From: an uncultured Clostridia bacterium
GTDB taxonomy: Bacteria; Bacillota; Clostridia; Christensenellales; Borkfalkiaceae
Assembly: GCA_944362555.1 (NCBI GenBank)
Contig: CALVTL010000015.1
Coordinates: forward strand, 1-43,547
Direction: 5' to 3'
DNA length: 43,547 nucleotides
A program made the position numbers and the translations under genes. Every line of letters starts with the position of its first letter. Position 1 is the first letter of the stretch. This document shows positions 1-43,547 of this stretch, piece after piece. Under the pieces are notes generated by a model. That model searched no databases and had not been told where the DNA came from. It saw nothing but the letters and a program-made list of their open reading frames with translations.

Positions 1-70
1 CATGCAAAGGATCGCACTCGTCTGCCGCCCGATGCTGCCCGTGCAGCCGATGAGTGCGATCCTTTGCATG
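1..70 (-). CDS. dxr: 1-deoxy-D-xylulose 5-phosphate reductoisomerase, N-terminal fragment
   Basis: The 5' end of dxr, the NADPH-dependent second step of the MEP isoprenoid pathway, runs off the left edge. From the ATG at 70 the peptide opens MQRIALIGCTGSIGRQT, the Rossmann dinucleotide-binding start of Dxr (GxTGSIG). After GRQT the translation (SAILCM) departs from the family, and this is exactly where bases 1-19 become an inverted copy of 52-70. Only about 20-70 is therefore trusted. Dxr after frr-uppS-cdsA is the usual order. No clear Shine-Dalgarno precedes the ATG; an intrinsic terminator lies just upstream. Confidence 0.75.
1..70. repeat. Perfect 19-bp inverted repeat at the left edge
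   Basis: Bases 1-19 are the exact reverse complement of 52-70, with a 32-base loop. The repeat lies in the first codons of dxr and replaces the expected protein sequence. This suggests a fold-back artefact at a contig edge rather than biology. Confidence 0.9.
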
Positions 71-77
71 GTCTTGT

Positions 78-104
78 AAAAAGCGCCCGCCTTGCGGCGG
101 GCGC
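78..104 (-). terminator. Intrinsic terminator between cdsA and dxr
   Basis: On the minus strand a 9-bp GC stem (83-91 with 96-104) closed by a GCAA tetraloop is followed by five T. It lies 15 bases after the cdsA stop and just before the dxr ATG, so dxr would be reduced by attenuation or read from another promoter. Confidence 0.75.
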
Positions 105-119
105 AACTCTCCTTTCAGT

Positions 120-1145
120 TTATGCGGGAACTCCCGTCAACATGATGCGCGCGACAAAGATGAGCGCCACCACGAGGCTCGCGTACAGCGAGGAGTCGAT
201 CCTGTCCAAAATCCCGCCGTGCCCCGGCAGGAGGTTGCCCATATCTTTGATGCCGACCTTGCGCTTGATGGCGCTCTCCACAAGGTCGCCGAACTGCGAA
301 AATGCCGCAACGAGCACGCCCATGCCGATGAACAGGGCGAGGTCCTCCCAGACGAAATGCACGGCGACGAGGTCGAACTGCGCAAAGCCCGTGAGCGAGA
401 CGCAGCGGCACAAGCCGTAATAGAGGAAGAACACGGCAAGTCCGCCGACGGCGCCGCCCACCAGCCCGCCGAAGCCGCCGATGAGCGTCTTGTTGGGGCT
501 GACGTTGGGCGCCATTTTGGCGGGCAGCTTTTTGCCGAACGTCTTTCCGAAGGCGTAGGCGAGCGTGTCCGCCGCGGGGCTGATGACGAACACCATCGCA
601 ATGGCGGCGTCCGAATAGTACGTCAGGTGGTTGCACACCGTCATGATGACGAGGAACACCGAGGGGTAGAGGTAGCAGATGAGCGTATACCCCACCGATT
701 CGAGGCTGACGCGCGTGTGCGCAAAGACGAGCAGCCCGAAGTTGACCGCGATGCCCGCGATGAACATGATGAGCGCGATGTGGGGCGCATAGTTGCGCCC
801 GACCGCGGACATGGGGTCGTCGGGATCGGGGAGCTGCACGCCCAGAACATCCGTGAACACGACGTCGGCGGCGATATACACCGCGACGACGAGCACCGCG
901 AACGTCATGGCGACGATCTTCTGCGAGATGTGCAGCTTATCGCCGAAGGCGCGGATCATCTCATACGTCCCCAGCACGGTGAACGCGACGATGAGCACGT
1001 CGAAAAAGAGTTTGTGAACGAAAATTTTCAGAAGGAAGAAGGCGAGCAGGACGAGGGCATACCCCATCCCCGTAAAGAAACGGAGCGTCCCGTTGGACAG
1101 CTTCTTCGCGGACGCCTCCTGCGGCGCCGTCATATTCTCTTGCAT
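120..1145 (-). CDS. cdsA: Phosphatidate cytidylyltransferase
   Basis: CdsA makes CDP-diacylglycerol from phosphatidate and CTP, the branch point of phospholipid synthesis in the inner membrane. The 341-residue product is highly hydrophobic with several membrane segments. Near the C-terminus (about 290-317) it carries the family signature: S-x-x-K-R-K, then KD, PGHGG and DRID. It starts 8 bases downstream of the uppS stop, so the two are co-transcribed in the pyrH-frr-uppS-cdsA run. The N-terminal ~15 residues are polar and cytosolic. Length is slightly above the usual 260-300. Confidence 0.93.
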   Translation of the reverse strand: MQENMTAPQEASAKKLSNGTLRFFTGMGYALVLLAFFLLKIFVHKLFFDVLIVAFTVLGTYEMIRAFGDKLHISQKIVAMTFAVLVVAVYIAADVVFTDVLGVQLPDPDDPMSAVGRNYAPHIALIMFIAGIAVNFGLLVFAHTRVSLESVGYTLICYLYPSVFLVIMTVCNHLTYYSDAAIAMVFVISPAADTLAYAFGKTFGKKLPAKMAPNVSPNKTLIGGFGGLVGGAVGGLAVFFLYYGLCRCVSLTGFAQFDLVAVHFVWEDLALFIGMGVLVAAFSQFGDLVESAIKRKVGIKDMGNLLPGHGGILDRIDSSLYASLVVALIFVARIMLTGVPA

Positions 1146-1153
1146 TGCAGGTC

Positions 1154-1840
1154 CTATATCTTGCCGAAGCGGCGTTCGCGCCCGGCATACACTTCCAGCG
1201 CGCGGTCGAGTTCCTTATCCGAAAAATCGGGAAAGAGAACGTCGGTGAAGTACAGCTCGCTGTACGCCGACTGCCATAATAAAAAGTTGGAAAGGCGCAC
1301 CTCCCCGCCCGTGCGGATGAGAAGGTCGGGCTCGGGGATGTCCCCCGTCGAGAGCATGGCGGAGAACTCCTCCATGCCGACCTCCCTCCCCTGCCGCACC
1401 GCCGCGTTGACGGCGGAAAGGATGTCCTGCCGCCCGCCGTAGCCGATGGCGAGCAGCAGCGTTCCGCGCGTCCCGCCCGCCGTGAGCGCTTCGCCCTCGC
1501 AGATGAGGCGCACGACGTCCGCGGGCAGAAGGGCTCTGTCGCCGATCACCTTCAATGTGATGTTCTTCTTTTTCAGCGTCTGCGTGTTGCGGGGGAAATA
1601 TTCGCGGAAGAGCGCGTAAAGCCCGTCCAGCTCCTCTTTGGGGCGGGACAGGTTTTCCGTTGAGAGCGCATAGAGCGTGCAGAACGTGACGCCGCGGTCG
1701 AAGATGTGCTCCGAGAGCGCGATCATGCGGTTCATGCCCGCCTTATGCCCCGCGCCGCGCGGCAGAAGGCGCTTTTTTGCCCAGCGCCCGTTGCCGTCCA
1801 TGATGACGGCGACGTGGCGCGGGATGCGGGAGCCCTCCAT
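1154..1840 (-). CDS. uppS: Isoprenyl (undecaprenyl) diphosphate synthase
   Basis: This cis-prenyltransferase condenses isopentenyl diphosphates onto farnesyl diphosphate to give the lipid carrier for peptidoglycan. The catalytic start HVAVIMDGNGRWA is seen at residues 9-21, with the Asp at 15. The C-terminal substrate-binding RTGGEVRLSNF and the ELYF block are intact. At 228 residues it is slightly short but complete. Its ATG overlaps the frr TGA (ATGA, 1838-1842), indicating translational coupling. Confidence 0.95.
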   Translation of the reverse strand: MEGSRIPRHVAVIMDGNGRWAKKRLLPRGAGHKAGMNRMIALSEHIFDRGVTFCTLYALSTENLSRPKEELDGLYALFREYFPRNTQTLKKKNITLKVIGDRALLPADVVRLICEGEALTAGGTRGTLLLAIGYGGRQDILSAVNAAVRQGREVGMEEFSAMLSTGDIPEPDLLIRTGGEVRLSNFLLWQSAYSELYFTDVLFPDFSDKELDRALEVYAGRERRFGKI

Positions 1841-2412
1841 CAGACGGTGAGGAGCTCCTTCTCTTTGGCGGCGGCGGCTTTGTCGATCTGCTCGATGCAG
1901 GCGGCGATCTTCTTTTCAACGTCCTGCTCGCACGCCTTGCTCTCATCCTCCGAGAGCTCTTTCCCCGTCTTCATCTTTTTGAGGGCGTCCATCGCCTCGC
2001 GGCGGATGTTGCGCGCCGCGACCTTGGACTCCTCGCCCATGCGCTTGACCTGCTTGACGAGGTCCTTTCTGCGCTCCTCGGTGAGTTCGGGGAAGACGAG
2101 GCGGATGACGTTGCCGTCGTTGGAGGGCGTAAGCCCGATATTGGAGGAGAGGATGGCTTTCTCGATGGACTTCAAAAGCGACTTATCCCACGGGGAGATG
2201 ACGAGGCACCTTGCGTCTGCCGCGGAGATGTTGCCGAGCTGATTCAAGGGGCTCATGCCGCCGTACGCCTCCACCTGGATCTTGTCGAGGATGTGCGGAT
2301 TGGCGCGTCCCGCGCGCACCGCGAGAAATTCCTCTTTGAGGACGCTGACCGTCTTGTCGAGCTTATCTTCGAGAACGAGGAAAATTTCCTCCACTTTTTC
2401 GTTGTCTATCAT
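1840..2412 (-). CDS. frr: Ribosome recycling factor
   Basis: RRF, with EF-G, splits post-termination ribosomes. The 190-residue product shows the family hallmarks: L-x-x-EF-x-x-VRAGRANP at about 24-36, PLNQ, ITPWD-like ISPWDKS, IRLVFPELTEERRK and the helical C-terminus. The ATG at 2412 gives the canonical N-terminus (MIDNEKVEE); an upstream in-frame extension has no RRF similarity. It lies 17 bases after pyrH and couples to uppS by a one-base stop/start overlap. Confidence 0.96.
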   Translation of the reverse strand: MIDNEKVEEIFLVLEDKLDKTVSVLKEEFLAVRAGRANPHILDKIQVEAYGGMSPLNQLGNISAADARCLVISPWDKSLLKSIEKAILSSNIGLTPSNDGNVIRLVFPELTEERRKDLVKQVKRMGEESKVAARNIRREAMDALKKMKTGKELSEDESKACEQDVEKKIAACIEQIDKAAAAKEKELLTV

Positions 2413-2429
2413 ACGATACTCCTTGTTGA

Positions 2430-3140
2430 TTATTCGTTGGAAATGAGCGTGCCCAGCTTTTCGCCGCACACGGCGCGCACGATGGAATTCTCCTCGTCGA
2501 GCGCGAAGGCGAGCACGGGAACGCGGTTCTCCATGCACATGGTCGCCGCCGTCGCGTCCATCGCCTTCAAACCCTTGTTCAGAATGTCGCTGAACGTGAG
2601 ATGGTCGTACTTCTTCGCGTTCGGGTTTTTCGCGGGGTCGCTGTCGTAAATGCCGTCCACGTTCTTCGCCATGAGCAGCACGTCGGCGTCGATCTCGCAG
2701 GCGCGCTGCGCCGCCGCCGTATCCGTCGAGCAATAGGGATTGCCCGTGCCGCACGCCATGATGACGATGCGCCCCTTTTCAAAGTGGCTGAGCGTCTTGC
2801 GCAGGATGTAGGGCTCGGCGACCGACGTCATGATGAGCGCCGTCTGCACGCGCGTGGGAATGCCCCGCTGCTCGATGGCGTCCATCATGGCGAGCGAGTT
2901 CATGACGGTGGCGAGCATCCCCATGTGGTCGGCGGTGGTGCGATCCATATTGGTGCCCTGCCTCCCCCGCCAGAAGTTGCCGCCGCCGATGACGAGCCCG
3001 ATCTGTACGCCCATATCGTGCACCTTGACGAGCTGATCGACCACCCTTGCGACGACGTCCTCATTGAGTCCGAAGCGCTGGTTTCCCGCAAGCGCCTCTC
3101 CCGAAAGTTTCAAAAGAATGCGATGGTATTTCGGCGTCAT
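2430..3140 (-). CDS. pyrH: UMP kinase
   Basis: PyrH phosphorylates UMP to UDP for pyrimidine nucleotide supply. It has the amino acid kinase fold: ILLKLSGEAL at the N-terminus, GGGNFWRG, TTADHMGMLATVMN, and a C-terminal DILNKGLKAMDATA segment. I place the start at 3140 (MTPKYHRI, 236 residues) because AAAGGAG lies 6-7 bases upstream; the in-frame extension to 3179 lacks a ribosome site and family similarity. It heads its own transcript, separated from tsf by the GIY-YIG cassette. Confidence 0.95.
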   Translation of the reverse strand: MTPKYHRILLKLSGEALAGNQRFGLNEDVVARVVDQLVKVHDMGVQIGLVIGGGNFWRGRQGTNMDRTTADHMGMLATVMNSLAMMDAIEQRGIPTRVQTALIMTSVAEPYILRKTLSHFEKGRIVIMACGTGNPYCSTDTAAAQRACEIDADVLLMAKNVDGIYDSDPAKNPNAKKYDHLTFSDILNKGLKAMDATAATMCMENRVPVLAFALDEENSIVRAVCGEKLGTLISNE

Positions 3141-3210
3141 TTCTCTCTCCTTTGCGTATTGCAAACGGCACAGCGCCATATTATGCCATTTTTAACAGGA
3201 TAGTACAATC

Positions 3211-3239
3211 AGTATAGCACATCGCATAAAAAAAAGCAA
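3211..3239 (-). promoter_or_regulatory. Promoter of pyrH-frr-uppS-cdsA
   Basis: On the minus strand TTGCTT (3239-3234), a 17-base spacer and TATACT (3216-3211), with an extended TGC before the -10. Transcription would begin near 3204 with a ~60-base leader. Confidence 0.75.
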
Positions 3240-3363
3240 GACGTAATCGGGAATTTGCCGTGAACGAATTTCGAAAATCTCTTTTCTCCACAAAACCCGC
3301 ACCCGCGGGCAGATTTTTATTCTGCAACGCAGCGGGCACACGGCAAAAATTTCAACCGAGGGG

Positions 3364-3392
3364 TTGACCTATCCGATGCAGTGTTGTATACT
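3364..3392 (+). promoter_or_regulatory. Promoter of the GIY-YIG cassette
   Basis: TTGACC (3364-3369), a 17-base spacer and TATACT (3387-3392), followed by an AGGAGG ribosome site at 3405-3410. Between this and the pyrH promoter, 3240-3360 holds only short inverted repeats, including TTGCCGTG near 3255 pairing with CACGGCAA near 3340. Confidence 0.75.
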
Positions 3393-3417
3393 GTAAGAGA
3401 GAAAAGGAGGAATGCCC

Positions 3418-4188
3418 ATGCAACCCGTCAATGAATTTCCGCCCGAAGTCGCCGCAGAACTCGGCTACTATGTATACCGCCTCATCGACCCCCGCAACGG
3501 TCAGACCTTTTACGTCGGAAAAGGGTGCGGCAACCGTGTGTTTCAGCACGTCAAATGCGCCGTCAAATATTATGACGGCGCGGAAAACTCCTCGGAGGAC
3601 GACCCGAACAAGTTCAAAGTCATTCAGAGCATCCGGCAGGAAGGTATGGAAGTGATCCATGTCATCCAGCGCTGGGGATTGACCGAGCAGGAGGCGCTCC
3701 ACGTCGAGGCGGCGCTCATCGACTGCTATCAGGGGCTCACCAACCTGCAGCGCGGCTATCATTCCGACGATCAGGGCGTCACAAATGCGCAGATGCTCAT
3801 CCGTCGCTTTTCCTGTAAGGTCTATGAGGAACCGACCGATTTCAAATATCTCATCATCAAAGTGCAGCAATGGCGCCTCGATGAACTTCTCGTGCAGCAC
3901 GGCGCAAACGCACGCTACGAGGCAACGCGTTGGTGTTGGCGCATTCGCCCGCGCTCCGTTGACGAATACCCCTATGCGTTTTCCGTAACGGGCGGGATCG
4001 TGCGGGAAGTGTATCGCATCGAACGGTGGCTTCCCGCCGATGAAGGGCGCTATGCCTTTGAGGGGGCAATCGCTCCGAAAGAGATCCGCGAACGCTTCGT
4101 CGGACTGCGCATTCCCGCAGAATACTGCAAAAAAGGAGCGGCTTCCCCCGTTCTGTTCTCCAAAAACATCGTGAGCAAGGAGGATTGA
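3418..4188 (+). CDS. GIY-YIG domain protein (COG3680-like) with PUA-like C-terminal half
   Basis: The N-terminal half (about 14-110) is a GIY-YIG nuclease-type domain: YYVYRLID at 17-24, FYVGKG at 31-36, the conserved Arg at 40 (GNRVFQH) and a candidate metal-binding Glu at 97. The C-terminal half (about 150-256) has the pattern of small modified-base or RNA-binding folds: ATRWCWRI, YAFSVTGGIVREVYRI, FEGAIAPKEIRERFVG. Calling it PUA/EVE-like is inference. The start at 3418 is chosen over 3412 because AGGAGG ends at 3410, leaving 7 bases. It opposes the flanking housekeeping genes and is coupled to the next gene. A nucleic-acid processing or restriction-like role is plausible but unproven. Confidence 0.75.
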   Translation: MQPVNEFPPEVAAELGYYVYRLIDPRNGQTFYVGKGCGNRVFQHVKCAVKYYDGAENSSEDDPNKFKVIQSIRQEGMEVIHVIQRWGLTEQEALHVEAALIDCYQGLTNLQRGYHSDDQGVTNAQMLIRRFSCKVYEEPTDFKYLIIKVQQWRLDELLVQHGANARYEATRWCWRIRPRSVDEYPYAFSVTGGIVREVYRIERWLPADEGRYAFEGAIAPKEIRERFVGLRIPAEYCKKGAASPVLFSKNIVSKED

Positions 4189-4189
4189 A

Positions 4190-4621
4190 ATGTCATATCA
4201 CTCCAACTTCCGACAGGATAAATGCTGGTCATGTGAATTTTTCAGCGGACAGCGAGAATACAACCACGGTCTGTTCGGCGACAGCGTTCGTACGTCCGAC
4301 AAGGGAATATGCAAATGCGACCGCAGCCAACATCGCGATAAGCCGGTTTACGAACACGAATGGTGCTCCCGGTATCAGAAATGGGGCGTTTTGCAGAGCA
4401 CGATCGCCCAAAAACATGCGGAACAGGAAATTTTGGAAATGCAGCATCGGGCACAAAGAACGTCGACGCCTGTGAAAGCCGAAACGGCAGCGGAGCGGGC
4501 GGCGAGAATCAAGCTCGCCCAAAAGATCATGAAGGTCGCCGTCATTGCCTGTGCCGCCATGTTCGGGCTCGGACTTCTCATCGGGCTCGGCGCCTATCTC
4601 GTTTCCGTCCTCATGATGTGA
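4190..4621 (+). CDS. Cys-rich, single-pass membrane protein of unknown function
   Basis: A 143-residue protein starts one base after the GIY-YIG stop, with AGGAGG inside the end of that gene, so the two form a cassette. The N-terminal part has five cysteines (12, 15, 41, 43, 59), which could bind a metal. A charged Ala/Glu-rich helix (about 95-112) follows, then one hydrophobic segment (about 114-141) at the very C-terminus, so it is probably tail-anchored with the Cys region in the cytosol. I do not recognise a family. Confidence 0.7.
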   Translation: MSYHSNFRQDKCWSCEFFSGQREYNHGLFGDSVRTSDKGICKCDRSQHRDKPVYEHEWCSRYQKWGVLQSTIAQKHAEQEILEMQHRAQRTSTPVKAETAAERAARIKLAQKIMKVAVIACAAMFGLGLLIGLGAYLVSVLMM

Positions 4622-4631
4622 CCCTCTCCGC

Positions 4632-4670
4632 AAAAAAAACGCCGTGCGGTGCGCACGGCGTAATTTTTTT
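4632..4670. terminator. Bidirectional terminator between cassette and tsf
   Basis: A perfect 10-bp stem (4639-4648 with 4652-4661) and three-base loop is flanked by eight A on the left and seven T on the right. It serves the plus-strand cassette and the minus-strand rpsB-tsf transcript. Confidence 0.9.
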
Positions 4671-4675
4671 GCTTT

Positions 4676-5572
4676 TTACTTTTTCATTGCCTCGACCTGC
4701 TTGGCAACTTCCTCGGAGAGGTCCTCGCTCTTCTTTTCGAGCCCCTCGCCGCGGACGAAGAAGCAGAACCGCTTCAAGGAAGCGCCGTCCGCCGTCTTCA
4801 TGAGCTGCGCGATGGTGAGCTTGTCGTCCTTGATGAACTTCTGATCCATGAGGCAGTTCTCCTCATAGAACTTCTTCATCTTGCCCATGACGATCTTCTC
4901 GGCGATGGCGGCAGGCTTGCCCTCGTTGATGACTTCCTGCGTGAGGATCGCCTTCTCCTTGTCGAGCGTCTCCTGCGAAACTTCCGCCGCCGTCATGTAC
5001 TGCGGCTTGGAGAACGCGACGTGCAGCGCAACGTCGTGCGCGACCGTCTTTGCCTGCTCGGTGGGCTCGCCCGCGAAGTCGAGCATAACGCCCATCGTGC
5101 CGCCCATGTGGATATACGTTTCGATGAAGCCCGCTGCCTCATACAGCGCAAAGCGGCGGACGGAGATCTTCTCGCCGATGACGGCGATCTGCTCCTGCAC
5201 ATAGGTCTCCACCGTCTTGCCGCCCATATCGCTTGCGAGCAGCTCCTCGACGGAGGAAGGCTTTGCGGCGGCGATCTGCTTTGCGATCGCTGTTACGAGT
5301 TCCTTGAACTTATCGCCCTTGGCGACGAAGTCGGACTCGCAGTTGACTTCCACCAGAACGCCCGTCTTTCCCTCGACGAGGGCAAAGACAACGCCCTCTG
5401 CGGCGATCTTGGAGGCGCGCTTTGCCGCCTTTGCGATGCCGCGCTCACGAAGAAGGTCTGCCGCCTTCTCCATGTCGCCGTCCGCGTCCACGAGCGCGCG
5501 CTTGCAATCCATCATGCCGGCGCCCGTCTGCTCGCGCAGTTTCATAACGTCTTTTGCCGTGAATTCTGCCAT
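4676..5572 (-). CDS. tsf: Elongation factor Ts
   Basis: EF-Ts exchanges GDP for GTP on EF-Tu. The 298-residue protein has the N-terminal UBA-like domain, the LREQTGAGMMDCKRAL signature at about 13-28 and the EGVV core motif, followed by two dimerisation-type lobes (CESDFVAK, HVAFSKPQYM). It lies 27 bases after rpsB and ends at the bidirectional terminator, so rpsB-tsf is a closed two-gene transcript here. Confidence 0.97.
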   Translation of the reverse strand: MAEFTAKDVMKLREQTGAGMMDCKRALVDADGDMEKAADLLRERGIAKAAKRASKIAAEGVVFALVEGKTGVLVEVNCESDFVAKGDKFKELVTAIAKQIAAAKPSSVEELLASDMGGKTVETYVQEQIAVIGEKISVRRFALYEAAGFIETYIHMGGTMGVMLDFAGEPTEQAKTVAHDVALHVAFSKPQYMTAAEVSQETLDKEKAILTQEVINEGKPAAIAEKIVMGKMKKFYEENCLMDQKFIKDDKLTIAQLMKTADGASLKRFCFFVRGEGLEKKSEDLSEEVAKQVEAMKK

Positions 5573-5599
5573 ATTCGTATTCTCCTTATGGTCTTATGG

Positions 5600-6376
5600 T
5601 CACTCCGCCGCGGGCGCTTCCGCCGCGACGACTTCTTCGATGTCCTTCGCCTCTGCGGGAACTTCCTCCGCAGCCTGCTCCATCACGGGCGTCTCGCCCT
5701 GGTTCGCCTCGATGACCGCGTTTGCGATGACGGACGAGATGAGTTTGATTGCGCGGATGGCGTCGTCGTTGCCGGGGATGACATAGTCGATGAGGTCGGG
5801 ATCGCAGTTGGTATCGGTGATCGCGACGATGGGAATGTTGAGCTTTCTCGCTTCGGCGACGGCGATGTCCTCATTGTGGGGATCGACGATGAAGAGCGCA
5901 CCGGGCATCCCGCGCATGTTCTTGATGCCGCCCAGGTTCTCCTGCAGCTTGCCCATCTCCTTTTTGAGCCCGAGCACTTCCTTCTTGGGGAGAAGGTCGA
6001 ACTCACCCGACGCCTCCATGCGCTCGAGCTTTTCCAGATACTCGATGCGGGAGCGGATGGTCTTGAAGTTGGTGAGCGTGCCGCCCAGCCAACGGGAGTT
6101 GACATAGAACTGACCGCAGCGCTCTGCCTCCTCCTTGATGGCGTCCTGCGCCTGGCGCTTGGTGCCGACGAACAGGATGCTCTTGCCCGACTTCACAAGG
6201 TCGACGACGAAGCTGTACGCCTGCTCGATGAGCTTTGCCGTCATTTCAAGGTCGATGATGTGGATGTCGTGACGGGCGGCGAAGATGTACTTTTTCATCT
6301 TCGGGTTCCACTTTCTCGTCTGGTGTCCGAAGTGGACGCCCGCTTCGAGAAGCTGCTTCATGGTGATAACTGCCAT
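5600..6376 (-). CDS. rpsB: Small ribosomal subunit protein uS2
   Basis: S2 joins the 30S late with S1. The 258-residue product begins [27 protein letters not shown] and contains [33 protein letters not shown] and the C-terminal [13 protein letters not shown] segment, all canonical. A low-complexity Ala/Glu tail follows. GGAGG precedes the ATG. It is first in the rpsB-tsf transcript. Confidence 0.97.
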
Positions 6377-6517
6377 AATTTCCTCCGTTTTACCTCCCCG
6401 CTCGGCGTTGTTCCGCCCCTATCCGCAGCAAAGAATTTACGGACACGGAGAGCGGCACCTGCGCGGGTGCGTATTTACAGCCTTATGATTTTACCATATA
6501 ACCCCCAAAAAGCGCAA
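6377..6517 (-). promoter_or_regulatory. rpsB promoter and leader
   Basis: Minus-strand TTGCGC (6517-6512), an 18-base spacer and TAAAAT (6493-6488) with TGG before it. The ~105-base leader contains a GCACC/GGTGC hairpin and could hold an S2 autoregulatory site, which is inference. From 6518 to 6660 I see only A/T-rich inverted repeats and no gene. Confidence 0.65.
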
Positions 6518-6666
6518 GCATTTTCGCAGGGGTATTTTGAATTTTCGGGGAAGGAAGTAAAAAACCTCCTCTTTTTTCCTTCAAATTTTTGCATTGCTAT
6601 TGCAAACCCCGTCCGATTGTGCAATACTGTTACCGTCACTCAAACTGAATAAATTTGCAAACGACA

Positions 6667-6717
6667 CCCCATAAAACACGCCCCCTGCGCGGAATGCGCA
6701 GGGGGCGTGGCTATGTT
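6667..6717 (-). terminator. Repeated palindromic terminator, copy A
   Basis: A 13-bp GC stem with a five-base loop, embedded in a 51-base sequence that recurs at 9560-9610 with two changes only, one of them in the loop. It lies downstream of the MBG lipoprotein; the minus-strand tail is GTTTTAT. Confidence 0.7.
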
Positions 6718-6720
6718 GGG

Positions 6721-6747
6721 CAAGAGCCCTTCGCGGGGAAGGGCTCT
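6721..6747 (-). terminator. Second hairpin after the lipoprotein gene
   Basis: An 11-bp stem (AAGAGCCCTTC with GAAGGGCTCTT) directly between the lipoprotein stop and the repeated terminator. It lacks a long T run, so it may protect the 3' end or add to termination. Confidence 0.5.
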
Positions 6748-6751
6748 TAAA

Positions 6752-8569
6752 TTATTCCTCAATGAATGCAACGACCATCTCGGGCGTCACGAGCCGAGCG
6801 ATCTCGTCATAGGCGGGGAGCAGCAATTCGTAAAAGGCATCCGTTGCCGAAAGAACGGACTGCGAAACGGTCAGACGGAGGGAAAGTCCCTCGTTCTTTT
6901 CCGACACGTCCGCAGAGAACGTGCCGAGATACTCCTCCTGCACGAACAGCATGGGGATCTCGCAGGACACCTTTTGGAACTCCTCCCCGTCGAGCGTATA
7001 GAAATAGACGGTCTTCATTTCAATGTCGAAGCGGCGGGAGAGCATATCCGCTCCCAGTCCGCCCACCGCCTTGGGCGCAAATGCCGTATTGCTGCCGTTG
7101 AGGTATACGGTATGGGGATTGCGGGCGGTAAGCGCCTCCGCCCCCGTCTTTTTCACGGCGCGGACGGACTGCACGCCCATCACGCTTTGCAGCGGGAACC
7201 AATAAGTATCGTATGAGCCGACGATGTCCTCCTTCACCTTTCCCGCGAGATACTTTCCCGTCGCCGCGGAATAGACCTCCGTGACCCGTCCCGTAGACCC
7301 GGGAAAGAAATCGCCGTTCTCCCCCGCAACGGCAACATAGCCGTCCTCTCTGCCGTCCCATTCGAGGATCGCCGTCGTCTGAAATTCGGTCACTTCGGCG
7401 TCGAGCGATTCATAGAGATACCCCGCGACCGCACCGTTCTCCGCCCGCACAAATTCGAGCATGGTGCGCGCGTGTCCCGCAATATCCACACCGATCTGCA
7501 GAGAATCCTGCCCCACCTCGAACTTCATGGCATTCCCCTGCGAGAGCCGCACCCTGCCCGTATAGGTGAGCGCCTGCGGCTGCGCAAAGAGTTCCACGCT
7601 CGCCCCTCCGATCGTCGCCGAAAGCCGGTATTCCTCCTCGGTAAGAAGGATGCGGAAGGCGATCTGCACACCGCCCGCCGACGTGCTCCCCTCGAACGCG
7701 GCGTAGTCATCGGGATGGGCGTTGATATACTGCTGATACGCGTCGGCGACCGCCGTCAGCGCTCCGTAACAGGTGTTGACATATCCCATGAGCTCTTGCA
7801 GAGAAATGACCGTACCGTATACGACATCGAGCTGTTTGCCGATACCCATGTCCGAGAGGGAGGCGACAGAAACAAACTGCGAAAAGTCCGTCTGCGTGCT
7901 CGCGGCGGGAACGGCGCGCTCCGCGTCCAGGCGAAAACTCTGCGGGAAAAACGCCCAGACATCCGGCACGGAGCCAAAACTCTCCATGACCGTCTGCGCC
8001 AGTGTGGACAGGTCGGGCAGAATGCGCAGCTCTGCCGTGAGCGTCAGCGGAAGATAATTTTTGCCCGAGAGCGTGGCGGTCACGGTATACGCGCCCGCCT
8101 CCGTCTGTCCGTTATTTTCATACCTGACTTCGACGCCTTCGGGCAGTTCCCCCTTCACCTGAAGGGAATGCGGCTCGCCGTCGTAGCGCACCGTCGCGCC
8201 GTCCATGGTAAACCCCGTCAGTTCCGCGCGGGAGATGGTGAGCGTTGCGGTGAGCGTAAGCGAAGAATACCCGTCCCCCGAAAGGATCGCCGTCGCCGCA
8301 TACTCCCCCGCGTCGCGTGCAGAGTTGTTCGTATAGGCGACCGTGACGCCCTCGGGGAGCTCGCCCGACACGACGAGCTCGTGTTGCGTCCCGTCATAGA
8401 CGAACGATGCGTCCGAAAATGTGACGCCCTCGATCTTTTCAAGCAGTTCGCCCCCCTCCTCGGGCGGCGTTTGCGTGTCGGGCGGTGTGGAGTTGTCATC
8501 GCAGGCGGCAAAGATCCCCGCCGAAAGAAGGCAACAGACCGCTGCCGTCAACAAAATTTTCTTTTTCAT
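6752..8569 (-). CDS. Lipoprotein with two MBG-type Ig-like domains
   Basis: A 605-residue surface lipoprotein. The signal peptide MKKKILLTAAVCCLLSAG is followed by a lipobox-like FAAC with Cys at 23, then a Pro/Thr/Glu linker. Two MBG-like repeats (about 44-111 and 117-182) share YDG-x-H, GELPEGV and AG-x-Y-x-x-TA-x-LSG, as in bacterial surface proteins. The remaining ~400 residues, beta-rich with a lipid-carrier feel, are unrecognised. The start at 8569 has GAGGG upstream and gives a proper signal peptide. It lies 7 bases after the zinc-ribbon/PH-like gene and shares its promoter, so the XRE regulator probably controls both. Confidence 0.75.
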   Translation of the reverse strand: MKKKILLTAAVCCLLSAGIFAACDDNSTPPDTQTPPEEGGELLEKIEGVTFSDASFVYDGTQHELVVSGELPEGVTVAYTNNSARDAGEYAATAILSGDGYSSLTLTATLTISRAELTGFTMDGATVRYDGEPHSLQVKGELPEGVEVRYENNGQTEAGAYTVTATLSGKNYLPLTLTAELRILPDLSTLAQTVMESFGSVPDVWAFFPQSFRLDAERAVPAASTQTDFSQFVSVASLSDMGIGKQLDVVYGTVISLQELMGYVNTCYGALTAVADAYQQYINAHPDDYAAFEGSTSAGGVQIAFRILLTEEEYRLSATIGGASVELFAQPQALTYTGRVRLSQGNAMKFEVGQDSLQIGVDIAGHARTMLEFVRAENGAVAGYLYESLDAEVTEFQTTAILEWDGREDGYVAVAGENGDFFPGSTGRVTEVYSAATGKYLAGKVKEDIVGSYDTYWFPLQSVMGVQSVRAVKKTGAEALTARNPHTVYLNGSNTAFAPKAVGGLGADMLSRRFDIEMKTVYFYTLDGEEFQKVSCEIPMLFVQEEYLGTFSADVSEKNEGLSLRLTVSQSVLSATDAFYELLLPAYDEIARLVTPEMVVAFIEE

Positions 8570-8576
8570 CTTTCCC

Positions 8577-9212
8577 TCACTGCACAAACATATTGTTGAA
8601 ACCGCTGTAATCGGTCGCGGAGATACGCCCTTCCAAATACCGTTTCAGCCCTTCCGGATCTTTGATCCCCGTTGTGTCAATGTCCCAGCCCCTGCCCATC
8701 TTATCGATGATGACGTTGCCGTAATTCCAGATACGGCCGTTGAGCGATTGTTCGACGGAGACCCCGACGATGGGCGTAAAGACGGATTGCCGCATTTTTT
8801 TATCGATCACGCCGTGCCGCGTGACGATCTTGTCACGATAAAACTCGATATACGAGCACTTTGCCTCCACAAAACAAAACAGCCAGAAGAGTAACGCAAC
8901 GACCAGCAGACCTACACTCAGGATGATGATGCCTTCCCCTTCGGGCGTGGCGATCCCGCCGATGAGCCCCAAGACCCCCAAACAAAGGAGCACGACGAAA
9001 ACGACCATCTGCCAGCGGTATGCCCAAACCGACATCTTTGCGACATACTCGGGCGCACCCGCACCGCGCTGCTGTACCTGCTGCGGCTGCTGCTGCGGCT
9101 GCTGTACCTGCTGCGGCTGCTGCGGCAGCGGCGTACCGCCGACGCGCGCGCCGCACTGCGGGCAGTACGCATTCCCCTCGGGCACGTTGCTCCCACACTT
9201 CGGACAAAACAT
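8577..9212 (-). CDS. Zinc-ribbon membrane protein with PH-like (bPH2/DUF304) domain
   Basis: A 211-residue protein. An N-terminal zinc ribbon (Cys 3, 6, 17, 20) is followed by a Gln/Pro-rich linker (31-48) built from CTG-type tandem repeats. Two membrane segments (about 68-88 and 95-116) come next, then a cytosolic beta-rich domain (about 118-200) with the bPH2/DUF304 pattern: YIEFYRDKIVTRHGVIDKK followed by I-x-x-V-x-V-E-Q-S. The ATG at 9212 is preceded by GGAGG at 6 bases; a TTG four codons upstream would place the ribosome site inside the gene. It is transcribed from a consensus promoter holding the XRE operator. Confidence 0.75.
   Translation of the reverse strand: MFCPKCGSNVPEGNAYCPQCGARVGGTPLPQQPQQVQQPQQQPQQVQQRGAGAPEYVAKMSVWAYRWQMVVFVVLLCLGVLGLIGGIATPEGEGIIILSVGLLVVALLFWLFCFVEAKCSYIEFYRDKIVTRHGVIDKKMRQSVFTPIVGVSVEQSLNGRIWNYGNVIIDKMGRGWDIDTTGIKDPEGLKRYLEGRISATDYSGFNNMFVQ
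9071..9130. repeat. Imperfect CTG-rich tandem repeat in the Gln-rich linker
   Basis: Repeated CTGCTG, CTGCGG and CTGTAC units on the plus strand encode QQ/PQQ/VQQ on the minus strand. In-frame slippage here would change linker length only. Confidence 0.75.
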
Positions 9213-9262
9213 AGTCCCCTCCAAAAATTTTCTTTGCGCATATTCTCATGCGGACACCATAA

Positions 9263-9291
9263 ATTATATAAGAAGATTTCTTCTTTGTCAA
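9263..9291 (-). promoter_or_regulatory. Consensus promoter of the zinc-ribbon/lipoprotein operon
   Basis: Minus-strand TTGACA (9291-9286), exactly 17 bases, then TATAAT (9268-9263). The spacer is filled by one copy of the palindromic operator (9271-9284), so a bound repressor would block RNA polymerase directly. Confidence 0.85.
9271..9284. promoter_or_regulatory. Putative XRE operator 1
   Basis: AGAAGA-TT-TCTTCT, a dyad with a two-base centre, inside the spacer of the minus-strand promoter. Confidence 0.7.
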
Positions 9292-9299
9292 TCGATTTA

Positions 9300-9313
9300 A
9301 GAAGATTTCTTCT
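9300..9313. promoter_or_regulatory. Putative XRE operator 2 and xre promoter
   Basis: An identical AGAAGA-TT-TCTTCT dyad, 29 bases from operator 1. It directly precedes and touches a plus-strand -10-like TAAAAT (9313-9318) for the xre gene, whose -35 is weak. This fits autoregulation. Confidence 0.65.
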
Positions 9314-9324
9314 AAAATAGAGGT

Positions 9325-9525
9325 ATGGTCGGGAAACGTATCAAAGAGCTGCGCACGGAGCGCAGGATCTCGCAGCAAGCCCTTGCAAAGGCGGTCGGTG
9401 TCAGTCAGAAAGCCATCGACTATTGGGAACGCGGGATCAATGAACCCAAGGCAAGTTATATCGTCACACTGTGCGACTTTTTCGGCGTGACTGCCGACTA
9501 TCTTTTGGGACGCTCCGATATATAG
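9325..9525 (+). CDS. XRE-family (Cro/cI-like) helix-turn-helix regulator
   Basis: A 66-residue single-domain HTH protein: GKRIKELRTERRISQQALAKAVGVSQKAIDYWERG is a classic HTH_3 domain, ending in the common C-terminus TADYLLGRSD. No sensor domain is present. It is divergent from the zinc-ribbon/lipoprotein operon, and twin dyads lie in the shared intergenic region. It most likely represses itself and that operon; the inducing signal is not visible. Confidence 0.88.
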   Translation: MVGKRIKELRTERRISQQALAKAVGVSQKAIDYWERGINEPKASYIVTLCDFFGVTADYLLGRSDI

Positions 9526-9559
9526 AGCGCGCCGATGCTCAAAATATTCCAAACGGTAA

Positions 9560-9610
9560 CCCCATAAAATACGCCCCCTGCGCGGAACGCGCAGGGGGCG
9601 TGGCTATGTT
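9560..9610 (-). terminator. Repeated palindromic terminator, copy B
   Basis: The second copy of the 51-base sequence at 6667-6717, here just after the ysxC stop. The minus-strand tail reads ATTTTAT. The stem is unchanged between copies. Confidence 0.7.
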
Positions 9611-9614
9611 AGAT

Positions 9615-10259
9615 TCAAAATTCTTCGTCCTCGCCGTCCTCGCCGTCCCCGGCGGGCGGAGCGGCGGGCGGGGCGCAGATCTGTGCGATGCGCGCGAGCA
9701 GCGCGTCCTTCCCCTCCCCCGTCGTGCCCGACGTTGCGATGACGTTGTCCGTGCCCAGCCCGAAGGCGTTCGCCACGGCGCGCACGCGCTCCTTTGCCTT
9801 CATTCTGGAGAGCTTGTCGCACTTGGTGGCGATGACGGTGAAGGGCAGGTCGTGATAGACGAGAAAGCGCACCATCTGCATATCGTCCGCCGAGGGGTCG
9901 CGGCGGATATCGGAGAGCAGAAAGACGTGCCGCACATCCTCCTTTTTGGCGAAGAACGCCTCGAGCGTCTTTGCCCACTTTGCCTGTTCCGCCTTGGAGA
10001 CGGCGGCATAGCCGTAGCCCGGGAGGTCGGCGAGCCAGAACTCGCCGAAGTCAAAATAGTTGACGAGGCGCGTTCTGCCGGGCGCGGCGCTCGTCTTGGC
10101 GAGGCTCTTTCTGCCCGCCAGAAGGTTGATGAGCGTGCTCTTGCCCGCGTTCGATTTGCCGCACACGGCGATCATGGGCTTTTGCGGGCGCAGGAACTGC
10201 TCCGCCCGCGCGGCGCTCGTTAAAAACTTCGCCTCTTTGATGACAAGTTTACCCTGCAT
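9615..10259 (-). CDS. ysxC: Ribosome biogenesis GTPase YsxC/EngB
   Basis: A 214-residue GTPase needed for late 50S assembly. It shows the P-loop GKSNAGKST (G1), PGRTR switch I (G2), DLPGYG (G3), ATKCDK (G4) and TSGTTGEG (G5-like), in family order. The C-terminus is an acidic Pro/Gly-rich tail (EDGEDEEF). Its start overlaps the lon stop by 11 bases, and lon-ysxC is a common Gram-positive pair. It is followed by the repeated hairpin terminator. Confidence 0.95.
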   Translation of the reverse strand: MQGKLVIKEAKFLTSAARAEQFLRPQKPMIAVCGKSNAGKSTLINLLAGRKSLAKTSAAPGRTRLVNYFDFGEFWLADLPGYGYAAVSKAEQAKWAKTLEAFFAKKEDVRHVFLLSDIRRDPSADDMQMVRFLVYHDLPFTVIATKCDKLSRMKAKERVRAVANAFGLGTDNVIATSGTTGEGKDALLARIAQICAPPAAPPAGDGEDGEDEEF

Positions 10260-12573
10260 GGTGCGTCCCCGCGACTGCGCTCTCGAACACCTGGTCGATG
10301 TTGTTCACGCAGATGAAGTGCAGATTTTTGCGGACGTTCTCGGGAATTTCCTCCACGTCCTTCTTGTTCTCCTCGGGAATGATGATGTCGTGGATGCCGA
10401 TGCGGTTGGCGGCGAGCGCCTTTTCCTTGAGCCCGCCGATGGGCAGAACTTTGCCGCGCAGCGTGATCTCCCCCGTCATGGCGACGTCGCGGCGGACGGG
10501 CTGCCCCGTGAACGCCGACAAAATGGCGGTCGCCATCGTGATGCCCGCGGAGGGTCCGTCCTTGGGCGTGGCGCCCTCGGGAATGTGGATGTGGATGTCC
10601 TTATGCTCGAAATCCTCGTGCGAGATGCCGTATTTCTGCGCGTGCGCGCGGATATAGCTGATGGCGGCGCGCGCCGATTCCTTCATGACGTCGCCGAGCT
10701 TCCCCGTGAGAAGGATGTCCCCCTTGCCCTGCATGGCGGACACTTCGATGGTGAGCGGCACGCCGCCGACCGCCGTCCACGCGAGCCCCGTCGCGGCGCC
10801 CACTTCGTCCTCCGCGCGCATCTCGTCCTCGCGCAAAAAGCGCTTGCCGCCGAGGAATTTTTCCAGATTGTTTTTGGTGACGACGATGCTCTCCGCCTCG
10901 CCCTTGGCAATGCGCACCGCCGCCTTGCGGCACACCGTGCCGATGGTGCGCTCGAGCGTGCGGACGCCCGCCTCCATCGTATACCCGTCGATGATGGCGG
11001 CGATGGCGCCCTCCGTCATGCGGAACTGCTCCTCTTTGAGCCCGTTCTCCCTGCGCTTTTTGGGAACGAGGTAGCGCGCGGCGATCTGCTCCTTTTCATC
11101 GGGGGTATATCCCGAGAGCTCGATGATCTCCATGCGGTCGCGCAAGGGTCCCGGGATGGTGTCGAGCGTGTTCGCCGTGGCGATGAACATGACTTTGGAG
11201 AGGTCGTAAGGCACTTCGAGGTACCTGTCGCGGAAGGTGGAATTCTGTTCGGGGTCGAGCACTTCCAGAAGGGCGCTCGACGGGTCGCCGCGCAGGTCGG
11301 AGGAAATTTTATCCACCTCGTCGAGGAGGAACACGGGGTTGACGGCGCCCGCGTTCTTCATCTCGTAGATGATGCGCCCCGGCATGGCGCCGATGTAGGT
11401 GCGGCGGTGTCCGCGGATCTCCGCCTCGTCCTTGAGCCCGCCCAGGCTCATGCGCACGAACTTTCTGCCCAGCGCCCGCGCGATGGACATGGCGACGCTC
11501 GTCTTGCCCACGCCGGGCGGCCCGACAAGGCACAAAATGGGCGCCTTCAGCTCCCCCGTCAGTTTCAGCACGGCGAGGTATTCCACGACGCGCTCCTTGA
11601 TCTTCTCCAACCCGTAATGGTCGGCGTTGAGCACCGCCTCGACGTCGGAGAGCTTCTCCGTGTCCGCCGTCTGCTCCTTCCACGGAAGGTCGATGAGCCA
11701 GTCGGCATAGTTGCGCAGCACGGTGTACTCGGGCGAGGAGGGCGGCATCTTGTCCATGCGCTTGAGTTCGGCGAGCGCCTTTTCTTCGATCTCCTTGGGC
11801 AGCCCCTTGGCGAGGATCTTTTCGCGCAGCTTTTCGTTCTCCTCCGCGTCGTCGCCGAGCTCCGCGTGGATGGCTTTGAGCTGTTCGCGCAGAAAGTACT
11901 CCTTCTGCGATTTTTCGATGTTGCGGCGGACGTCCTGCGCGATCTTGCGCTCCAGCTTTCCGATCTCCGCCTCCGTGTTGAGGCACTGCTCAAAGAGGCG
12001 CAGCCGCCGCGTAAGCACCGTCTCCTCCAGAAGCTGCTGCTTCACCTCGTCTTTGAGGCGGAGCTGATGGGTGCAGATGTTGATATAGGCGTCGGGGTCG
12101 CTGACGCCCGTCAGGGCGGCGTCAAGCTCCTTGGCGAGCTTGCCCTCCGCGGAGGTGAGCTCGCGCACCATCTCCTTCGCCATGCGGAAGGACGCCTCCT
12201 CCAGCGAGGGGTCGCCGTGGATGGTGAGCAGCTCCTCCGTGACGGCGTAAATGTAGCCGTTTTCCAGGCGGAAGCCGCGCGCGACCGCGCGGTACTGCCC
12301 CGCGGCAAACACGCGCACCCTGTCCCCCGGAAGGCGGGTCGCCTGACGGATGGAGCACACCGTGCCCACAAGGCACAGATCGTCCCCTTCGGGGAACTCC
12401 TTGGCGGGGTCGGTCTGGCGGGTGACGAATACAAATTTTTCGTTGGCGTCGGCGCGCTCGACCGCCGCGAGCGAGACGCCCCGCCCCACGTCGAACGCCA
12501 CCGTCGTATCGGGAAACACGACCTGCGTCCGCATGGGGATGACGGACAATATCTTGACTCTGTTCGTTTCCAT
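10249..12573 (-). CDS. lon: ATP-dependent protease Lon
   Basis: A 774-residue Lon, degrading misfolded and regulatory proteins in the cytosol. It has an N-terminal substrate-recognition domain (PMRTQVVFPDTTVAFDVG), a helical linker, an AAA+ module with GPPGVGKTS Walker A and FLLDEVDK Walker B, and a S16 peptidase domain with catalytic Ser in DGPSAGITMAT and the later Lys. The start at 12573 has GAGGTG upstream and matches Lon. The reading frame stays open 63 codons further, but those lie in the MITE-like element and would give a false N-terminus. The element ends 97 bases upstream of this ATG; I see no clear consensus promoter between. Confidence 0.96.
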   Translation of the reverse strand: METNRVKILSVIPMRTQVVFPDTTVAFDVGRGVSLAAVERADANEKFVFVTRQTDPAKEFPEGDDLCLVGTVCSIRQATRLPGDRVRVFAAGQYRAVARGFRLENGYIYAVTEELLTIHGDPSLEEASFRMAKEMVRELTSAEGKLAKELDAALTGVSDPDAYINICTHQLRLKDEVKQQLLEETVLTRRLRLFEQCLNTEAEIGKLERKIAQDVRRNIEKSQKEYFLREQLKAIHAELGDDAEENEKLREKILAKGLPKEIEEKALAELKRMDKMPPSSPEYTVLRNYADWLIDLPWKEQTADTEKLSDVEAVLNADHYGLEKIKERVVEYLAVLKLTGELKAPILCLVGPPGVGKTSVAMSIARALGRKFVRMSLGGLKDEAEIRGHRRTYIGAMPGRIIYEMKNAGAVNPVFLLDEVDKISSDLRGDPSSALLEVLDPEQNSTFRDRYLEVPYDLSKVMFIATANTLDTIPGPLRDRMEIIELSGYTPDEKEQIAARYLVPKKRRENGLKEEQFRMTEGAIAAIIDGYTMEAGVRTLERTIGTVCRKAAVRIAKGEAESIVVTKNNLEKFLGGKRFLREDEMRAEDEVGAATGLAWTAVGGVPLTIEVSAMQGKGDILLTGKLGDVMKESARAAISYIRAHAQKYGISHEDFEHKDIHIHIPEGATPKDGPSAGITMATAILSAFTGQPVRRDVAMTGEITLRGKVLPIGGLKEKALAANRIGIHDIIIPEENKKDVEEIPENVRKNLHFICVNNIDQVFESAVAGTHHAG

Positions 12574-12670
12574 GCTTTCACCTCTTTCGTTCCGCCGAAG
12601 GGCGCGAACGGTCGGCGCGTCCCTCCCTTGCGCGGCGCACGCCGCCTGCAAAACGAGAATACTTCTTCTA

Positions 12671-13065
12671 TACTGTAAGGGAGTAATACGAACACGCTTT
12701 TTGCGGCATCTTTTAGGCGCCTTGCCGTTCATCGTCTTTGCAATACGCGGGTATTGCTGCATCCTCTTCGCGGCAAATCATCCCAAAATCTTGCCGCAAA
12801 AAGTGCAAAGCAATCAAAAGCTGTATATTTTGCGGTCAGGCGCGGTGAGGGACGCGTTATGCGCATCGGCACAGTGTGCCGTGCGCGCGCCCCGAACTGA
12901 GGTTTTTGCTTTATCAGCGCAAAAACCGTGCCCGAGGCGGCGCTTTCCATTGGCGCCGCCGAGAAAAAGGCGCAGTGCGTGCCGTGTGGCACGGGCAAGC
13001 CTTTCAACAATGCATCACCGCAAAATCGACGCTTTTGATCGTGTTCGTATTTTTCCCTTACAGTA
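12671..13065. mobile_element. MITE-like element with 26-bp terminal inverted repeats, copy 1
   Basis: The left end (12671-12696) and the reverse complement of the right end (13040-13065) match at 24 of 26 bases, both starting TACTGTAAGGG. A TA at each end could be a target duplication, as for IS630/Tc1-type insertion. The inside has no credible gene but many dyads: 12697-12708 with 12792-12803, 12868-12880, 12901-12927, 12936-12960 and 12979-12992. The first 165 bases recur at 43383 with six differences. It is non-autonomous; the transposase is not in the window. Confidence 0.8.
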
Positions 13066-13125
13066 TGTTATAACCGCACGGCGTGCCCTTTCAATCACGC
13101 GGCGGGAAATTTCTCCCCTTTTTCA

Positions 13126-13166
13126 GATAAAAGGCACAGCGGCTCCCGCACGAGCGGGAGCCGCTG
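13126..13166 (-). terminator. Terminator of the fprA-rubredoxin operon
   Basis: A perfect 13-bp stem (13137-13149 with 13154-13166) and four-base loop just after the rubredoxin stop, followed on the minus strand by a short T-rich tail. Confidence 0.8.
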
Positions 13167-13171
13167 ACCGT

Positions 13172-13333
13172 TCAGGCCTCTTCCTCAAAGTCCTCTTTCC
13201 CCACGCCGCAGAGCGGGCAGGTGAAGTCGTCGGGAATGTCCTCCCACTTGGTGCCGGGCGCGATGCCGTTGTCGGGATCGCCCGCCGCCTCGTCATACAC
13301 ATAGCCGCAGACCGTGCATACATACTTTGCCAT
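13172..13333 (-). CDS. Rubredoxin
   Basis: A 53-residue one-iron electron carrier. The two metal-binding knuckles are clear: C-T-V-C-G-Y-V-Y-D near residue 6 and C-P-L-C-G-V near 39, with the rubredoxin core G-x-x-P-D-N-G-I-x-P-G-T and W-E-D-I-P. Its acidic C-terminus is typical. It lies 35 bases after the flavodiiron protein, whose natural electron donor it is. The start has AGGT upstream. Confidence 0.95.
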
Positions 13334-13368
13334 ATATTACCTCCGTTTGCCCATCGGGCATTTGATTT

Positions 13369-14565
13369 TCAAGCCTTGACGTCCTCGGCGATCTGCCTGC
13401 CGAGCGCAATGAGCGCCTCGCGGCTCTGTTCGCCGACGGCGGAGAGCACCGTCGCCTTCTCGCCGATGCGGCGCATATTCTTCATCGAGGAGAGCACGCT
13501 CTCCATCAGCGCGCCCGCCTGCGGCGCCCACGAGCCGTTCTCCACCACCGCATAGGCGCGACTTTGGAAGTTGTGCGCCTTCAAGTCGTTCAGGAAGTCC
13601 TCCATGTTGACGAAGATGCCGTTGTTGTACGTCGTGGACGCGAACACGAGGTGGGAGCAGCGGAACGCCTCCGATAAAAGGATGCTCTTATCGGTCACCG
13701 AAACGTCGAATAACTTCACCCGTACCCCCTCGGCGGCGGCTGCGGAGGCGACGATCTCGGCGGCGTTCTGCGTGTGCCCGTAGACGGACGCATAGAACAC
13801 GGCGACGCATTTCTCCTCCGGTTGGTAGGCGCTCCAGGTGAGGTATTTTTGGAGATACCACGCGAAGTCCTCCCGCCAGACGGGACCGTGCAACGGGCAG
13901 ACGAGGGAGATGTTCAGCCCCGCCGCCTTTTTGAGCACCGACTGCACCTGCACGCCGTACTTTCCGACGATGTTGAAGTAATACCTGCGCGCGTCGTCCA
14001 GAAACTCCCGCTCAAACACATCCTTTTGCGCAAAGACGCTCCCCTCGAGCGCGCCGAACGTGCCGAACGCGTCGGCGGAGAAGAGGATGCCGTCCTCGGG
14101 AATATAGGTGAAGAGGACCTCCGGCCAGTGCACCATGGGCGCCCCCACAAAGGTGAGCGTGCGGCTGCCCAGCGGGAGGGTGTCCCCCTCCTTGATGAGG
14201 AGCGTTTTGCCCGCAAAGCCGAAGTAATTTTTGAGCATCGCCGCCGCCTTTTGCGACGTGACGACGGTGACGGAGGGATACTTTTCCACAAGGCGCGCGA
14301 ACGTCGCCGAATGGTCGGGCTCCATGTGCTGCACGATAACGTAGTCGAGCGGCTCGCCCGCGAGCGCGAAGGCGAGATTTTCAAAGAATACGTCGCCCAC
14401 GGCGTTGTCCACCGTGTCGATGAGGGCGTTCTTTCCGCCCTTTACAAGATAGGCGTTGTACGAAACGCCGCGCGGGACGGGGTAAGCGCTCTCAAAGAGG
14501 GCGATGCGCCTGTCGTTCCCGCCGAGATAGTAAAGTCCCTTTGCGATCTCCTGACAATTCTGCAT
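13369..14565 (-). CDS. fprA: Flavodiiron protein (A-type flavoprotein, O2/NO reductase)
   Basis: A 398-residue cytosolic enzyme reducing O2 to water (or NO to N2O), protecting anaerobes. The metallo-beta-lactamase-like domain (1-245) carries the diiron ligands His80-x-Glu82-x-Asp84-His85, His146, Asp165 and His226. A flavodoxin domain (about 252-398) binds FMN, starting at FYASVYGHTQNAA. Electrons would come from the rubredoxin encoded next. It has its own strong promoter, embedded in an inverted repeat at 14585-14618. All key residues are present, so it should be active. Confidence 0.95.
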   Translation of the reverse strand: MQNCQEIAKGLYYLGGNDRRIALFESAYPVPRGVSYNAYLVKGGKNALIDTVDNAVGDVFFENLAFALAGEPLDYVIVQHMEPDHSATFARLVEKYPSVTVVTSQKAAAMLKNYFGFAGKTLLIKEGDTLPLGSRTLTFVGAPMVHWPEVLFTYIPEDGILFSADAFGTFGALEGSVFAQKDVFEREFLDDARRYYFNIVGKYGVQVQSVLKKAAGLNISLVCPLHGPVWREDFAWYLQKYLTWSAYQPEEKCVAVFYASVYGHTQNAAEIVASAAAAEGVRVKLFDVSVTDKSILLSEAFRCSHLVFASTTYNNGIFVNMEDFLNDLKAHNFQSRAYAVVENGSWAPQAGALMESVLSSMKNMRRIGEKATVLSAVGEQSREALIALGRQIAEDVKA

Positions 14566-14594
14566 AGTGTTCTCCCATGTTTTTTTCGGGGTAC

Positions 14595-14623
14595 ATTATA
14601 GCACATTCCCCCGAAAAATGCAA
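14595..14623 (-). promoter_or_regulatory. Promoter of fprA-rubredoxin within an inverted repeat
   Basis: Minus-strand TTGCAT (14623-14618), a 17-base spacer, TATAAT (14600-14595) with TGC extension. Ten-base arms TTTTTCGGGG and CCCCGAAAAA flank the -10, and could be an operator or the end of the tetR transcript. Confidence 0.75.
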
Positions 14624-14624
14624 C

Positions 14625-15218
14625 TTATCTGCGCACGCTTTCTTGCAGCAGAGCGCGCACGCCGCGTGTGATGAACTCGCTCATTTCGTCGGCGAACTGC
14701 TCGATGGGCGGGCGGATGTCGGAATGCAGCCACCCCTTGAAACAGGCGATGCAGCCCGAGGAGATGAAGCGGTAAAAGTCCCCCAGCCGCGCGGGCGGCG
14801 TGGAACCGAAGAATTTTTTATAGTACTCCGCGCACAGCTTCCCGCCCTGTTCGATGAAGCGCAGGGCGCCCTCGGCGTTGTCGGGCGCGAGCAGCAGGGC
14901 GCAGAGCGGCTCGTTCTCGGCGAGCTTTGCGAACACGACGCGGCACACCCTGCGCGCCGACTGGATGTTCTCCTGATGCTCGAGCGCGTCGCGCAGCGCG
15001 ACGGAAAACTCCTCCAAAAACTGCCCTTCCAGCCGCTCGTTGAGGTCGTAGACGTCCTGATAGTGGGCGTAGAACGTCCCCCGCCCCACGCCCGCCTCGC
15101 TGCAGAGCTCGCTGACGGTGATCCTGCGCAGCGGCTTTTGCTTGCGCAGCCGCAAAAATGCCTCGATGAGCATCTTTTTTGTCATTCTGACCCGAAGATC
15201 GCTGCCTTCAATATTCAT
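14625..15218 (-). CDS. TetR-family transcriptional regulator
   Basis: A 197-residue regulator. The N-terminal HTH (about 12-58) reads RMTKKMLIEAFLRL, ITVSELCSEAGVGRGTFYAHY and DLNERLE, typical of TetR/AcrR. The C-terminal ligand domain is helical and Cys-rich (TetR_C-like) with no ligand indicated. The ATG at 15218 has AGGAG upstream. The first 20 codons and leader are tandemly duplicated upstream. It is divergent from the epimerase-like gene at 15477, and a GTGTA/TACAC dyad lies between, so that gene is its likely target. Confidence 0.88.
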   Translation of the reverse strand: MNIEGSDLRVRMTKKMLIEAFLRLRKQKPLRRITVSELCSEAGVGRGTFYAHYQDVYDLNERLEGQFLEEFSVALRDALEHQENIQSARRVCRVVFAKLAENEPLCALLLAPDNAEGALRFIEQGGKLCAEYYKKFFGSTPPARLGDFYRFISSGCIACFKGWLHSDIRPPIEQFADEMSEFITRGVRALLQESVRR

Positions 15219-15308
15219 GATAGTGTCTCCTTAATGCCTCGATGAGCATCTTTTTTGTCATTCTGACCCGAAGATCGCTGCCTTCAATATTCATGATAGT
15301 GTCTCCTT
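15157..15308. repeat. Perfect 76-bp tandem duplication over the tetR 5' end
   Basis: 15157-15232 and 15233-15308 are identical. Each copy holds a Shine-Dalgarno, an ATG and the first 20 codons of tetR. As 76 is not a multiple of three, the upstream copy runs out of frame. Confidence 0.95.
15208..15294 (-). CDS. Leader ORF made by the tandem duplication
   Basis: The upstream copy begins with the same ribosome site and the same 20 residues as TetR, then shifts frame and stops after 28 codons. Its stop overlaps the true tetR start by 11 bases, so its translation may couple to or reduce TetR synthesis. Whether it is translated is unknown. Confidence 0.45.
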   Translation of the reverse strand: MNIEGSDLRVRMTKKMLIEALRRHYHEY

Positions 15309-15327
15309 GCGGACGTTTTCACACACT

Positions 15328-15345
15328 GTGTACGATAAAATACAC
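15328..15345. promoter_or_regulatory. Candidate TetR operator
   Basis: GTGTA, eight bases, TACAC, within the divergent tetR/epimerase intergenic region, upstream of both coding starts. Confidence 0.4.
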
Positions 15346-15382
15346 CTGTCCTTAAACTGACTGCACGCAGCTTCCCCTTTTT

Positions 15383-15392
15383 GTGGTATAAT
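15383..15392 (+). promoter_or_regulatory. -10 region of the epimerase-like gene
   Basis: Extended -10 (GTGG then TATAAT at 15387-15392). No good -35 lies 16-18 bases upstream, which suits an activator- or repressor-controlled promoter. Confidence 0.5.
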
Positions 15393-15476
15393 GAAGATGG
15401 GAAAAGGGAAGCATGATGCCCTTGTTTGAGGCATTATACCACATTCTCAAAAAATTTGCAACAGGAGGCGGCGAAT

Positions 15477-16535
15477 ATGAAAAAGCTATATCTCATCACG
15501 GGAGCGGCGGGGCATCTGGGCAGCGCCCTTTGCGCCGAACTCCATGCCCGCGGCGAGCGCATCCGCGCGCTCGTTCTGCGCGGGGAAGATGCAACGTTTT
15601 TGCACCGCATGGGCGCGCAGATCTGCTTCGGCGACGTGACCGACGCATCCTCGCTCGCAGAATTTTTTGCCGTGCCCGCCGACACGCAGGTAACGGTGGT
15701 GCACTGCGCGGGCGTGGTGGACATTGCGAGCTGCAACAGCCCCGCCGTGGAGCGCGTGAACGTGGGCGGCACAAAGAACGTGATGACGTGGTGCCTTGCG
15801 AAAAAGGTGCACCGCGTCGTGTACGTCTGCTCGGTGCACGCGCTGCCCGACATCCCCAAGGGGCGCGTCAAGCGCGAACCCGAAAAATTCAACACGTCCC
15901 CCCTCGTCGGCGCGTATGCCGCAAGCAAGGCGCGGGCGGCGGAGCTCGTGCTCGACATGGCGAAAAAGGACGGCTTGCCCGCCGTCGTCGTCATGCCGTC
16001 GGGCATCGTGGGGCCGTACAACGGCAGGGGCAACCACCTTGTGCAGATGGTGAAGGACTACTGCCGCGGCAAACTCCCCGCCGTCGTCAAGGGCGGCTAC
16101 GACTTTGTGGACGTGCGCGACGTGGCGGAGGGCATCCTTGCGGCAGCCGAGCGCGGACGCGTGGGCGAGAGCTATCTTTTAACGGGCGGCTATCACACGC
16201 TGAAGGAGATGGCGGCGATGCTCGCGGAGATCACGGGCGGGAGAAAGATCGGCGCCGTGCCGATGTGGATGGCGCATCTTGCCGTGCCGTTTGCGGAACG
16301 CGCCGCAAAGCGCAAGGGGCAAAAACCGCTGTTCACGCACTACGCCCTGCACGTCGTGCTGGAAAACGGGCGGTATTCGCATGACAAAGCGGCGATCGAG
16401 CTGGGCTACTCCCCGCGCGACTTTTATGAGACGCTGCAGGACACCGTGGAATGGCTGCGGGCGGAGGGCGAGATCCCCGCGAAAAAGCGCCCCGCGCCCA
16501 AGCGCCGCCGCATCCGCGCGCACGCGCCCGCATAA
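15477..16535 (+). CDS. NAD(P)-dependent epimerase/dehydratase-like (extended SDR)
   Basis: A 352-residue extended short-chain dehydrogenase. The Rossmann motif TGAAGHLG (Gly 9, 12, 15), the catalytic Ser near 119 and Tyr147-x3-Lys151 (YAASK) are intact. PSGIVGPYNG and DFVDVRDVAEG are typical of the dihydroflavonol-reductase/UDP-sugar epimerase branch. The substrate is not clear. AGGAGG precedes the ATG; an in-frame upstream extension has no ribosome site. The C-terminus is a basic tail (KKRPAPKRRR). It is monocistronic and closed by a terminator at 16561-16595. Confidence 0.85.
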   Translation: MKKLYLITGAAGHLGSALCAELHARGERIRALVLRGEDATFLHRMGAQICFGDVTDASSLAEFFAVPADTQVTVVHCAGVVDIASCNSPAVERVNVGGTKNVMTWCLAKKVHRVVYVCSVHALPDIPKGRVKREPEKFNTSPLVGAYAASKARAAELVLDMAKKDGLPAVVVMPSGIVGPYNGRGNHLVQMVKDYCRGKLPAVVKGGYDFVDVRDVAEGILAAAERGRVGESYLLTGGYHTLKEMAAMLAEITGGRKIGAVPMWMAHLAVPFAERAAKRKGQKPLFTHYALHVVLENGRYSHDKAAIELGYSPRDFYETLQDTVEWLRAEGEIPAKKRPAPKRRRIRAHAPA

Positions 16536-16560
16536 GACAACACAAGATCGCATAAACGCG

Positions 16561-16595
16561 CCGCGGCAGCCGAGTGGCTGCCGCGGTATCTTTTT
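16561..16595 (+). terminator. Terminator of the epimerase-like gene
   Basis: An 11-bp stem (16561-16571 with 16576-16586), loop GAGT, then TATCTTTTT. The T tract reaches the stop of the convergent tautomerase gene. Confidence 0.85.
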
Positions 16596-16933
16596 CAGAA
16601 ATTTGCCCCGTTCCAGCCCCAATCCTCCACGGGGTGGTAGGTGACGTACGTCTGCGCGGGCGGGATGCCCGCCTCCTGCTGCAGGATGTCGCACACGAGC
16701 GCCGTCATGCGCTCATAATCGGCGGGCGCGGCGCGCCCGAACAGGCTGACGGAGACGTAGGCGCCCGCCTCGCAGCGCCTGCCCGCAAACCACAGCTCCT
16801 CCTCGCGGAAGCCCACCATGAGGTAGCTCTCCGGCTTTTTGAGCGCGGAGACCGCCTGCCCGAAGCGCGCCTTCACGCGTTCGCGCACCTCGGCGGAGAG
16901 CGCCCTGGACGTTGTACATTCGATAAACGGCAT
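16595..16933 (-). CDS. MIF-like tautomerase
   Basis: A 112-residue tautomerase-superfamily protein resembling macrophage migration inhibitory factor. After Met removal the catalytic Pro is N-terminal (MPFIECTTSR). The C-terminus ends DWGWNGANF, the MIF-type NWGWN-like tail. Family members tautomerise phenylpyruvate and related keto acids and trimerise; the physiological substrate is unknown. AAGGAG lies upstream of the ATG at 16933. It is the last gene of the AKR-ECF-DUF1893 run, 13 bases after DUF1893. Confidence 0.85.
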   Translation of the reverse strand: MPFIECTTSRALSAEVRERVKARFGQAVSALKKPESYLMVGFREEELWFAGRRCEAGAYVSVSLFGRAAPADYERMTALVCDILQQEAGIPPAQTYVTYHPVEDWGWNGANF

Positions 16934-16946
16934 AGTTGTTTTCTCC

Positions 16947-17396
16947 TTATTGTTCCGGTTTCCCGCCCCGCAGTTCGCGTTGGCGGCGGCGGATGAGAGC
17001 GAGCGCCTCCTCGGGACGGACGGCGGAGCGCACCGCCTCCTCCATCGGACACATCCCCGTTCCCGCGCGGTTGATGATGACGTCGCAGAGCGCGCCGTAT
17101 TCCGCATGGATGCCGTGCGCCGAGAGAACGCGCCTTCCCCCCTCCGACATGACGCCCGCGAACACGGCGCGCACGCCGAGGAGCACATACAAAAAGGCGG
17201 CAGCCCTTCCCACGACCTTGTCGGCGGCGATGCAGCCCGCCTCGCCCGCGTCCAACCATGCGACGAGGGGCGCAACGCCCCGCTGCGTGCTCGTGAGCAC
17301 GCGTTCGCCCTGCTGCAAGATGCAGGTGAGCCCCTCCCTTTGAAGGCGCCCGGACAGCGCGCGGAGGGCTTCGGAGTACGCCTCGCCCCCGGACAT
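16947..17396 (-). CDS. DUF1893 (TM1506-like) protein
   Basis: A 149-residue protein of the DUF1893 family, which has a cytidine-deaminase-like fold but unknown activity. The family blocks are visible: LTCILQQGERVLTSTQRGVAPL, ADKVVGRAAAFLYVLLGV, LSAHGIHAEYG and GMCPMEEAV. The start at 17396 (MSGGEAYSEA) has AGGAGG upstream. It lies 29 bases after the membrane protein; such genes often sit by ECF transporter components, so a vitamin or precursor salvage role is inferred. Confidence 0.75.
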   Translation of the reverse strand: MSGGEAYSEALRALSGRLQREGLTCILQQGERVLTSTQRGVAPLVAWLDAGEAGCIAADKVVGRAAAFLYVLLGVRAVFAGVMSEGGRRVLSAHGIHAEYGALCDVIINRAGTGMCPMEEAVRSAVRPEEALALIRRRQRELRGGKPEQ

Positions 17397-17425
17397 GGTG
17401 TCCTCCTTTTGCGTGAACGGGCGCG

Positions 17426-18001
17426 TCACTTCTTTCTAATGAGCAGCAGCCGCAGCCCCATCACGAGCAGGGGAACGGCGACGGCCTGCACAAAGAGCCC
17501 CAAAAGCCCCGCCTCGATCTGCGCCCATGCGGCGGCAGCGGAGAGCGGCGAGACGCCCTGAAAGATGGCGGCGAGGGCGAGGAAGGAGAGCCTGCCCGCC
17601 GTCTGCGCGAGCAGCACGGCGGGGAACGCCATCCAGCCGTTCTCCAAGATCTTTCCCGAGAACGCGCCTGCGACGGCAGCGAACACCGCAAGTTCCGCCA
17701 TCATATAGGGAAGGCGGGCTGCGGCGGGCATGGCGTTGCCCGCAAGGCTCGTGACGGCAAAGCTCACGAGGGGCGCCAACAGCCCCACGCCCAGCCCCCA
17801 CCACGTTCCGAGGAGACACCCGCCCAGCAGCACGGGCAGGTACATGGGCAGCCACGCCGTGCCGCCCTGCGCGCCCAGCGCCGCATGAAACACCTGCGGA
17901 AGGAGCACCGCCAGCGCGATGACGATGGCGGAGACGAGCATCTTCACCGTGATCTTTACGGGAAGCGCCGCCCTTTTTTCTGTCAATACCTGTTCCAACA
18001 T
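17426..18001 (-). CDS. ECF transporter S-component-like membrane protein
   Basis: A 191-residue hydrophobic protein with about six membrane segments after a short cytosolic N-terminus. The pattern LPMYLPVLLGGCLLGTWWGLGVGLLAPLVSF, with conserved Pro and Gly, and PYMMAELAVFA resemble substrate-binding S-components of energy-coupling-factor importers, which would borrow a shared AAT energising module encoded elsewhere. The substrate cannot be read. GAGGTG precedes the ATG. It follows the AKR by 25 bases. Confidence 0.65.
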   Translation of the reverse strand: MLEQVLTEKRAALPVKITVKMLVSAIVIALAVLLPQVFHAALGAQGGTAWLPMYLPVLLGGCLLGTWWGLGVGLLAPLVSFAVTSLAGNAMPAAARLPYMMAELAVFAAVAGAFSGKILENGWMAFPAVLLAQTAGRLSFLALAAIFQGVSPLSAAAAWAQIEAGLLGLFVQAVAVPLLVMGLRLLLIRKK

Positions 18002-18026
18002 ATCTTCACCTCATCAAACGAAAGAT

Positions 18027-19169
18027 TCAGTCGTCCTCACGCGCGAGCCTGTCCGTAAAGTCGCGCATCATATCGGGGATCCTGATCTGCTGCGGACAGA
18101 CCTTCTCGCAGCTCCCGCAGCCGATGCAGGCGGAGGGCCACTTCTCCCTGGGCAGAGCGGAGAGCGCCATGGGCGCAATGAACCCGCCGCCCGTAAAGCG
18201 GTGCTCGTTGTAAAGGCGGATGAGCTCGGGAATGTCGAGGTGTTTCGGACAATGGCTCGTGCAGTAGCGGCACGCCGTGCAGGGCAGCGCTTCCCGCTTG
18301 TACATCCCCTCCCCGATGGCGAGCAGCGCCGCGCGCTCCTTGTCCGAAAGAGGCTTGTCCTCGGAGAACGTTTGGATATTCTCCTTCACCTGCGCAAAAT
18401 CGGACATCCCGGAGAGCACCATCTTCACCTCGGGAATGCCCATCACAAAGCGGAACGCCCACGCCGCGTCCGACTCGTCGGGGCGCATCGCGCGCAGCGT
18501 TGCCCTGTTCTCGGGCGAGAGCGCGGCGAGCTTTCCGCCCCGCACGGGCTCCATCACCCAGACGGGGATGTTCCACTTTTTGAGCAGCTCCACCTTCTGT
18601 TTCGCGCTCTGGAATTCCCAATCGACGTAGTTGATCTGAAGCTGGCAGAACTCCATGTCCTTGCCGTATTTTTCGAGAAAGCGCCGCACGACGTCGTAAC
18701 TGCCGTGCGCGGAAAAGCCGAGATGGCGGATGCGCCCCGCACGCTTTTGCGCAATGAGATAGGAGAACGTGCCGTACTTCTCGTCGTTGAGATAGGCGTC
18801 GATGTTCATCTCGCACACGTTGTGGAAGAGATAGAAGTCGAAGTAGTCGGTGCGGCACTTTTGGAGCTGCTTTTCAAAGATCTCCGTCTTGCCCATGTTG
18901 GAGAGGTCGTAGCCGGGGAACTTGCTGGCGATCCTAAGCGTTTCGCGCGGGTAGGCGGAGAGCAGCCTGCCGACCACGTTCTCCGACTCCCCCTCGTGAT
19001 AGCCCCACGCGGTGTCGAAATAGTTGACGCCCTTCTGGATGGCGTAATCGAACATCTCCGCCGCCCTTTTCTCGTCCACCCGGGCGTAGTCGTCGTCGAG
19101 CACGGGCAGGCGCATGGTGCCAAACCCGAGCGCCGAGAGCTTTTCCCCCTGAAAATCCCTGTAGATCAT
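18027..19169 (-). CDS. Aldo/keto reductase with C-terminal 2[4Fe-4S] ferredoxin domain
   Basis: A 380-residue fusion common in anaerobes. The TIM-barrel AKR part (1-290) has the catalytic tetrad Asp52, Tyr57, Lys83 and His116. The C-terminal part carries two Cys clusters, C-x2-C-x2-C-x3-CP (about 298-309) and C-x2-C-x2-C-x3-CP (about 350-361), for two iron-sulphur clusters. It probably links ferredoxin electrons to carbonyl reduction; the substrate is unknown. It is first in the AKR-ECF-DUF1893-tautomerase operon and has a perfect consensus promoter. Confidence 0.9.
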   Translation of the reverse strand: MIYRDFQGEKLSALGFGTMRLPVLDDDYARVDEKRAAEMFDYAIQKGVNYFDTAWGYHEGESENVVGRLLSAYPRETLRIASKFPGYDLSNMGKTEIFEKQLQKCRTDYFDFYLFHNVCEMNIDAYLNDEKYGTFSYLIAQKRAGRIRHLGFSAHGSYDVVRRFLEKYGKDMEFCQLQINYVDWEFQSAKQKVELLKKWNIPVWVMEPVRGGKLAALSPENRATLRAMRPDESDAAWAFRFVMGIPEVKMVLSGMSDFAQVKENIQTFSEDKPLSDKERAALLAIGEGMYKREALPCTACRYCTSHCPKHLDIPELIRLYNEHRFTGGGFIAPMALSALPREKWPSACIGCGSCEKVCPQQIRIPDMMRDFTDRLAREDD

Positions 19170-19201
19170 AACAGCCTCCTTTCCGATGTTTTTCGGTTTG
19201 C

Positions 19202-19230
19202 ATTATATCACACGCAGCCGGCGCTGTCAA
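19202..19230 (-). promoter_or_regulatory. Consensus promoter of the AKR operon
   Basis: Minus-strand TTGACA (19230-19225), exactly 17 bases, TATAAT (19207-19202). Predicted to be strong and constitutive. Confidence 0.85.
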
Positions 19231-19275
19231 TATCGCCGAAAAAATTCGGGGACGCCCGATGAGGAGATAATGATT

Positions 19276-19526
19276 TCGCCAAAATCTTTTCAAAGAAAAT
19301 ATTTTGGCGATATGCTACGATGACGTAGCGAAAGGCGTCACTGCGTTATGCCTTTTGCGCCCCCATTTGCTGCTCACGCAGCTTATGGGGAAAGAGTGAA
19401 TGCGCGGGCGCCATCAATGTTGCAAATTGCCCGCGCAGAGAGAAAACCCGCGGTCAGCTATAAGGCGTGCCCGCGGGTTTTCTTTTCCCTCACGACGTTT
19501 TTCCGCGTCAGTTTGCGGAAAAACGT
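19276..19526. repeat. Array of seven consecutive stem-loops
   Basis: No gene lies here. Stems follow one another: 19276-19310 (10 bp), 19314-19329 (6 bp), 19331-19355 (6 bp), 19361-19390 (6+5 bp), 19401-19437 (9 bp), 19441-19483 (13 bp) and 19495-19526 (12 bp). This is far beyond a terminator, and matches a dispersed repeat or structured RNA. Confidence 0.75.
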
Positions 19527-19549
19527 GTGAACTCTGCTGCCCGTTTCAG

Positions 19550-19647
19550 AACCGAGAAAATCAAGGAGCGCGAGGAAAACCCGAGGGAGTTTACTTTGAC
19601 GTAAATGACCGAGGGTTGCCGCAGCGCGACACAGAGTTTCGACGGTT
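19550..19647. ncRNA. Long imperfect hairpin, candidate structured RNA or repeat
   Basis: Nested pairings: AACCG (19550-19554) with CGGTT (19643-19647), AACCC (19578-19582) with GGGTT (19613-19617), and TTTAC (19590-19594) with GTAAA (19601-19605). Purine-rich internal loops (GAGGGAG opposite TGACCGA) look built for structure. The strand and function are unknown; it directly follows the seven-hairpin array and precedes the permease stop. Confidence 0.45.
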
Positions 19648-19661
19648 ATGGGACGGGCAGA

Positions 19662-20639
19662 CTATCTGTCTTCGCGGAAATACGACAACCCCAGACTCGC
19701 CGGCGGCTGCGTTTCGCGGTGTCCGACGATGCTCGTGACGATGAGCACGAGGATGGTGACGACGTAGGGCACGAGGTTGAGGAGCGGGATCTGCTCGAAG
19801 GAGATGCCCGTGATGCGCGAGGAGAGAATGTAGAGGATGCCGAACACGATGGAGCCCAGAATGGAGAACGCGGGCTTCCAGAGCGTGAAGATGACGAGCG
19901 CGATGGAGAGCCAGCCGATGCCCTGGATGGTCTGATCGACGTTGGAGCCGACGATGCCGCTCATGTACCCCATGACGTAGCACAGCCCGCCCAGCCCCGC
20001 GATGGCGGCGCCCAGCACGGTGAAGGTATATTTATACCCCGTGACGTTGATGCCCACCGCGTCCGCCGTGGCGGGATTTTCGCCGACGGCGCGCAGGTTG
20101 AGCCCCGCCTTGGTGTAGCGCAGCACGACGGCGGCGGCGACGGCGATGGCGATGGCGAGATAGACGAGCGCCCCGTGCGAGAGAAACACCGTTCCGAACC
20201 AGCCCAGCGCCTCGATGCCCGGGATGTGCGCATTGAAGAAGTTCTGCCCCGCAAAGGAGAGCGCCGTGCTCACCCCTTCCGTCATGACGACGTTGTTGAT
20301 GAAGAAGGAGGTAAAGCCCACGCCGAAGATGGTGACGGCAAGCCCCGTCACGTTCTGATTGCAGCGCAGCGACACGGTGAGGAAGGCGTACACCGCCCCC
20401 AGGATGCCCGCAAAGAGCATGGCAAAGAGGATGCCCGAGAGCACGACCAGAAAGCCGTTCGCGCCGTCCGTGGGCATGGCGGCAAGTTTGACGCCCAGAC
20501 AGCCGCCCGCCGCCCCCACGCACATGATGCCCGGGATGCCGAGGTTGAGGTGTCCGGATCTCTCCGTCAGGATCTCCCCGACGCAGCCGAAGAGGAAGAT
20601 GACGCCGAAGGAAATGGCATTCGCGAAAAAGGTATCCAT
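19662..20639 (-). CDS. Nucleoside ABC transporter permease 2 (NupQ/YufQ-like)
   Basis: A 325-residue permease with about nine hydrophobic segments, of the BPD_transp_2 family that pairs with BMP binding proteins. Hallmarks: ERSGHLNLGIPGIMCVGA near the N-terminus, LRAVGENPATADAVGINV and TVLGAAIAGLGG. AAGGAGGG precedes the ATG at 20639; only one base separates it from the previous stop. It is last in the purine operon. An in-frame extension upstream is not credible, as it overlaps permease 1. Confidence 0.88.
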   Translation of the reverse strand: MDTFFANAISFGVIFLFGCVGEILTERSGHLNLGIPGIMCVGAAGGCLGVKLAAMPTDGANGFLVVLSGILFAMLFAGILGAVYAFLTVSLRCNQNVTGLAVTIFGVGFTSFFINNVVMTEGVSTALSFAGQNFFNAHIPGIEALGWFGTVFLSHGALVYLAIAIAVAAAVVLRYTKAGLNLRAVGENPATADAVGINVTGYKYTFTVLGAAIAGLGGLCYVMGYMSGIVGSNVDQTIQGIGWLSIALVIFTLWKPAFSILGSIVFGILYILSSRITGISFEQIPLLNLVPYVVTILVLIVTSIVGHRETQPPASLGLSYFREDR

Positions 20640-20640
20640 C

Positions 20641-21990
20641 TTACTTTCCCTCCTTGTTCCCGCCGTTCTTTGCCCTGCGTGTCCGGGGCGGCGGCTCCGC
20701 TTCCGGATTCCCCTCGGACATGGATGGCACGTCCGCAGTTTTTGCACCCTCGGACATGGTTGCCGCATCCTCCGCGATGAGGGGCGCAGCCTCGGACATG
20801 GCGGGCTCATTCTGCGTCCCGTCCTTTGAAGGGCTCTCCCCTTCGGCAGCCTTATGGGCGCTTTCCCCGTTCATTTCAAACGCGGGCTGCGCGCGGGCGG
20901 CGCGGGGACGGAAGTTGAAGTGCACTTTGTAGACGATGAAAAATTCACAGCCGATGAAGAAGAAGTAGATGAGCCCGACGACGATGTCGGAGAGCGCCTC
21001 GCTCGTGAAGCCAAAGTCGGTGCACACCTGCCCCATGCCGCGCGAGAGGAAGATGATGAAGAAGGCGACGCCCGTCATGATGAGGGGGTCGAACTTGCCC
21101 ATCCACGCGACCATGATGCCCGTAAAGCCCATGTTGTCGTCCATCGTGGTGCTGACCATGTGGTTGATGGAGCCGACCAGCAAAAATCCGACCAGCCCGC
21201 ACAGCGCGCCCGATAAAACAAGGGTGCGGATGACGACCTTCTTCACGTTGATGCCCGCATAGCGCGCCGTGTTCTTGCTGTCGCCGATGAGGGAAATTTC
21301 GTACCCGTGCTTGGAAAAGCGCAGGTAGCAGTAGATGGCAGCCGTCACGATGACGGCGACGAGCACGACGGGCAGCACCCTCCCCGCGACGCCGCTGCCG
21401 AACGTGGGCAGGTTGGCGTCCTCCAGGGGGGGCATGGCGCCCGTTCCCGTGGGGTACCAATGGGTGATGAAGAAGGCGACGAGGTTGAGCGCCACATAGT
21501 TCATCATGAGGGTGAAGAGCGATTCGTTGGTGTTGAAAAACGCCTTGAACACGGCGGGGATGACCGCCCACAGCGCGCCCGCGGCGACGCTTGCGAAGAA
21601 CATCAGCAAACACACCCAGCCGTCCGCCCACTTCCCGCCGAGGTAGTACATACACATGGCGCAGGCAAGGCACCCCATGAGCACCTGCCCGTTCCCGCCG
21701 AGGTTCCAGAACTTCATGCGGAAGGCGACGACGAGCGCGAGCGCCACGCACAGCAAAAGCGCCGTATCCTGCAAAAAGAGCAGAAAGCGCCGCTCGGTGC
21801 CGAACACACCCGTAAAGAGGGAGCCGAAGTACCCGAAAAATCCCTTCTGCTTGGGTGCGGATGCCGAGATGAAGATGGCGCACACGATGAGCGCGAGCAG
21901 GACGGCGCCCGCGCGGATGCACAGCGCCTTCCAGAGCGGCATGGGCGCGCGTTTGGTGATGTGGATGAGCGGCTGTTTTACGCGTTCCAT
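20641..21990 (-). CDS. Nucleoside ABC transporter permease 1 (NupP/YufP-like)
   Basis: A 449-residue permease of the same family. The N-terminal 360 residues have about ten membrane segments and the motifs FWNLGGNGQVLMG, GDSKNTARYAGINV and MVSTTMDDNMGFTGI. The last ~90 residues are an unusual cytosolic Ser/Glu/Ala-rich tail containing four AMSE/TMSE/SMSE-like repeats and a basic end, not part of the permease fold. The ATG at 21990 overlaps the ATPase stop by 13 bases. It forms the heterodimeric channel with permease 2. Confidence 0.88.
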   Translation of the reverse strand: MERVKQPLIHITKRAPMPLWKALCIRAGAVLLALIVCAIFISASAPKQKGFFGYFGSLFTGVFGTERRFLLFLQDTALLLCVALALVVAFRMKFWNLGGNGQVLMGCLACAMCMYYLGGKWADGWVCLLMFFASVAAGALWAVIPAVFKAFFNTNESLFTLMMNYVALNLVAFFITHWYPTGTGAMPPLEDANLPTFGSGVAGRVLPVVLVAVIVTAAIYCYLRFSKHGYEISLIGDSKNTARYAGINVKKVVIRTLVLSGALCGLVGFLLVGSINHMVSTTMDDNMGFTGIMVAWMGKFDPLIMTGVAFFIIFLSRGMGQVCTDFGFTSEALSDIVVGLIYFFFIGCEFFIVYKVHFNFRPRAARAQPAFEMNGESAHKAAEGESPSKDGTQNEPAMSEAAPLIAEDAATMSEGAKTADVPSMSEGNPEAEPPPRTRRAKNGGNKEGK

Positions 21991-23660
21991 GCCGAGTCCT
22001 CCCCTTCCGCGATCTGCGAATCTTTGGCAACGCCCATCGGCTTGCCCTTTTCTTCGGCGAGGTCGAGCGCCCCCGCCATCATGAGCCCCAGCTCCTCCTT
22101 GGTCGTCTTTTCGGCGTGGACGACGCCCATGAGCCTGCCGTGGCAGAGCACCATGATCTTGTCGCACAGCGCGAGCATGACGTCGAGGTCCTCCCCGATA
22201 AACAGAACGCCCGCGCCCCGCTCCTTCTGACGGTTCAGTATGTCATAGATGAGGTAAGAGGAATTGATGTCCAGCCCGCGCACGGGGTACGCCGTGATGA
22301 GCACGTTGGGCTCCGTCAAAATTTCTCTGCCGAGCAGCACCTTCTGCACGTTGCCGCCCGAGAGGCGCCTGACGGGCGTCTCGGTGGACGGGGTGACGAT
22401 GTCGAGCTCGCCGATGACGCGCTGCGCCTCGGCACGCGCCGCCCGCCTGTTGACGAACGGGCAGGGCAGCTTGTTGATGAACGCGCCCAGACGGTTACAA
22501 AAGCGCAGCCACCGCTTTTTGGCGGGCGACGCTTCCTCCGCAACGGGAACGGGCGCAATGTCGAAGCGGTGCTCGGCATAATTTTTGAGCATCATGTTGT
22601 CGGTCACGGACATGGAGGGCGCAAGCCCCATGCCGAGACGGTCTTCGGGGATAAAGCTCATGGAGATGCCGCGCGCGGCGATCTGCTTGGGCGTAAGCCC
22701 CACGATGCTCTCGCCCTCGTGATAGATGCCGCCCTGCTCCACCTTGCGCAGCCCCGCGATCGCCTCGCACAGTTCGCGCTGACCGCACCCCGCGATGCCC
22801 GCAACGCCCAGGATCTCCCCGCCGCGGATGAAGAAGCTCAGATCCTCGATGGCGCGGCTGCCCTCGTCGCTTCTGACGACAAGATCCCTGATCTCCAGAA
22901 GAGGGCGGTCGGTGCTCGCCTTGGGGCGCGCGATGGAGAGCTCCACCTTCTGCCCCACCATCATTTCGGTGAGCGCCTGCTCGTTCGTGGACGCGGTGTC
23001 CACGCAGCCGATATACTCCCCTTTGCGGAGCACCGCCACGCGGTCGGAGATCGCCATCACCTCGTGCAGTTTGTGCGTGATGATGATGATGGATTTGCCG
23101 TCCGCCTTCATCGCGCGCATGACGGAGAAGAGTTTCTCCGTCTCCTGCGGGGTGAGCACCGCCGTCGGCTCGTCGAGGATGAGGATGTCCGCGCCGCGGT
23201 ATAAGACCTTGACGATCTCCACCGTCTGCTTTTCAGAGACGGACATATCGTACACCTTCTTTTTGGGATCGATGGCAAAGCCGTACTTTTGCGCGATGGC
23301 GCGCACGTCGTCGTTCATGCGGGAAAGGCGCGCGCCCTTTCCGCCGGGACCCAGCACGATGTTCTGCGCGGCGGTGAAGATGTCGATGAGCTTGAAGTGC
23401 TGATGTACCATGCCGATATGATGGCGGAAGGCATCCTGCGGGGAGGAGATGACCGCCTCCTGCCCGTCCACATAGATCTTCCCCTCGTCGGGGTAGTAGA
23501 TGCCCGAGATCATGTTCATGAGCGTCGTCTTGCCGCTGCCATTCTCGCCGAGGAGCGCAAGGATCTCCCCCTTTTGCAGGGTGAGATCGATGTTCCTGTT
23601 CGCCGCGACGCTGCCGAAATATTTGCTGATACCTTTGAGTTCGAGAGCAGGTTGTGCCAC
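21978..23660 (-). CDS. Nucleoside ABC transporter ATPase (NupO/YufO-like)
   Basis: A 560-residue double ATPase. NBD1 has GENGSGKTT (38-46), a Q-loop, the signature VSEKQTVEI and LILDEPTAV. NBD2 has the degenerate A-loop GVAGIAGCGQ, LSGGNVQKV and ITAYPVRGLD, which is normal for the family's second half. A GTG start at 23660 is chosen because GAGG lies 8 bases upstream; the in-frame TTG further up has no ribosome site. An insertion of ~30 charged residues lies in NBD2. It energises the two permeases. Confidence 0.88.
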   Translation of the reverse strand: MAQPALELKGISKYFGSVAANRNIDLTLQKGEILALLGENGSGKTTLMNMISGIYYPDEGKIYVDGQEAVISSPQDAFRHHIGMVHQHFKLIDIFTAAQNIVLGPGGKGARLSRMNDDVRAIAQKYGFAIDPKKKVYDMSVSEKQTVEIVKVLYRGADILILDEPTAVLTPQETEKLFSVMRAMKADGKSIIIITHKLHEVMAISDRVAVLRKGEYIGCVDTASTNEQALTEMMVGQKVELSIARPKASTDRPLLEIRDLVVRSDEGSRAIEDLSFFIRGGEILGVAGIAGCGQRELCEAIAGLRKVEQGGIYHEGESIVGLTPKQIAARGISMSFIPEDRLGMGLAPSMSVTDNMMLKNYAEHRFDIAPVPVAEEASPAKKRWLRFCNRLGAFINKLPCPFVNRRAARAEAQRVIGELDIVTPSTETPVRRLSGGNVQKVLLGREILTEPNVLITAYPVRGLDINSSYLIYDILNRQKERGAGVLFIGEDLDVMLALCDKIMVLCHGRLMGVVHAEKTTKEELGLMMAGALDLAEEKGKPMGVAKDSQIAEGEDSAWNA

Positions 23661-23743
23661 CTTGTTACCTCGCAAAAAGTGTTCGGAAAAGAACAAGCGG
23701 CGGAGACGTATCTTCGCCGGCTTGTCAGGATCGTTATTCTGCT

Positions 23744-24973
23744 TTACTCTGCGGAAGTGAGTTCCGTGATCCCGTCGATGCGCACATCGAAATAAGGCGC
23801 AGAACGGAACTTGGATTCCATAAACACGCCGTTTTCGATCGCCTCCGTATCGGGCGTGAAGGCATCATCGGTATTCACGTCTGCCTTGTAAGAGGTGATG
23901 TGCTTGCCGTCCACGGTGAACTTGGAGCAGTCGAACACGTTCAGAGTCCCGTTCTCAAGTTTTGCCTTCACTTCGTCGAGCTTTGCCTGCGTGCCTTCGG
24001 CTGCCGCATTGCCGAGCTCGGTGACCGCCACAGCGCCGTTCTTCAGCGTACCCGTCCAATCCTTGGCGATCTCCTCATCGTTCTTCACGCAATCGATCAT
24101 ATACTCGAAGTAAGGAACCCAGTTGATGCGCGAGGAAATGATGAAGGTTTTGGGGCACTGCGCCGCCGTGCTGCCGTTGTAGGACACGTTGGGAACGCCC
24201 GCCGTCTCGCAGGCAGCGGGAGCGCCCATGGAGTCCGCGTGCTGAGAGATGAGCGCCGCGCCTCGGCTGATGAGCAGGTTCGCTCCGTCACGCTCGGCGA
24301 CCTCATCGTACCAACTGCTCGTATAGGTGACTTCCATGGAAACACTGACGTCCGTCTCCGCTTTGACCACCGACTGCGCGCCGAGGAAGAAGGAGGTATA
24401 GCCCGAAACGACTTCCGCATAGGGATAAGCGCCGACATACCCCATCTTGATGTTGCCTTCGGCGTCGAAGTTGTTTTCTTTCAGCTCCTTCGCCTCATAC
24501 ATTTCGACGAGCTTCATGCCTGCGGCGACGCCTGCAAGGTATCTGCCCTCATAGATGGAAGCAAAGGCATTATGGAAGTTATCAACATTTTCCGTGTGCG
24601 CAAGCGTGCCCGTCGCGTGGCAGAACTGCACATCGGTGAATTCCTCCGCCGCCTGCAAAACAAATTTTTCATGTCCGAAGGAATCGGCGAAGATGACATC
24701 GCAGCCCAGGTCGACAAGCTCCGCCGCCGCGTCGTAGCAGGCATTCGTCTCGGGGATGCCCGTCTTGATGATGAGGTGATCCTCGTCAATGCCCTTGTTG
24801 GCGCACGCCTTTTTGATGGCGTCCAGAAAGTTCTTGTCGTACGTCGATTTGTCGTCGTGCAGCGCAATGAAACCGACGGTGAGTTCCCCGTCGCCCTGCG
24901 CGCAGCCCGCAAGCGCACCCAGTCCCGCGACCGCCATGGTCGCCGCAAGCCCAAAAGCAAGCAACTTCTTCAT
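23744..24973 (-). CDS. BMP-family nucleoside-binding lipoprotein
   Basis: A 409-residue extracellular substrate-binding lipoprotein of the BmpA/PnrA family. The signal peptide ends in the lipobox LAGC with Cys at 24. The mature part shows VGFIALHDDKSTYDKNF, GCDVIFADSFGH, TGTLAHTENVDNFHNAF and MGYVGAYPYAEVVSGYTSF, the family's nucleoside-binding fold. It lies 71 bases after xpt, beyond a terminator, and precedes the ATPase. Expected to bind purine nucleosides. Confidence 0.92.
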   Translation of the reverse strand: MKKLLAFGLAATMAVAGLGALAGCAQGDGELTVGFIALHDDKSTYDKNFLDAIKKACANKGIDEDHLIIKTGIPETNACYDAAAELVDLGCDVIFADSFGHEKFVLQAAEEFTDVQFCHATGTLAHTENVDNFHNAFASIYEGRYLAGVAAGMKLVEMYEAKELKENNFDAEGNIKMGYVGAYPYAEVVSGYTSFFLGAQSVVKAETDVSVSMEVTYTSSWYDEVAERDGANLLISRGAALISQHADSMGAPAACETAGVPNVSYNGSTAAQCPKTFIISSRINWVPYFEYMIDCVKNDEEIAKDWTGTLKNGAVAVTELGNAAAEGTQAKLDEVKAKLENGTLNVFDCSKFTVDGKHITSYKADVNTDDAFTPDTEAIENGVFMESKFRSAPYFDVRIDGITELTSAE

Positions 24974-25023
24974 AATGTTTCTCCTTTCCCGATAAAAAAT
25001 ATAAAAAATTATCGTTGCCGAAC

Positions 25024-25057
25024 AAAAAAACCGCGCAGCAAACCCTATTGCGCGCGG
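25024..25057 (-). terminator. Attenuator-like terminator overlapping the xpt stop
   Basis: A 10-bp stem with one bulge (25031-25041 with 25048-25057) then seven T on the minus strand. It uses the last codons of xpt and would separate xpt from the transporter genes, allowing graded expression. Confidence 0.75.
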
Positions 25058-25620
25058 AAAACAAGGCTCTCGTCCGTCATGGCGTCCACGATGGCGAGAG
25101 ACTCGACACGGATCCCCTCGGCACGGAGTTTGTCCCCCGCGCCCTGGAACCCCTTTTCAATGGCGATGGCACAGCCGACGAGCTTCGCCCCCGCATTTTC
25201 GATGATGCGCATGAGCCCGCGCACCGCGTTCCCGTTGGCAAGAAAGTCGTCCACGATGAGCACGCGGTCGTTCTCGCCCACATAATCTTTGGCGACGGCG
25301 ATCTCGTACGTCTCCTTATGCGTATAGGAATAGACGGACGCCGTGTACACTTCCTTGGGCATATTGGCACTTCTGTGCTTTTTGGCGAACACGCAGGGAA
25401 CGTGCAGCGCAATGCCCGCCGCCACCGCAATGGCGATGCCGGAGGACTCCACCGTCAGCACGCGGGTGACGTTCTCGCCCGCATACAGGCGCGCGATCTC
25501 CCGCCCGATCTCCATGATGAAATCGGAATCCATCTGCTGGTTGAGAAAGCTCCCCACTTTGAGCACATTCCCCGGAAGAACGGTGCCTTCCGAGAGGATC
25601 TTTTCTTCAAGTGCCTTCAT
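25045..25620 (-). CDS. xpt: Xanthine phosphoribosyltransferase
   Basis: A 191-residue PRTase that converts xanthine and PRPP to XMP. The N-terminus MKALEEKIL, GSFLNQQMD and the PRPP loop VLIVDDFLANGNA are diagnostic for Xpt. The later IEKGFQGAG and C-terminal block are intact. It heads the purine cluster. I found no purine riboswitch in the ~40-base leader, unlike Bacillus xpt. A regular promoter is at 25653-25681. Confidence 0.95.
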   Translation of the reverse strand: MKALEEKILSEGTVLPGNVLKVGSFLNQQMDSDFIMEIGREIARLYAGENVTRVLTVESSGIAIAVAAGIALHVPCVFAKKHRSANMPKEVYTASVYSYTHKETYEIAVAKDYVGENDRVLIVDDFLANGNAVRGLMRIIENAGAKLVGCAIAIEKGFQGAGDKLRAEGIRVESLAIVDAMTDESLVFRAQ

Positions 25621-25652
25621 CTCTCATCCTTGCCGCAAGAAAGTATGCTAAC

Positions 25653-25681
25653 AATATATCACATTCGCAAAATGAAGTCAA
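25653..25681 (-). promoter_or_regulatory. xpt promoter
   Basis: Minus-strand TTGACT (25681-25676), a 17-base spacer, TATATT (25658-25653), ending a ~30-base leader before the ATG. Confidence 0.75.
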
Positions 25682-25792
25682 ATAAATCTTGCGCCCACTT
25701 TTTTATTTTCTTGCGATTTTCCTCCCCGCCCCCTTTTCGCAGGCGGAGCTGCAGGCGCCAAAGGGGCGAAGTTGGGGCGTGCCCCTCTCTCC

Positions 25793-25962
25793 CGTCATTC
25801 CGTCCGACGCGAGGAGGAATGCCTGCTTGCAGGAGCATTCCGACGATGCGGCGCACGAGCCCCATCGGGGCGAAGTCAGCGAAGCGAGGAATCCCCCCGC
25901 CCCCTTGTCGCTTGCAAGGGGATCCCTCCACTTCACTACGTTCCGTGTTCGGGATGACGCAG
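25793..25962. repeat. Intergenic palindromic repeat-like element
   Basis: Roughly 170 bases bounded by loosely inverted CGTCATTCCG and CGGGATGACG. Inside are hairpins GGAATGC..GCATTCC, GCCCC-ATC-GGGGC and CCCTTG..CAAGGG, and the phrase GCGAAGCGAGGAATCC of a type seen in dispersed palindromic repeats. It is single-copy in this window and holds no credible gene. Confidence 0.5.
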
Positions 25963-26021
25963 GGGGAAAGGATGCACCTGTCCCTTGCCCCTTCCTATCC
26001 GCAGATTTTCGTCGTCAGTAA

Positions 26022-26049
26022 AAAAGAGGCACGCGTTTATGCCTCTTTT
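26022..26049 (-). terminator. Terminator of the nine-gene signalling operon
   Basis: A 10-bp stem (26022-26031 with 26040-26049), AAAAGAGGCA with its complement, ending in a T run on the minus strand, 28 bases after the last gene. Confidence 0.8.
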
Positions 26050-26077
26050 CAAGTCGTTGAGCTGCGTCCGAAAAACG

Positions 26078-26974
26078 TCACTCGGGGATGCGCCAGCCGA
26101 ATTTTTCAAAATTCCCGAGCCAGCCCGCCGCATTCACGACGTAGCGGTCGGTGCCCGCGCTGTTCCATTTATTGTAGAGCCTTGTGAACCCGCCGTCGAC
26201 CAGAAGCCGCTTGCCGCCCTCGTCCGCATACGCCGTGACGACGTTGTTGTCGGAGGAGTACACGAGCGGCTTCAAAGGCCCCGTGAGGGTGACGTTGGAG
26301 ATGGTGATCCCCTCGTAAAAATTTGCGATGCCCGTCGAGATGAGGTGCCCCGCAACGATCCCCGCGCCGCGCCCCTCCTGCACGCCGATCACCCGATCGC
26401 CCCGATAGTCGCCCTGCATCCTGCTCCCGAACCACGCCCGCAGCACGGCGTTGACGTCGGCGAAGAAGGGGTCGTTGTCCGCCCAGAGATAGAGCCCGCG
26501 TCCCTGGTCGTAAAAGTGCTTCAGATCGCGGATGTTCGCCTCCGTGAGCGTGCGCTCGTTGCCGCTGATGAGCCACACCTGGCAGACGTCCTGCGTTGCG
26601 GCGGCAAAATTTTCGGGGAATTGTGCCGTGTAGTTCACCGTGAACCCCTTGCCCTCGAGTGCGCGGACGGGCCCCTGATAGCTCTCCCGCTTCCCGCAGG
26701 CATCCCACGAAGGGCACAGGTTGATGAGCAGGATCTTGTACCCCTTCATGCTGCCGTCCCGCAGCAGGTCGTAATTGGAGCCGTTGGGATTGCCGAAGGC
26801 GTCACGGGGCGCAGACTTCACGTCGTTCTGCCCCGCCCACTGCGTGTAAGGGAGCTTGACGCGCGTCTTTCTGCCCTCGCGGATCTGCTGCATGGGACAG
26901 CCGCAGCGGATGCACGCGGTGGATCCGTCCCCGACCGCCATCCCGCAGTCGGGGCAGATATATGTCTTTAACAT
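26078..26974 (-). CDS. Zinc-ribbon protein with amidotransferase-like domain
   Basis: A 298-residue protein, last gene of the signalling operon. The N-terminal zinc ribbon uses C7-P-D-C10 and C21-x2-C24-G-C-P. A central alpha/beta region (about 75-230) reads KILLINLCPSWDACG, VWLISGNERTLTEANIRDL and GRGLYLWADNDPFF. This resembles class I glutamine-amidotransferase or DUF4350-type folds; no convincing Cys-His-Glu triad is seen, so enzymatic function is doubtful. The C-terminal ~70 residues (VVTAYADEGGKRLLVDGGFTRLY) continue the fold. Its start overlaps the PP2C stop by 7 bases, with GAGGAG upstream. Confidence 0.6.
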   Translation of the reverse strand: MLKTYICPDCGMAVGDGSTACIRCGCPMQQIREGRKTRVKLPYTQWAGQNDVKSAPRDAFGNPNGSNYDLLRDGSMKGYKILLINLCPSWDACGKRESYQGPVRALEGKGFTVNYTAQFPENFAAATQDVCQVWLISGNERTLTEANIRDLKHFYDQGRGLYLWADNDPFFADVNAVLRAWFGSRMQGDYRGDRVIGVQEGRGAGIVAGHLISTGIANFYEGITISNVTLTGPLKPLVYSSDNNVVTAYADEGGKRLLVDGGFTRLYNKWNSAGTDRYVVNAAGWLGNFEKFGWRIPE

Positions 26975-29271
26975 GGTTTCTCCTCTTTGGAAAATGCGCT
27001 TTGCCCGACCGATCCCTCGGGCGCTTGGTTGGTTTGTTCTTGCTGCGGAACTTCCGCCGCCTGCTTCGGCTGTTCTGTCTGCTGTGTTACTTCTTCCGTC
27101 TGCTGCGGCTGTTCTGCCGTTTGCTGTGCGGGGGCGGACGGCGCGGGCAAGTCGGCGGGAGCTGCGAGCAGGGCGTCCCCTTCGCGGTCGTACACCTCCA
27201 TCTCCTGACGGTACTCCGCGAACGCGGGAAGGTCGGCGTCCCCCCTGTGGAGATAATACTTGCGGAAATCGGCGAGCCTGGACGCGGGGAAGATGCGGTC
27301 GATGCAGGACGTCGCCGAAGGCTCGCGGCGGAATACCTCGAGCGTGGCGTTCATCACGCCGGCGTCTTTGCCGAACCGCGCGACGAGGGTATCGGTTGCA
27401 AGGCGGCGCAGTTCGTCCTCGTCGACGTCGCCGCCCAGCACGCGCTCCATGTCCAGCTTTTCGATGAACGCGGCGGTGAACACCTCGCGGCGGCGGTCGA
27501 GAAAGCAGGTGATGTTGCCGCGGAACTTTTTGAAGGCGCTCTCGTACTCGCGCTCCGCGGCACGCAGCGCCTCCTCCTTGTCGTGGAGCATCCCGCGATA
27601 GGCGCCCCGATCCCTGCAATACTTCAACGCGCGGGCGACGAGGTCGGAATAGCCGTACTCGCGCTCCGCCTGCCGCGCCTCATCGCCGAGGTGCGGCTTT
27701 TCGTCCGTGAGGTCGCGCTCCAGCGCGGCGAGCGTTTTAAGCTCCTTGATGAGCCGGCAGCGCGCCCTGCTCCGCTCATGCGCCGTTGCGAGTGTGAAGG
27801 CGCCCTCGGGCGCGGCGTTCAGAAGGGCGAGGATGCGCGCCTGTTCCTGTTCGAGCTGCGCGCAGAGGCGCTCCGCCTCCGCATCCAGCCGACCGGCATC
27901 CTCCCCTGCCTCCCGTTCGCGGCGCAGGCGCTCGCACTTTTCCTCCCGTTCGCGAAGGCTCCCGACGAGCTGACCCAACCCGCCCGCGGGGAGCGTTTCG
28001 AGAAAGTTTGCACGGCAGCCCTCCTCATGAAGGCAGGCGAGCACGCGCTCTTTGAGCGCCTCTTTGCGCGTCTTGGCGCCCGAGGAGAGCTGCTTTCTGC
28101 ACTCCTCGACACAGGCAGCGATGTCCTCACGCCAGCGCTGTGTCAACAAAAAGTCCTCACGTTTGTCAAAATATGCGTCCGCGAGCGCGCGCACGATGTC
28201 GGGGAACTTGCTCTCGAAGCGGTCGCAGATGGACGCCGTGACCTGATGCTCGGGCTTTTGGATGAGCGAGAGGATGGAGGCGTAGTCACGGTAGCGGCTG
28301 TAGAGCGACGCGATGTGCTCCCGCCTTGCGGAGAGCATCTCTTTGAGCTGCGCGTACTCCTGCAGCCCGAACGCGCCCAGCGCCACGCTCGTATCGTCGG
28401 ACAGGTTGCCGAGATAGCGCTCCGAAAGGCGGCTTTTGAGCCGATCCCAGCTTTCGGCGGCAAAAATGTCCTCCAGAAGCTCCGCCTCCACGGGCAGCTC
28501 CGTCGACTTCCCGTAGGCGTCGAAGAAGCCGTCGCTCGCGCAGAACAGCACGAAGGGCTTTGGAAGGCGGTACTCCCGCACGCGGATGCCCGCGCTCCCC
28601 TCCGCGCTTAAATTGTTGGTCAGCAGCCCGCTCTCGTTCTCGTCGTCCGCGGAGAGCTTTTTCAAGCCGCCCGCGTCGAGCAGATAGCAGCGGGAATCGC
28701 CCGCCCACACGGCACGGACGACGCATTCCTTCTCCCCCTCCGACACAACGTGCAGGGCGGCGAACGTCGAGGGCAGGAGCGTCATGTCGGGATTGCTCAC
28801 CGTGAGCGAGAGCGCGGCGACGGTGTTCTTTAACCCCTGTTCGATGAAGGCGCCCAGCGCGTCGTAATCCGCGCGCGTCCACGGCACATCCCCCGCCTCC
28901 GCTCTGCGCGAGAGGACGAAGAAGGCAAAACGCGCCATCACGATGCGCGACGCCCAGCGCGCCGAGGTATTGACTTCGTCGCGGATGCAGGGCGCAAAGA
29001 TGTAGGAGAGATAGGAGAGCGCGCCCGAACCGTCCCCTTCCACGATATGGCGCAGAAGGCTGTAACGCGGATCGTGCAGCACGGGGAGCGCCTCGGGCAG
29101 GACGTACTCCAACACGGCGGAAAGCGATGCGCGCTTCTCCTCCGGCACGGCGTGCTTCATGCAGCCCGAGCCGCCCATGCCGTCGGCGACTGCCAGCCAG
29201 TCGGGGAGCACGAGCGGATAGACGTCCTCGTTATTGGGCGCGCTGATGTGAAATGCAAAGGAAGGGGTCAT
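26968..29271 (-). CDS. PP2C-type Ser/Thr phosphatase with long helical C-terminal region
   Basis: A 767-residue protein. The N-terminal 300 residues are a PPM/PP2C phosphatase: NNED (13-16), the metal-binding DGMGG (30-34), AGDSR (190-194), SDGFFD (246-251) and SDDTS (291-295). The next ~400 residues are charged and helical, including a coiled-coil-like stretch (about 440-490), and may form an adaptor or clamp. The last ~60 residues are a Pro/Gln/Thr/Glu-rich tail. It should reverse the kinase encoded just upstream; the ATG overlaps the kinase TGA (ATGA), so the two are made together. Confidence 0.85.
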   Translation of the reverse strand: MTPSFAFHISAPNNEDVYPLVLPDWLAVADGMGGSGCMKHAVPEEKRASLSAVLEYVLPEALPVLHDPRYSLLRHIVEGDGSGALSYLSYIFAPCIRDEVNTSARWASRIVMARFAFFVLSRRAEAGDVPWTRADYDALGAFIEQGLKNTVAALSLTVSNPDMTLLPSTFAALHVVSEGEKECVVRAVWAGDSRCYLLDAGGLKKLSADDENESGLLTNNLSAEGSAGIRVREYRLPKPFVLFCASDGFFDAYGKSTELPVEAELLEDIFAAESWDRLKSRLSERYLGNLSDDTSVALGAFGLQEYAQLKEMLSARREHIASLYSRYRDYASILSLIQKPEHQVTASICDRFESKFPDIVRALADAYFDKREDFLLTQRWREDIAACVEECRKQLSSGAKTRKEALKERVLACLHEEGCRANFLETLPAGGLGQLVGSLREREEKCERLRREREAGEDAGRLDAEAERLCAQLEQEQARILALLNAAPEGAFTLATAHERSRARCRLIKELKTLAALERDLTDEKPHLGDEARQAEREYGYSDLVARALKYCRDRGAYRGMLHDKEEALRAAEREYESAFKKFRGNITCFLDRRREVFTAAFIEKLDMERVLGGDVDEDELRRLATDTLVARFGKDAGVMNATLEVFRREPSATSCIDRIFPASRLADFRKYYLHRGDADLPAFAEYRQEMEVYDREGDALLAAPADLPAPSAPAQQTAEQPQQTEEVTQQTEQPKQAAEVPQQEQTNQAPEGSVGQSAFSKEEKPC

Positions 29272-30842
29272 ACGATATACCTCAATTTGCGCATCGTTCC
29301 GGCGCTCACGTCCTCCAGGGGTTCCCTGTCCGTGAACTCCACGCGGTAGCGGTTCTCCGCGCCGTATTTGACGCGCTGGATCTTTTTGACGCCGCGTTCC
29401 GCCAGAAATTCGTCGCTCGCGTACGCGCCATCGCCCGGCCAGGGCTTGTCGCTCTCGACGGGCTCAACGGGATTGCGCGTGGCGAGCCCTTCGGCGAGCA
29501 GCCATTCGTACCCGTGCGTGAAGGTGACGCCGGACGCCGTGACGATGGCGTAGCGGTGCCCGCCCGCGTTGGTGCGCTTGACCTCGGCATACCCCTTGGC
29601 GGCGATCTCCGCCGCGGGGATGAGGGTGATGTTGTGCTCCGCCCACGGCTCGGAGATCTCGGCAGGCTTGCGCACAATGTAGCCCGCGTCGATCGCCTCG
29701 TCGAGCGTGAGATACCGCTCGGTGTCGTCGGCAAGGCGGACGGCATATTTGAGGCGACCGCCGTCGTTGACGCAGCGGAAGGAGCGCACGCCGAGCGCGC
29801 GCAGTTCCTCTGCCGTGCGGCGCTCCGCCGAGCGACGGTGCGTCTCCCAGATGTCGGTAAAGGTCTTGACGTCCGCCCCCTTGTGGAAGGCGTCGGGCAC
29901 CGCCTCCTCGTCGCGCAGCACCGCCGCGACCTGCGCCGCCGTGGGGCGTGCGGAGGGCTCTTTGGCGAGCATCCAGTTGAGGAGAGAGATGAAGGTCGCG
30001 CCGCAGCCGTCGCCGATGCGCACGTCGAACTTTTTGTTGAGGATGACTTCCTTGCCCGCGGCGATGCACCGCCCCGCGGAGGAGCGTTCCTCCTCGACGC
30101 CCGGGAAGTCGCCCGTCCAGAGCTTGTGAAAGACGATGCCCAGCGTAAAGACGTCGGTCGCCGTCGTGACTTCGGGGCAGTCCTCCTCGCCGTCGATATA
30201 GGGAACGATCTCGGGGCTCTCGTAGTGGTCGGAATGGGGAATGCCCTCGGGATTTTTGGCGGGAGGCGCGGGGAAGGAGAGGTCGAAGTCGATGAGATAG
30301 GGCGTGAGCTTGCCGCCCTCAATGGCGGCGACGATGTTCCCGCTCATCACGTCGTCCGCGCCGCCCACTTTCAGGTCGCCGTGGATGACGCCGCAGGCGT
30401 GGAGCTTTTTTAAAAGCTCCGCGACGTCGGCGCAGAAGGCGATAAACTCCCCCGCCTCCATCTTCGTAAAATTCGCGTCCCGCGCGATGTTCTCCACATA
30501 TTGGCTGACGAGGACGATCCTGCCGTCGGCGACGAAGTGCTCCACCTCGGGCACGATGTGGTCCTTTTCCGCCGTCAGTCCGCCCTTTTCCACCATCAGC
30601 CTGCGCAGCGCCTCGCGGTCCGCCTGATACTTTTTGGCGGGGATGAGGTAGTAGTCGCGCAGCTCCTTGTCGGGCTGCTCCTTCTCCGTCGGGAAGCGGT
30701 ACTCGTTGTTGCGCTTGATAAACCAGCGCTTTCCGCCCTTGCGCCCGACGACGAACTCGCCGAGCCCCGCGGAATGCCAGTCGGGCACGCCCGCATCCTT
30801 TGCGATATATTCGGGTTCGATCTCATATCCGTGATACTGCAT
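29268..30842 (-). CDS. Ser/Thr protein kinase with three C-terminal repeats
   Basis: A 524-residue eukaryotic-like kinase. Candidate ATP Lys43 (FIKR), catalytic loop HGDLK (154-158), Asn169, a metal-binding DFD in place of DFG (185-187) and SPE (209-211) are in order. The glycine loop is short. Residues ~350-390, 417-455 and 483-522 are three related ~40-residue beta-rich units (x-R-x-x-Y-x-V pattern ending in a hydrophobic GY/GL), perhaps a ligand- or substrate-binding module. No membrane segment is present. GGAGG precedes the ATG. It is coupled to PP2C downstream and follows the VWA gene by 74 bases. Confidence 0.87.
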   Translation of the reverse strand: MQYHGYEIEPEYIAKDAGVPDWHSAGLGEFVVGRKGGKRWFIKRNNEYRFPTEKEQPDKELRDYYLIPAKKYQADREALRRLMVEKGGLTAEKDHIVPEVEHFVADGRIVLVSQYVENIARDANFTKMEAGEFIAFCADVAELLKKLHACGVIHGDLKVGGADDVMSGNIVAAIEGGKLTPYLIDFDLSFPAPPAKNPEGIPHSDHYESPEIVPYIDGEEDCPEVTTATDVFTLGIVFHKLWTGDFPGVEEERSSAGRCIAAGKEVILNKKFDVRIGDGCGATFISLLNWMLAKEPSARPTAAQVAAVLRDEEAVPDAFHKGADVKTFTDIWETHRRSAERRTAEELRALGVRSFRCVNDGGRLKYAVRLADDTERYLTLDEAIDAGYIVRKPAEISEPWAEHNITLIPAAEIAAKGYAEVKRTNAGGHRYAIVTASGVTFTHGYEWLLAEGLATRNPVEPVESDKPWPGDGAYASDEFLAERGVKKIQRVKYGAENRYRVEFTDREPLEDVSAGTMRKLRYIV

Positions 30843-30916
30843 GAATGTTTCCTCCTGTTCCGCCGATAATTTTCTGCCCTGCGCCCCTCACGGGAACACA
30901 GGGCAGACGGCTTATG

Positions 30917-31621
30917 TTAACGTCTTGCCTTGGCGGAGGCAGACTTTCCGATGAGGTCGATGATGTCGTCGAAGGAGATCTCCGAGAGCCCGTCGTCGCC
31001 GGCGACCGCCTTATACCAGGTGAGGTTCCATCTCTTGGCGAGCTCCTCGTACCTGGTGCCCGCGGGCGCGAAGATGACGAGACGCTTGGTGAGCTGGTTG
31101 AGGAATCCGACGCGCTCCTGGTCCTTGCCGATCCACATCTTTTCCAGCCCCGCCTCGTCCACCATGTCTTTGGGATAGACGGCGCTGTCGCTGCGCGCAC
31201 CGAGGGGAAGCGCGTCCGCGTCGGTGAAGAGCACAATGACCTGACGGTCGTCGTCGCCGCACTCGAACTTGCTCTGCATCGCATAGAAGAGCGCCTCGAG
31301 CCCGTTCTCGGGGCCGTCGCCGCCGCCCTGCGCCCTGACGCCGGAGAGGAACTTCTCATAGTCGGGCGTGTCCTGGTCGAGCAGGAAGAAGTCGCTGATC
31401 TGCATGGAGTTCTCGCCGTCGCAGCCGTAGTCGCGGAACACGATGACCTTGACGCGCGTTTCGTCGATGTCGCTGCCGAGGCGCGTCATCTTCTCGACGA
31501 GCATCGAATAGAAGTTGCGCGCGTGCTTTTTGACATTGTCGATGCAGTCGCTCATGCTGCCCGTTCCGTCGATGCAGAATACGATGTCGATACATCTGTT
31601 CTTTCTTACCATGTTGTCCAT
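30917..31621 (-). CDS. VWA-domain protein (TerY/VwkA-like)
   Basis: A 234-residue soluble protein made almost wholly of a von Willebrand A domain. The MIDAS motif DGTGS lies at 18-22 (IDIVFCIDGTGSM); VIVFRDYGCDG and the GGGDGPENGLEALFYAM block are of the type in VWA domains tied to protein kinases. It probably serves as a metal-dependent protein-binding scaffold. The start at 31621 (MDNMVRKNRC) has AAAAGGAG upstream; the in-frame extension is not VWA-like. With kinase and PP2C it forms a TerY-P-like triad. Confidence 0.85.
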   Translation of the reverse strand: MDNMVRKNRCIDIVFCIDGTGSMSDCIDNVKKHARNFYSMLVEKMTRLGSDIDETRVKVIVFRDYGCDGENSMQISDFFLLDQDTPDYEKFLSGVRAQGGGDGPENGLEALFYAMQSKFECGDDDRQVIVLFTDADALPLGARSDSAVYPKDMVDEAGLEKMWIGKDQERVGFLNQLTKRLVIFAPAGTRYEELAKRWNLTWYKAVAGDDGLSEISFDDIIDLIGKSASAKARR

Positions 31622-31662
31622 AATGTTGCTCCTTTTGTATAAAATAATTTTTTTGTCAAAGT

Positions 31663-32523
31663 TTAACGGTTCTTCTCCACCGCGCGGTAGCTCACGTCGA
31701 TCGCCTCGGCGATCATGCAAGCCGTCCTGCGCGGGGAGGGATTGCTCATGTACTCGGAAAACCCCTCCGCCACAAATTCGGCGGCGCTCGTCGACGCGTA
31801 GCGCGAGAGCGCCATGGTGATGCGGTTCTTCCCCATCTCCTCAAACCGAACGGCGAAGGCGGGGTCTTTGCTCGTGCCGCAAAGGTAGTCCAGAAGGTGC
31901 CCGATCTCGTGATAGATGACGGCGGAGACGGACGCGCAGCCGATCGGAGAATGCTTTGCCCTGACCGAGGACGCAAGCTCCTCTTTGACCTGCAGAAAGC
32001 GCTGCGTGCTGAAATCCGCCTCATCGAGGAGGATGCCGTCCACGAGCCCCATGCACGAGATCGCCTCGGCAAGGATGTTGGAGCCGTCCCCCTCCTTCCG
32101 CTCCGCGACGAGCTCCCCGACCGTCTGACCGAGGGAGCGCGCCAGCGCGTCGTCGCAGATATGCTGCACGCCGAGCGTATGGAGCGTGTCCGCGTCGTGC
32201 TCCGAGAGCCTGCGCAGCATCCGCACATACCCCCCGCGCGAGCCGAGATAGCACATCTTTCCGCGCAGACAGGGATAGCGGTAGAGGGCGGTGACCGCAC
32301 AGTTGATGAGGATCTTTGCCGCCGAGACGTTGAGCCCCGAAAAGTCGCACATATCGCACAGCCCGTACTTTTTGACGAGCGCGCGCATCTCCCCGAGGGA
32401 ATATGCCTCCTCCGCCTGCTCGTGCAGCCGCTCCTCCGAGCAGCGCATCACGAACCGCCGCTGCCCCCTTACGTCGAGGAGCTCCTGCTGCACGGGATCG
32501 AGATGAAATCGGATGGTCCTCAT
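31663..32523 (-). CDS. HEIGH-motif zinc metallopeptidase-like protein
   Basis: A 286-residue protein. The zinc-peptidase motif HEIGH is at 205-209 on a helix, followed at about 40 residues by AAEFVAEGFSEYM (249-259), whose Glu residues could supply the third ligand as in gluzincins. The N-terminal ~200 residues are mixed alpha/beta with six or more Cys and no family I recognise. No signal peptide, so it would act in the cytosol. It starts 122 bases after the YbjN pair and precedes the VWA gene by 41 bases. It may be the effector of the operon, but this is inference. Confidence 0.65.
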   Translation of the reverse strand: MRTIRFHLDPVQQELLDVRGQRRFVMRCSEERLHEQAEEAYSLGEMRALVKKYGLCDMCDFSGLNVSAAKILINCAVTALYRYPCLRGKMCYLGSRGGYVRMLRRLSEHDADTLHTLGVQHICDDALARSLGQTVGELVAERKEGDGSNILAEAISCMGLVDGILLDEADFSTQRFLQVKEELASSVRAKHSPIGCASVSAVIYHEIGHLLDYLCGTSKDPAFAVRFEEMGKNRITMALSRYASTSAAEFVAEGFSEYMSNPSPRRTACMIAEAIDVSYRAVEKNR

Positions 32524-32645
32524 ATTTGCTCTTGCTCCTCGTTCGATCGTGAGAACAGTATACTACGCCGCAGCCCCTCTCCGCACCCGAAAATTGCCCA
32601 CGGGTGTGCGGCTTTTTCCCCATTTATGGAGAGATCCCGCAAAAT

Positions 32646-33113
32646 TTACAACTCGTCCGCCGTGATGTCCTCGGGCGCAAGGACGCCCTTTGCGACCATC
32701 AGAAGTTTGTCGTTGTATTCGTCCACCGTCCGGCAGGCGATGGCGACCATATATAATAGAAGGGCGGGCGAGATGAGGCTGTCGCGGAAGGTCGCGGTGA
32801 GGCGGAAGCGCACGGTGCCCGTTTTGTAGTCATAGTCAAAGCTGCCGTCGGCGAGCAGATAATTGATGCAGGACGTGGCGATGGCGCCCTCCACCCGCTT
32901 GTCCCGCCCGAACAAAAAGGGCAGCGTGGAGAACAGCTGCACGACCTCGCGCTCGGCGTCGATCGCCATGACGAACGACATGGGGATGTCCTCCCCCCGA
33001 TAGTCGAACGTGATGACGAGATCGTCCGGGTGCTTTTCATACTTCCAATGCCGCTCGTCGAGCGCCTTGCACAGCGTCTCGAATACGGCTTGCGCCTGTC
33101 TTTGGTTTCCCAT
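32646..33113 (-). CDS. YbjN-like protein, paralog b
   Basis: A 155-residue alpha/beta protein with the YbjN/sensory-transduction pattern: an N-terminal helix (VFETLCKALDERHWKYE), strands ITFDYRGEDIPMSFVMAID, then SFDYDYKTGTVRFRLTATFRD and a final helical region. It is clearly related to the gene just upstream (shared SFDYDY-x-TG-x-x-xFR-x-T-x-x-FRDSLI). Such small domains often bind partner proteins or act as chaperones. GAGGTG precedes the ATG. Confidence 0.65.
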   Translation of the reverse strand: MGNQRQAQAVFETLCKALDERHWKYEKHPDDLVITFDYRGEDIPMSFVMAIDAEREVVQLFSTLPFLFGRDKRVEGAIATSCINYLLADGSFDYDYKTGTVRFRLTATFRDSLISPALLLYMVAIACRTVDEYNDKLLMVAKGVLAPEDITADEL

Positions 33114-33121
33114 GTTTCACC

Positions 33122-33598
33122 TCATGCGATAAAATCCGCGACTTCGTCGCAGTCCATATCGTTCCCGTTCACCCGCAGGAACTTATCGTTATACGCGTCC
33201 ACCGCAAGGCAGGCGAAGTGCACCATGCCGCGCAGCGCGTTCGCGGCGATGAGGCTGTCGCGGAAGCTCACCGTGATGCGGAACAGGATGTCGCCCGTGT
33301 TGTAATCGTAGTCGAAAGAGCCGTCCACGAGCCCGTTGTTCGCCCGCGAGACCGCCACCGCCATCTCCCTTCTGCGCTCCTTTTCTACGCAGAAAGGAAG
33401 ACGGGAGATGAGCGATATGAGCATCCGCTCCGCGTCCACCTCGATGTCGAGGGGGATGGGCAGGTCCTCGCCCTGCACGCCGCTCTCGATGGTGAGCTCC
33501 TTCTCGTCCGCGTCGTACGTCCAGCCGTCCGCATCGAACGCCGCGCACAGCGAACGGAACACCTCTTTTGCCTGTTTATACTGTCTTTCGTCCGACAT
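33122..33598 (-). CDS. YbjN-like protein, paralog a
   Basis: A 158-residue paralog of the next gene, 8 bases apart, probably from a tandem duplication. It shares LCAAFDADGWTYDADEKELTI, the bipartite beta core SFDYDYNTGDILFRITVSFRDSLI and the closing AVDAYNDKFL helix. Identity is low enough for distinct partners. AAGGAG precedes the ATG, 44 bases after the AAA gene. Confidence 0.65.
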   Translation of the reverse strand: MSDERQYKQAKEVFRSLCAAFDADGWTYDADEKELTIESGVQGEDLPIPLDIEVDAERMLISLISRLPFCVEKERRREMAVAVSRANNGLVDGSFDYDYNTGDILFRITVSFRDSLIAANALRGMVHFACLAVDAYNDKFLRVNGNDMDCDEVADFIA

Positions 33599-33641
33599 AA
33601 TTTCTCCTTATCCCGCAGGGGCGCGCCCTGCCGTCTGAACG

Positions 33642-35756
33642 TCAGAATCCCAGCCGCAGTTTTTTGGGCAGCGAGACGGCGAAATCCTTCTCCGCGCTCG
33701 CGTGTTCAAAGTCCTCTTTGGTGAGCGTGACGGTCTGCTTTCCCGCAAGCTGGCAGCGCATGGCTGCCTTCGCCCACGTCCTTTCAAAAATATTGCGCAC
33801 GAAGCGCGCGTTGCTGAACTTCTTCGCCGCAAGGAATTCGTCGGGCAGCGCCATAAAATACGCCGTCGCGGCGGGCAGGAGCTGCTCGTCGCAGGCAAAG
33901 TGCCCGCGCACCATGGAGGCGAAAATTTCGCCGAGCTGCTCGCGCGTGAAGTTGGGGAATTCCAGCGTGTAGGGCATTCTGCTCGCCAGCCCCGCGTTGC
34001 CCTCCATGAGGGTCGCCATCTCGTCGGGATAGCCCGCCATGATGACCACGAAGTCGCTGCGGTGGTTCTCCATTTCGGCGATGAGCGTATCGAGCGCCTC
34101 CCTGCCGTAGTCGCGCGAGCCGTCGTCGCCGCGGTAGAGCGAATACGCCTCGTCGATAAAGAGCACCGAGCCGTAGGCGTCGCGGCAGATGCTCGCCGTC
34201 TTGGGCGCCGTCTCCCCCACATACCTGCCGCACAGATCCCGCCCCGCGCACTCGAAGAAGTTGCCGATGCGCAGAACGCCGCGCTCTTTTAACATTTTGC
34301 CCAGGATGCGCGCCACCGTCGTCTTGCCCGTTCCGGGATTGCCCACGAAGCGCATATGCAGGCAGGGGCGCTCGCCGCCGCTTTGAAGGGCGAGCTCGAT
34401 CTGCGCGACGATCTCGGCGATCTGCCGCTTGACGCTCTCGCTCCCCACGAGACGGGAGAGCATCTCCTCCCCCGTGACGCCCGCGGGCTGCTCGCGTGCG
34501 CACAGCTTTTTGGCGTCCCTTCCGCCAATGACGGTGTCCTGCGTCCCGCGGCGGGCGTTTTGGAGCTCCTTCTGATAGACGAGCTCCTTGACGACCTTTT
34601 TGACGGTGTTGATGCCGTAAAACCTGCCGTCGCTCTTTTCCTCGGTGATGCGCTCCGAAAAGCAGTCCCACGCCGATTTTGTGAGGCTGAAATGATAGCG
34701 CTCCATCTCCGAACGGGCGAAGCGGCGGATCTCCTCCTGTCCGAAGGGCGGAAAGGAGACCGTTCTCACGTTGAGCAGATCGCCGATGGAGTAGCGGATG
34801 CGCGCCAGAACGTCCTTCTCCACAAAGGGCACGCGGAACACGACGATGGCGCTCTCCGAATGCTTTTCGACAGTGCGCAGAAAGTCCTTGAAGGCGAGGC
34901 TGTCCGTACGCCCCATCCGCTCGCTGATGTCGATGCACACCAGCCCGACGCGCCCCCTGCTCCCCGACCAGAGCGCGCGCCTGGCGTCGCGGAAGGCGTC
35001 GTCATCGTCGCCGTGCCCGAGCTTTTCCTCGCGCACGCCGCCCATTTTGCACAGCCCCGTCTCGCCGATGAGCCGCGCGAGCAGGGTAAGATAGGTCGTG
35101 AGCCCGCACCCGTCGCCGATGGAGAAGAGGTAGCACTGCCCCAGAAAGACCTCCTGCGTGCCCGTGCGGACGATCTCGGGCGCAATGTCGGCGATCTCGC
35201 GCGCGAGCGCCTTGAACTCCTTCGCGCCGACGAGCGCCTCGATCTTTGCAAGGGTGGCGGCGGCGGACGCCGCGTCCGCGCTCCCCCCTTCTTCGCCCTC
35301 GTCGTCCTCGTCGTCCTCGAACTCTTCCTCGTCGTCGTCCGGGCCGAAACTCGCCCGGAGCCTTCTGAGGAGCTCCTGCCGGCGCGCTTCCAGCGCTTTG
35401 CGGCGCGCCTCGTTCTCGTCGTCCGTGTCCGCGTCATCCTCGTCTGCGTCGCTCTCGTCCGCCTCTTCTTCGGGAGCCTTCTCGTCCGCATCCTCGTCGG
35501 TCTCCTCCGCGATGGTGAGCGCGGACGACTCCTCCGGATAGAGGGCGTTGAAGGCGTCGCAGATGCGCTGCTTCGCCTCCGCCGCGGACATGGCTGCCCC
35601 GTCGAAGGTGACGGAGAGTTCCGTGAACGTCCCCTCGCCGCACTCGAACCCGAGCGCCGAGAGCTTTGTCCGAAGGGCGGAAACGGGAAGCTCCGCGTCG
35701 TCGCGGTGCGAGAGCACCCACGTTCCGTCAAATTGCAGTTCCAACGTTTTCTTCAT
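33642..35756 (-). CDS. Tandem AAA protein: degenerate domain plus CbbX/SpoVK-like AAA+ ATPase
   Basis: A 704-residue protein. An N-terminal domain (1-80) is followed by a strongly acidic Asp/Glu linker (84-160). A first AAA-like unit (about 175-400) has a P-loop without its Lys (IGDGCGLT, 213-220) and a weak Walker B (VCIDISE), so it is likely inactive. The second (about 435-704) is intact: GNPGTGKT (472-479), VLFIDEAYSL (531-540), an arginine in LASRMPY near 593 and a sensor-2-like NARFVRN, as in CbbX/SpoVK remodellers. It should work as a ring-shaped protein remodeller, cytosolic. The second gene of the operon. Confidence 0.87.
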   Translation of the reverse strand: MKKTLELQFDGTWVLSHRDDAELPVSALRTKLSALGFECGEGTFTELSVTFDGAAMSAAEAKQRICDAFNALYPEESSALTIAEETDEDADEKAPEEEADESDADEDDADTDDENEARRKALEARRQELLRRLRASFGPDDDEEEFEDDEDDEGEEGGSADAASAAATLAKIEALVGAKEFKALAREIADIAPEIVRTGTQEVFLGQCYLFSIGDGCGLTTYLTLLARLIGETGLCKMGGVREEKLGHGDDDDAFRDARRALWSGSRGRVGLVCIDISERMGRTDSLAFKDFLRTVEKHSESAIVVFRVPFVEKDVLARIRYSIGDLLNVRTVSFPPFGQEEIRRFARSEMERYHFSLTKSAWDCFSERITEEKSDGRFYGINTVKKVVKELVYQKELQNARRGTQDTVIGGRDAKKLCAREQPAGVTGEEMLSRLVGSESVKRQIAEIVAQIELALQSGGERPCLHMRFVGNPGTGKTTVARILGKMLKERGVLRIGNFFECAGRDLCGRYVGETAPKTASICRDAYGSVLFIDEAYSLYRGDDGSRDYGREALDTLIAEMENHRSDFVVIMAGYPDEMATLMEGNAGLASRMPYTLEFPNFTREQLGEIFASMVRGHFACDEQLLPAATAYFMALPDEFLAAKKFSNARFVRNIFERTWAKAAMRCQLAGKQTVTLTKEDFEHASAEKDFAVSLPKKLRLGF

Positions 35757-35813
35757 CGTATTTCCCTTGTCTGTTTTTTTGCATACGTTTGTATTATTTC
35801 GGGACGCCGCGCT

Positions 35814-37649
35814 TTACAGCGCGACTTCCAGCCCGTTGTCGATGATATACGAGCACCAGATGCCGTTTTCGACCAACTCCTCGCGCGCGACCTCGCGCAC
35901 GAATTTGCGCACCTCGTCCACGGGGCGATGCTTGTTGCGGATGTCCTTCCAGCGCGCCCACGCCGAGGCGTAGAGCGCCATCATTTTGCGGTTATCGGAT
36001 GCCTTTCTGTCGTACGAGAGCTTGCCCAGATAGCTTGAGAAGAGCAGGGACGCCGCCGTCGCCGTTCCGATGACGATGATGCCCAGGCTGCGCCAGGCAA
36101 GCCCGCCCGCCATGTCCCCCTCCCAGAACCACGTTCCGCCGCTCGCATGGACAAAACAGGTGGCAAGTTCGAGGCAGAACACGACGGCATAGATGGCGAC
36201 GGACAAAATTTTGATGCCCGAGGAGATGGTGCGATAGAGCTTTGCGCGCGCCTTGTTCTTCTCGACGCGGTCGGAATGATAAGCGAGCTGCCCGCGCGGC
36301 TTTTCCTCCTGCTCGCCGATCCATGTCTGCATCACCCTGTCCGACGGGATGAGCAGTTTTTCGGACGGATACAGGATGTCGAAGGTGCGCAGCGCCTTGG
36401 AGACCCATACCATGTCCGACTTCTGCGTCCAGGAATACAGTTCGCAGATGCACTCGTGATACTCCGACTGCCCGTCGCCGCCCACCGTGTCCTCCGACTC
36501 GGCGGCGTTCACACACATGGTGGCATAGAATTGGATGCGCAGCGCCTCGGCGAAGGCGCGGTAGCCGACGTAGCGTTCATGCACCTTTTTACGCTTTCCG
36601 TAGCCCGTCACGGCGAGCAGCGCGCAGAGCGCGGCGGCGCACAGATAGATCATGTAGATCTGCTGGGCGTCGTCGTAGAGCATGAAAAAGAGCGCGACGA
36701 GCGTCCCCAGACAGGCGATGAGCAGCAAAAAGGCGTTGTATTTCTTCTGATTGACGCTGTAAGAGAGCGCGTCCGCCTTGATATAGTGCCGCCGCAGCGC
36801 CCTGCGGTAGCCGTCCAGCTCCTCTACGTTGTCCCAGAGCTTGACGGCGTTCGGATTGACCTCCGGAAGGGAGGCGTTGTATTCGTCCGTTTTTGCGACA
36901 ATATCGCACACATACCCCGTCGGCGCGTCCGACATGAGGTAATCGCCCCAGGGCTCTCCCACCTTTTCGCGCTCCCCTTCCGCGAAAGCATACTTGCTCG
37001 CAAGCCACTTCCTCTTGTCCTGCGCGGGCGCAGCGTTTGCACTTGCCGTGGAGATCCACAACACGGCGCTGTCGTTGATGCAGCCGGGGCGGACGAGATG
37101 CTCGCGCGAGAGATAGTTCTGTTCGAGGGCGTAGCGCACCACTTCCGCCGTGCCGCAGCCGAAATCGGTGTGCGGCTCGCCGCCGTCCCAGAGCGCCAAC
37201 AGAATATGGCAGTTGGACGCCATATAGATGCCGAGCTGGCGGTACTCATAGTCCGCATCCTTGATTTGGACGGCGTTCTGCAGCCACGGCTTGTTCACCT
37301 CCACATCGGGCGCAATGATGACGCGCTCGGCGCCCTCCAGATATTTTGCAAGTTCCTTCCTGGCGTCGGGGTCATCAAAACTCTCCTGATAGCGCTCCGC
37401 GGGGCAGGGCAGCAGCGCGTAAATTTTGATGCCGAGATCGATGGCGACCTCCGCGCACAGCGTGTCCGCGCCCTCCGCAAAGGCGTTGAGCATGACGACG
37501 GGCGTGTTTTTGCACATCGCCCCGATCTCGAGGAGCGCCGCCTTTACCTCCTCTTTCAGGCGCGGGATGTCCTCCGGAAGGAGCTTTCTGTGCCCCGTGA
37601 CGCCCACGATGATGGGGATCTTGTCCTCTTGGGTGAATGTTTCCTGCAT
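35814..37649 (-). CDS. SLOG-domain sensor with SLATT-like membrane region
   Basis: A 611-residue protein, first of the operon. The N-terminal ~200 residues form a SLOG/LOG-type Rossmann domain: VGVTGHRKL (16-23), AFAEGADTLCAEVA (56-69), YALLPCP and the later ALWDGG (152-157), suggesting binding of a nucleotide signal. After a ~100-residue linker come two hydrophobic hairpins (about 305-350 and 480-540), four segments in all. The stretch YVGYRAFAEALRIQFY (360-375) matches the pattern seen in SLATT/DUF4231 pore-forming-type effectors. ATG 37649 has AGGAG at 8 bases; a TTG upstream has none. It lies 57 bases before the AAA gene. Confidence 0.72.
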   Translation of the reverse strand: MQETFTQEDKIPIIVGVTGHRKLLPEDIPRLKEEVKAALLEIGAMCKNTPVVMLNAFAEGADTLCAEVAIDLGIKIYALLPCPAERYQESFDDPDARKELAKYLEGAERVIIAPDVEVNKPWLQNAVQIKDADYEYRQLGIYMASNCHILLALWDGGEPHTDFGCGTAEVVRYALEQNYLSREHLVRPGCINDSAVLWISTASANAAPAQDKRKWLASKYAFAEGEREKVGEPWGDYLMSDAPTGYVCDIVAKTDEYNASLPEVNPNAVKLWDNVEELDGYRRALRRHYIKADALSYSVNQKKYNAFLLLIACLGTLVALFFMLYDDAQQIYMIYLCAAALCALLAVTGYGKRKKVHERYVGYRAFAEALRIQFYATMCVNAAESEDTVGGDGQSEYHECICELYSWTQKSDMVWVSKALRTFDILYPSEKLLIPSDRVMQTWIGEQEEKPRGQLAYHSDRVEKNKARAKLYRTISSGIKILSVAIYAVVFCLELATCFVHASGGTWFWEGDMAGGLAWRSLGIIVIGTATAASLLFSSYLGKLSYDRKASDNRKMMALYASAWARWKDIRNKHRPVDEVRKFVREVAREELVENGIWCSYIIDNGLEVAL

Positions 37650-37691
37650 TCTGCGTCTCCTTCGTGTTCCGTTCAAACAAAAACCGATAAC

Positions 37692-37734
37692 ATTATAACA
37701 CCCTTATTATAACACACCCCCCTGCCGATTGCAA
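37692..37734 (-). promoter_or_regulatory. Promoter of the nine-gene signalling operon
   Basis: Minus-strand TTGCAA (37734-37729), a 17-base spacer, TATAAT (37711-37706). A second TATAAT lies at 37697-37692. The -35 is inside an imperfect hairpin (CCCCC, one mismatch, TGC stem; 37718-37739), a possible operator. Confidence 0.7.
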
Positions 37735-37808
37735 GGGGGTACGTTCAAAAAAAATTACAACTTATTCTTATCGATTTCATACGCCTTCATACGCCCGCCT
37801 CGCGGCGG

Positions 37809-37831
37809 AAAAAGCGCAGCGCTCCCGCGCT
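37809..37831 (-). terminator. Weak terminator after the second tetR
   Basis: AGCGC (37813-37817) pairs with GCGCT (37827-37831) across the stop codon, followed by five T on the minus strand. Only a five-base stem, so termination is uncertain. 37740-37808 holds no gene. Confidence 0.4.
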
Positions 37832-38354
37832 ATTCCTCCTCGGGATAGACCGCGTCCACGACCAAGCGGGCGAGCGCGGAGGCATCCCCGGCGCAATCAT
37901 CCTCCAGCCACTTCATGGAGACGTTATACAGCATCCCCGCATAGAGGTAGGGAAGATAGCGGTTTTTATCCGTCTTCTCGCGCGCGAACATCTCCGCGAA
38001 CCGGCTGTTGAGGTAGTCGAGATACAGCCCGTTGAGGCGCGCCCGTTTGAGCAGTCTGAAGGGCTCTTTGTTCGCCCTGAACATGGCAAAAGTATCTTCC
38101 GCTATGCGGACGTGATCCTCCTTGCAGCGCGGATAGTAGCGCTGTCCCGACGCAAACTCGCGCGTGTGGCGCTCGAAGTAACAGACGATGACGTCCTCCT
38201 TGCTCTTGAAGTAGCGGTAAAAGGTCGCCCTGCCGACGCCCGCCTTAGCGGCGATGTCCTTTACGGTGATCTTTTCGTACTCGTAGGCGTTCATCAGCTT
38301 GAAGAGCGCCGTGATGATATAGTGCTTTGTATACTCCTCGGGCGCATATTCCAT
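37830..38354 (-). CDS. TetR-family transcriptional regulator
   Basis: A 174-residue regulator. The HTH (about 12-55) reads IITALFKLMNAYEYEKITVKDIAAKAGVGRATFYRYFKSKEDV, the AcrR/TetR consensus. The C-terminal ~110 residues are helical and typical of TetR ligand domains; the ligand is unknown. The gene is divergent from the two membrane proteins at 38538 and 39137, whose promoter interlocks with its own, so it likely represses them and itself. Confidence 0.88.
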   Translation of the reverse strand: MEYAPEEYTKHYIITALFKLMNAYEYEKITVKDIAAKAGVGRATFYRYFKSKEDVIVCYFERHTREFASGQRYYPRCKEDHVRIAEDTFAMFRANKEPFRLLKRARLNGLYLDYLNSRFAEMFAREKTDKNRYLPYLYAGMLYNVSMKWLEDDCAGDASALARLVVDAVYPEEE

Positions 38355-38372
38355 GAGACATTCTCCCCCTTT

Positions 38373-38380
38373 TGTATCAT
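38373..38380. promoter_or_regulatory. Candidate TetR half-site
   Basis: TGTATCAT, the exact inverse of ATGATACA at 38452-38459, which covers the interlocked -10 region. The ~79-base centre spacing would need looping; a tentative operator pair. Confidence 0.35.
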
Positions 38381-38427
38381 TTGCGGCGACAGGGTGCGCG
38401 GCTGTGTCTTATCCCCCGTCCGGACGG

Positions 38428-38456
38428 TTGATTTTTGCCGCCCGTTCCTTTATGAT
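38428..38456 (+). promoter_or_regulatory. Promoter of the membrane-protein pair
   Basis: TTGATT (38428-38433), 17 bases, TATGAT (38451-38456). Its -10 overlaps the tetR -10 on the other strand. Confidence 0.75.
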
Positions 38457-38480
38457 ACACTTGTCTCACGAAAAAGTCAA
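38452..38480 (-). promoter_or_regulatory. Promoter of the second tetR
   Basis: Minus-strand TTGACT (38480-38475), 17 bases, TATCAT (38457-38452). Both promoters share the -10 bases, so they cannot be occupied at once. Confidence 0.75.
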
Positions 38481-38537
38481 CCGTATCGCGCGGCGGAAGG
38501 CGCTCGCGGGACAGATCGGAAATCAAGGAGAATGACC

Positions 38538-39074
38538 ATGCAGGAAAAAGATTTTATATCCTATGAGTACAAGACGGTGTCCGTAAAAGCCAGAGATGAG
38601 GCGCGGACGATGGACCTCTACGAAGCCTTCGGCTGGGAAGTGAGCAACGCGGCGACTTCGGTGACGGGCAATGCGACGCTCTCGTTCAGGCGGGACAGAA
38701 AGCAGCGCCACAGGGCGGAACTTACAAAGCTCGAACGGCAGGCGGAACAGACGCTGGAGACGCTCCACGGGCTGGAGCGTGCCAAGACGTTGAGCGCGGG
38801 CGTGTTCGCGTGGATCTTCGGAGTCATCTCCGCGCTCGTTTTGGGCGGCGGGATGAGCCTCGTCATGCTCCGCGAAGGCAGCGCCGCCGCCATGGCGGGC
38901 GGCATCCTGCTCGGCATCCTCGGCATCGCGCTGTGCGCCGTCAACTATTTTTTCTACAAAAAACTCGCCGCCAAAAAGACGAAAACCCTGCTCCCCGTCA
39001 TCGACGAAACGGAGGAGGCGCTTGCCAACCTTCTGGAAAAGGGCAACGACCTGCTGCGCACCGAACTGTTGTGA
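38538..39074 (+). CDS. Two-pass membrane protein of unknown function
   Basis: A 178-residue protein. The N-terminal ~75 residues are polar and charged (KTVSVKARDEARTMDLYEAFGWEV, then a basic helix), followed by two hydrophobic segments (about 90-110 and 118-138) forming a hairpin, and a polar C-terminal helix. Both ends are probably cytosolic. The ATG at 38538 is preferred over 38532, since AAGGAG ends at 38530 and leaves 7 bases. No family recognised. It shares a transcript with the next gene and is probably under TetR control. Confidence 0.75.
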   Translation: MQEKDFISYEYKTVSVKARDEARTMDLYEAFGWEVSNAATSVTGNATLSFRRDRKQRHRAELTKLERQAEQTLETLHGLERAKTLSAGVFAWIFGVISALVLGGGMSLVMLREGSAAAMAGGILLGILGIALCAVNYFFYKKLAAKKTKTLLPVIDETEEALANLLEKGNDLLRTELL

Positions 39075-39136
39075 GCGCGGCAGCAAACGGAACGGGCGCG
39101 AACGGAACACAGCGATAGAACACAGAGGAGAGCGGA

Positions 39137-40003
39137 ATGCACTTTATAAAGCGGATATTGCGGCGCATCGCGCACCCCGGCAGGGTGTTCCTCGCCTGCT
39201 TTTACGTCCTGTTCGCGCTGACGCTCACAGGCTGCATCCTGCTGCTCGTTCTGCTCCCCGCGCAGACGCCCCTGCACTGCGCCGTGTACGCCCTGACGGC
39301 AGTCGGGCTCGGCTACTTCGTCTATACGCTCGTGCTGCTCGCCCCCAAACTCAAGGCGCGTGCCCTGCGTTTGCTGCAGCGGCACCCCTTTTCCGACAAC
39401 GTCCTGAAAAATTACGGCTTCCGCACGATGGTGTTTGCGGCGATAGGATTTGCCGTCAATGTCGCCTACGCCGCGCTGCAAGCCGCCGTCGGGATCGCCG
39501 CGCACAGCGCATGGAACGTTGCGATCGCCCTCTTTTACGCCGTTCTGCTCCTTTTGAAGGGCGCCTTGCTGCTGTGCGCGAACAGGCTGCGCGGCGACCG
39601 CGGCAAGGAAATGCGGGCATACCATGTCTGCGGATGCCTGCTCTGGCTGCTCATCCCCGCGCTTATCGGCATCCTGCTCCTCATCAACAGGACGGACGCG
39701 GCGTTTGAATATGCGGGGTATTTCATCTACGCCGTCGCGGCGTATACCTTTTATAAGATCGTCTCCGCCGTCGTACAGTTCGTGAAGGCAAGGCGGCAGG
39801 ACAGCCTGTTGGTGCAGGCGATGCGCAACGTCAACCTCGTCGGCGCGGCATACTCCGTGCTCGTTCTGCAGGTGTCCATGATGCAGGCGTTCGGCGACGG
39901 ACAGGGGCACACGCTCACCAACGTGCTGGGTGGAGCGGTCGTCCTTCTCATCTTCGCGGTCGGCGCCGCCATGGCGGCGCGCACAAAAAAAGAGGACGCA
40001 TAG
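39137..40003 (+). CDS. Multi-pass membrane protein of unknown function
   Basis: A 288-residue protein with about eight hydrophobic segments: paired helices near 17-40, 46-70, 96-120, 125-148, 162-183, 190-212 and 230-280, with short basic loops. A short basic N-terminus (FIKRILRRIAHPGR) suits a cytosolic start. GAGGAGA precedes the ATG. It follows the two-pass protein by 62 bases and ends at a terminator. No transporter motif or enzyme signature that I recognise. Confidence 0.75.
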   Translation: MHFIKRILRRIAHPGRVFLACFYVLFALTLTGCILLLVLLPAQTPLHCAVYALTAVGLGYFVYTLVLLAPKLKARALRLLQRHPFSDNVLKNYGFRTMVFAAIGFAVNVAYAALQAAVGIAAHSAWNVAIALFYAVLLLLKGALLLCANRLRGDRGKEMRAYHVCGCLLWLLIPALIGILLLINRTDAAFEYAGYFIYAVAAYTFYKIVSAVVQFVKARRQDSLLVQAMRNVNLVGAAYSVLVLQVSMMQAFGDGQGHTLTNVLGGAVVLLIFAVGAAMAARTKKEDA

Positions 40004-40013
40004 CGTCCCCCTC

Positions 40014-40037
40014 GCCGTCCCCCGCGGACGGCTTTTT
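40014..40037 (+). terminator. Terminator of the membrane-protein pair
   Basis: A 7-bp stem (40014-40020 with 40026-40032), loop CCCGC, five T. A second hairpin, GGACGC/GCGTCC, lies just before at the end of the gene. Confidence 0.85.
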
Positions 40038-40061
40038 ATGTAACTGCGGGCACGAGATCAT

Positions 40062-40511
40062 TCACCCGTTCCCGCGTTTCAGGTACAAAATTGGATAAGG
40101 CGCGCCCTGTTCGTCCGTCTCCGAGCGCTTGTATGCCCGAAAGCCCATCCTCTCGTAAAACCCCCTTGCCTGCGCGTTCTGCTCGTTGACCGTCACCTCA
40201 TCCACGGAGAAGGCATCCAAGGCGTATTGCAATAGTTGCCTGCCCATCCCCTCCCCCCTGCGCTCCGCGCAGACGAACAGCATTTCGAGCCTGCGCCCGT
40301 TCACGCCCGCGAAGGCAACGATCTCGCCGCCCGTCTCCGCGACAAGCAGGTGCGGCACTTCCCGCAGTGCCTGCGGCACATACCGCCCGATGCGCCCGAT
40401 CTCTTTTTCAGACAAAAAGAAGTGCGTCGCCCGCACCGCGCTCTCCCACACGCGCAGCAGCGCGGAAAGCGCCTCGCTCGTCCGCTCTTGTAACTCTCTG
40501 CATTCCGCCAT
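40062..40511 (-). CDS. GNAT-family N-acetyltransferase
   Basis: A 149-residue GNAT enzyme transferring acetyl from acetyl-CoA. The CoA-binding motif RRGEGMGRQLL (84-94) and the later NEQNAQARGFYERMGF (109-124) are clear; HFFLSEKEIGRI near the N-terminus resembles the PhnO/YjaB type branch. The acceptor is unknown. The ATG at 40511 has GGGGGA upstream. It follows the Pr6Pr-like gene and overlaps no gene. Confidence 0.88.
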   Translation of the reverse strand: MAECRELQERTSEALSALLRVWESAVRATHFFLSEKEIGRIGRYVPQALREVPHLLVAETGGEIVAFAGVNGRRLEMLFVCAERRGEGMGRQLLQYALDAFSVDEVTVNEQNAQARGFYERMGFRAYKRSETDEQGAPYPILYLKRGNG

Positions 40512-40540
40512 GATGTCCCCCTTCAACAACGCGCGGGGCG

Positions 40541-41245
40541 TCAGGCCCCCTCTTTGCCCGTCCGACGGTTGAGCCGTTTGATGAGGGCGATATACCCCGT
40601 CGCCAAGCCCGAGAGAAAGAGGATGAGCAGAACGATCCACCAGACGCAGCCCATGAAATAGGGCATCTCCGAGCTGAACCCGAACGCGCCCGCGGGCGAA
40701 TCCCAGTTGAGGAAGAAGTAAGGATAATTGTTTCCGCCGCCGAAGTCCCATCCCAGCGCATAGCCGATGCCCGCGAAGATGAGATAGTAAACGGGCGGGA
40801 TGAGCGCATAGGCAAAGTGCCCGAAGCGGATGTCCTGCGGGCGGCAGAGAAAGAGGTCGACGATCGCAGCGAGCGGCACGACGACGTGGGTGAGCACGTT
40901 CGCCGCCGAACGGAAGCTCCCGGGCATGGTCGGCGCGAGCACGCAGCAAAAGACGATGCCCGTCAGGGTGATCGAGACGGTGAACACGAACTTGACAAGA
41001 TGCAGCGCGCGGGGGATGGCAAACGACGGCTTAAAGAGCGCCGCCGTGTTCAGCGCGAAAAAGAGGGCGCACACCGCGCCGATCCACAGATTGGACTGCA
41101 CGGTGAAGTACAAAAACGCCGTGCCGCCCGCCATAAATCCGCCGCCCATCTGCGACGTGAGCGTGATCCCCACGACCATGCACACCGCGGTGAGCAGCTC
41201 CAGAACAAGCGATGCCGCCTTGGGAATGGTGATAGTTTTCCTCAT
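40541..41245 (-). CDS. Pr6Pr-like membrane protein
   Basis: A 234-residue protein with six to seven membrane segments. The block FLYFTVQSNLWIGAVCALFF and HVVVPLAAIVDLFLCRPQD, then PPVYYLIFAGIGY and YPYFFLNWDS, match the Pr6Pr family (related to the FAR-17a/AIG1 fold), whose role is unknown. It shares a transcript with the GNAT gene, 29 bases downstream. A promoter of good fit is at 41288-41316. Confidence 0.7.
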   Translation of the reverse strand: MRKTITIPKAASLVLELLTAVCMVVGITLTSQMGGGFMAGGTAFLYFTVQSNLWIGAVCALFFALNTAALFKPSFAIPRALHLVKFVFTVSITLTGIVFCCVLAPTMPGSFRSAANVLTHVVVPLAAIVDLFLCRPQDIRFGHFAYALIPPVYYLIFAGIGYALGWDFGGGNNYPYFFLNWDSPAGAFGFSSEMPYFMGCVWWIVLLILFLSGLATGYIALIKRLNRRTGKEGA

Positions 41246-41287
41246 ATCGAGCGCCGTGCCCCTTTTGTTTTGAATTTGAACGATATC

Positions 41288-41316
41288 ATTATATCAAAAA
41301 ATTCCGCCGCCTGCAA
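41288..41316 (-). promoter_or_regulatory. Promoter of the Pr6Pr/GNAT genes
   Basis: Minus-strand TTGCAG (41316-41311), 17 bases, TATAAT (41293-41288). Confidence 0.75.
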
Positions 41317-41355
41317 GGCGTTCCGCGCCCAATGCGCGCATTTTCTTCCGCCGTA

Positions 41356-41384
41356 AGAGAAAAGCGGCGGGAAATGCCCGCCGC
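41356..41384 (-). terminator. Terminator of the zinc-ribbon membrane protein
   Basis: An 8-bp stem (41364-41371 with 41377-41384) followed on the minus strand by TTTTCTCT, 25 bases after the stop. Confidence 0.75.
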
Positions 41385-41408
41385 CTGCATTATGCGATGG
41401 ATATTCTC

Positions 41409-42740
41409 TTATTCCCCGGCGGCATTTTCTTTGACCGTCCAGACAACGGAAACGGCAAAGAGAAGTACGCCGAACACGATGACGAGAGCGGGCGCCGCGG
41501 CCTCAACGAGGAGGTTCTCGTTGTCCATCCAATTTAGGTAGGAGGAAGTGAGGGTGAGCATGAGCACGCCCGCGACGACGGCGCACAGCGCCGCTGCCAT
41601 CATAAGACGGCGGGCGCGTTTGCCCGCGTCGGACCCCGCCGAGGCGAGCACCTGCGAAACGCCCGCCGTGCACAACACGCCGAACAGGACGGCGGCGATG
41701 AGCAGAACGGCAGCCTGGAACACACAGCCGTTGTACATGGCGGCAAATGCCGACCAATCCGACTGCGAAACGGACGCCGACGCCGTCATGAGCTGTGTGA
41801 AGAAGGTGTAGATGCCGTACTTTGTGGAGACCTCCGTGCTGCTGTCGAGGCGGTACCCCACCGCGCCGCCGCAGAGGAGCGCGATGACGGTGACGGCGCA
41901 CGCCGTGCACAGCACGCCCGCCGTGAGGCGGAAGGCAAAGCGGCGCTTATCGCTGCCCGTTCCCCACATGACGGCGGAGAGCCCCACCGCCGCGAGCAGG
42001 AACACCGCGCCCAGCACGATGCCCGCAATGGTCGCCCCGTTCATGACGAGTCCCGTCGAAACGCCCGCCGTCGTCACGTTCTGCGCGATGCAGAGGAAGA
42101 AGAGCATGGCGGCGCACAAAAAGGCGAAATAGGTCGCGGCGGCGGGCGCGAGCACGCCCTTGTCCGTTCTGCCCGTTAACACGTTGCAGATGCGCACCAC
42201 CGACCAGACGGCGCACGCCACGACGCTCACGAGTCCGACGACGCTGCACACCGTTCCGAACGCCGTGCCCGTCGTGCCGACCTGCAGCATGAAGTCGTCG
42301 CCGCTTTCGGGAAGAAGATCATACGCCGTGCCGAAGAAGTAGAAGATGTTATACATGACGGCAGCTCCCGCCGAAACGCCGCCCGTGCTCACCCCGAACG
42401 CAGCGCCGATGAGAAAGACGAACACGACACTCACAAGGATGGTGAGGATGGTACACGCGAGCGCGATGTTGGTCATAATCTTCTCCCGCCGCGCGGTACG
42501 CTCCGCACTGTCCGCCCTCGGCGTGCGTTCCCTGCGGGCGGCATAGCCGCCTGCCACGGGCAGCGCCGCACCGTCATACGCCATATTGCGGTTGAAGCCG
42601 CAGTGGATGCAGAAGTCCCCATCCTGCGGCGTCGTCTTGCCGCAGTAGGCGCACACGGACATCCCGTCCAGCCGCCGCCCGCAGTTCTTGCAGTAGACGG
42701 CGTTTTCGGGATTTTCCGTACCACAATGGTAACAAGTCAT
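41409..42740 (-). CDS. Double zinc-ribbon multi-pass membrane protein
   Basis: A 443-residue protein. Two N-terminal zinc ribbons (Cys 3, 6, 17, 20 and Cys 30, 33, 44, 47; MTCYHCGTENPENAVYCKNCG) are followed by a polar stretch and about ten hydrophobic segments with small-residue-rich loops. The membrane part has no transport signature that I recognise. Such zinc-ribbon membrane proteins occur in many Clostridia without assigned function. AAGGAG precedes the ATG; a TTGACA-16-TACAAT promoter is at 42768-42795. Confidence 0.75.
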   Translation of the reverse strand: MTCYHCGTENPENAVYCKNCGRRLDGMSVCAYCGKTTPQDGDFCIHCGFNRNMAYDGAALPVAGGYAARRERTPRADSAERTARREKIMTNIALACTILTILVSVVFVFLIGAAFGVSTGGVSAGAAVMYNIFYFFGTAYDLLPESGDDFMLQVGTTGTAFGTVCSVVGLVSVVACAVWSVVRICNVLTGRTDKGVLAPAAATYFAFLCAAMLFFLCIAQNVTTAGVSTGLVMNGATIAGIVLGAVFLLAAVGLSAVMWGTGSDKRRFAFRLTAGVLCTACAVTVIALLCGGAVGYRLDSSTEVSTKYGIYTFFTQLMTASASVSQSDWSAFAAMYNGCVFQAAVLLIAAVLFGVLCTAGVSQVLASAGSDAGKRARRLMMAAALCAVVAGVLMLTLTSSYLNWMDNENLLVEAAAPALVIVFGVLLFAVSVVWTVKENAAGE

Positions 42741-42767
42741 ATTCCATCTCCTTACAAGATTTTCTTT

Positions 42768-42795
42768 ATTGTATCACGCCGGATTTTTCTGTCAA
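42768..42795 (-). promoter_or_regulatory. Promoter of the double zinc-ribbon gene
   Basis: Minus-strand TTGACA (42795-42790), 16 bases, TACAAT (42773-42768). Confidence 0.75.
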
Positions 42796-42815
42796 CCGAC
42801 GGATGGCAAAAGCCG

Positions 42816-43043
42816 TCAGTGCGCAGAAAGATCCATCGCCCTGATCAAAGAATAGCTGTTGTCGCTCTCCGAGTGATGAACGCAGAAGGCGGGTTTGTGC
42901 TCGTTGAGGAATTTTCCGATCTCGCGCAGATAGCGGTAGAAGGTGCGCTCCGAGATGAAGTGCGCCCTGCAAAATTCTTGCCGCGTGAAAGACTTGCCGA
43001 TGCAAAGTTCATCGTACATCAAGAGAATGAGGTCTGTTTTCAT
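42816..43043 (-). CDS. Small HTH protein
   Basis: A 75-residue protein with one helix-turn-helix: FTRQEFCRAHFISERTFYRYLREIGKFLNEH (about 19-49) is like the HTH of DeoR/HTH_11 or PadR-type regulators. It lacks a sensing domain and may be a remnant or a stand-alone regulator. GGAG lies upstream at 9-10 bases. A longer in-frame extension runs into the hairpin region and is not credible. Confidence 0.65.
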   Translation of the reverse strand: MKTDLILLMYDELCIGKSFTRQEFCRAHFISERTFYRYLREIGKFLNEHKPAFCVHHSESDNSYSLIRAMDLSAH

Positions 43044-43165
43044 GGCGTCTGCTCTCCTTTTGGTGCAGACGGCGCCGTCCTGTATGGGAGGATCTCCTCC
43101 CGTTGCAACACCTGTATTGTAGCACATTTTTGGGAAAAACGGGTAAGCCCGTTTCGCGGAAACGC

Positions 43166-43205
43166 CCGCGATTTCGGCTGAATTTGCCGCGATTTCGGCT
43201 GAACG
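43166..43205. repeat. Two-copy direct repeat in the right-hand hairpin region
   Basis: GCGATTTCGGCTGAA occurs twice about 21 bases apart, next to hairpins ACGGG-TAAG-CCCGT and CGTTTC-GCG-GAAACG. From 43044 to 43260 I see no gene. Confidence 0.6.
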
Positions 43206-43262
43206 TCCCTTTTGAGGGGCTTCCGCACCCCCCGCGCGCCCCGTTCGGAACGCGGATCGGAA

Positions 43263-43310
43263 GAAAAAAGGCAAGCCGCGGGGCGGGCATCGAAGCGCCC
43301 GCCCCGCGGC
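43263..43310 (-). terminator. Right-edge terminator 2
   Basis: A perfect 14-bp stem (43275-43288 with 43297-43310) with A-rich plus-strand sequence on its left, giving a T-rich tail on the minus strand. Confidence 0.75.
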
Positions 43311-43312
43311 AG

Positions 43313-43353
43313 AAAAAAATGCGGCGCGCCGCCCTGTTCGGGCGGCGCGCCGC
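43313..43353 (-). terminator. Right-edge terminator 1
   Basis: A perfect 14-bp stem of GC only (43321-43334 with 43340-43353), then seven T on the minus strand. In tandem with terminator 2 it would stop a minus-strand transcript coming from beyond the window. Confidence 0.85.
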
Positions 43354-43382
43354 GTAAAATACCAAATGTTGTTCCCCCGTTA

Positions 43383-43547
43383 TACTGTAAGGGAACAATA
43401 CGAACACGCTTTTTGCGGCATCTTTTGCGCGCCTTGCCGTTCATCGTCTTTGCAATACTCGGGTATTGCCGCATCCTCTTCGCGGCAAATCATCCCAAAA
43501 TCTTGCCGCAAAAAGTGCAAAGCAATCAAAAGCTGTATATTTTGCGG
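43383..43547. mobile_element. MITE-like element, copy 2 (cut by the window end)
   Basis: 165 bases identical to 12671-12835 apart from six substitutions, same orientation, same TACTGTAAGGG end preceded by TA. The rest lies beyond the window. Ending inside a repeat fits an assembly break. Confidence 0.85.

What the first reader, a model, noticed from the sequence alone, without database searches (positions are those of the whole stretch)
26078..37740. Nine-gene operon joining a SLOG sensor, AAA remodeller, protease-like protein and kinase/PP2C/VWA triad
One promoter (37706-37734) and one terminator (26022-26049) bound nine same-strand genes: SLOG/SLATT-like, tandem AAA, two YbjN-like, HEIGH metallopeptidase-like, VWA, Ser/Thr kinase, PP2C and zinc-ribbon/amidotransferase-like. 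ATGA coupling of kinase and phosphatase and short gaps elsewhere point to one machine. Kinase, PP2C and VWA recall the known TerY-P triad; SLOG and SLATT-like domains are tied to nucleotide-signal conflict systems. I do not know of this exact combination. Hypothesis: a nucleotide or stress signal at the membrane protein triggers phospho-control of the AAA protein and protease.
Basis: partly seen in the sequence, partly recalled or inferred. Interest (0 to 1): 0.88.

Follow-up and report, generated by a model that had tools for sequence, protein, structure and literature searches.

The report
Modular SLOG-channel, TerY-P-like stress operon
A Clostridia-type bacterium carries a nine-gene operon that joins a predicted nucleotide-sensing membrane protein to a protein-remodelling ATPase, a protease and a kinase/phosphatase switch; relatives carry the same parts in overlapping combinations, which points to a composite defence or stress-response system.

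Summary
Nine co-directional genes (37649-26078, minus strand), spaced -7 to 122 bp, lie between a promoter-like site and a strong intrinsic terminator. Domains: SLOG + 4-TM SLATT-like (AlphaFold pLDDT 89.8; Foldseek to DprA/ShosA/LOG), tandem AAA (only the second P-loop intact), two YbjN, HExGH zincin, VWA, Ser/Thr kinase, PP2C, zinc-ribbon protein. The amidotransferase label for the last is unsupported.

The grouping is not chance: overlapping subsets recur in order. AAA-YbjN-YbjN-VWA-VWA-kinase-PP2C-zincin occurs in two other genomes (one cut inside the AAA), AAA-YbjN(s)-VWA(s)-PP2C-kinase in three more, SLOG-AAA-YbjN-YbjN in two, VWA-kinase-PP2C-zincin-TIR/LRR-SLOG in two. The exact nine-gene set was seen only here; its halves have different closest relatives, so it looks like a fusion of two cassettes.

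Best reading: a composite, TerY-P-like conflict or stress system in which a nucleotide signal and a phospho-switch control an AAA/YbjN remodeller, a protease and a membrane effector. Parts and linkage are shown; signal, targets and anti-phage role are inferred. TerD in sister loci makes a general stress role a serious rival. Novelty: new variant of a known kind.

The parts
37706..37734 (-). promoter-like site TTGCAA-17-TATAAT, extended -10
   Evidence: consensus scan; seen
35814..37649 (-). g1: SLOG domain (about 10-240) + SLATT-like region with four TM-like segments (306-324, 331-349, 481-499, 521-539)
   Evidence: AlphaFold pLDDT 89.8, pTM 0.90; Foldseek to DprA, ShosA, LOG; DUF4231/SLATT_1 matches below cut-off; hydropathy; 36 homologous loci
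33642..35756 (-). g2: tandem AAA; N-terminal P-loop without the Walker A lysine (GDGCGLTT from 214), C-terminal AAA intact (GNPGTGKT 472, FIDEAY), SpoVK/CbxX-like with AAA_lid_6
   Evidence: leucine 219 in place of the lysine is invariant in 10 of 10 aligned sequences
33122..33598 (-). g3: YbjN-like, first copy
   Evidence: PF10722 22.4 bits, cut-off 22
32646..33113 (-). g4: YbjN-like, second copy
   Evidence: PF10722 22.4 bits, cut-off 22
32524..32645 (-). 122-bp seam between the two cassettes; inverted repeat and a TATACT seen by eye; no promoter found by the scan
31663..32523 (-). g5: zincin-like metallopeptidase, HEIGH (205-209) and downstream E249/E253/E257
   Evidence: H205, E206, G208, H209 and the three glutamates invariant in 9 of 9 aligned sequences; no Pfam family above cut-off
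30917..31621 (-). g6: stand-alone VWA with MIDAS-like DGTGS
   Evidence: VWA_4 37.0 bits, cut-off 27
29268..30842 (-). g7: Ser/Thr protein kinase (HGDLK, DFD)
   Evidence: PF00069 64.9 bits
26968..29271 (-). g8: PP2C phosphatase with long C-terminal extension; overlaps g7 by 4 bp
   Evidence: motifs NNED, VADGMGG, AGDSR, DDTS; SpoIIE match 23.9 bits, below cut-off 25
26078..26974 (-). g9: zinc-ribbon protein with an alpha/beta region of unknown function
   Evidence: Zn_Ribbon_1 18.1 bits, below cut-off 25; conserved alignment of 4; model unreliable
26022..26049 (-). intrinsic terminator

Best explanation
The operon is a composite, TerY-P-like conflict or stress system built from two shuffled cassettes. 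Cassette I (g1-g4) is a SLOG-SLATT membrane protein with an AAA remodeller and two YbjN chaperone-like adaptors; cassette II (g5-g9) is a zincin, a VWA/kinase/PP2C phospho-switch and a zinc-ribbon protein. Proposed working: the SLOG domain binds a nucleotide-type signal made during infection or stress (in relatives perhaps by a neighbouring TIR protein) and changes the state of its four-helix membrane part. Kinase and PP2C, scaffolded by VWA, set the phosphorylation state of operon proteins and so the firing threshold. The AAA hexamer, with a non-hydrolysing first ring and an active second ring, uses the YbjN pair to recruit and unfold a target, and the zincin cuts a released or remodelled protein; the end result is membrane permeabilisation or growth arrest. 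Shown: domain folds and active-site motifs, operon layout, recurrent linkage. Inferred: the signal, phosphorylation targets, hexamers, what the AAA and protease act on, pore formation, and the benefit against phage.
For: Fold: g1 N-terminus matches SLOG proteins (DprA, ShosA, LOG; Foldseek prob 0.97-1.00, best E 4e-3) and phage SLOG proteins; four TM-like segments. Linkage (same-strand runs with gaps under 400 bp; loci had been picked by one of four query genes or the importer): VWA+kinase+PP2C together in 34 of 37 VWA runs; zincin with the triad in 14 of 14 zincin runs; AAA with YbjN in 27 of 44 AAA runs; AAA with the triad in 6 (window, L027, L028, L030, L201, L225), YbjN with the triad in 7 (also L029); SLOG with AAA and YbjN in 3 of 36 SLOG runs (window, L078, L125); SLOG with triad and zincin in 3 of 36 (window, L120, L121). 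L225 (same genus) is HTH-AAA-YbjN-YbjN-VWA-VWA-kinase-PP2C-zincin; L201 (another family) is the same from a contig-cut AAA on. In L120/L121 a TIR gene lies between zincin and SLOG (Pfam TIR_2 + LRR for L120; by motif for L121). A TIR-like motif is shown near g1 homologs in 17 of the 36 named loci (loose motif; Pfam-checked for L120, L129 and the L078/L116 locus). Patchy presence (PP2C in 14 of 251, g1 in 16 of 251 family genomes) fits an accessory system. [quoted passage not shown]
Against: No phenotype is known. Flanking genes in the window look like housekeeping with no convincing PADLOC match. No TIR or other recognised signal-making enzyme lies in the window operon (TIR domains lie on four other contigs of the genome). 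SLATT matches are below curated cut-offs and the second TM pair is not detectably homologous to the first. The nine-gene set was not found elsewhere; in 33 of 36 SLOG runs there is no AAA/YbjN and in 33 of 36 no full triad (some lie at contig ends, and L128 ends in the start of an AAA). No relative was found in IMG/VR with g1 or g2 profiles.
Confidence: 0.5

Rival explanations
1. A Ter-type general stress or envelope-stress system, not a phage-defence system: the phospho-triad, AAA/YbjN and zincin maintain proteins under metal, oxidative or envelope stress, and SLOG-SLATT is a ligand-gated ion pathway.
For: Sister loci carry an N-terminal adaptor fused to TerD (L028, L029, L030, L159 at triad or kinase loci; L081 beside AAA; PF02342 E 7e-41 to 1e-45). 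A similar adaptor is fused to a VWA with weak TerF-like matches in L203 (L205 has the like Pfam result) and, in L030 7484-8584, to a g9-like C-terminal region (44% over 108 aa to the TerD protein's adaptor), which ties g9 to the Ter set. Transglutaminase-like and RanBP-type zinc-finger genes also occur. No known defence gene is evident in the flanks searched.
Against: The own genome has no TerD. TerY-P triads have measured anti-phage activity (PMC7699616, PMC10889362, passages read). g1 homologs repeatedly have TIR-like genes nearby.
Confidence: 0.28
2. Two independent accessory cassettes that became neighbours: g1-g4 and g5-g9 work apart and merely share a promoter.
For: Closest relatives differ: g1-g4 to L128/L125, L078/L116 and L082 (50-69%), g5-g9 to L017/L018 (45-87%; L018 lacks g5); in L017, L018, L078, L082 and L125 the other half is not in the stretch fetched (L128 ends inside the AAA). 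The largest gap (122 bp) falls at the seam.
Against: Both halves are also joined in L201 and L225 and, with kinase/PP2C order swapped, in L027, L028, L030 (L029 from YbjN on); SLOG is separately joined to triad and zincin in L120 and L121.
Confidence: 0.17
3. A Thoeris-like TIR/SLOG pathway in which a TIR enzyme elsewhere in the genome makes the signal for g1, and the rest only tunes it.
For: Five TIR_2 matches on four other contigs of the genome; TIR genes near g1 homologs in L078, L120, L129 (Pfam) and, by motif, others.
Against: No TIR gene within the operon; no SIR2 domain in g1; the trans partner is a guess.
Confidence: 0.2

Closest known systems
TerY-P triad (VWA + PP2C + Ser/Thr kinase), stand-alone anti-phage module and CoCoNuT companion
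   Same: Same three gene types, tightly coupled; all three present in 34 of 37 VWA runs.
   Different: Kinase carries no Pfam zinc ribbon or OB fold; the zinc ribbon is a separate gene g9; no PADLOC model hits g6 or g8; combined here with SLOG-SLATT, AAA-YbjN and zincin.
Type III-A CoCoNuT operons with a SpoVK-like tandem AAA between VWA genes (PMC11090510, section 10 read)
   Same: TerY-P with a tandem AAA of which only the C-terminal ATPase keeps its Walker motifs.
   Different: No McrB GTPase, helicase or HEPN among the nine genes by Pfam; YbjN pair and SLOG-SLATT instead.
SLOG / SLATT nucleotide-conflict systems and Thoeris
   Same: SLOG fold joined to a membrane part; homologs near TIR proteins.
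   Different: No SIR2 or macro domain by Pfam, no TIR in the window operon; a phospho-switch and a remodeller are linked instead.
ARG-centred systems with vWA and YbjN-like TY-chaperones (PMC9503650, section 3.8 passages seen)
   Same: vWA with YbjN-superfamily chaperones; one sister locus has a PARG gene (L028).
   Different: No ADP-ribosylglycohydrolase, rhodanese-phosphatase or Nudix/WYL regulator among the nine genes by Pfam.
GAP1-N2 systems with kinase, PP2C and stand-alone vWA (PMC7159879, passages seen)
   Same: Same triad inside a conflict system that can carry SLATT.
   Different: No GTPase found among the nine genes.

Membership tests
TerY-P triad | adjacent VWA, PP2C and Ser/Thr kinase genes | tested here: met
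   g6-g7-g8, gaps 74 and -4 bp
TerY-P triad | kinase fused at its C-terminus to a zinc ribbon or OB fold (PMC11090510) | tested here: not met
   no such domain in g7 by Pfam; hence called TerY-P-like only
Ter system | TerD-family protein in the genome | tested here: not met
   PF02342: 0 of 1 own genome, 92% complete; present in sister loci
SLOG superfamily | SLOG Rossmannoid fold | tested here: met
   model pLDDT 89.8; Foldseek DprA 3uqz prob 1.00, E 4e-3; ShosA, LOG; no Pfam SLOG model hit
SLATT | 2TM SLATT domain above curated cut-off | tested here: inconclusive
   DUF4231 21.8 bits against 24.7, NCBIfam SLATT_1 23.5 against 41; four TM-like segments
Thoeris | TIR ThsB plus ThsA effector in one locus | tested here: not met
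   no TIR in the operon; TIR on other contigs
CoCoNuT type III-A | McrB-like GTPase, CnuH helicase, CnuE nuclease genes | tested here: not met
   none among the nine genes by Pfam
SpoVK (stage V sporulation protein K) | TIGR02881 above cut-off | tested here: not met
   235.7 bits against 422.95: a relative, not SpoVK
YbjN | PF10722 above gathering score | tested here: met
   22.4 bits each, cut-off 22
zincin metallopeptidase | HExxH with a downstream glutamate | tested here: met
   invariant in 9 of 9 aligned sequences; activity not testable here
any phage-defence system | protection against phage | not testable with these tools
   needs an experiment

The most novel reading that the evidence does not exclude
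A nucleotide-sensing SLOG membrane channel is put under the joint control of a TerY-P-like kinase/phosphatase switch and an AAA-YbjN remodeller with its own protease. In this view the SLOG channel is a swappable output (or input) of a recurrent phospho-controlled AAA-YbjN core, and TIR-LRR, TerD, PARG and transglutaminase genes are alternative plug-ins seen in sister loci: a combinatorial prokaryotic immune or stress network that unites Ter and SLOG/TIR signalling.
Probability: 0.3. Interest if true: 0.78.

Novelty: new variant of a known kind. Interest (0 to 1): 0.6.

Why it matters
TerY-P triads protect against phage, but what they switch is, to my knowledge, not known. Operons in which the triad sits with one AAA-YbjN remodeller, one protease and one predicted channel name a short list of testable targets. 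It also links two signalling worlds usually treated apart, SLOG/TIR nucleotide signals and Ter-type phospho-signalling, in a group of bacteria whose records here are nearly all metagenome-assembled or uncultured by title.

Tried and rejected
Amidotransferase-like g9: no Pfam or PDB sequence match and an unreliable model (pLDDT 44, 4 sequences); left as unknown alpha/beta. Two SLATT copies in g1: profile comparison of the two TM halves gave probability 0.6%; not claimed. PDB sequence searches with g1 (profile), g4, g5 and g9 gave nothing relevant. Viral carriage: IMG/VR scans with g2 and g1 profiles found no relative; plasmids: g1 only a 160-residue match in 4 Agrobacterium plasmids, g8 none; phages: the VWA matches 2 unannotated records, one over 93% of the query (not followed up). 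RNA elements: no Rfam family in the window at gathering scores; in L017, L018, L125, L204, L159 only one tRNA, so no riboswitch was found.

Helper HTH in the window: the HTH gene that precedes many triad loci has no convincing match in the window (tblastn best E 0.11). Purine-salvage link: an xpt / PnrA-type importer operon borders the system in the window, L125, L159 and L204; a neighbour-recurrence control (top 25 families printed) shows at least six other flank families shared by two loci and does not print the xpt family (the window's copy fell outside the flank counted), so I treat this as a possible insertion site, not a function. Gene calling: the first callers mis-called some loci and were replaced by a self-trained codon model; even so the AAA of L087 was missed and L208 gave no gene call of interest. 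A kinase label in L142 in a SLOG run was not checked and is not counted as a triad.

Rows dropped before counts: L116, L122, L124 duplicate L078, L080, L079 and were left out; L153-L165 (picked by the importer gene) were left out but present. Fetched for context: all 13 other genomes with a PP2C match; 8 of the 15 other family genomes with a g1 match; 29 of the 30 other order genomes with a g2 match; 18 of the 32 with a VWA match (two more, G099 and G010, were already held); 16 of the 18 other genus genomes with a g2 match; 13 of 17 with the importer gene, of which 12 show what lies upstream of xpt.
Full report
Observation. The window is contig C15 of a 1.8-Mb, 60-contig genome, 92% complete. 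Nine minus-strand genes fill 37649-26078 with gaps of 57, 43, 8, 122, 41, 74, -4 and -7 bp. A promoter-like site precedes the first, and a 12-pair hairpin with a U run, -15.7 kcal/mol, z -3.88, follows the last. The grouping and all but one of the domain labels stand.

What the proteins are. g1: the AlphaFold model (35 sequences, pLDDT 89.8, pTM 0.90) has an N-terminal Rossmann-like domain that Foldseek places with DprA, ShosA and LOG (no hit at E <= 0.001, best E 4e-3, prob 1.00), that is, SLOG; four TM-like segments follow, the first pair matching DUF4231/SLATT_1 below the curated cut-offs. g2: tandem AAA; the first P-loop reads GDGCGLTT with leucine for the Walker lysine, invariant in 10 of 10 aligned sequences, the second is GNPGTGKT with an intact Walker B; nearest named families are SpoVK and CbbX, below cut-off. 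g3 and g4: YbjN just above the cut-off. g5: HEIGH plus downstream glutamates, invariant in 9 of 9; its Pfam matches (ATLF 16.8 bits against a cut-off of 27.4; Peptidase_M90 12.5 against 26.2) are below cut-off and say little more than zincin. g6: VWA. g7: kinase with HGDLK and DFD. g8: PP2C motifs with a long C-terminal extension. g9: a zinc-ribbon start and an unassigned alpha/beta region.

Is it chance? I collected loci by four main routes: PP2C in 251 family genomes (14 hold it, own included); g1 in the same set (16 at E <= 0.001, of which 4 genomes, own included, over nearly the full length) and in named GTDB genomes (36 loci, by title Clostridia-type records and one Erysipelotrichales MAG); the g2 N-half in 297 order genomes (31) and in 103 genomes of the genus (19); VWA in 297 order genomes (33). 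In same-strand runs VWA, kinase and PP2C go together in 34 of 37 VWA runs, the zincin is with the triad in 14 of 14, and AAA is with YbjN in 27 of 44. The counts are conditional on the query genes, since each locus was picked by one of them; but the other genes were free to be anywhere in genomes of roughly 1,700 genes (my estimate from genome size).

The joins that matter. (a) AAA-YbjN-YbjN in front of a triad with zincin: L225 (same genus; HTH-AAA-YbjN-YbjN-VWA-VWA-kinase-PP2C-zincin) and L201 (another family; contig begins inside the AAA). (b) AAA-YbjN(s)-VWA(s)-PP2C-kinase: L027, L028, L030; L029 from YbjN on, at a contig end. (c) SLOG-AAA-YbjN-YbjN: L078 and L125; L128 ends in the start of an AAA. 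(d) triad-zincin-TIR-SLOG: L120 and L121 (TIR_2 and LRR confirmed by Pfam in L120). In G110 the triad-zincin-TIR locus (L022) and the SLOG locus (L080) both stop at contig ends and may be one operon; inferred. The window joins all of these. Its exact set was not met again in these searches.

Two cassettes. Best matches of g1-g4 lie in L128/L125, L078/L116 and L082 (50-69% identity), those of g5-g9 in L017/L018 (45-87%; L018 lacks g5). The largest gap (122 bp) is exactly at this seam. GC3 is even over the nine genes (0.82-0.88), so by that measure neither half is a recent import.

Surroundings. Of 14 flanking window genes searched by profile, those named are ordinary: xanthine phosphoribosyltransferase, a PnrA-like (Bmp) binding protein, ABC ATPase and permeases, TetR, aldo/keto reductase, epimerase, metallo-beta-lactamase/flavodoxin; PADLOC on 10 of them gave one weak 22-residue match of the TetR protein to mad1. 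In relatives the gene upstream of xpt is mostly a different one (12 loci seen), and in one of them (L159) it is the end of a kinase-transglutaminase-TerD locus.

Mechanism. SLOG domains bind or cleave nucleotides, SLATT is a predicted pore-forming effector, YbjN belongs with type III secretion-type chaperones, and TerY-P is proposed to be a phosphorylation switch (PMC7159879, PMC9503650, PMC11090510: passages, and section 10 of the last). TerY-P gives anti-phage protection (PMC7699616, PMC10889362: passages). Hence the model: signal to SLOG, phospho-set threshold, AAA/YbjN remodelling, zincin cleavage, membrane effect. Only the parts and their linkage are shown. The TIR partner seen near g1 homologs (17 of 36 named loci by a loose motif) is missing in the operon; TIR domains lie on four other contigs of the genome, and a trans signal is a guess.

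Defence or stress? Sister loci carry TerD fused to an N-terminal adaptor of about 110 residues (L028, L029, L030, L081, L159). A similar adaptor precedes a VWA with weak TerF-like matches (L203; 25% identity, E 2e-8) and, in L030 7484-8584, a g9-like region (44%): g9's C-terminal part thus takes the place of TerD in one relative, which ties g9 to the Ter set. Transglutaminase-like proteins and a PARG also occur. The own genome has no TerD. This keeps a Ter-type stress role open.

Novelty. Library searches for the combination (open-access PMC full text only) found no paper holding YbjN, vWA and AAA together (11 papers with three of four terms), none with TerY among those holding three of SLOG, SLATT, TerY and PP2C (1 paper), and two papers with three of YbjN, SLOG, SLATT, TerD and SpoVK, neither with SpoVK. 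Papers with only two of the terms were not all looked at. The nearest found is the CoCoNuT paper (TerY-P with a SpoVK tandem AAA). The original Ter survey (Anantharaman 2012) was not read and could contain relatives; I know it as cited in PMC11090510 and from recall. I rate the operon a new variant of a known kind.

Noticed in passing
window 19662-25620; L125 1505-7335; L204 2706-8651; L159 7318-13287: A xanthine phosphoribosyltransferase + PnrA-like binding protein + ABC importer operon directly borders the system on the same strand in four genomes: the system is upstream of it in two (window, L159) and downstream in two. L017 and L018 instead have a xanthine/uracil-type permease (Pfam for L017, similarity for L018) right after g9. 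Possible insertion site; other neighbours also recur in pairs.
   Followed up: partly
L159 6168-7082; L028 15853-16770; L029 1326-2243; L030 6482-7396 and 7484-8584; L081 8127-9044; L203 10250-11116; L205 11598-12470: A family with a similar N-terminal adaptor and swapped C-terminal domains: TerD, VWA (TerF-like) or a g9-like region.
   Followed up: partly
L120 8149-9960; L112 6047-8152; L129 5712-6878: TIR-LRR proteins near g1 homologs or g1-like SLOG genes, an arrangement that recalls plant receptors.
   Followed up: partly
L025 2297-5607; L125 13053-16951; L127 6545-9821; L149 4430-8362: A recurrent neighbour module: protein of about 530 aa and a VirD4/TraG-type coupling ATPase (Pfam in L125, L127); in L125 also an FtsK-gamma-domain protein (Pfam), in L149 by similarity.
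   Followed up: partly
L201 10682-11800; L225 526-1647: Radical-SAM-like proteins (judged from the N-terminal sequence, not searched) downstream of the triad-zincin operon; the cluster recurs in 5 of 107 loci.
   Followed up: no
L028 14004-15843: Transglutaminase-like and microbial PARG genes directly after the kinase of an AAA-YbjN-triad locus.
   Followed up: no
phage record MT836186.1, 2118-2774: A 40%-identical VWA relative over 93% of g6 in a 12-kb faecal phage record without annotation.
   Followed up: no
L204 18614-19899: A tRNA followed by a recombinase gene beyond a triad locus, a possible integration boundary.
   Followed up: no
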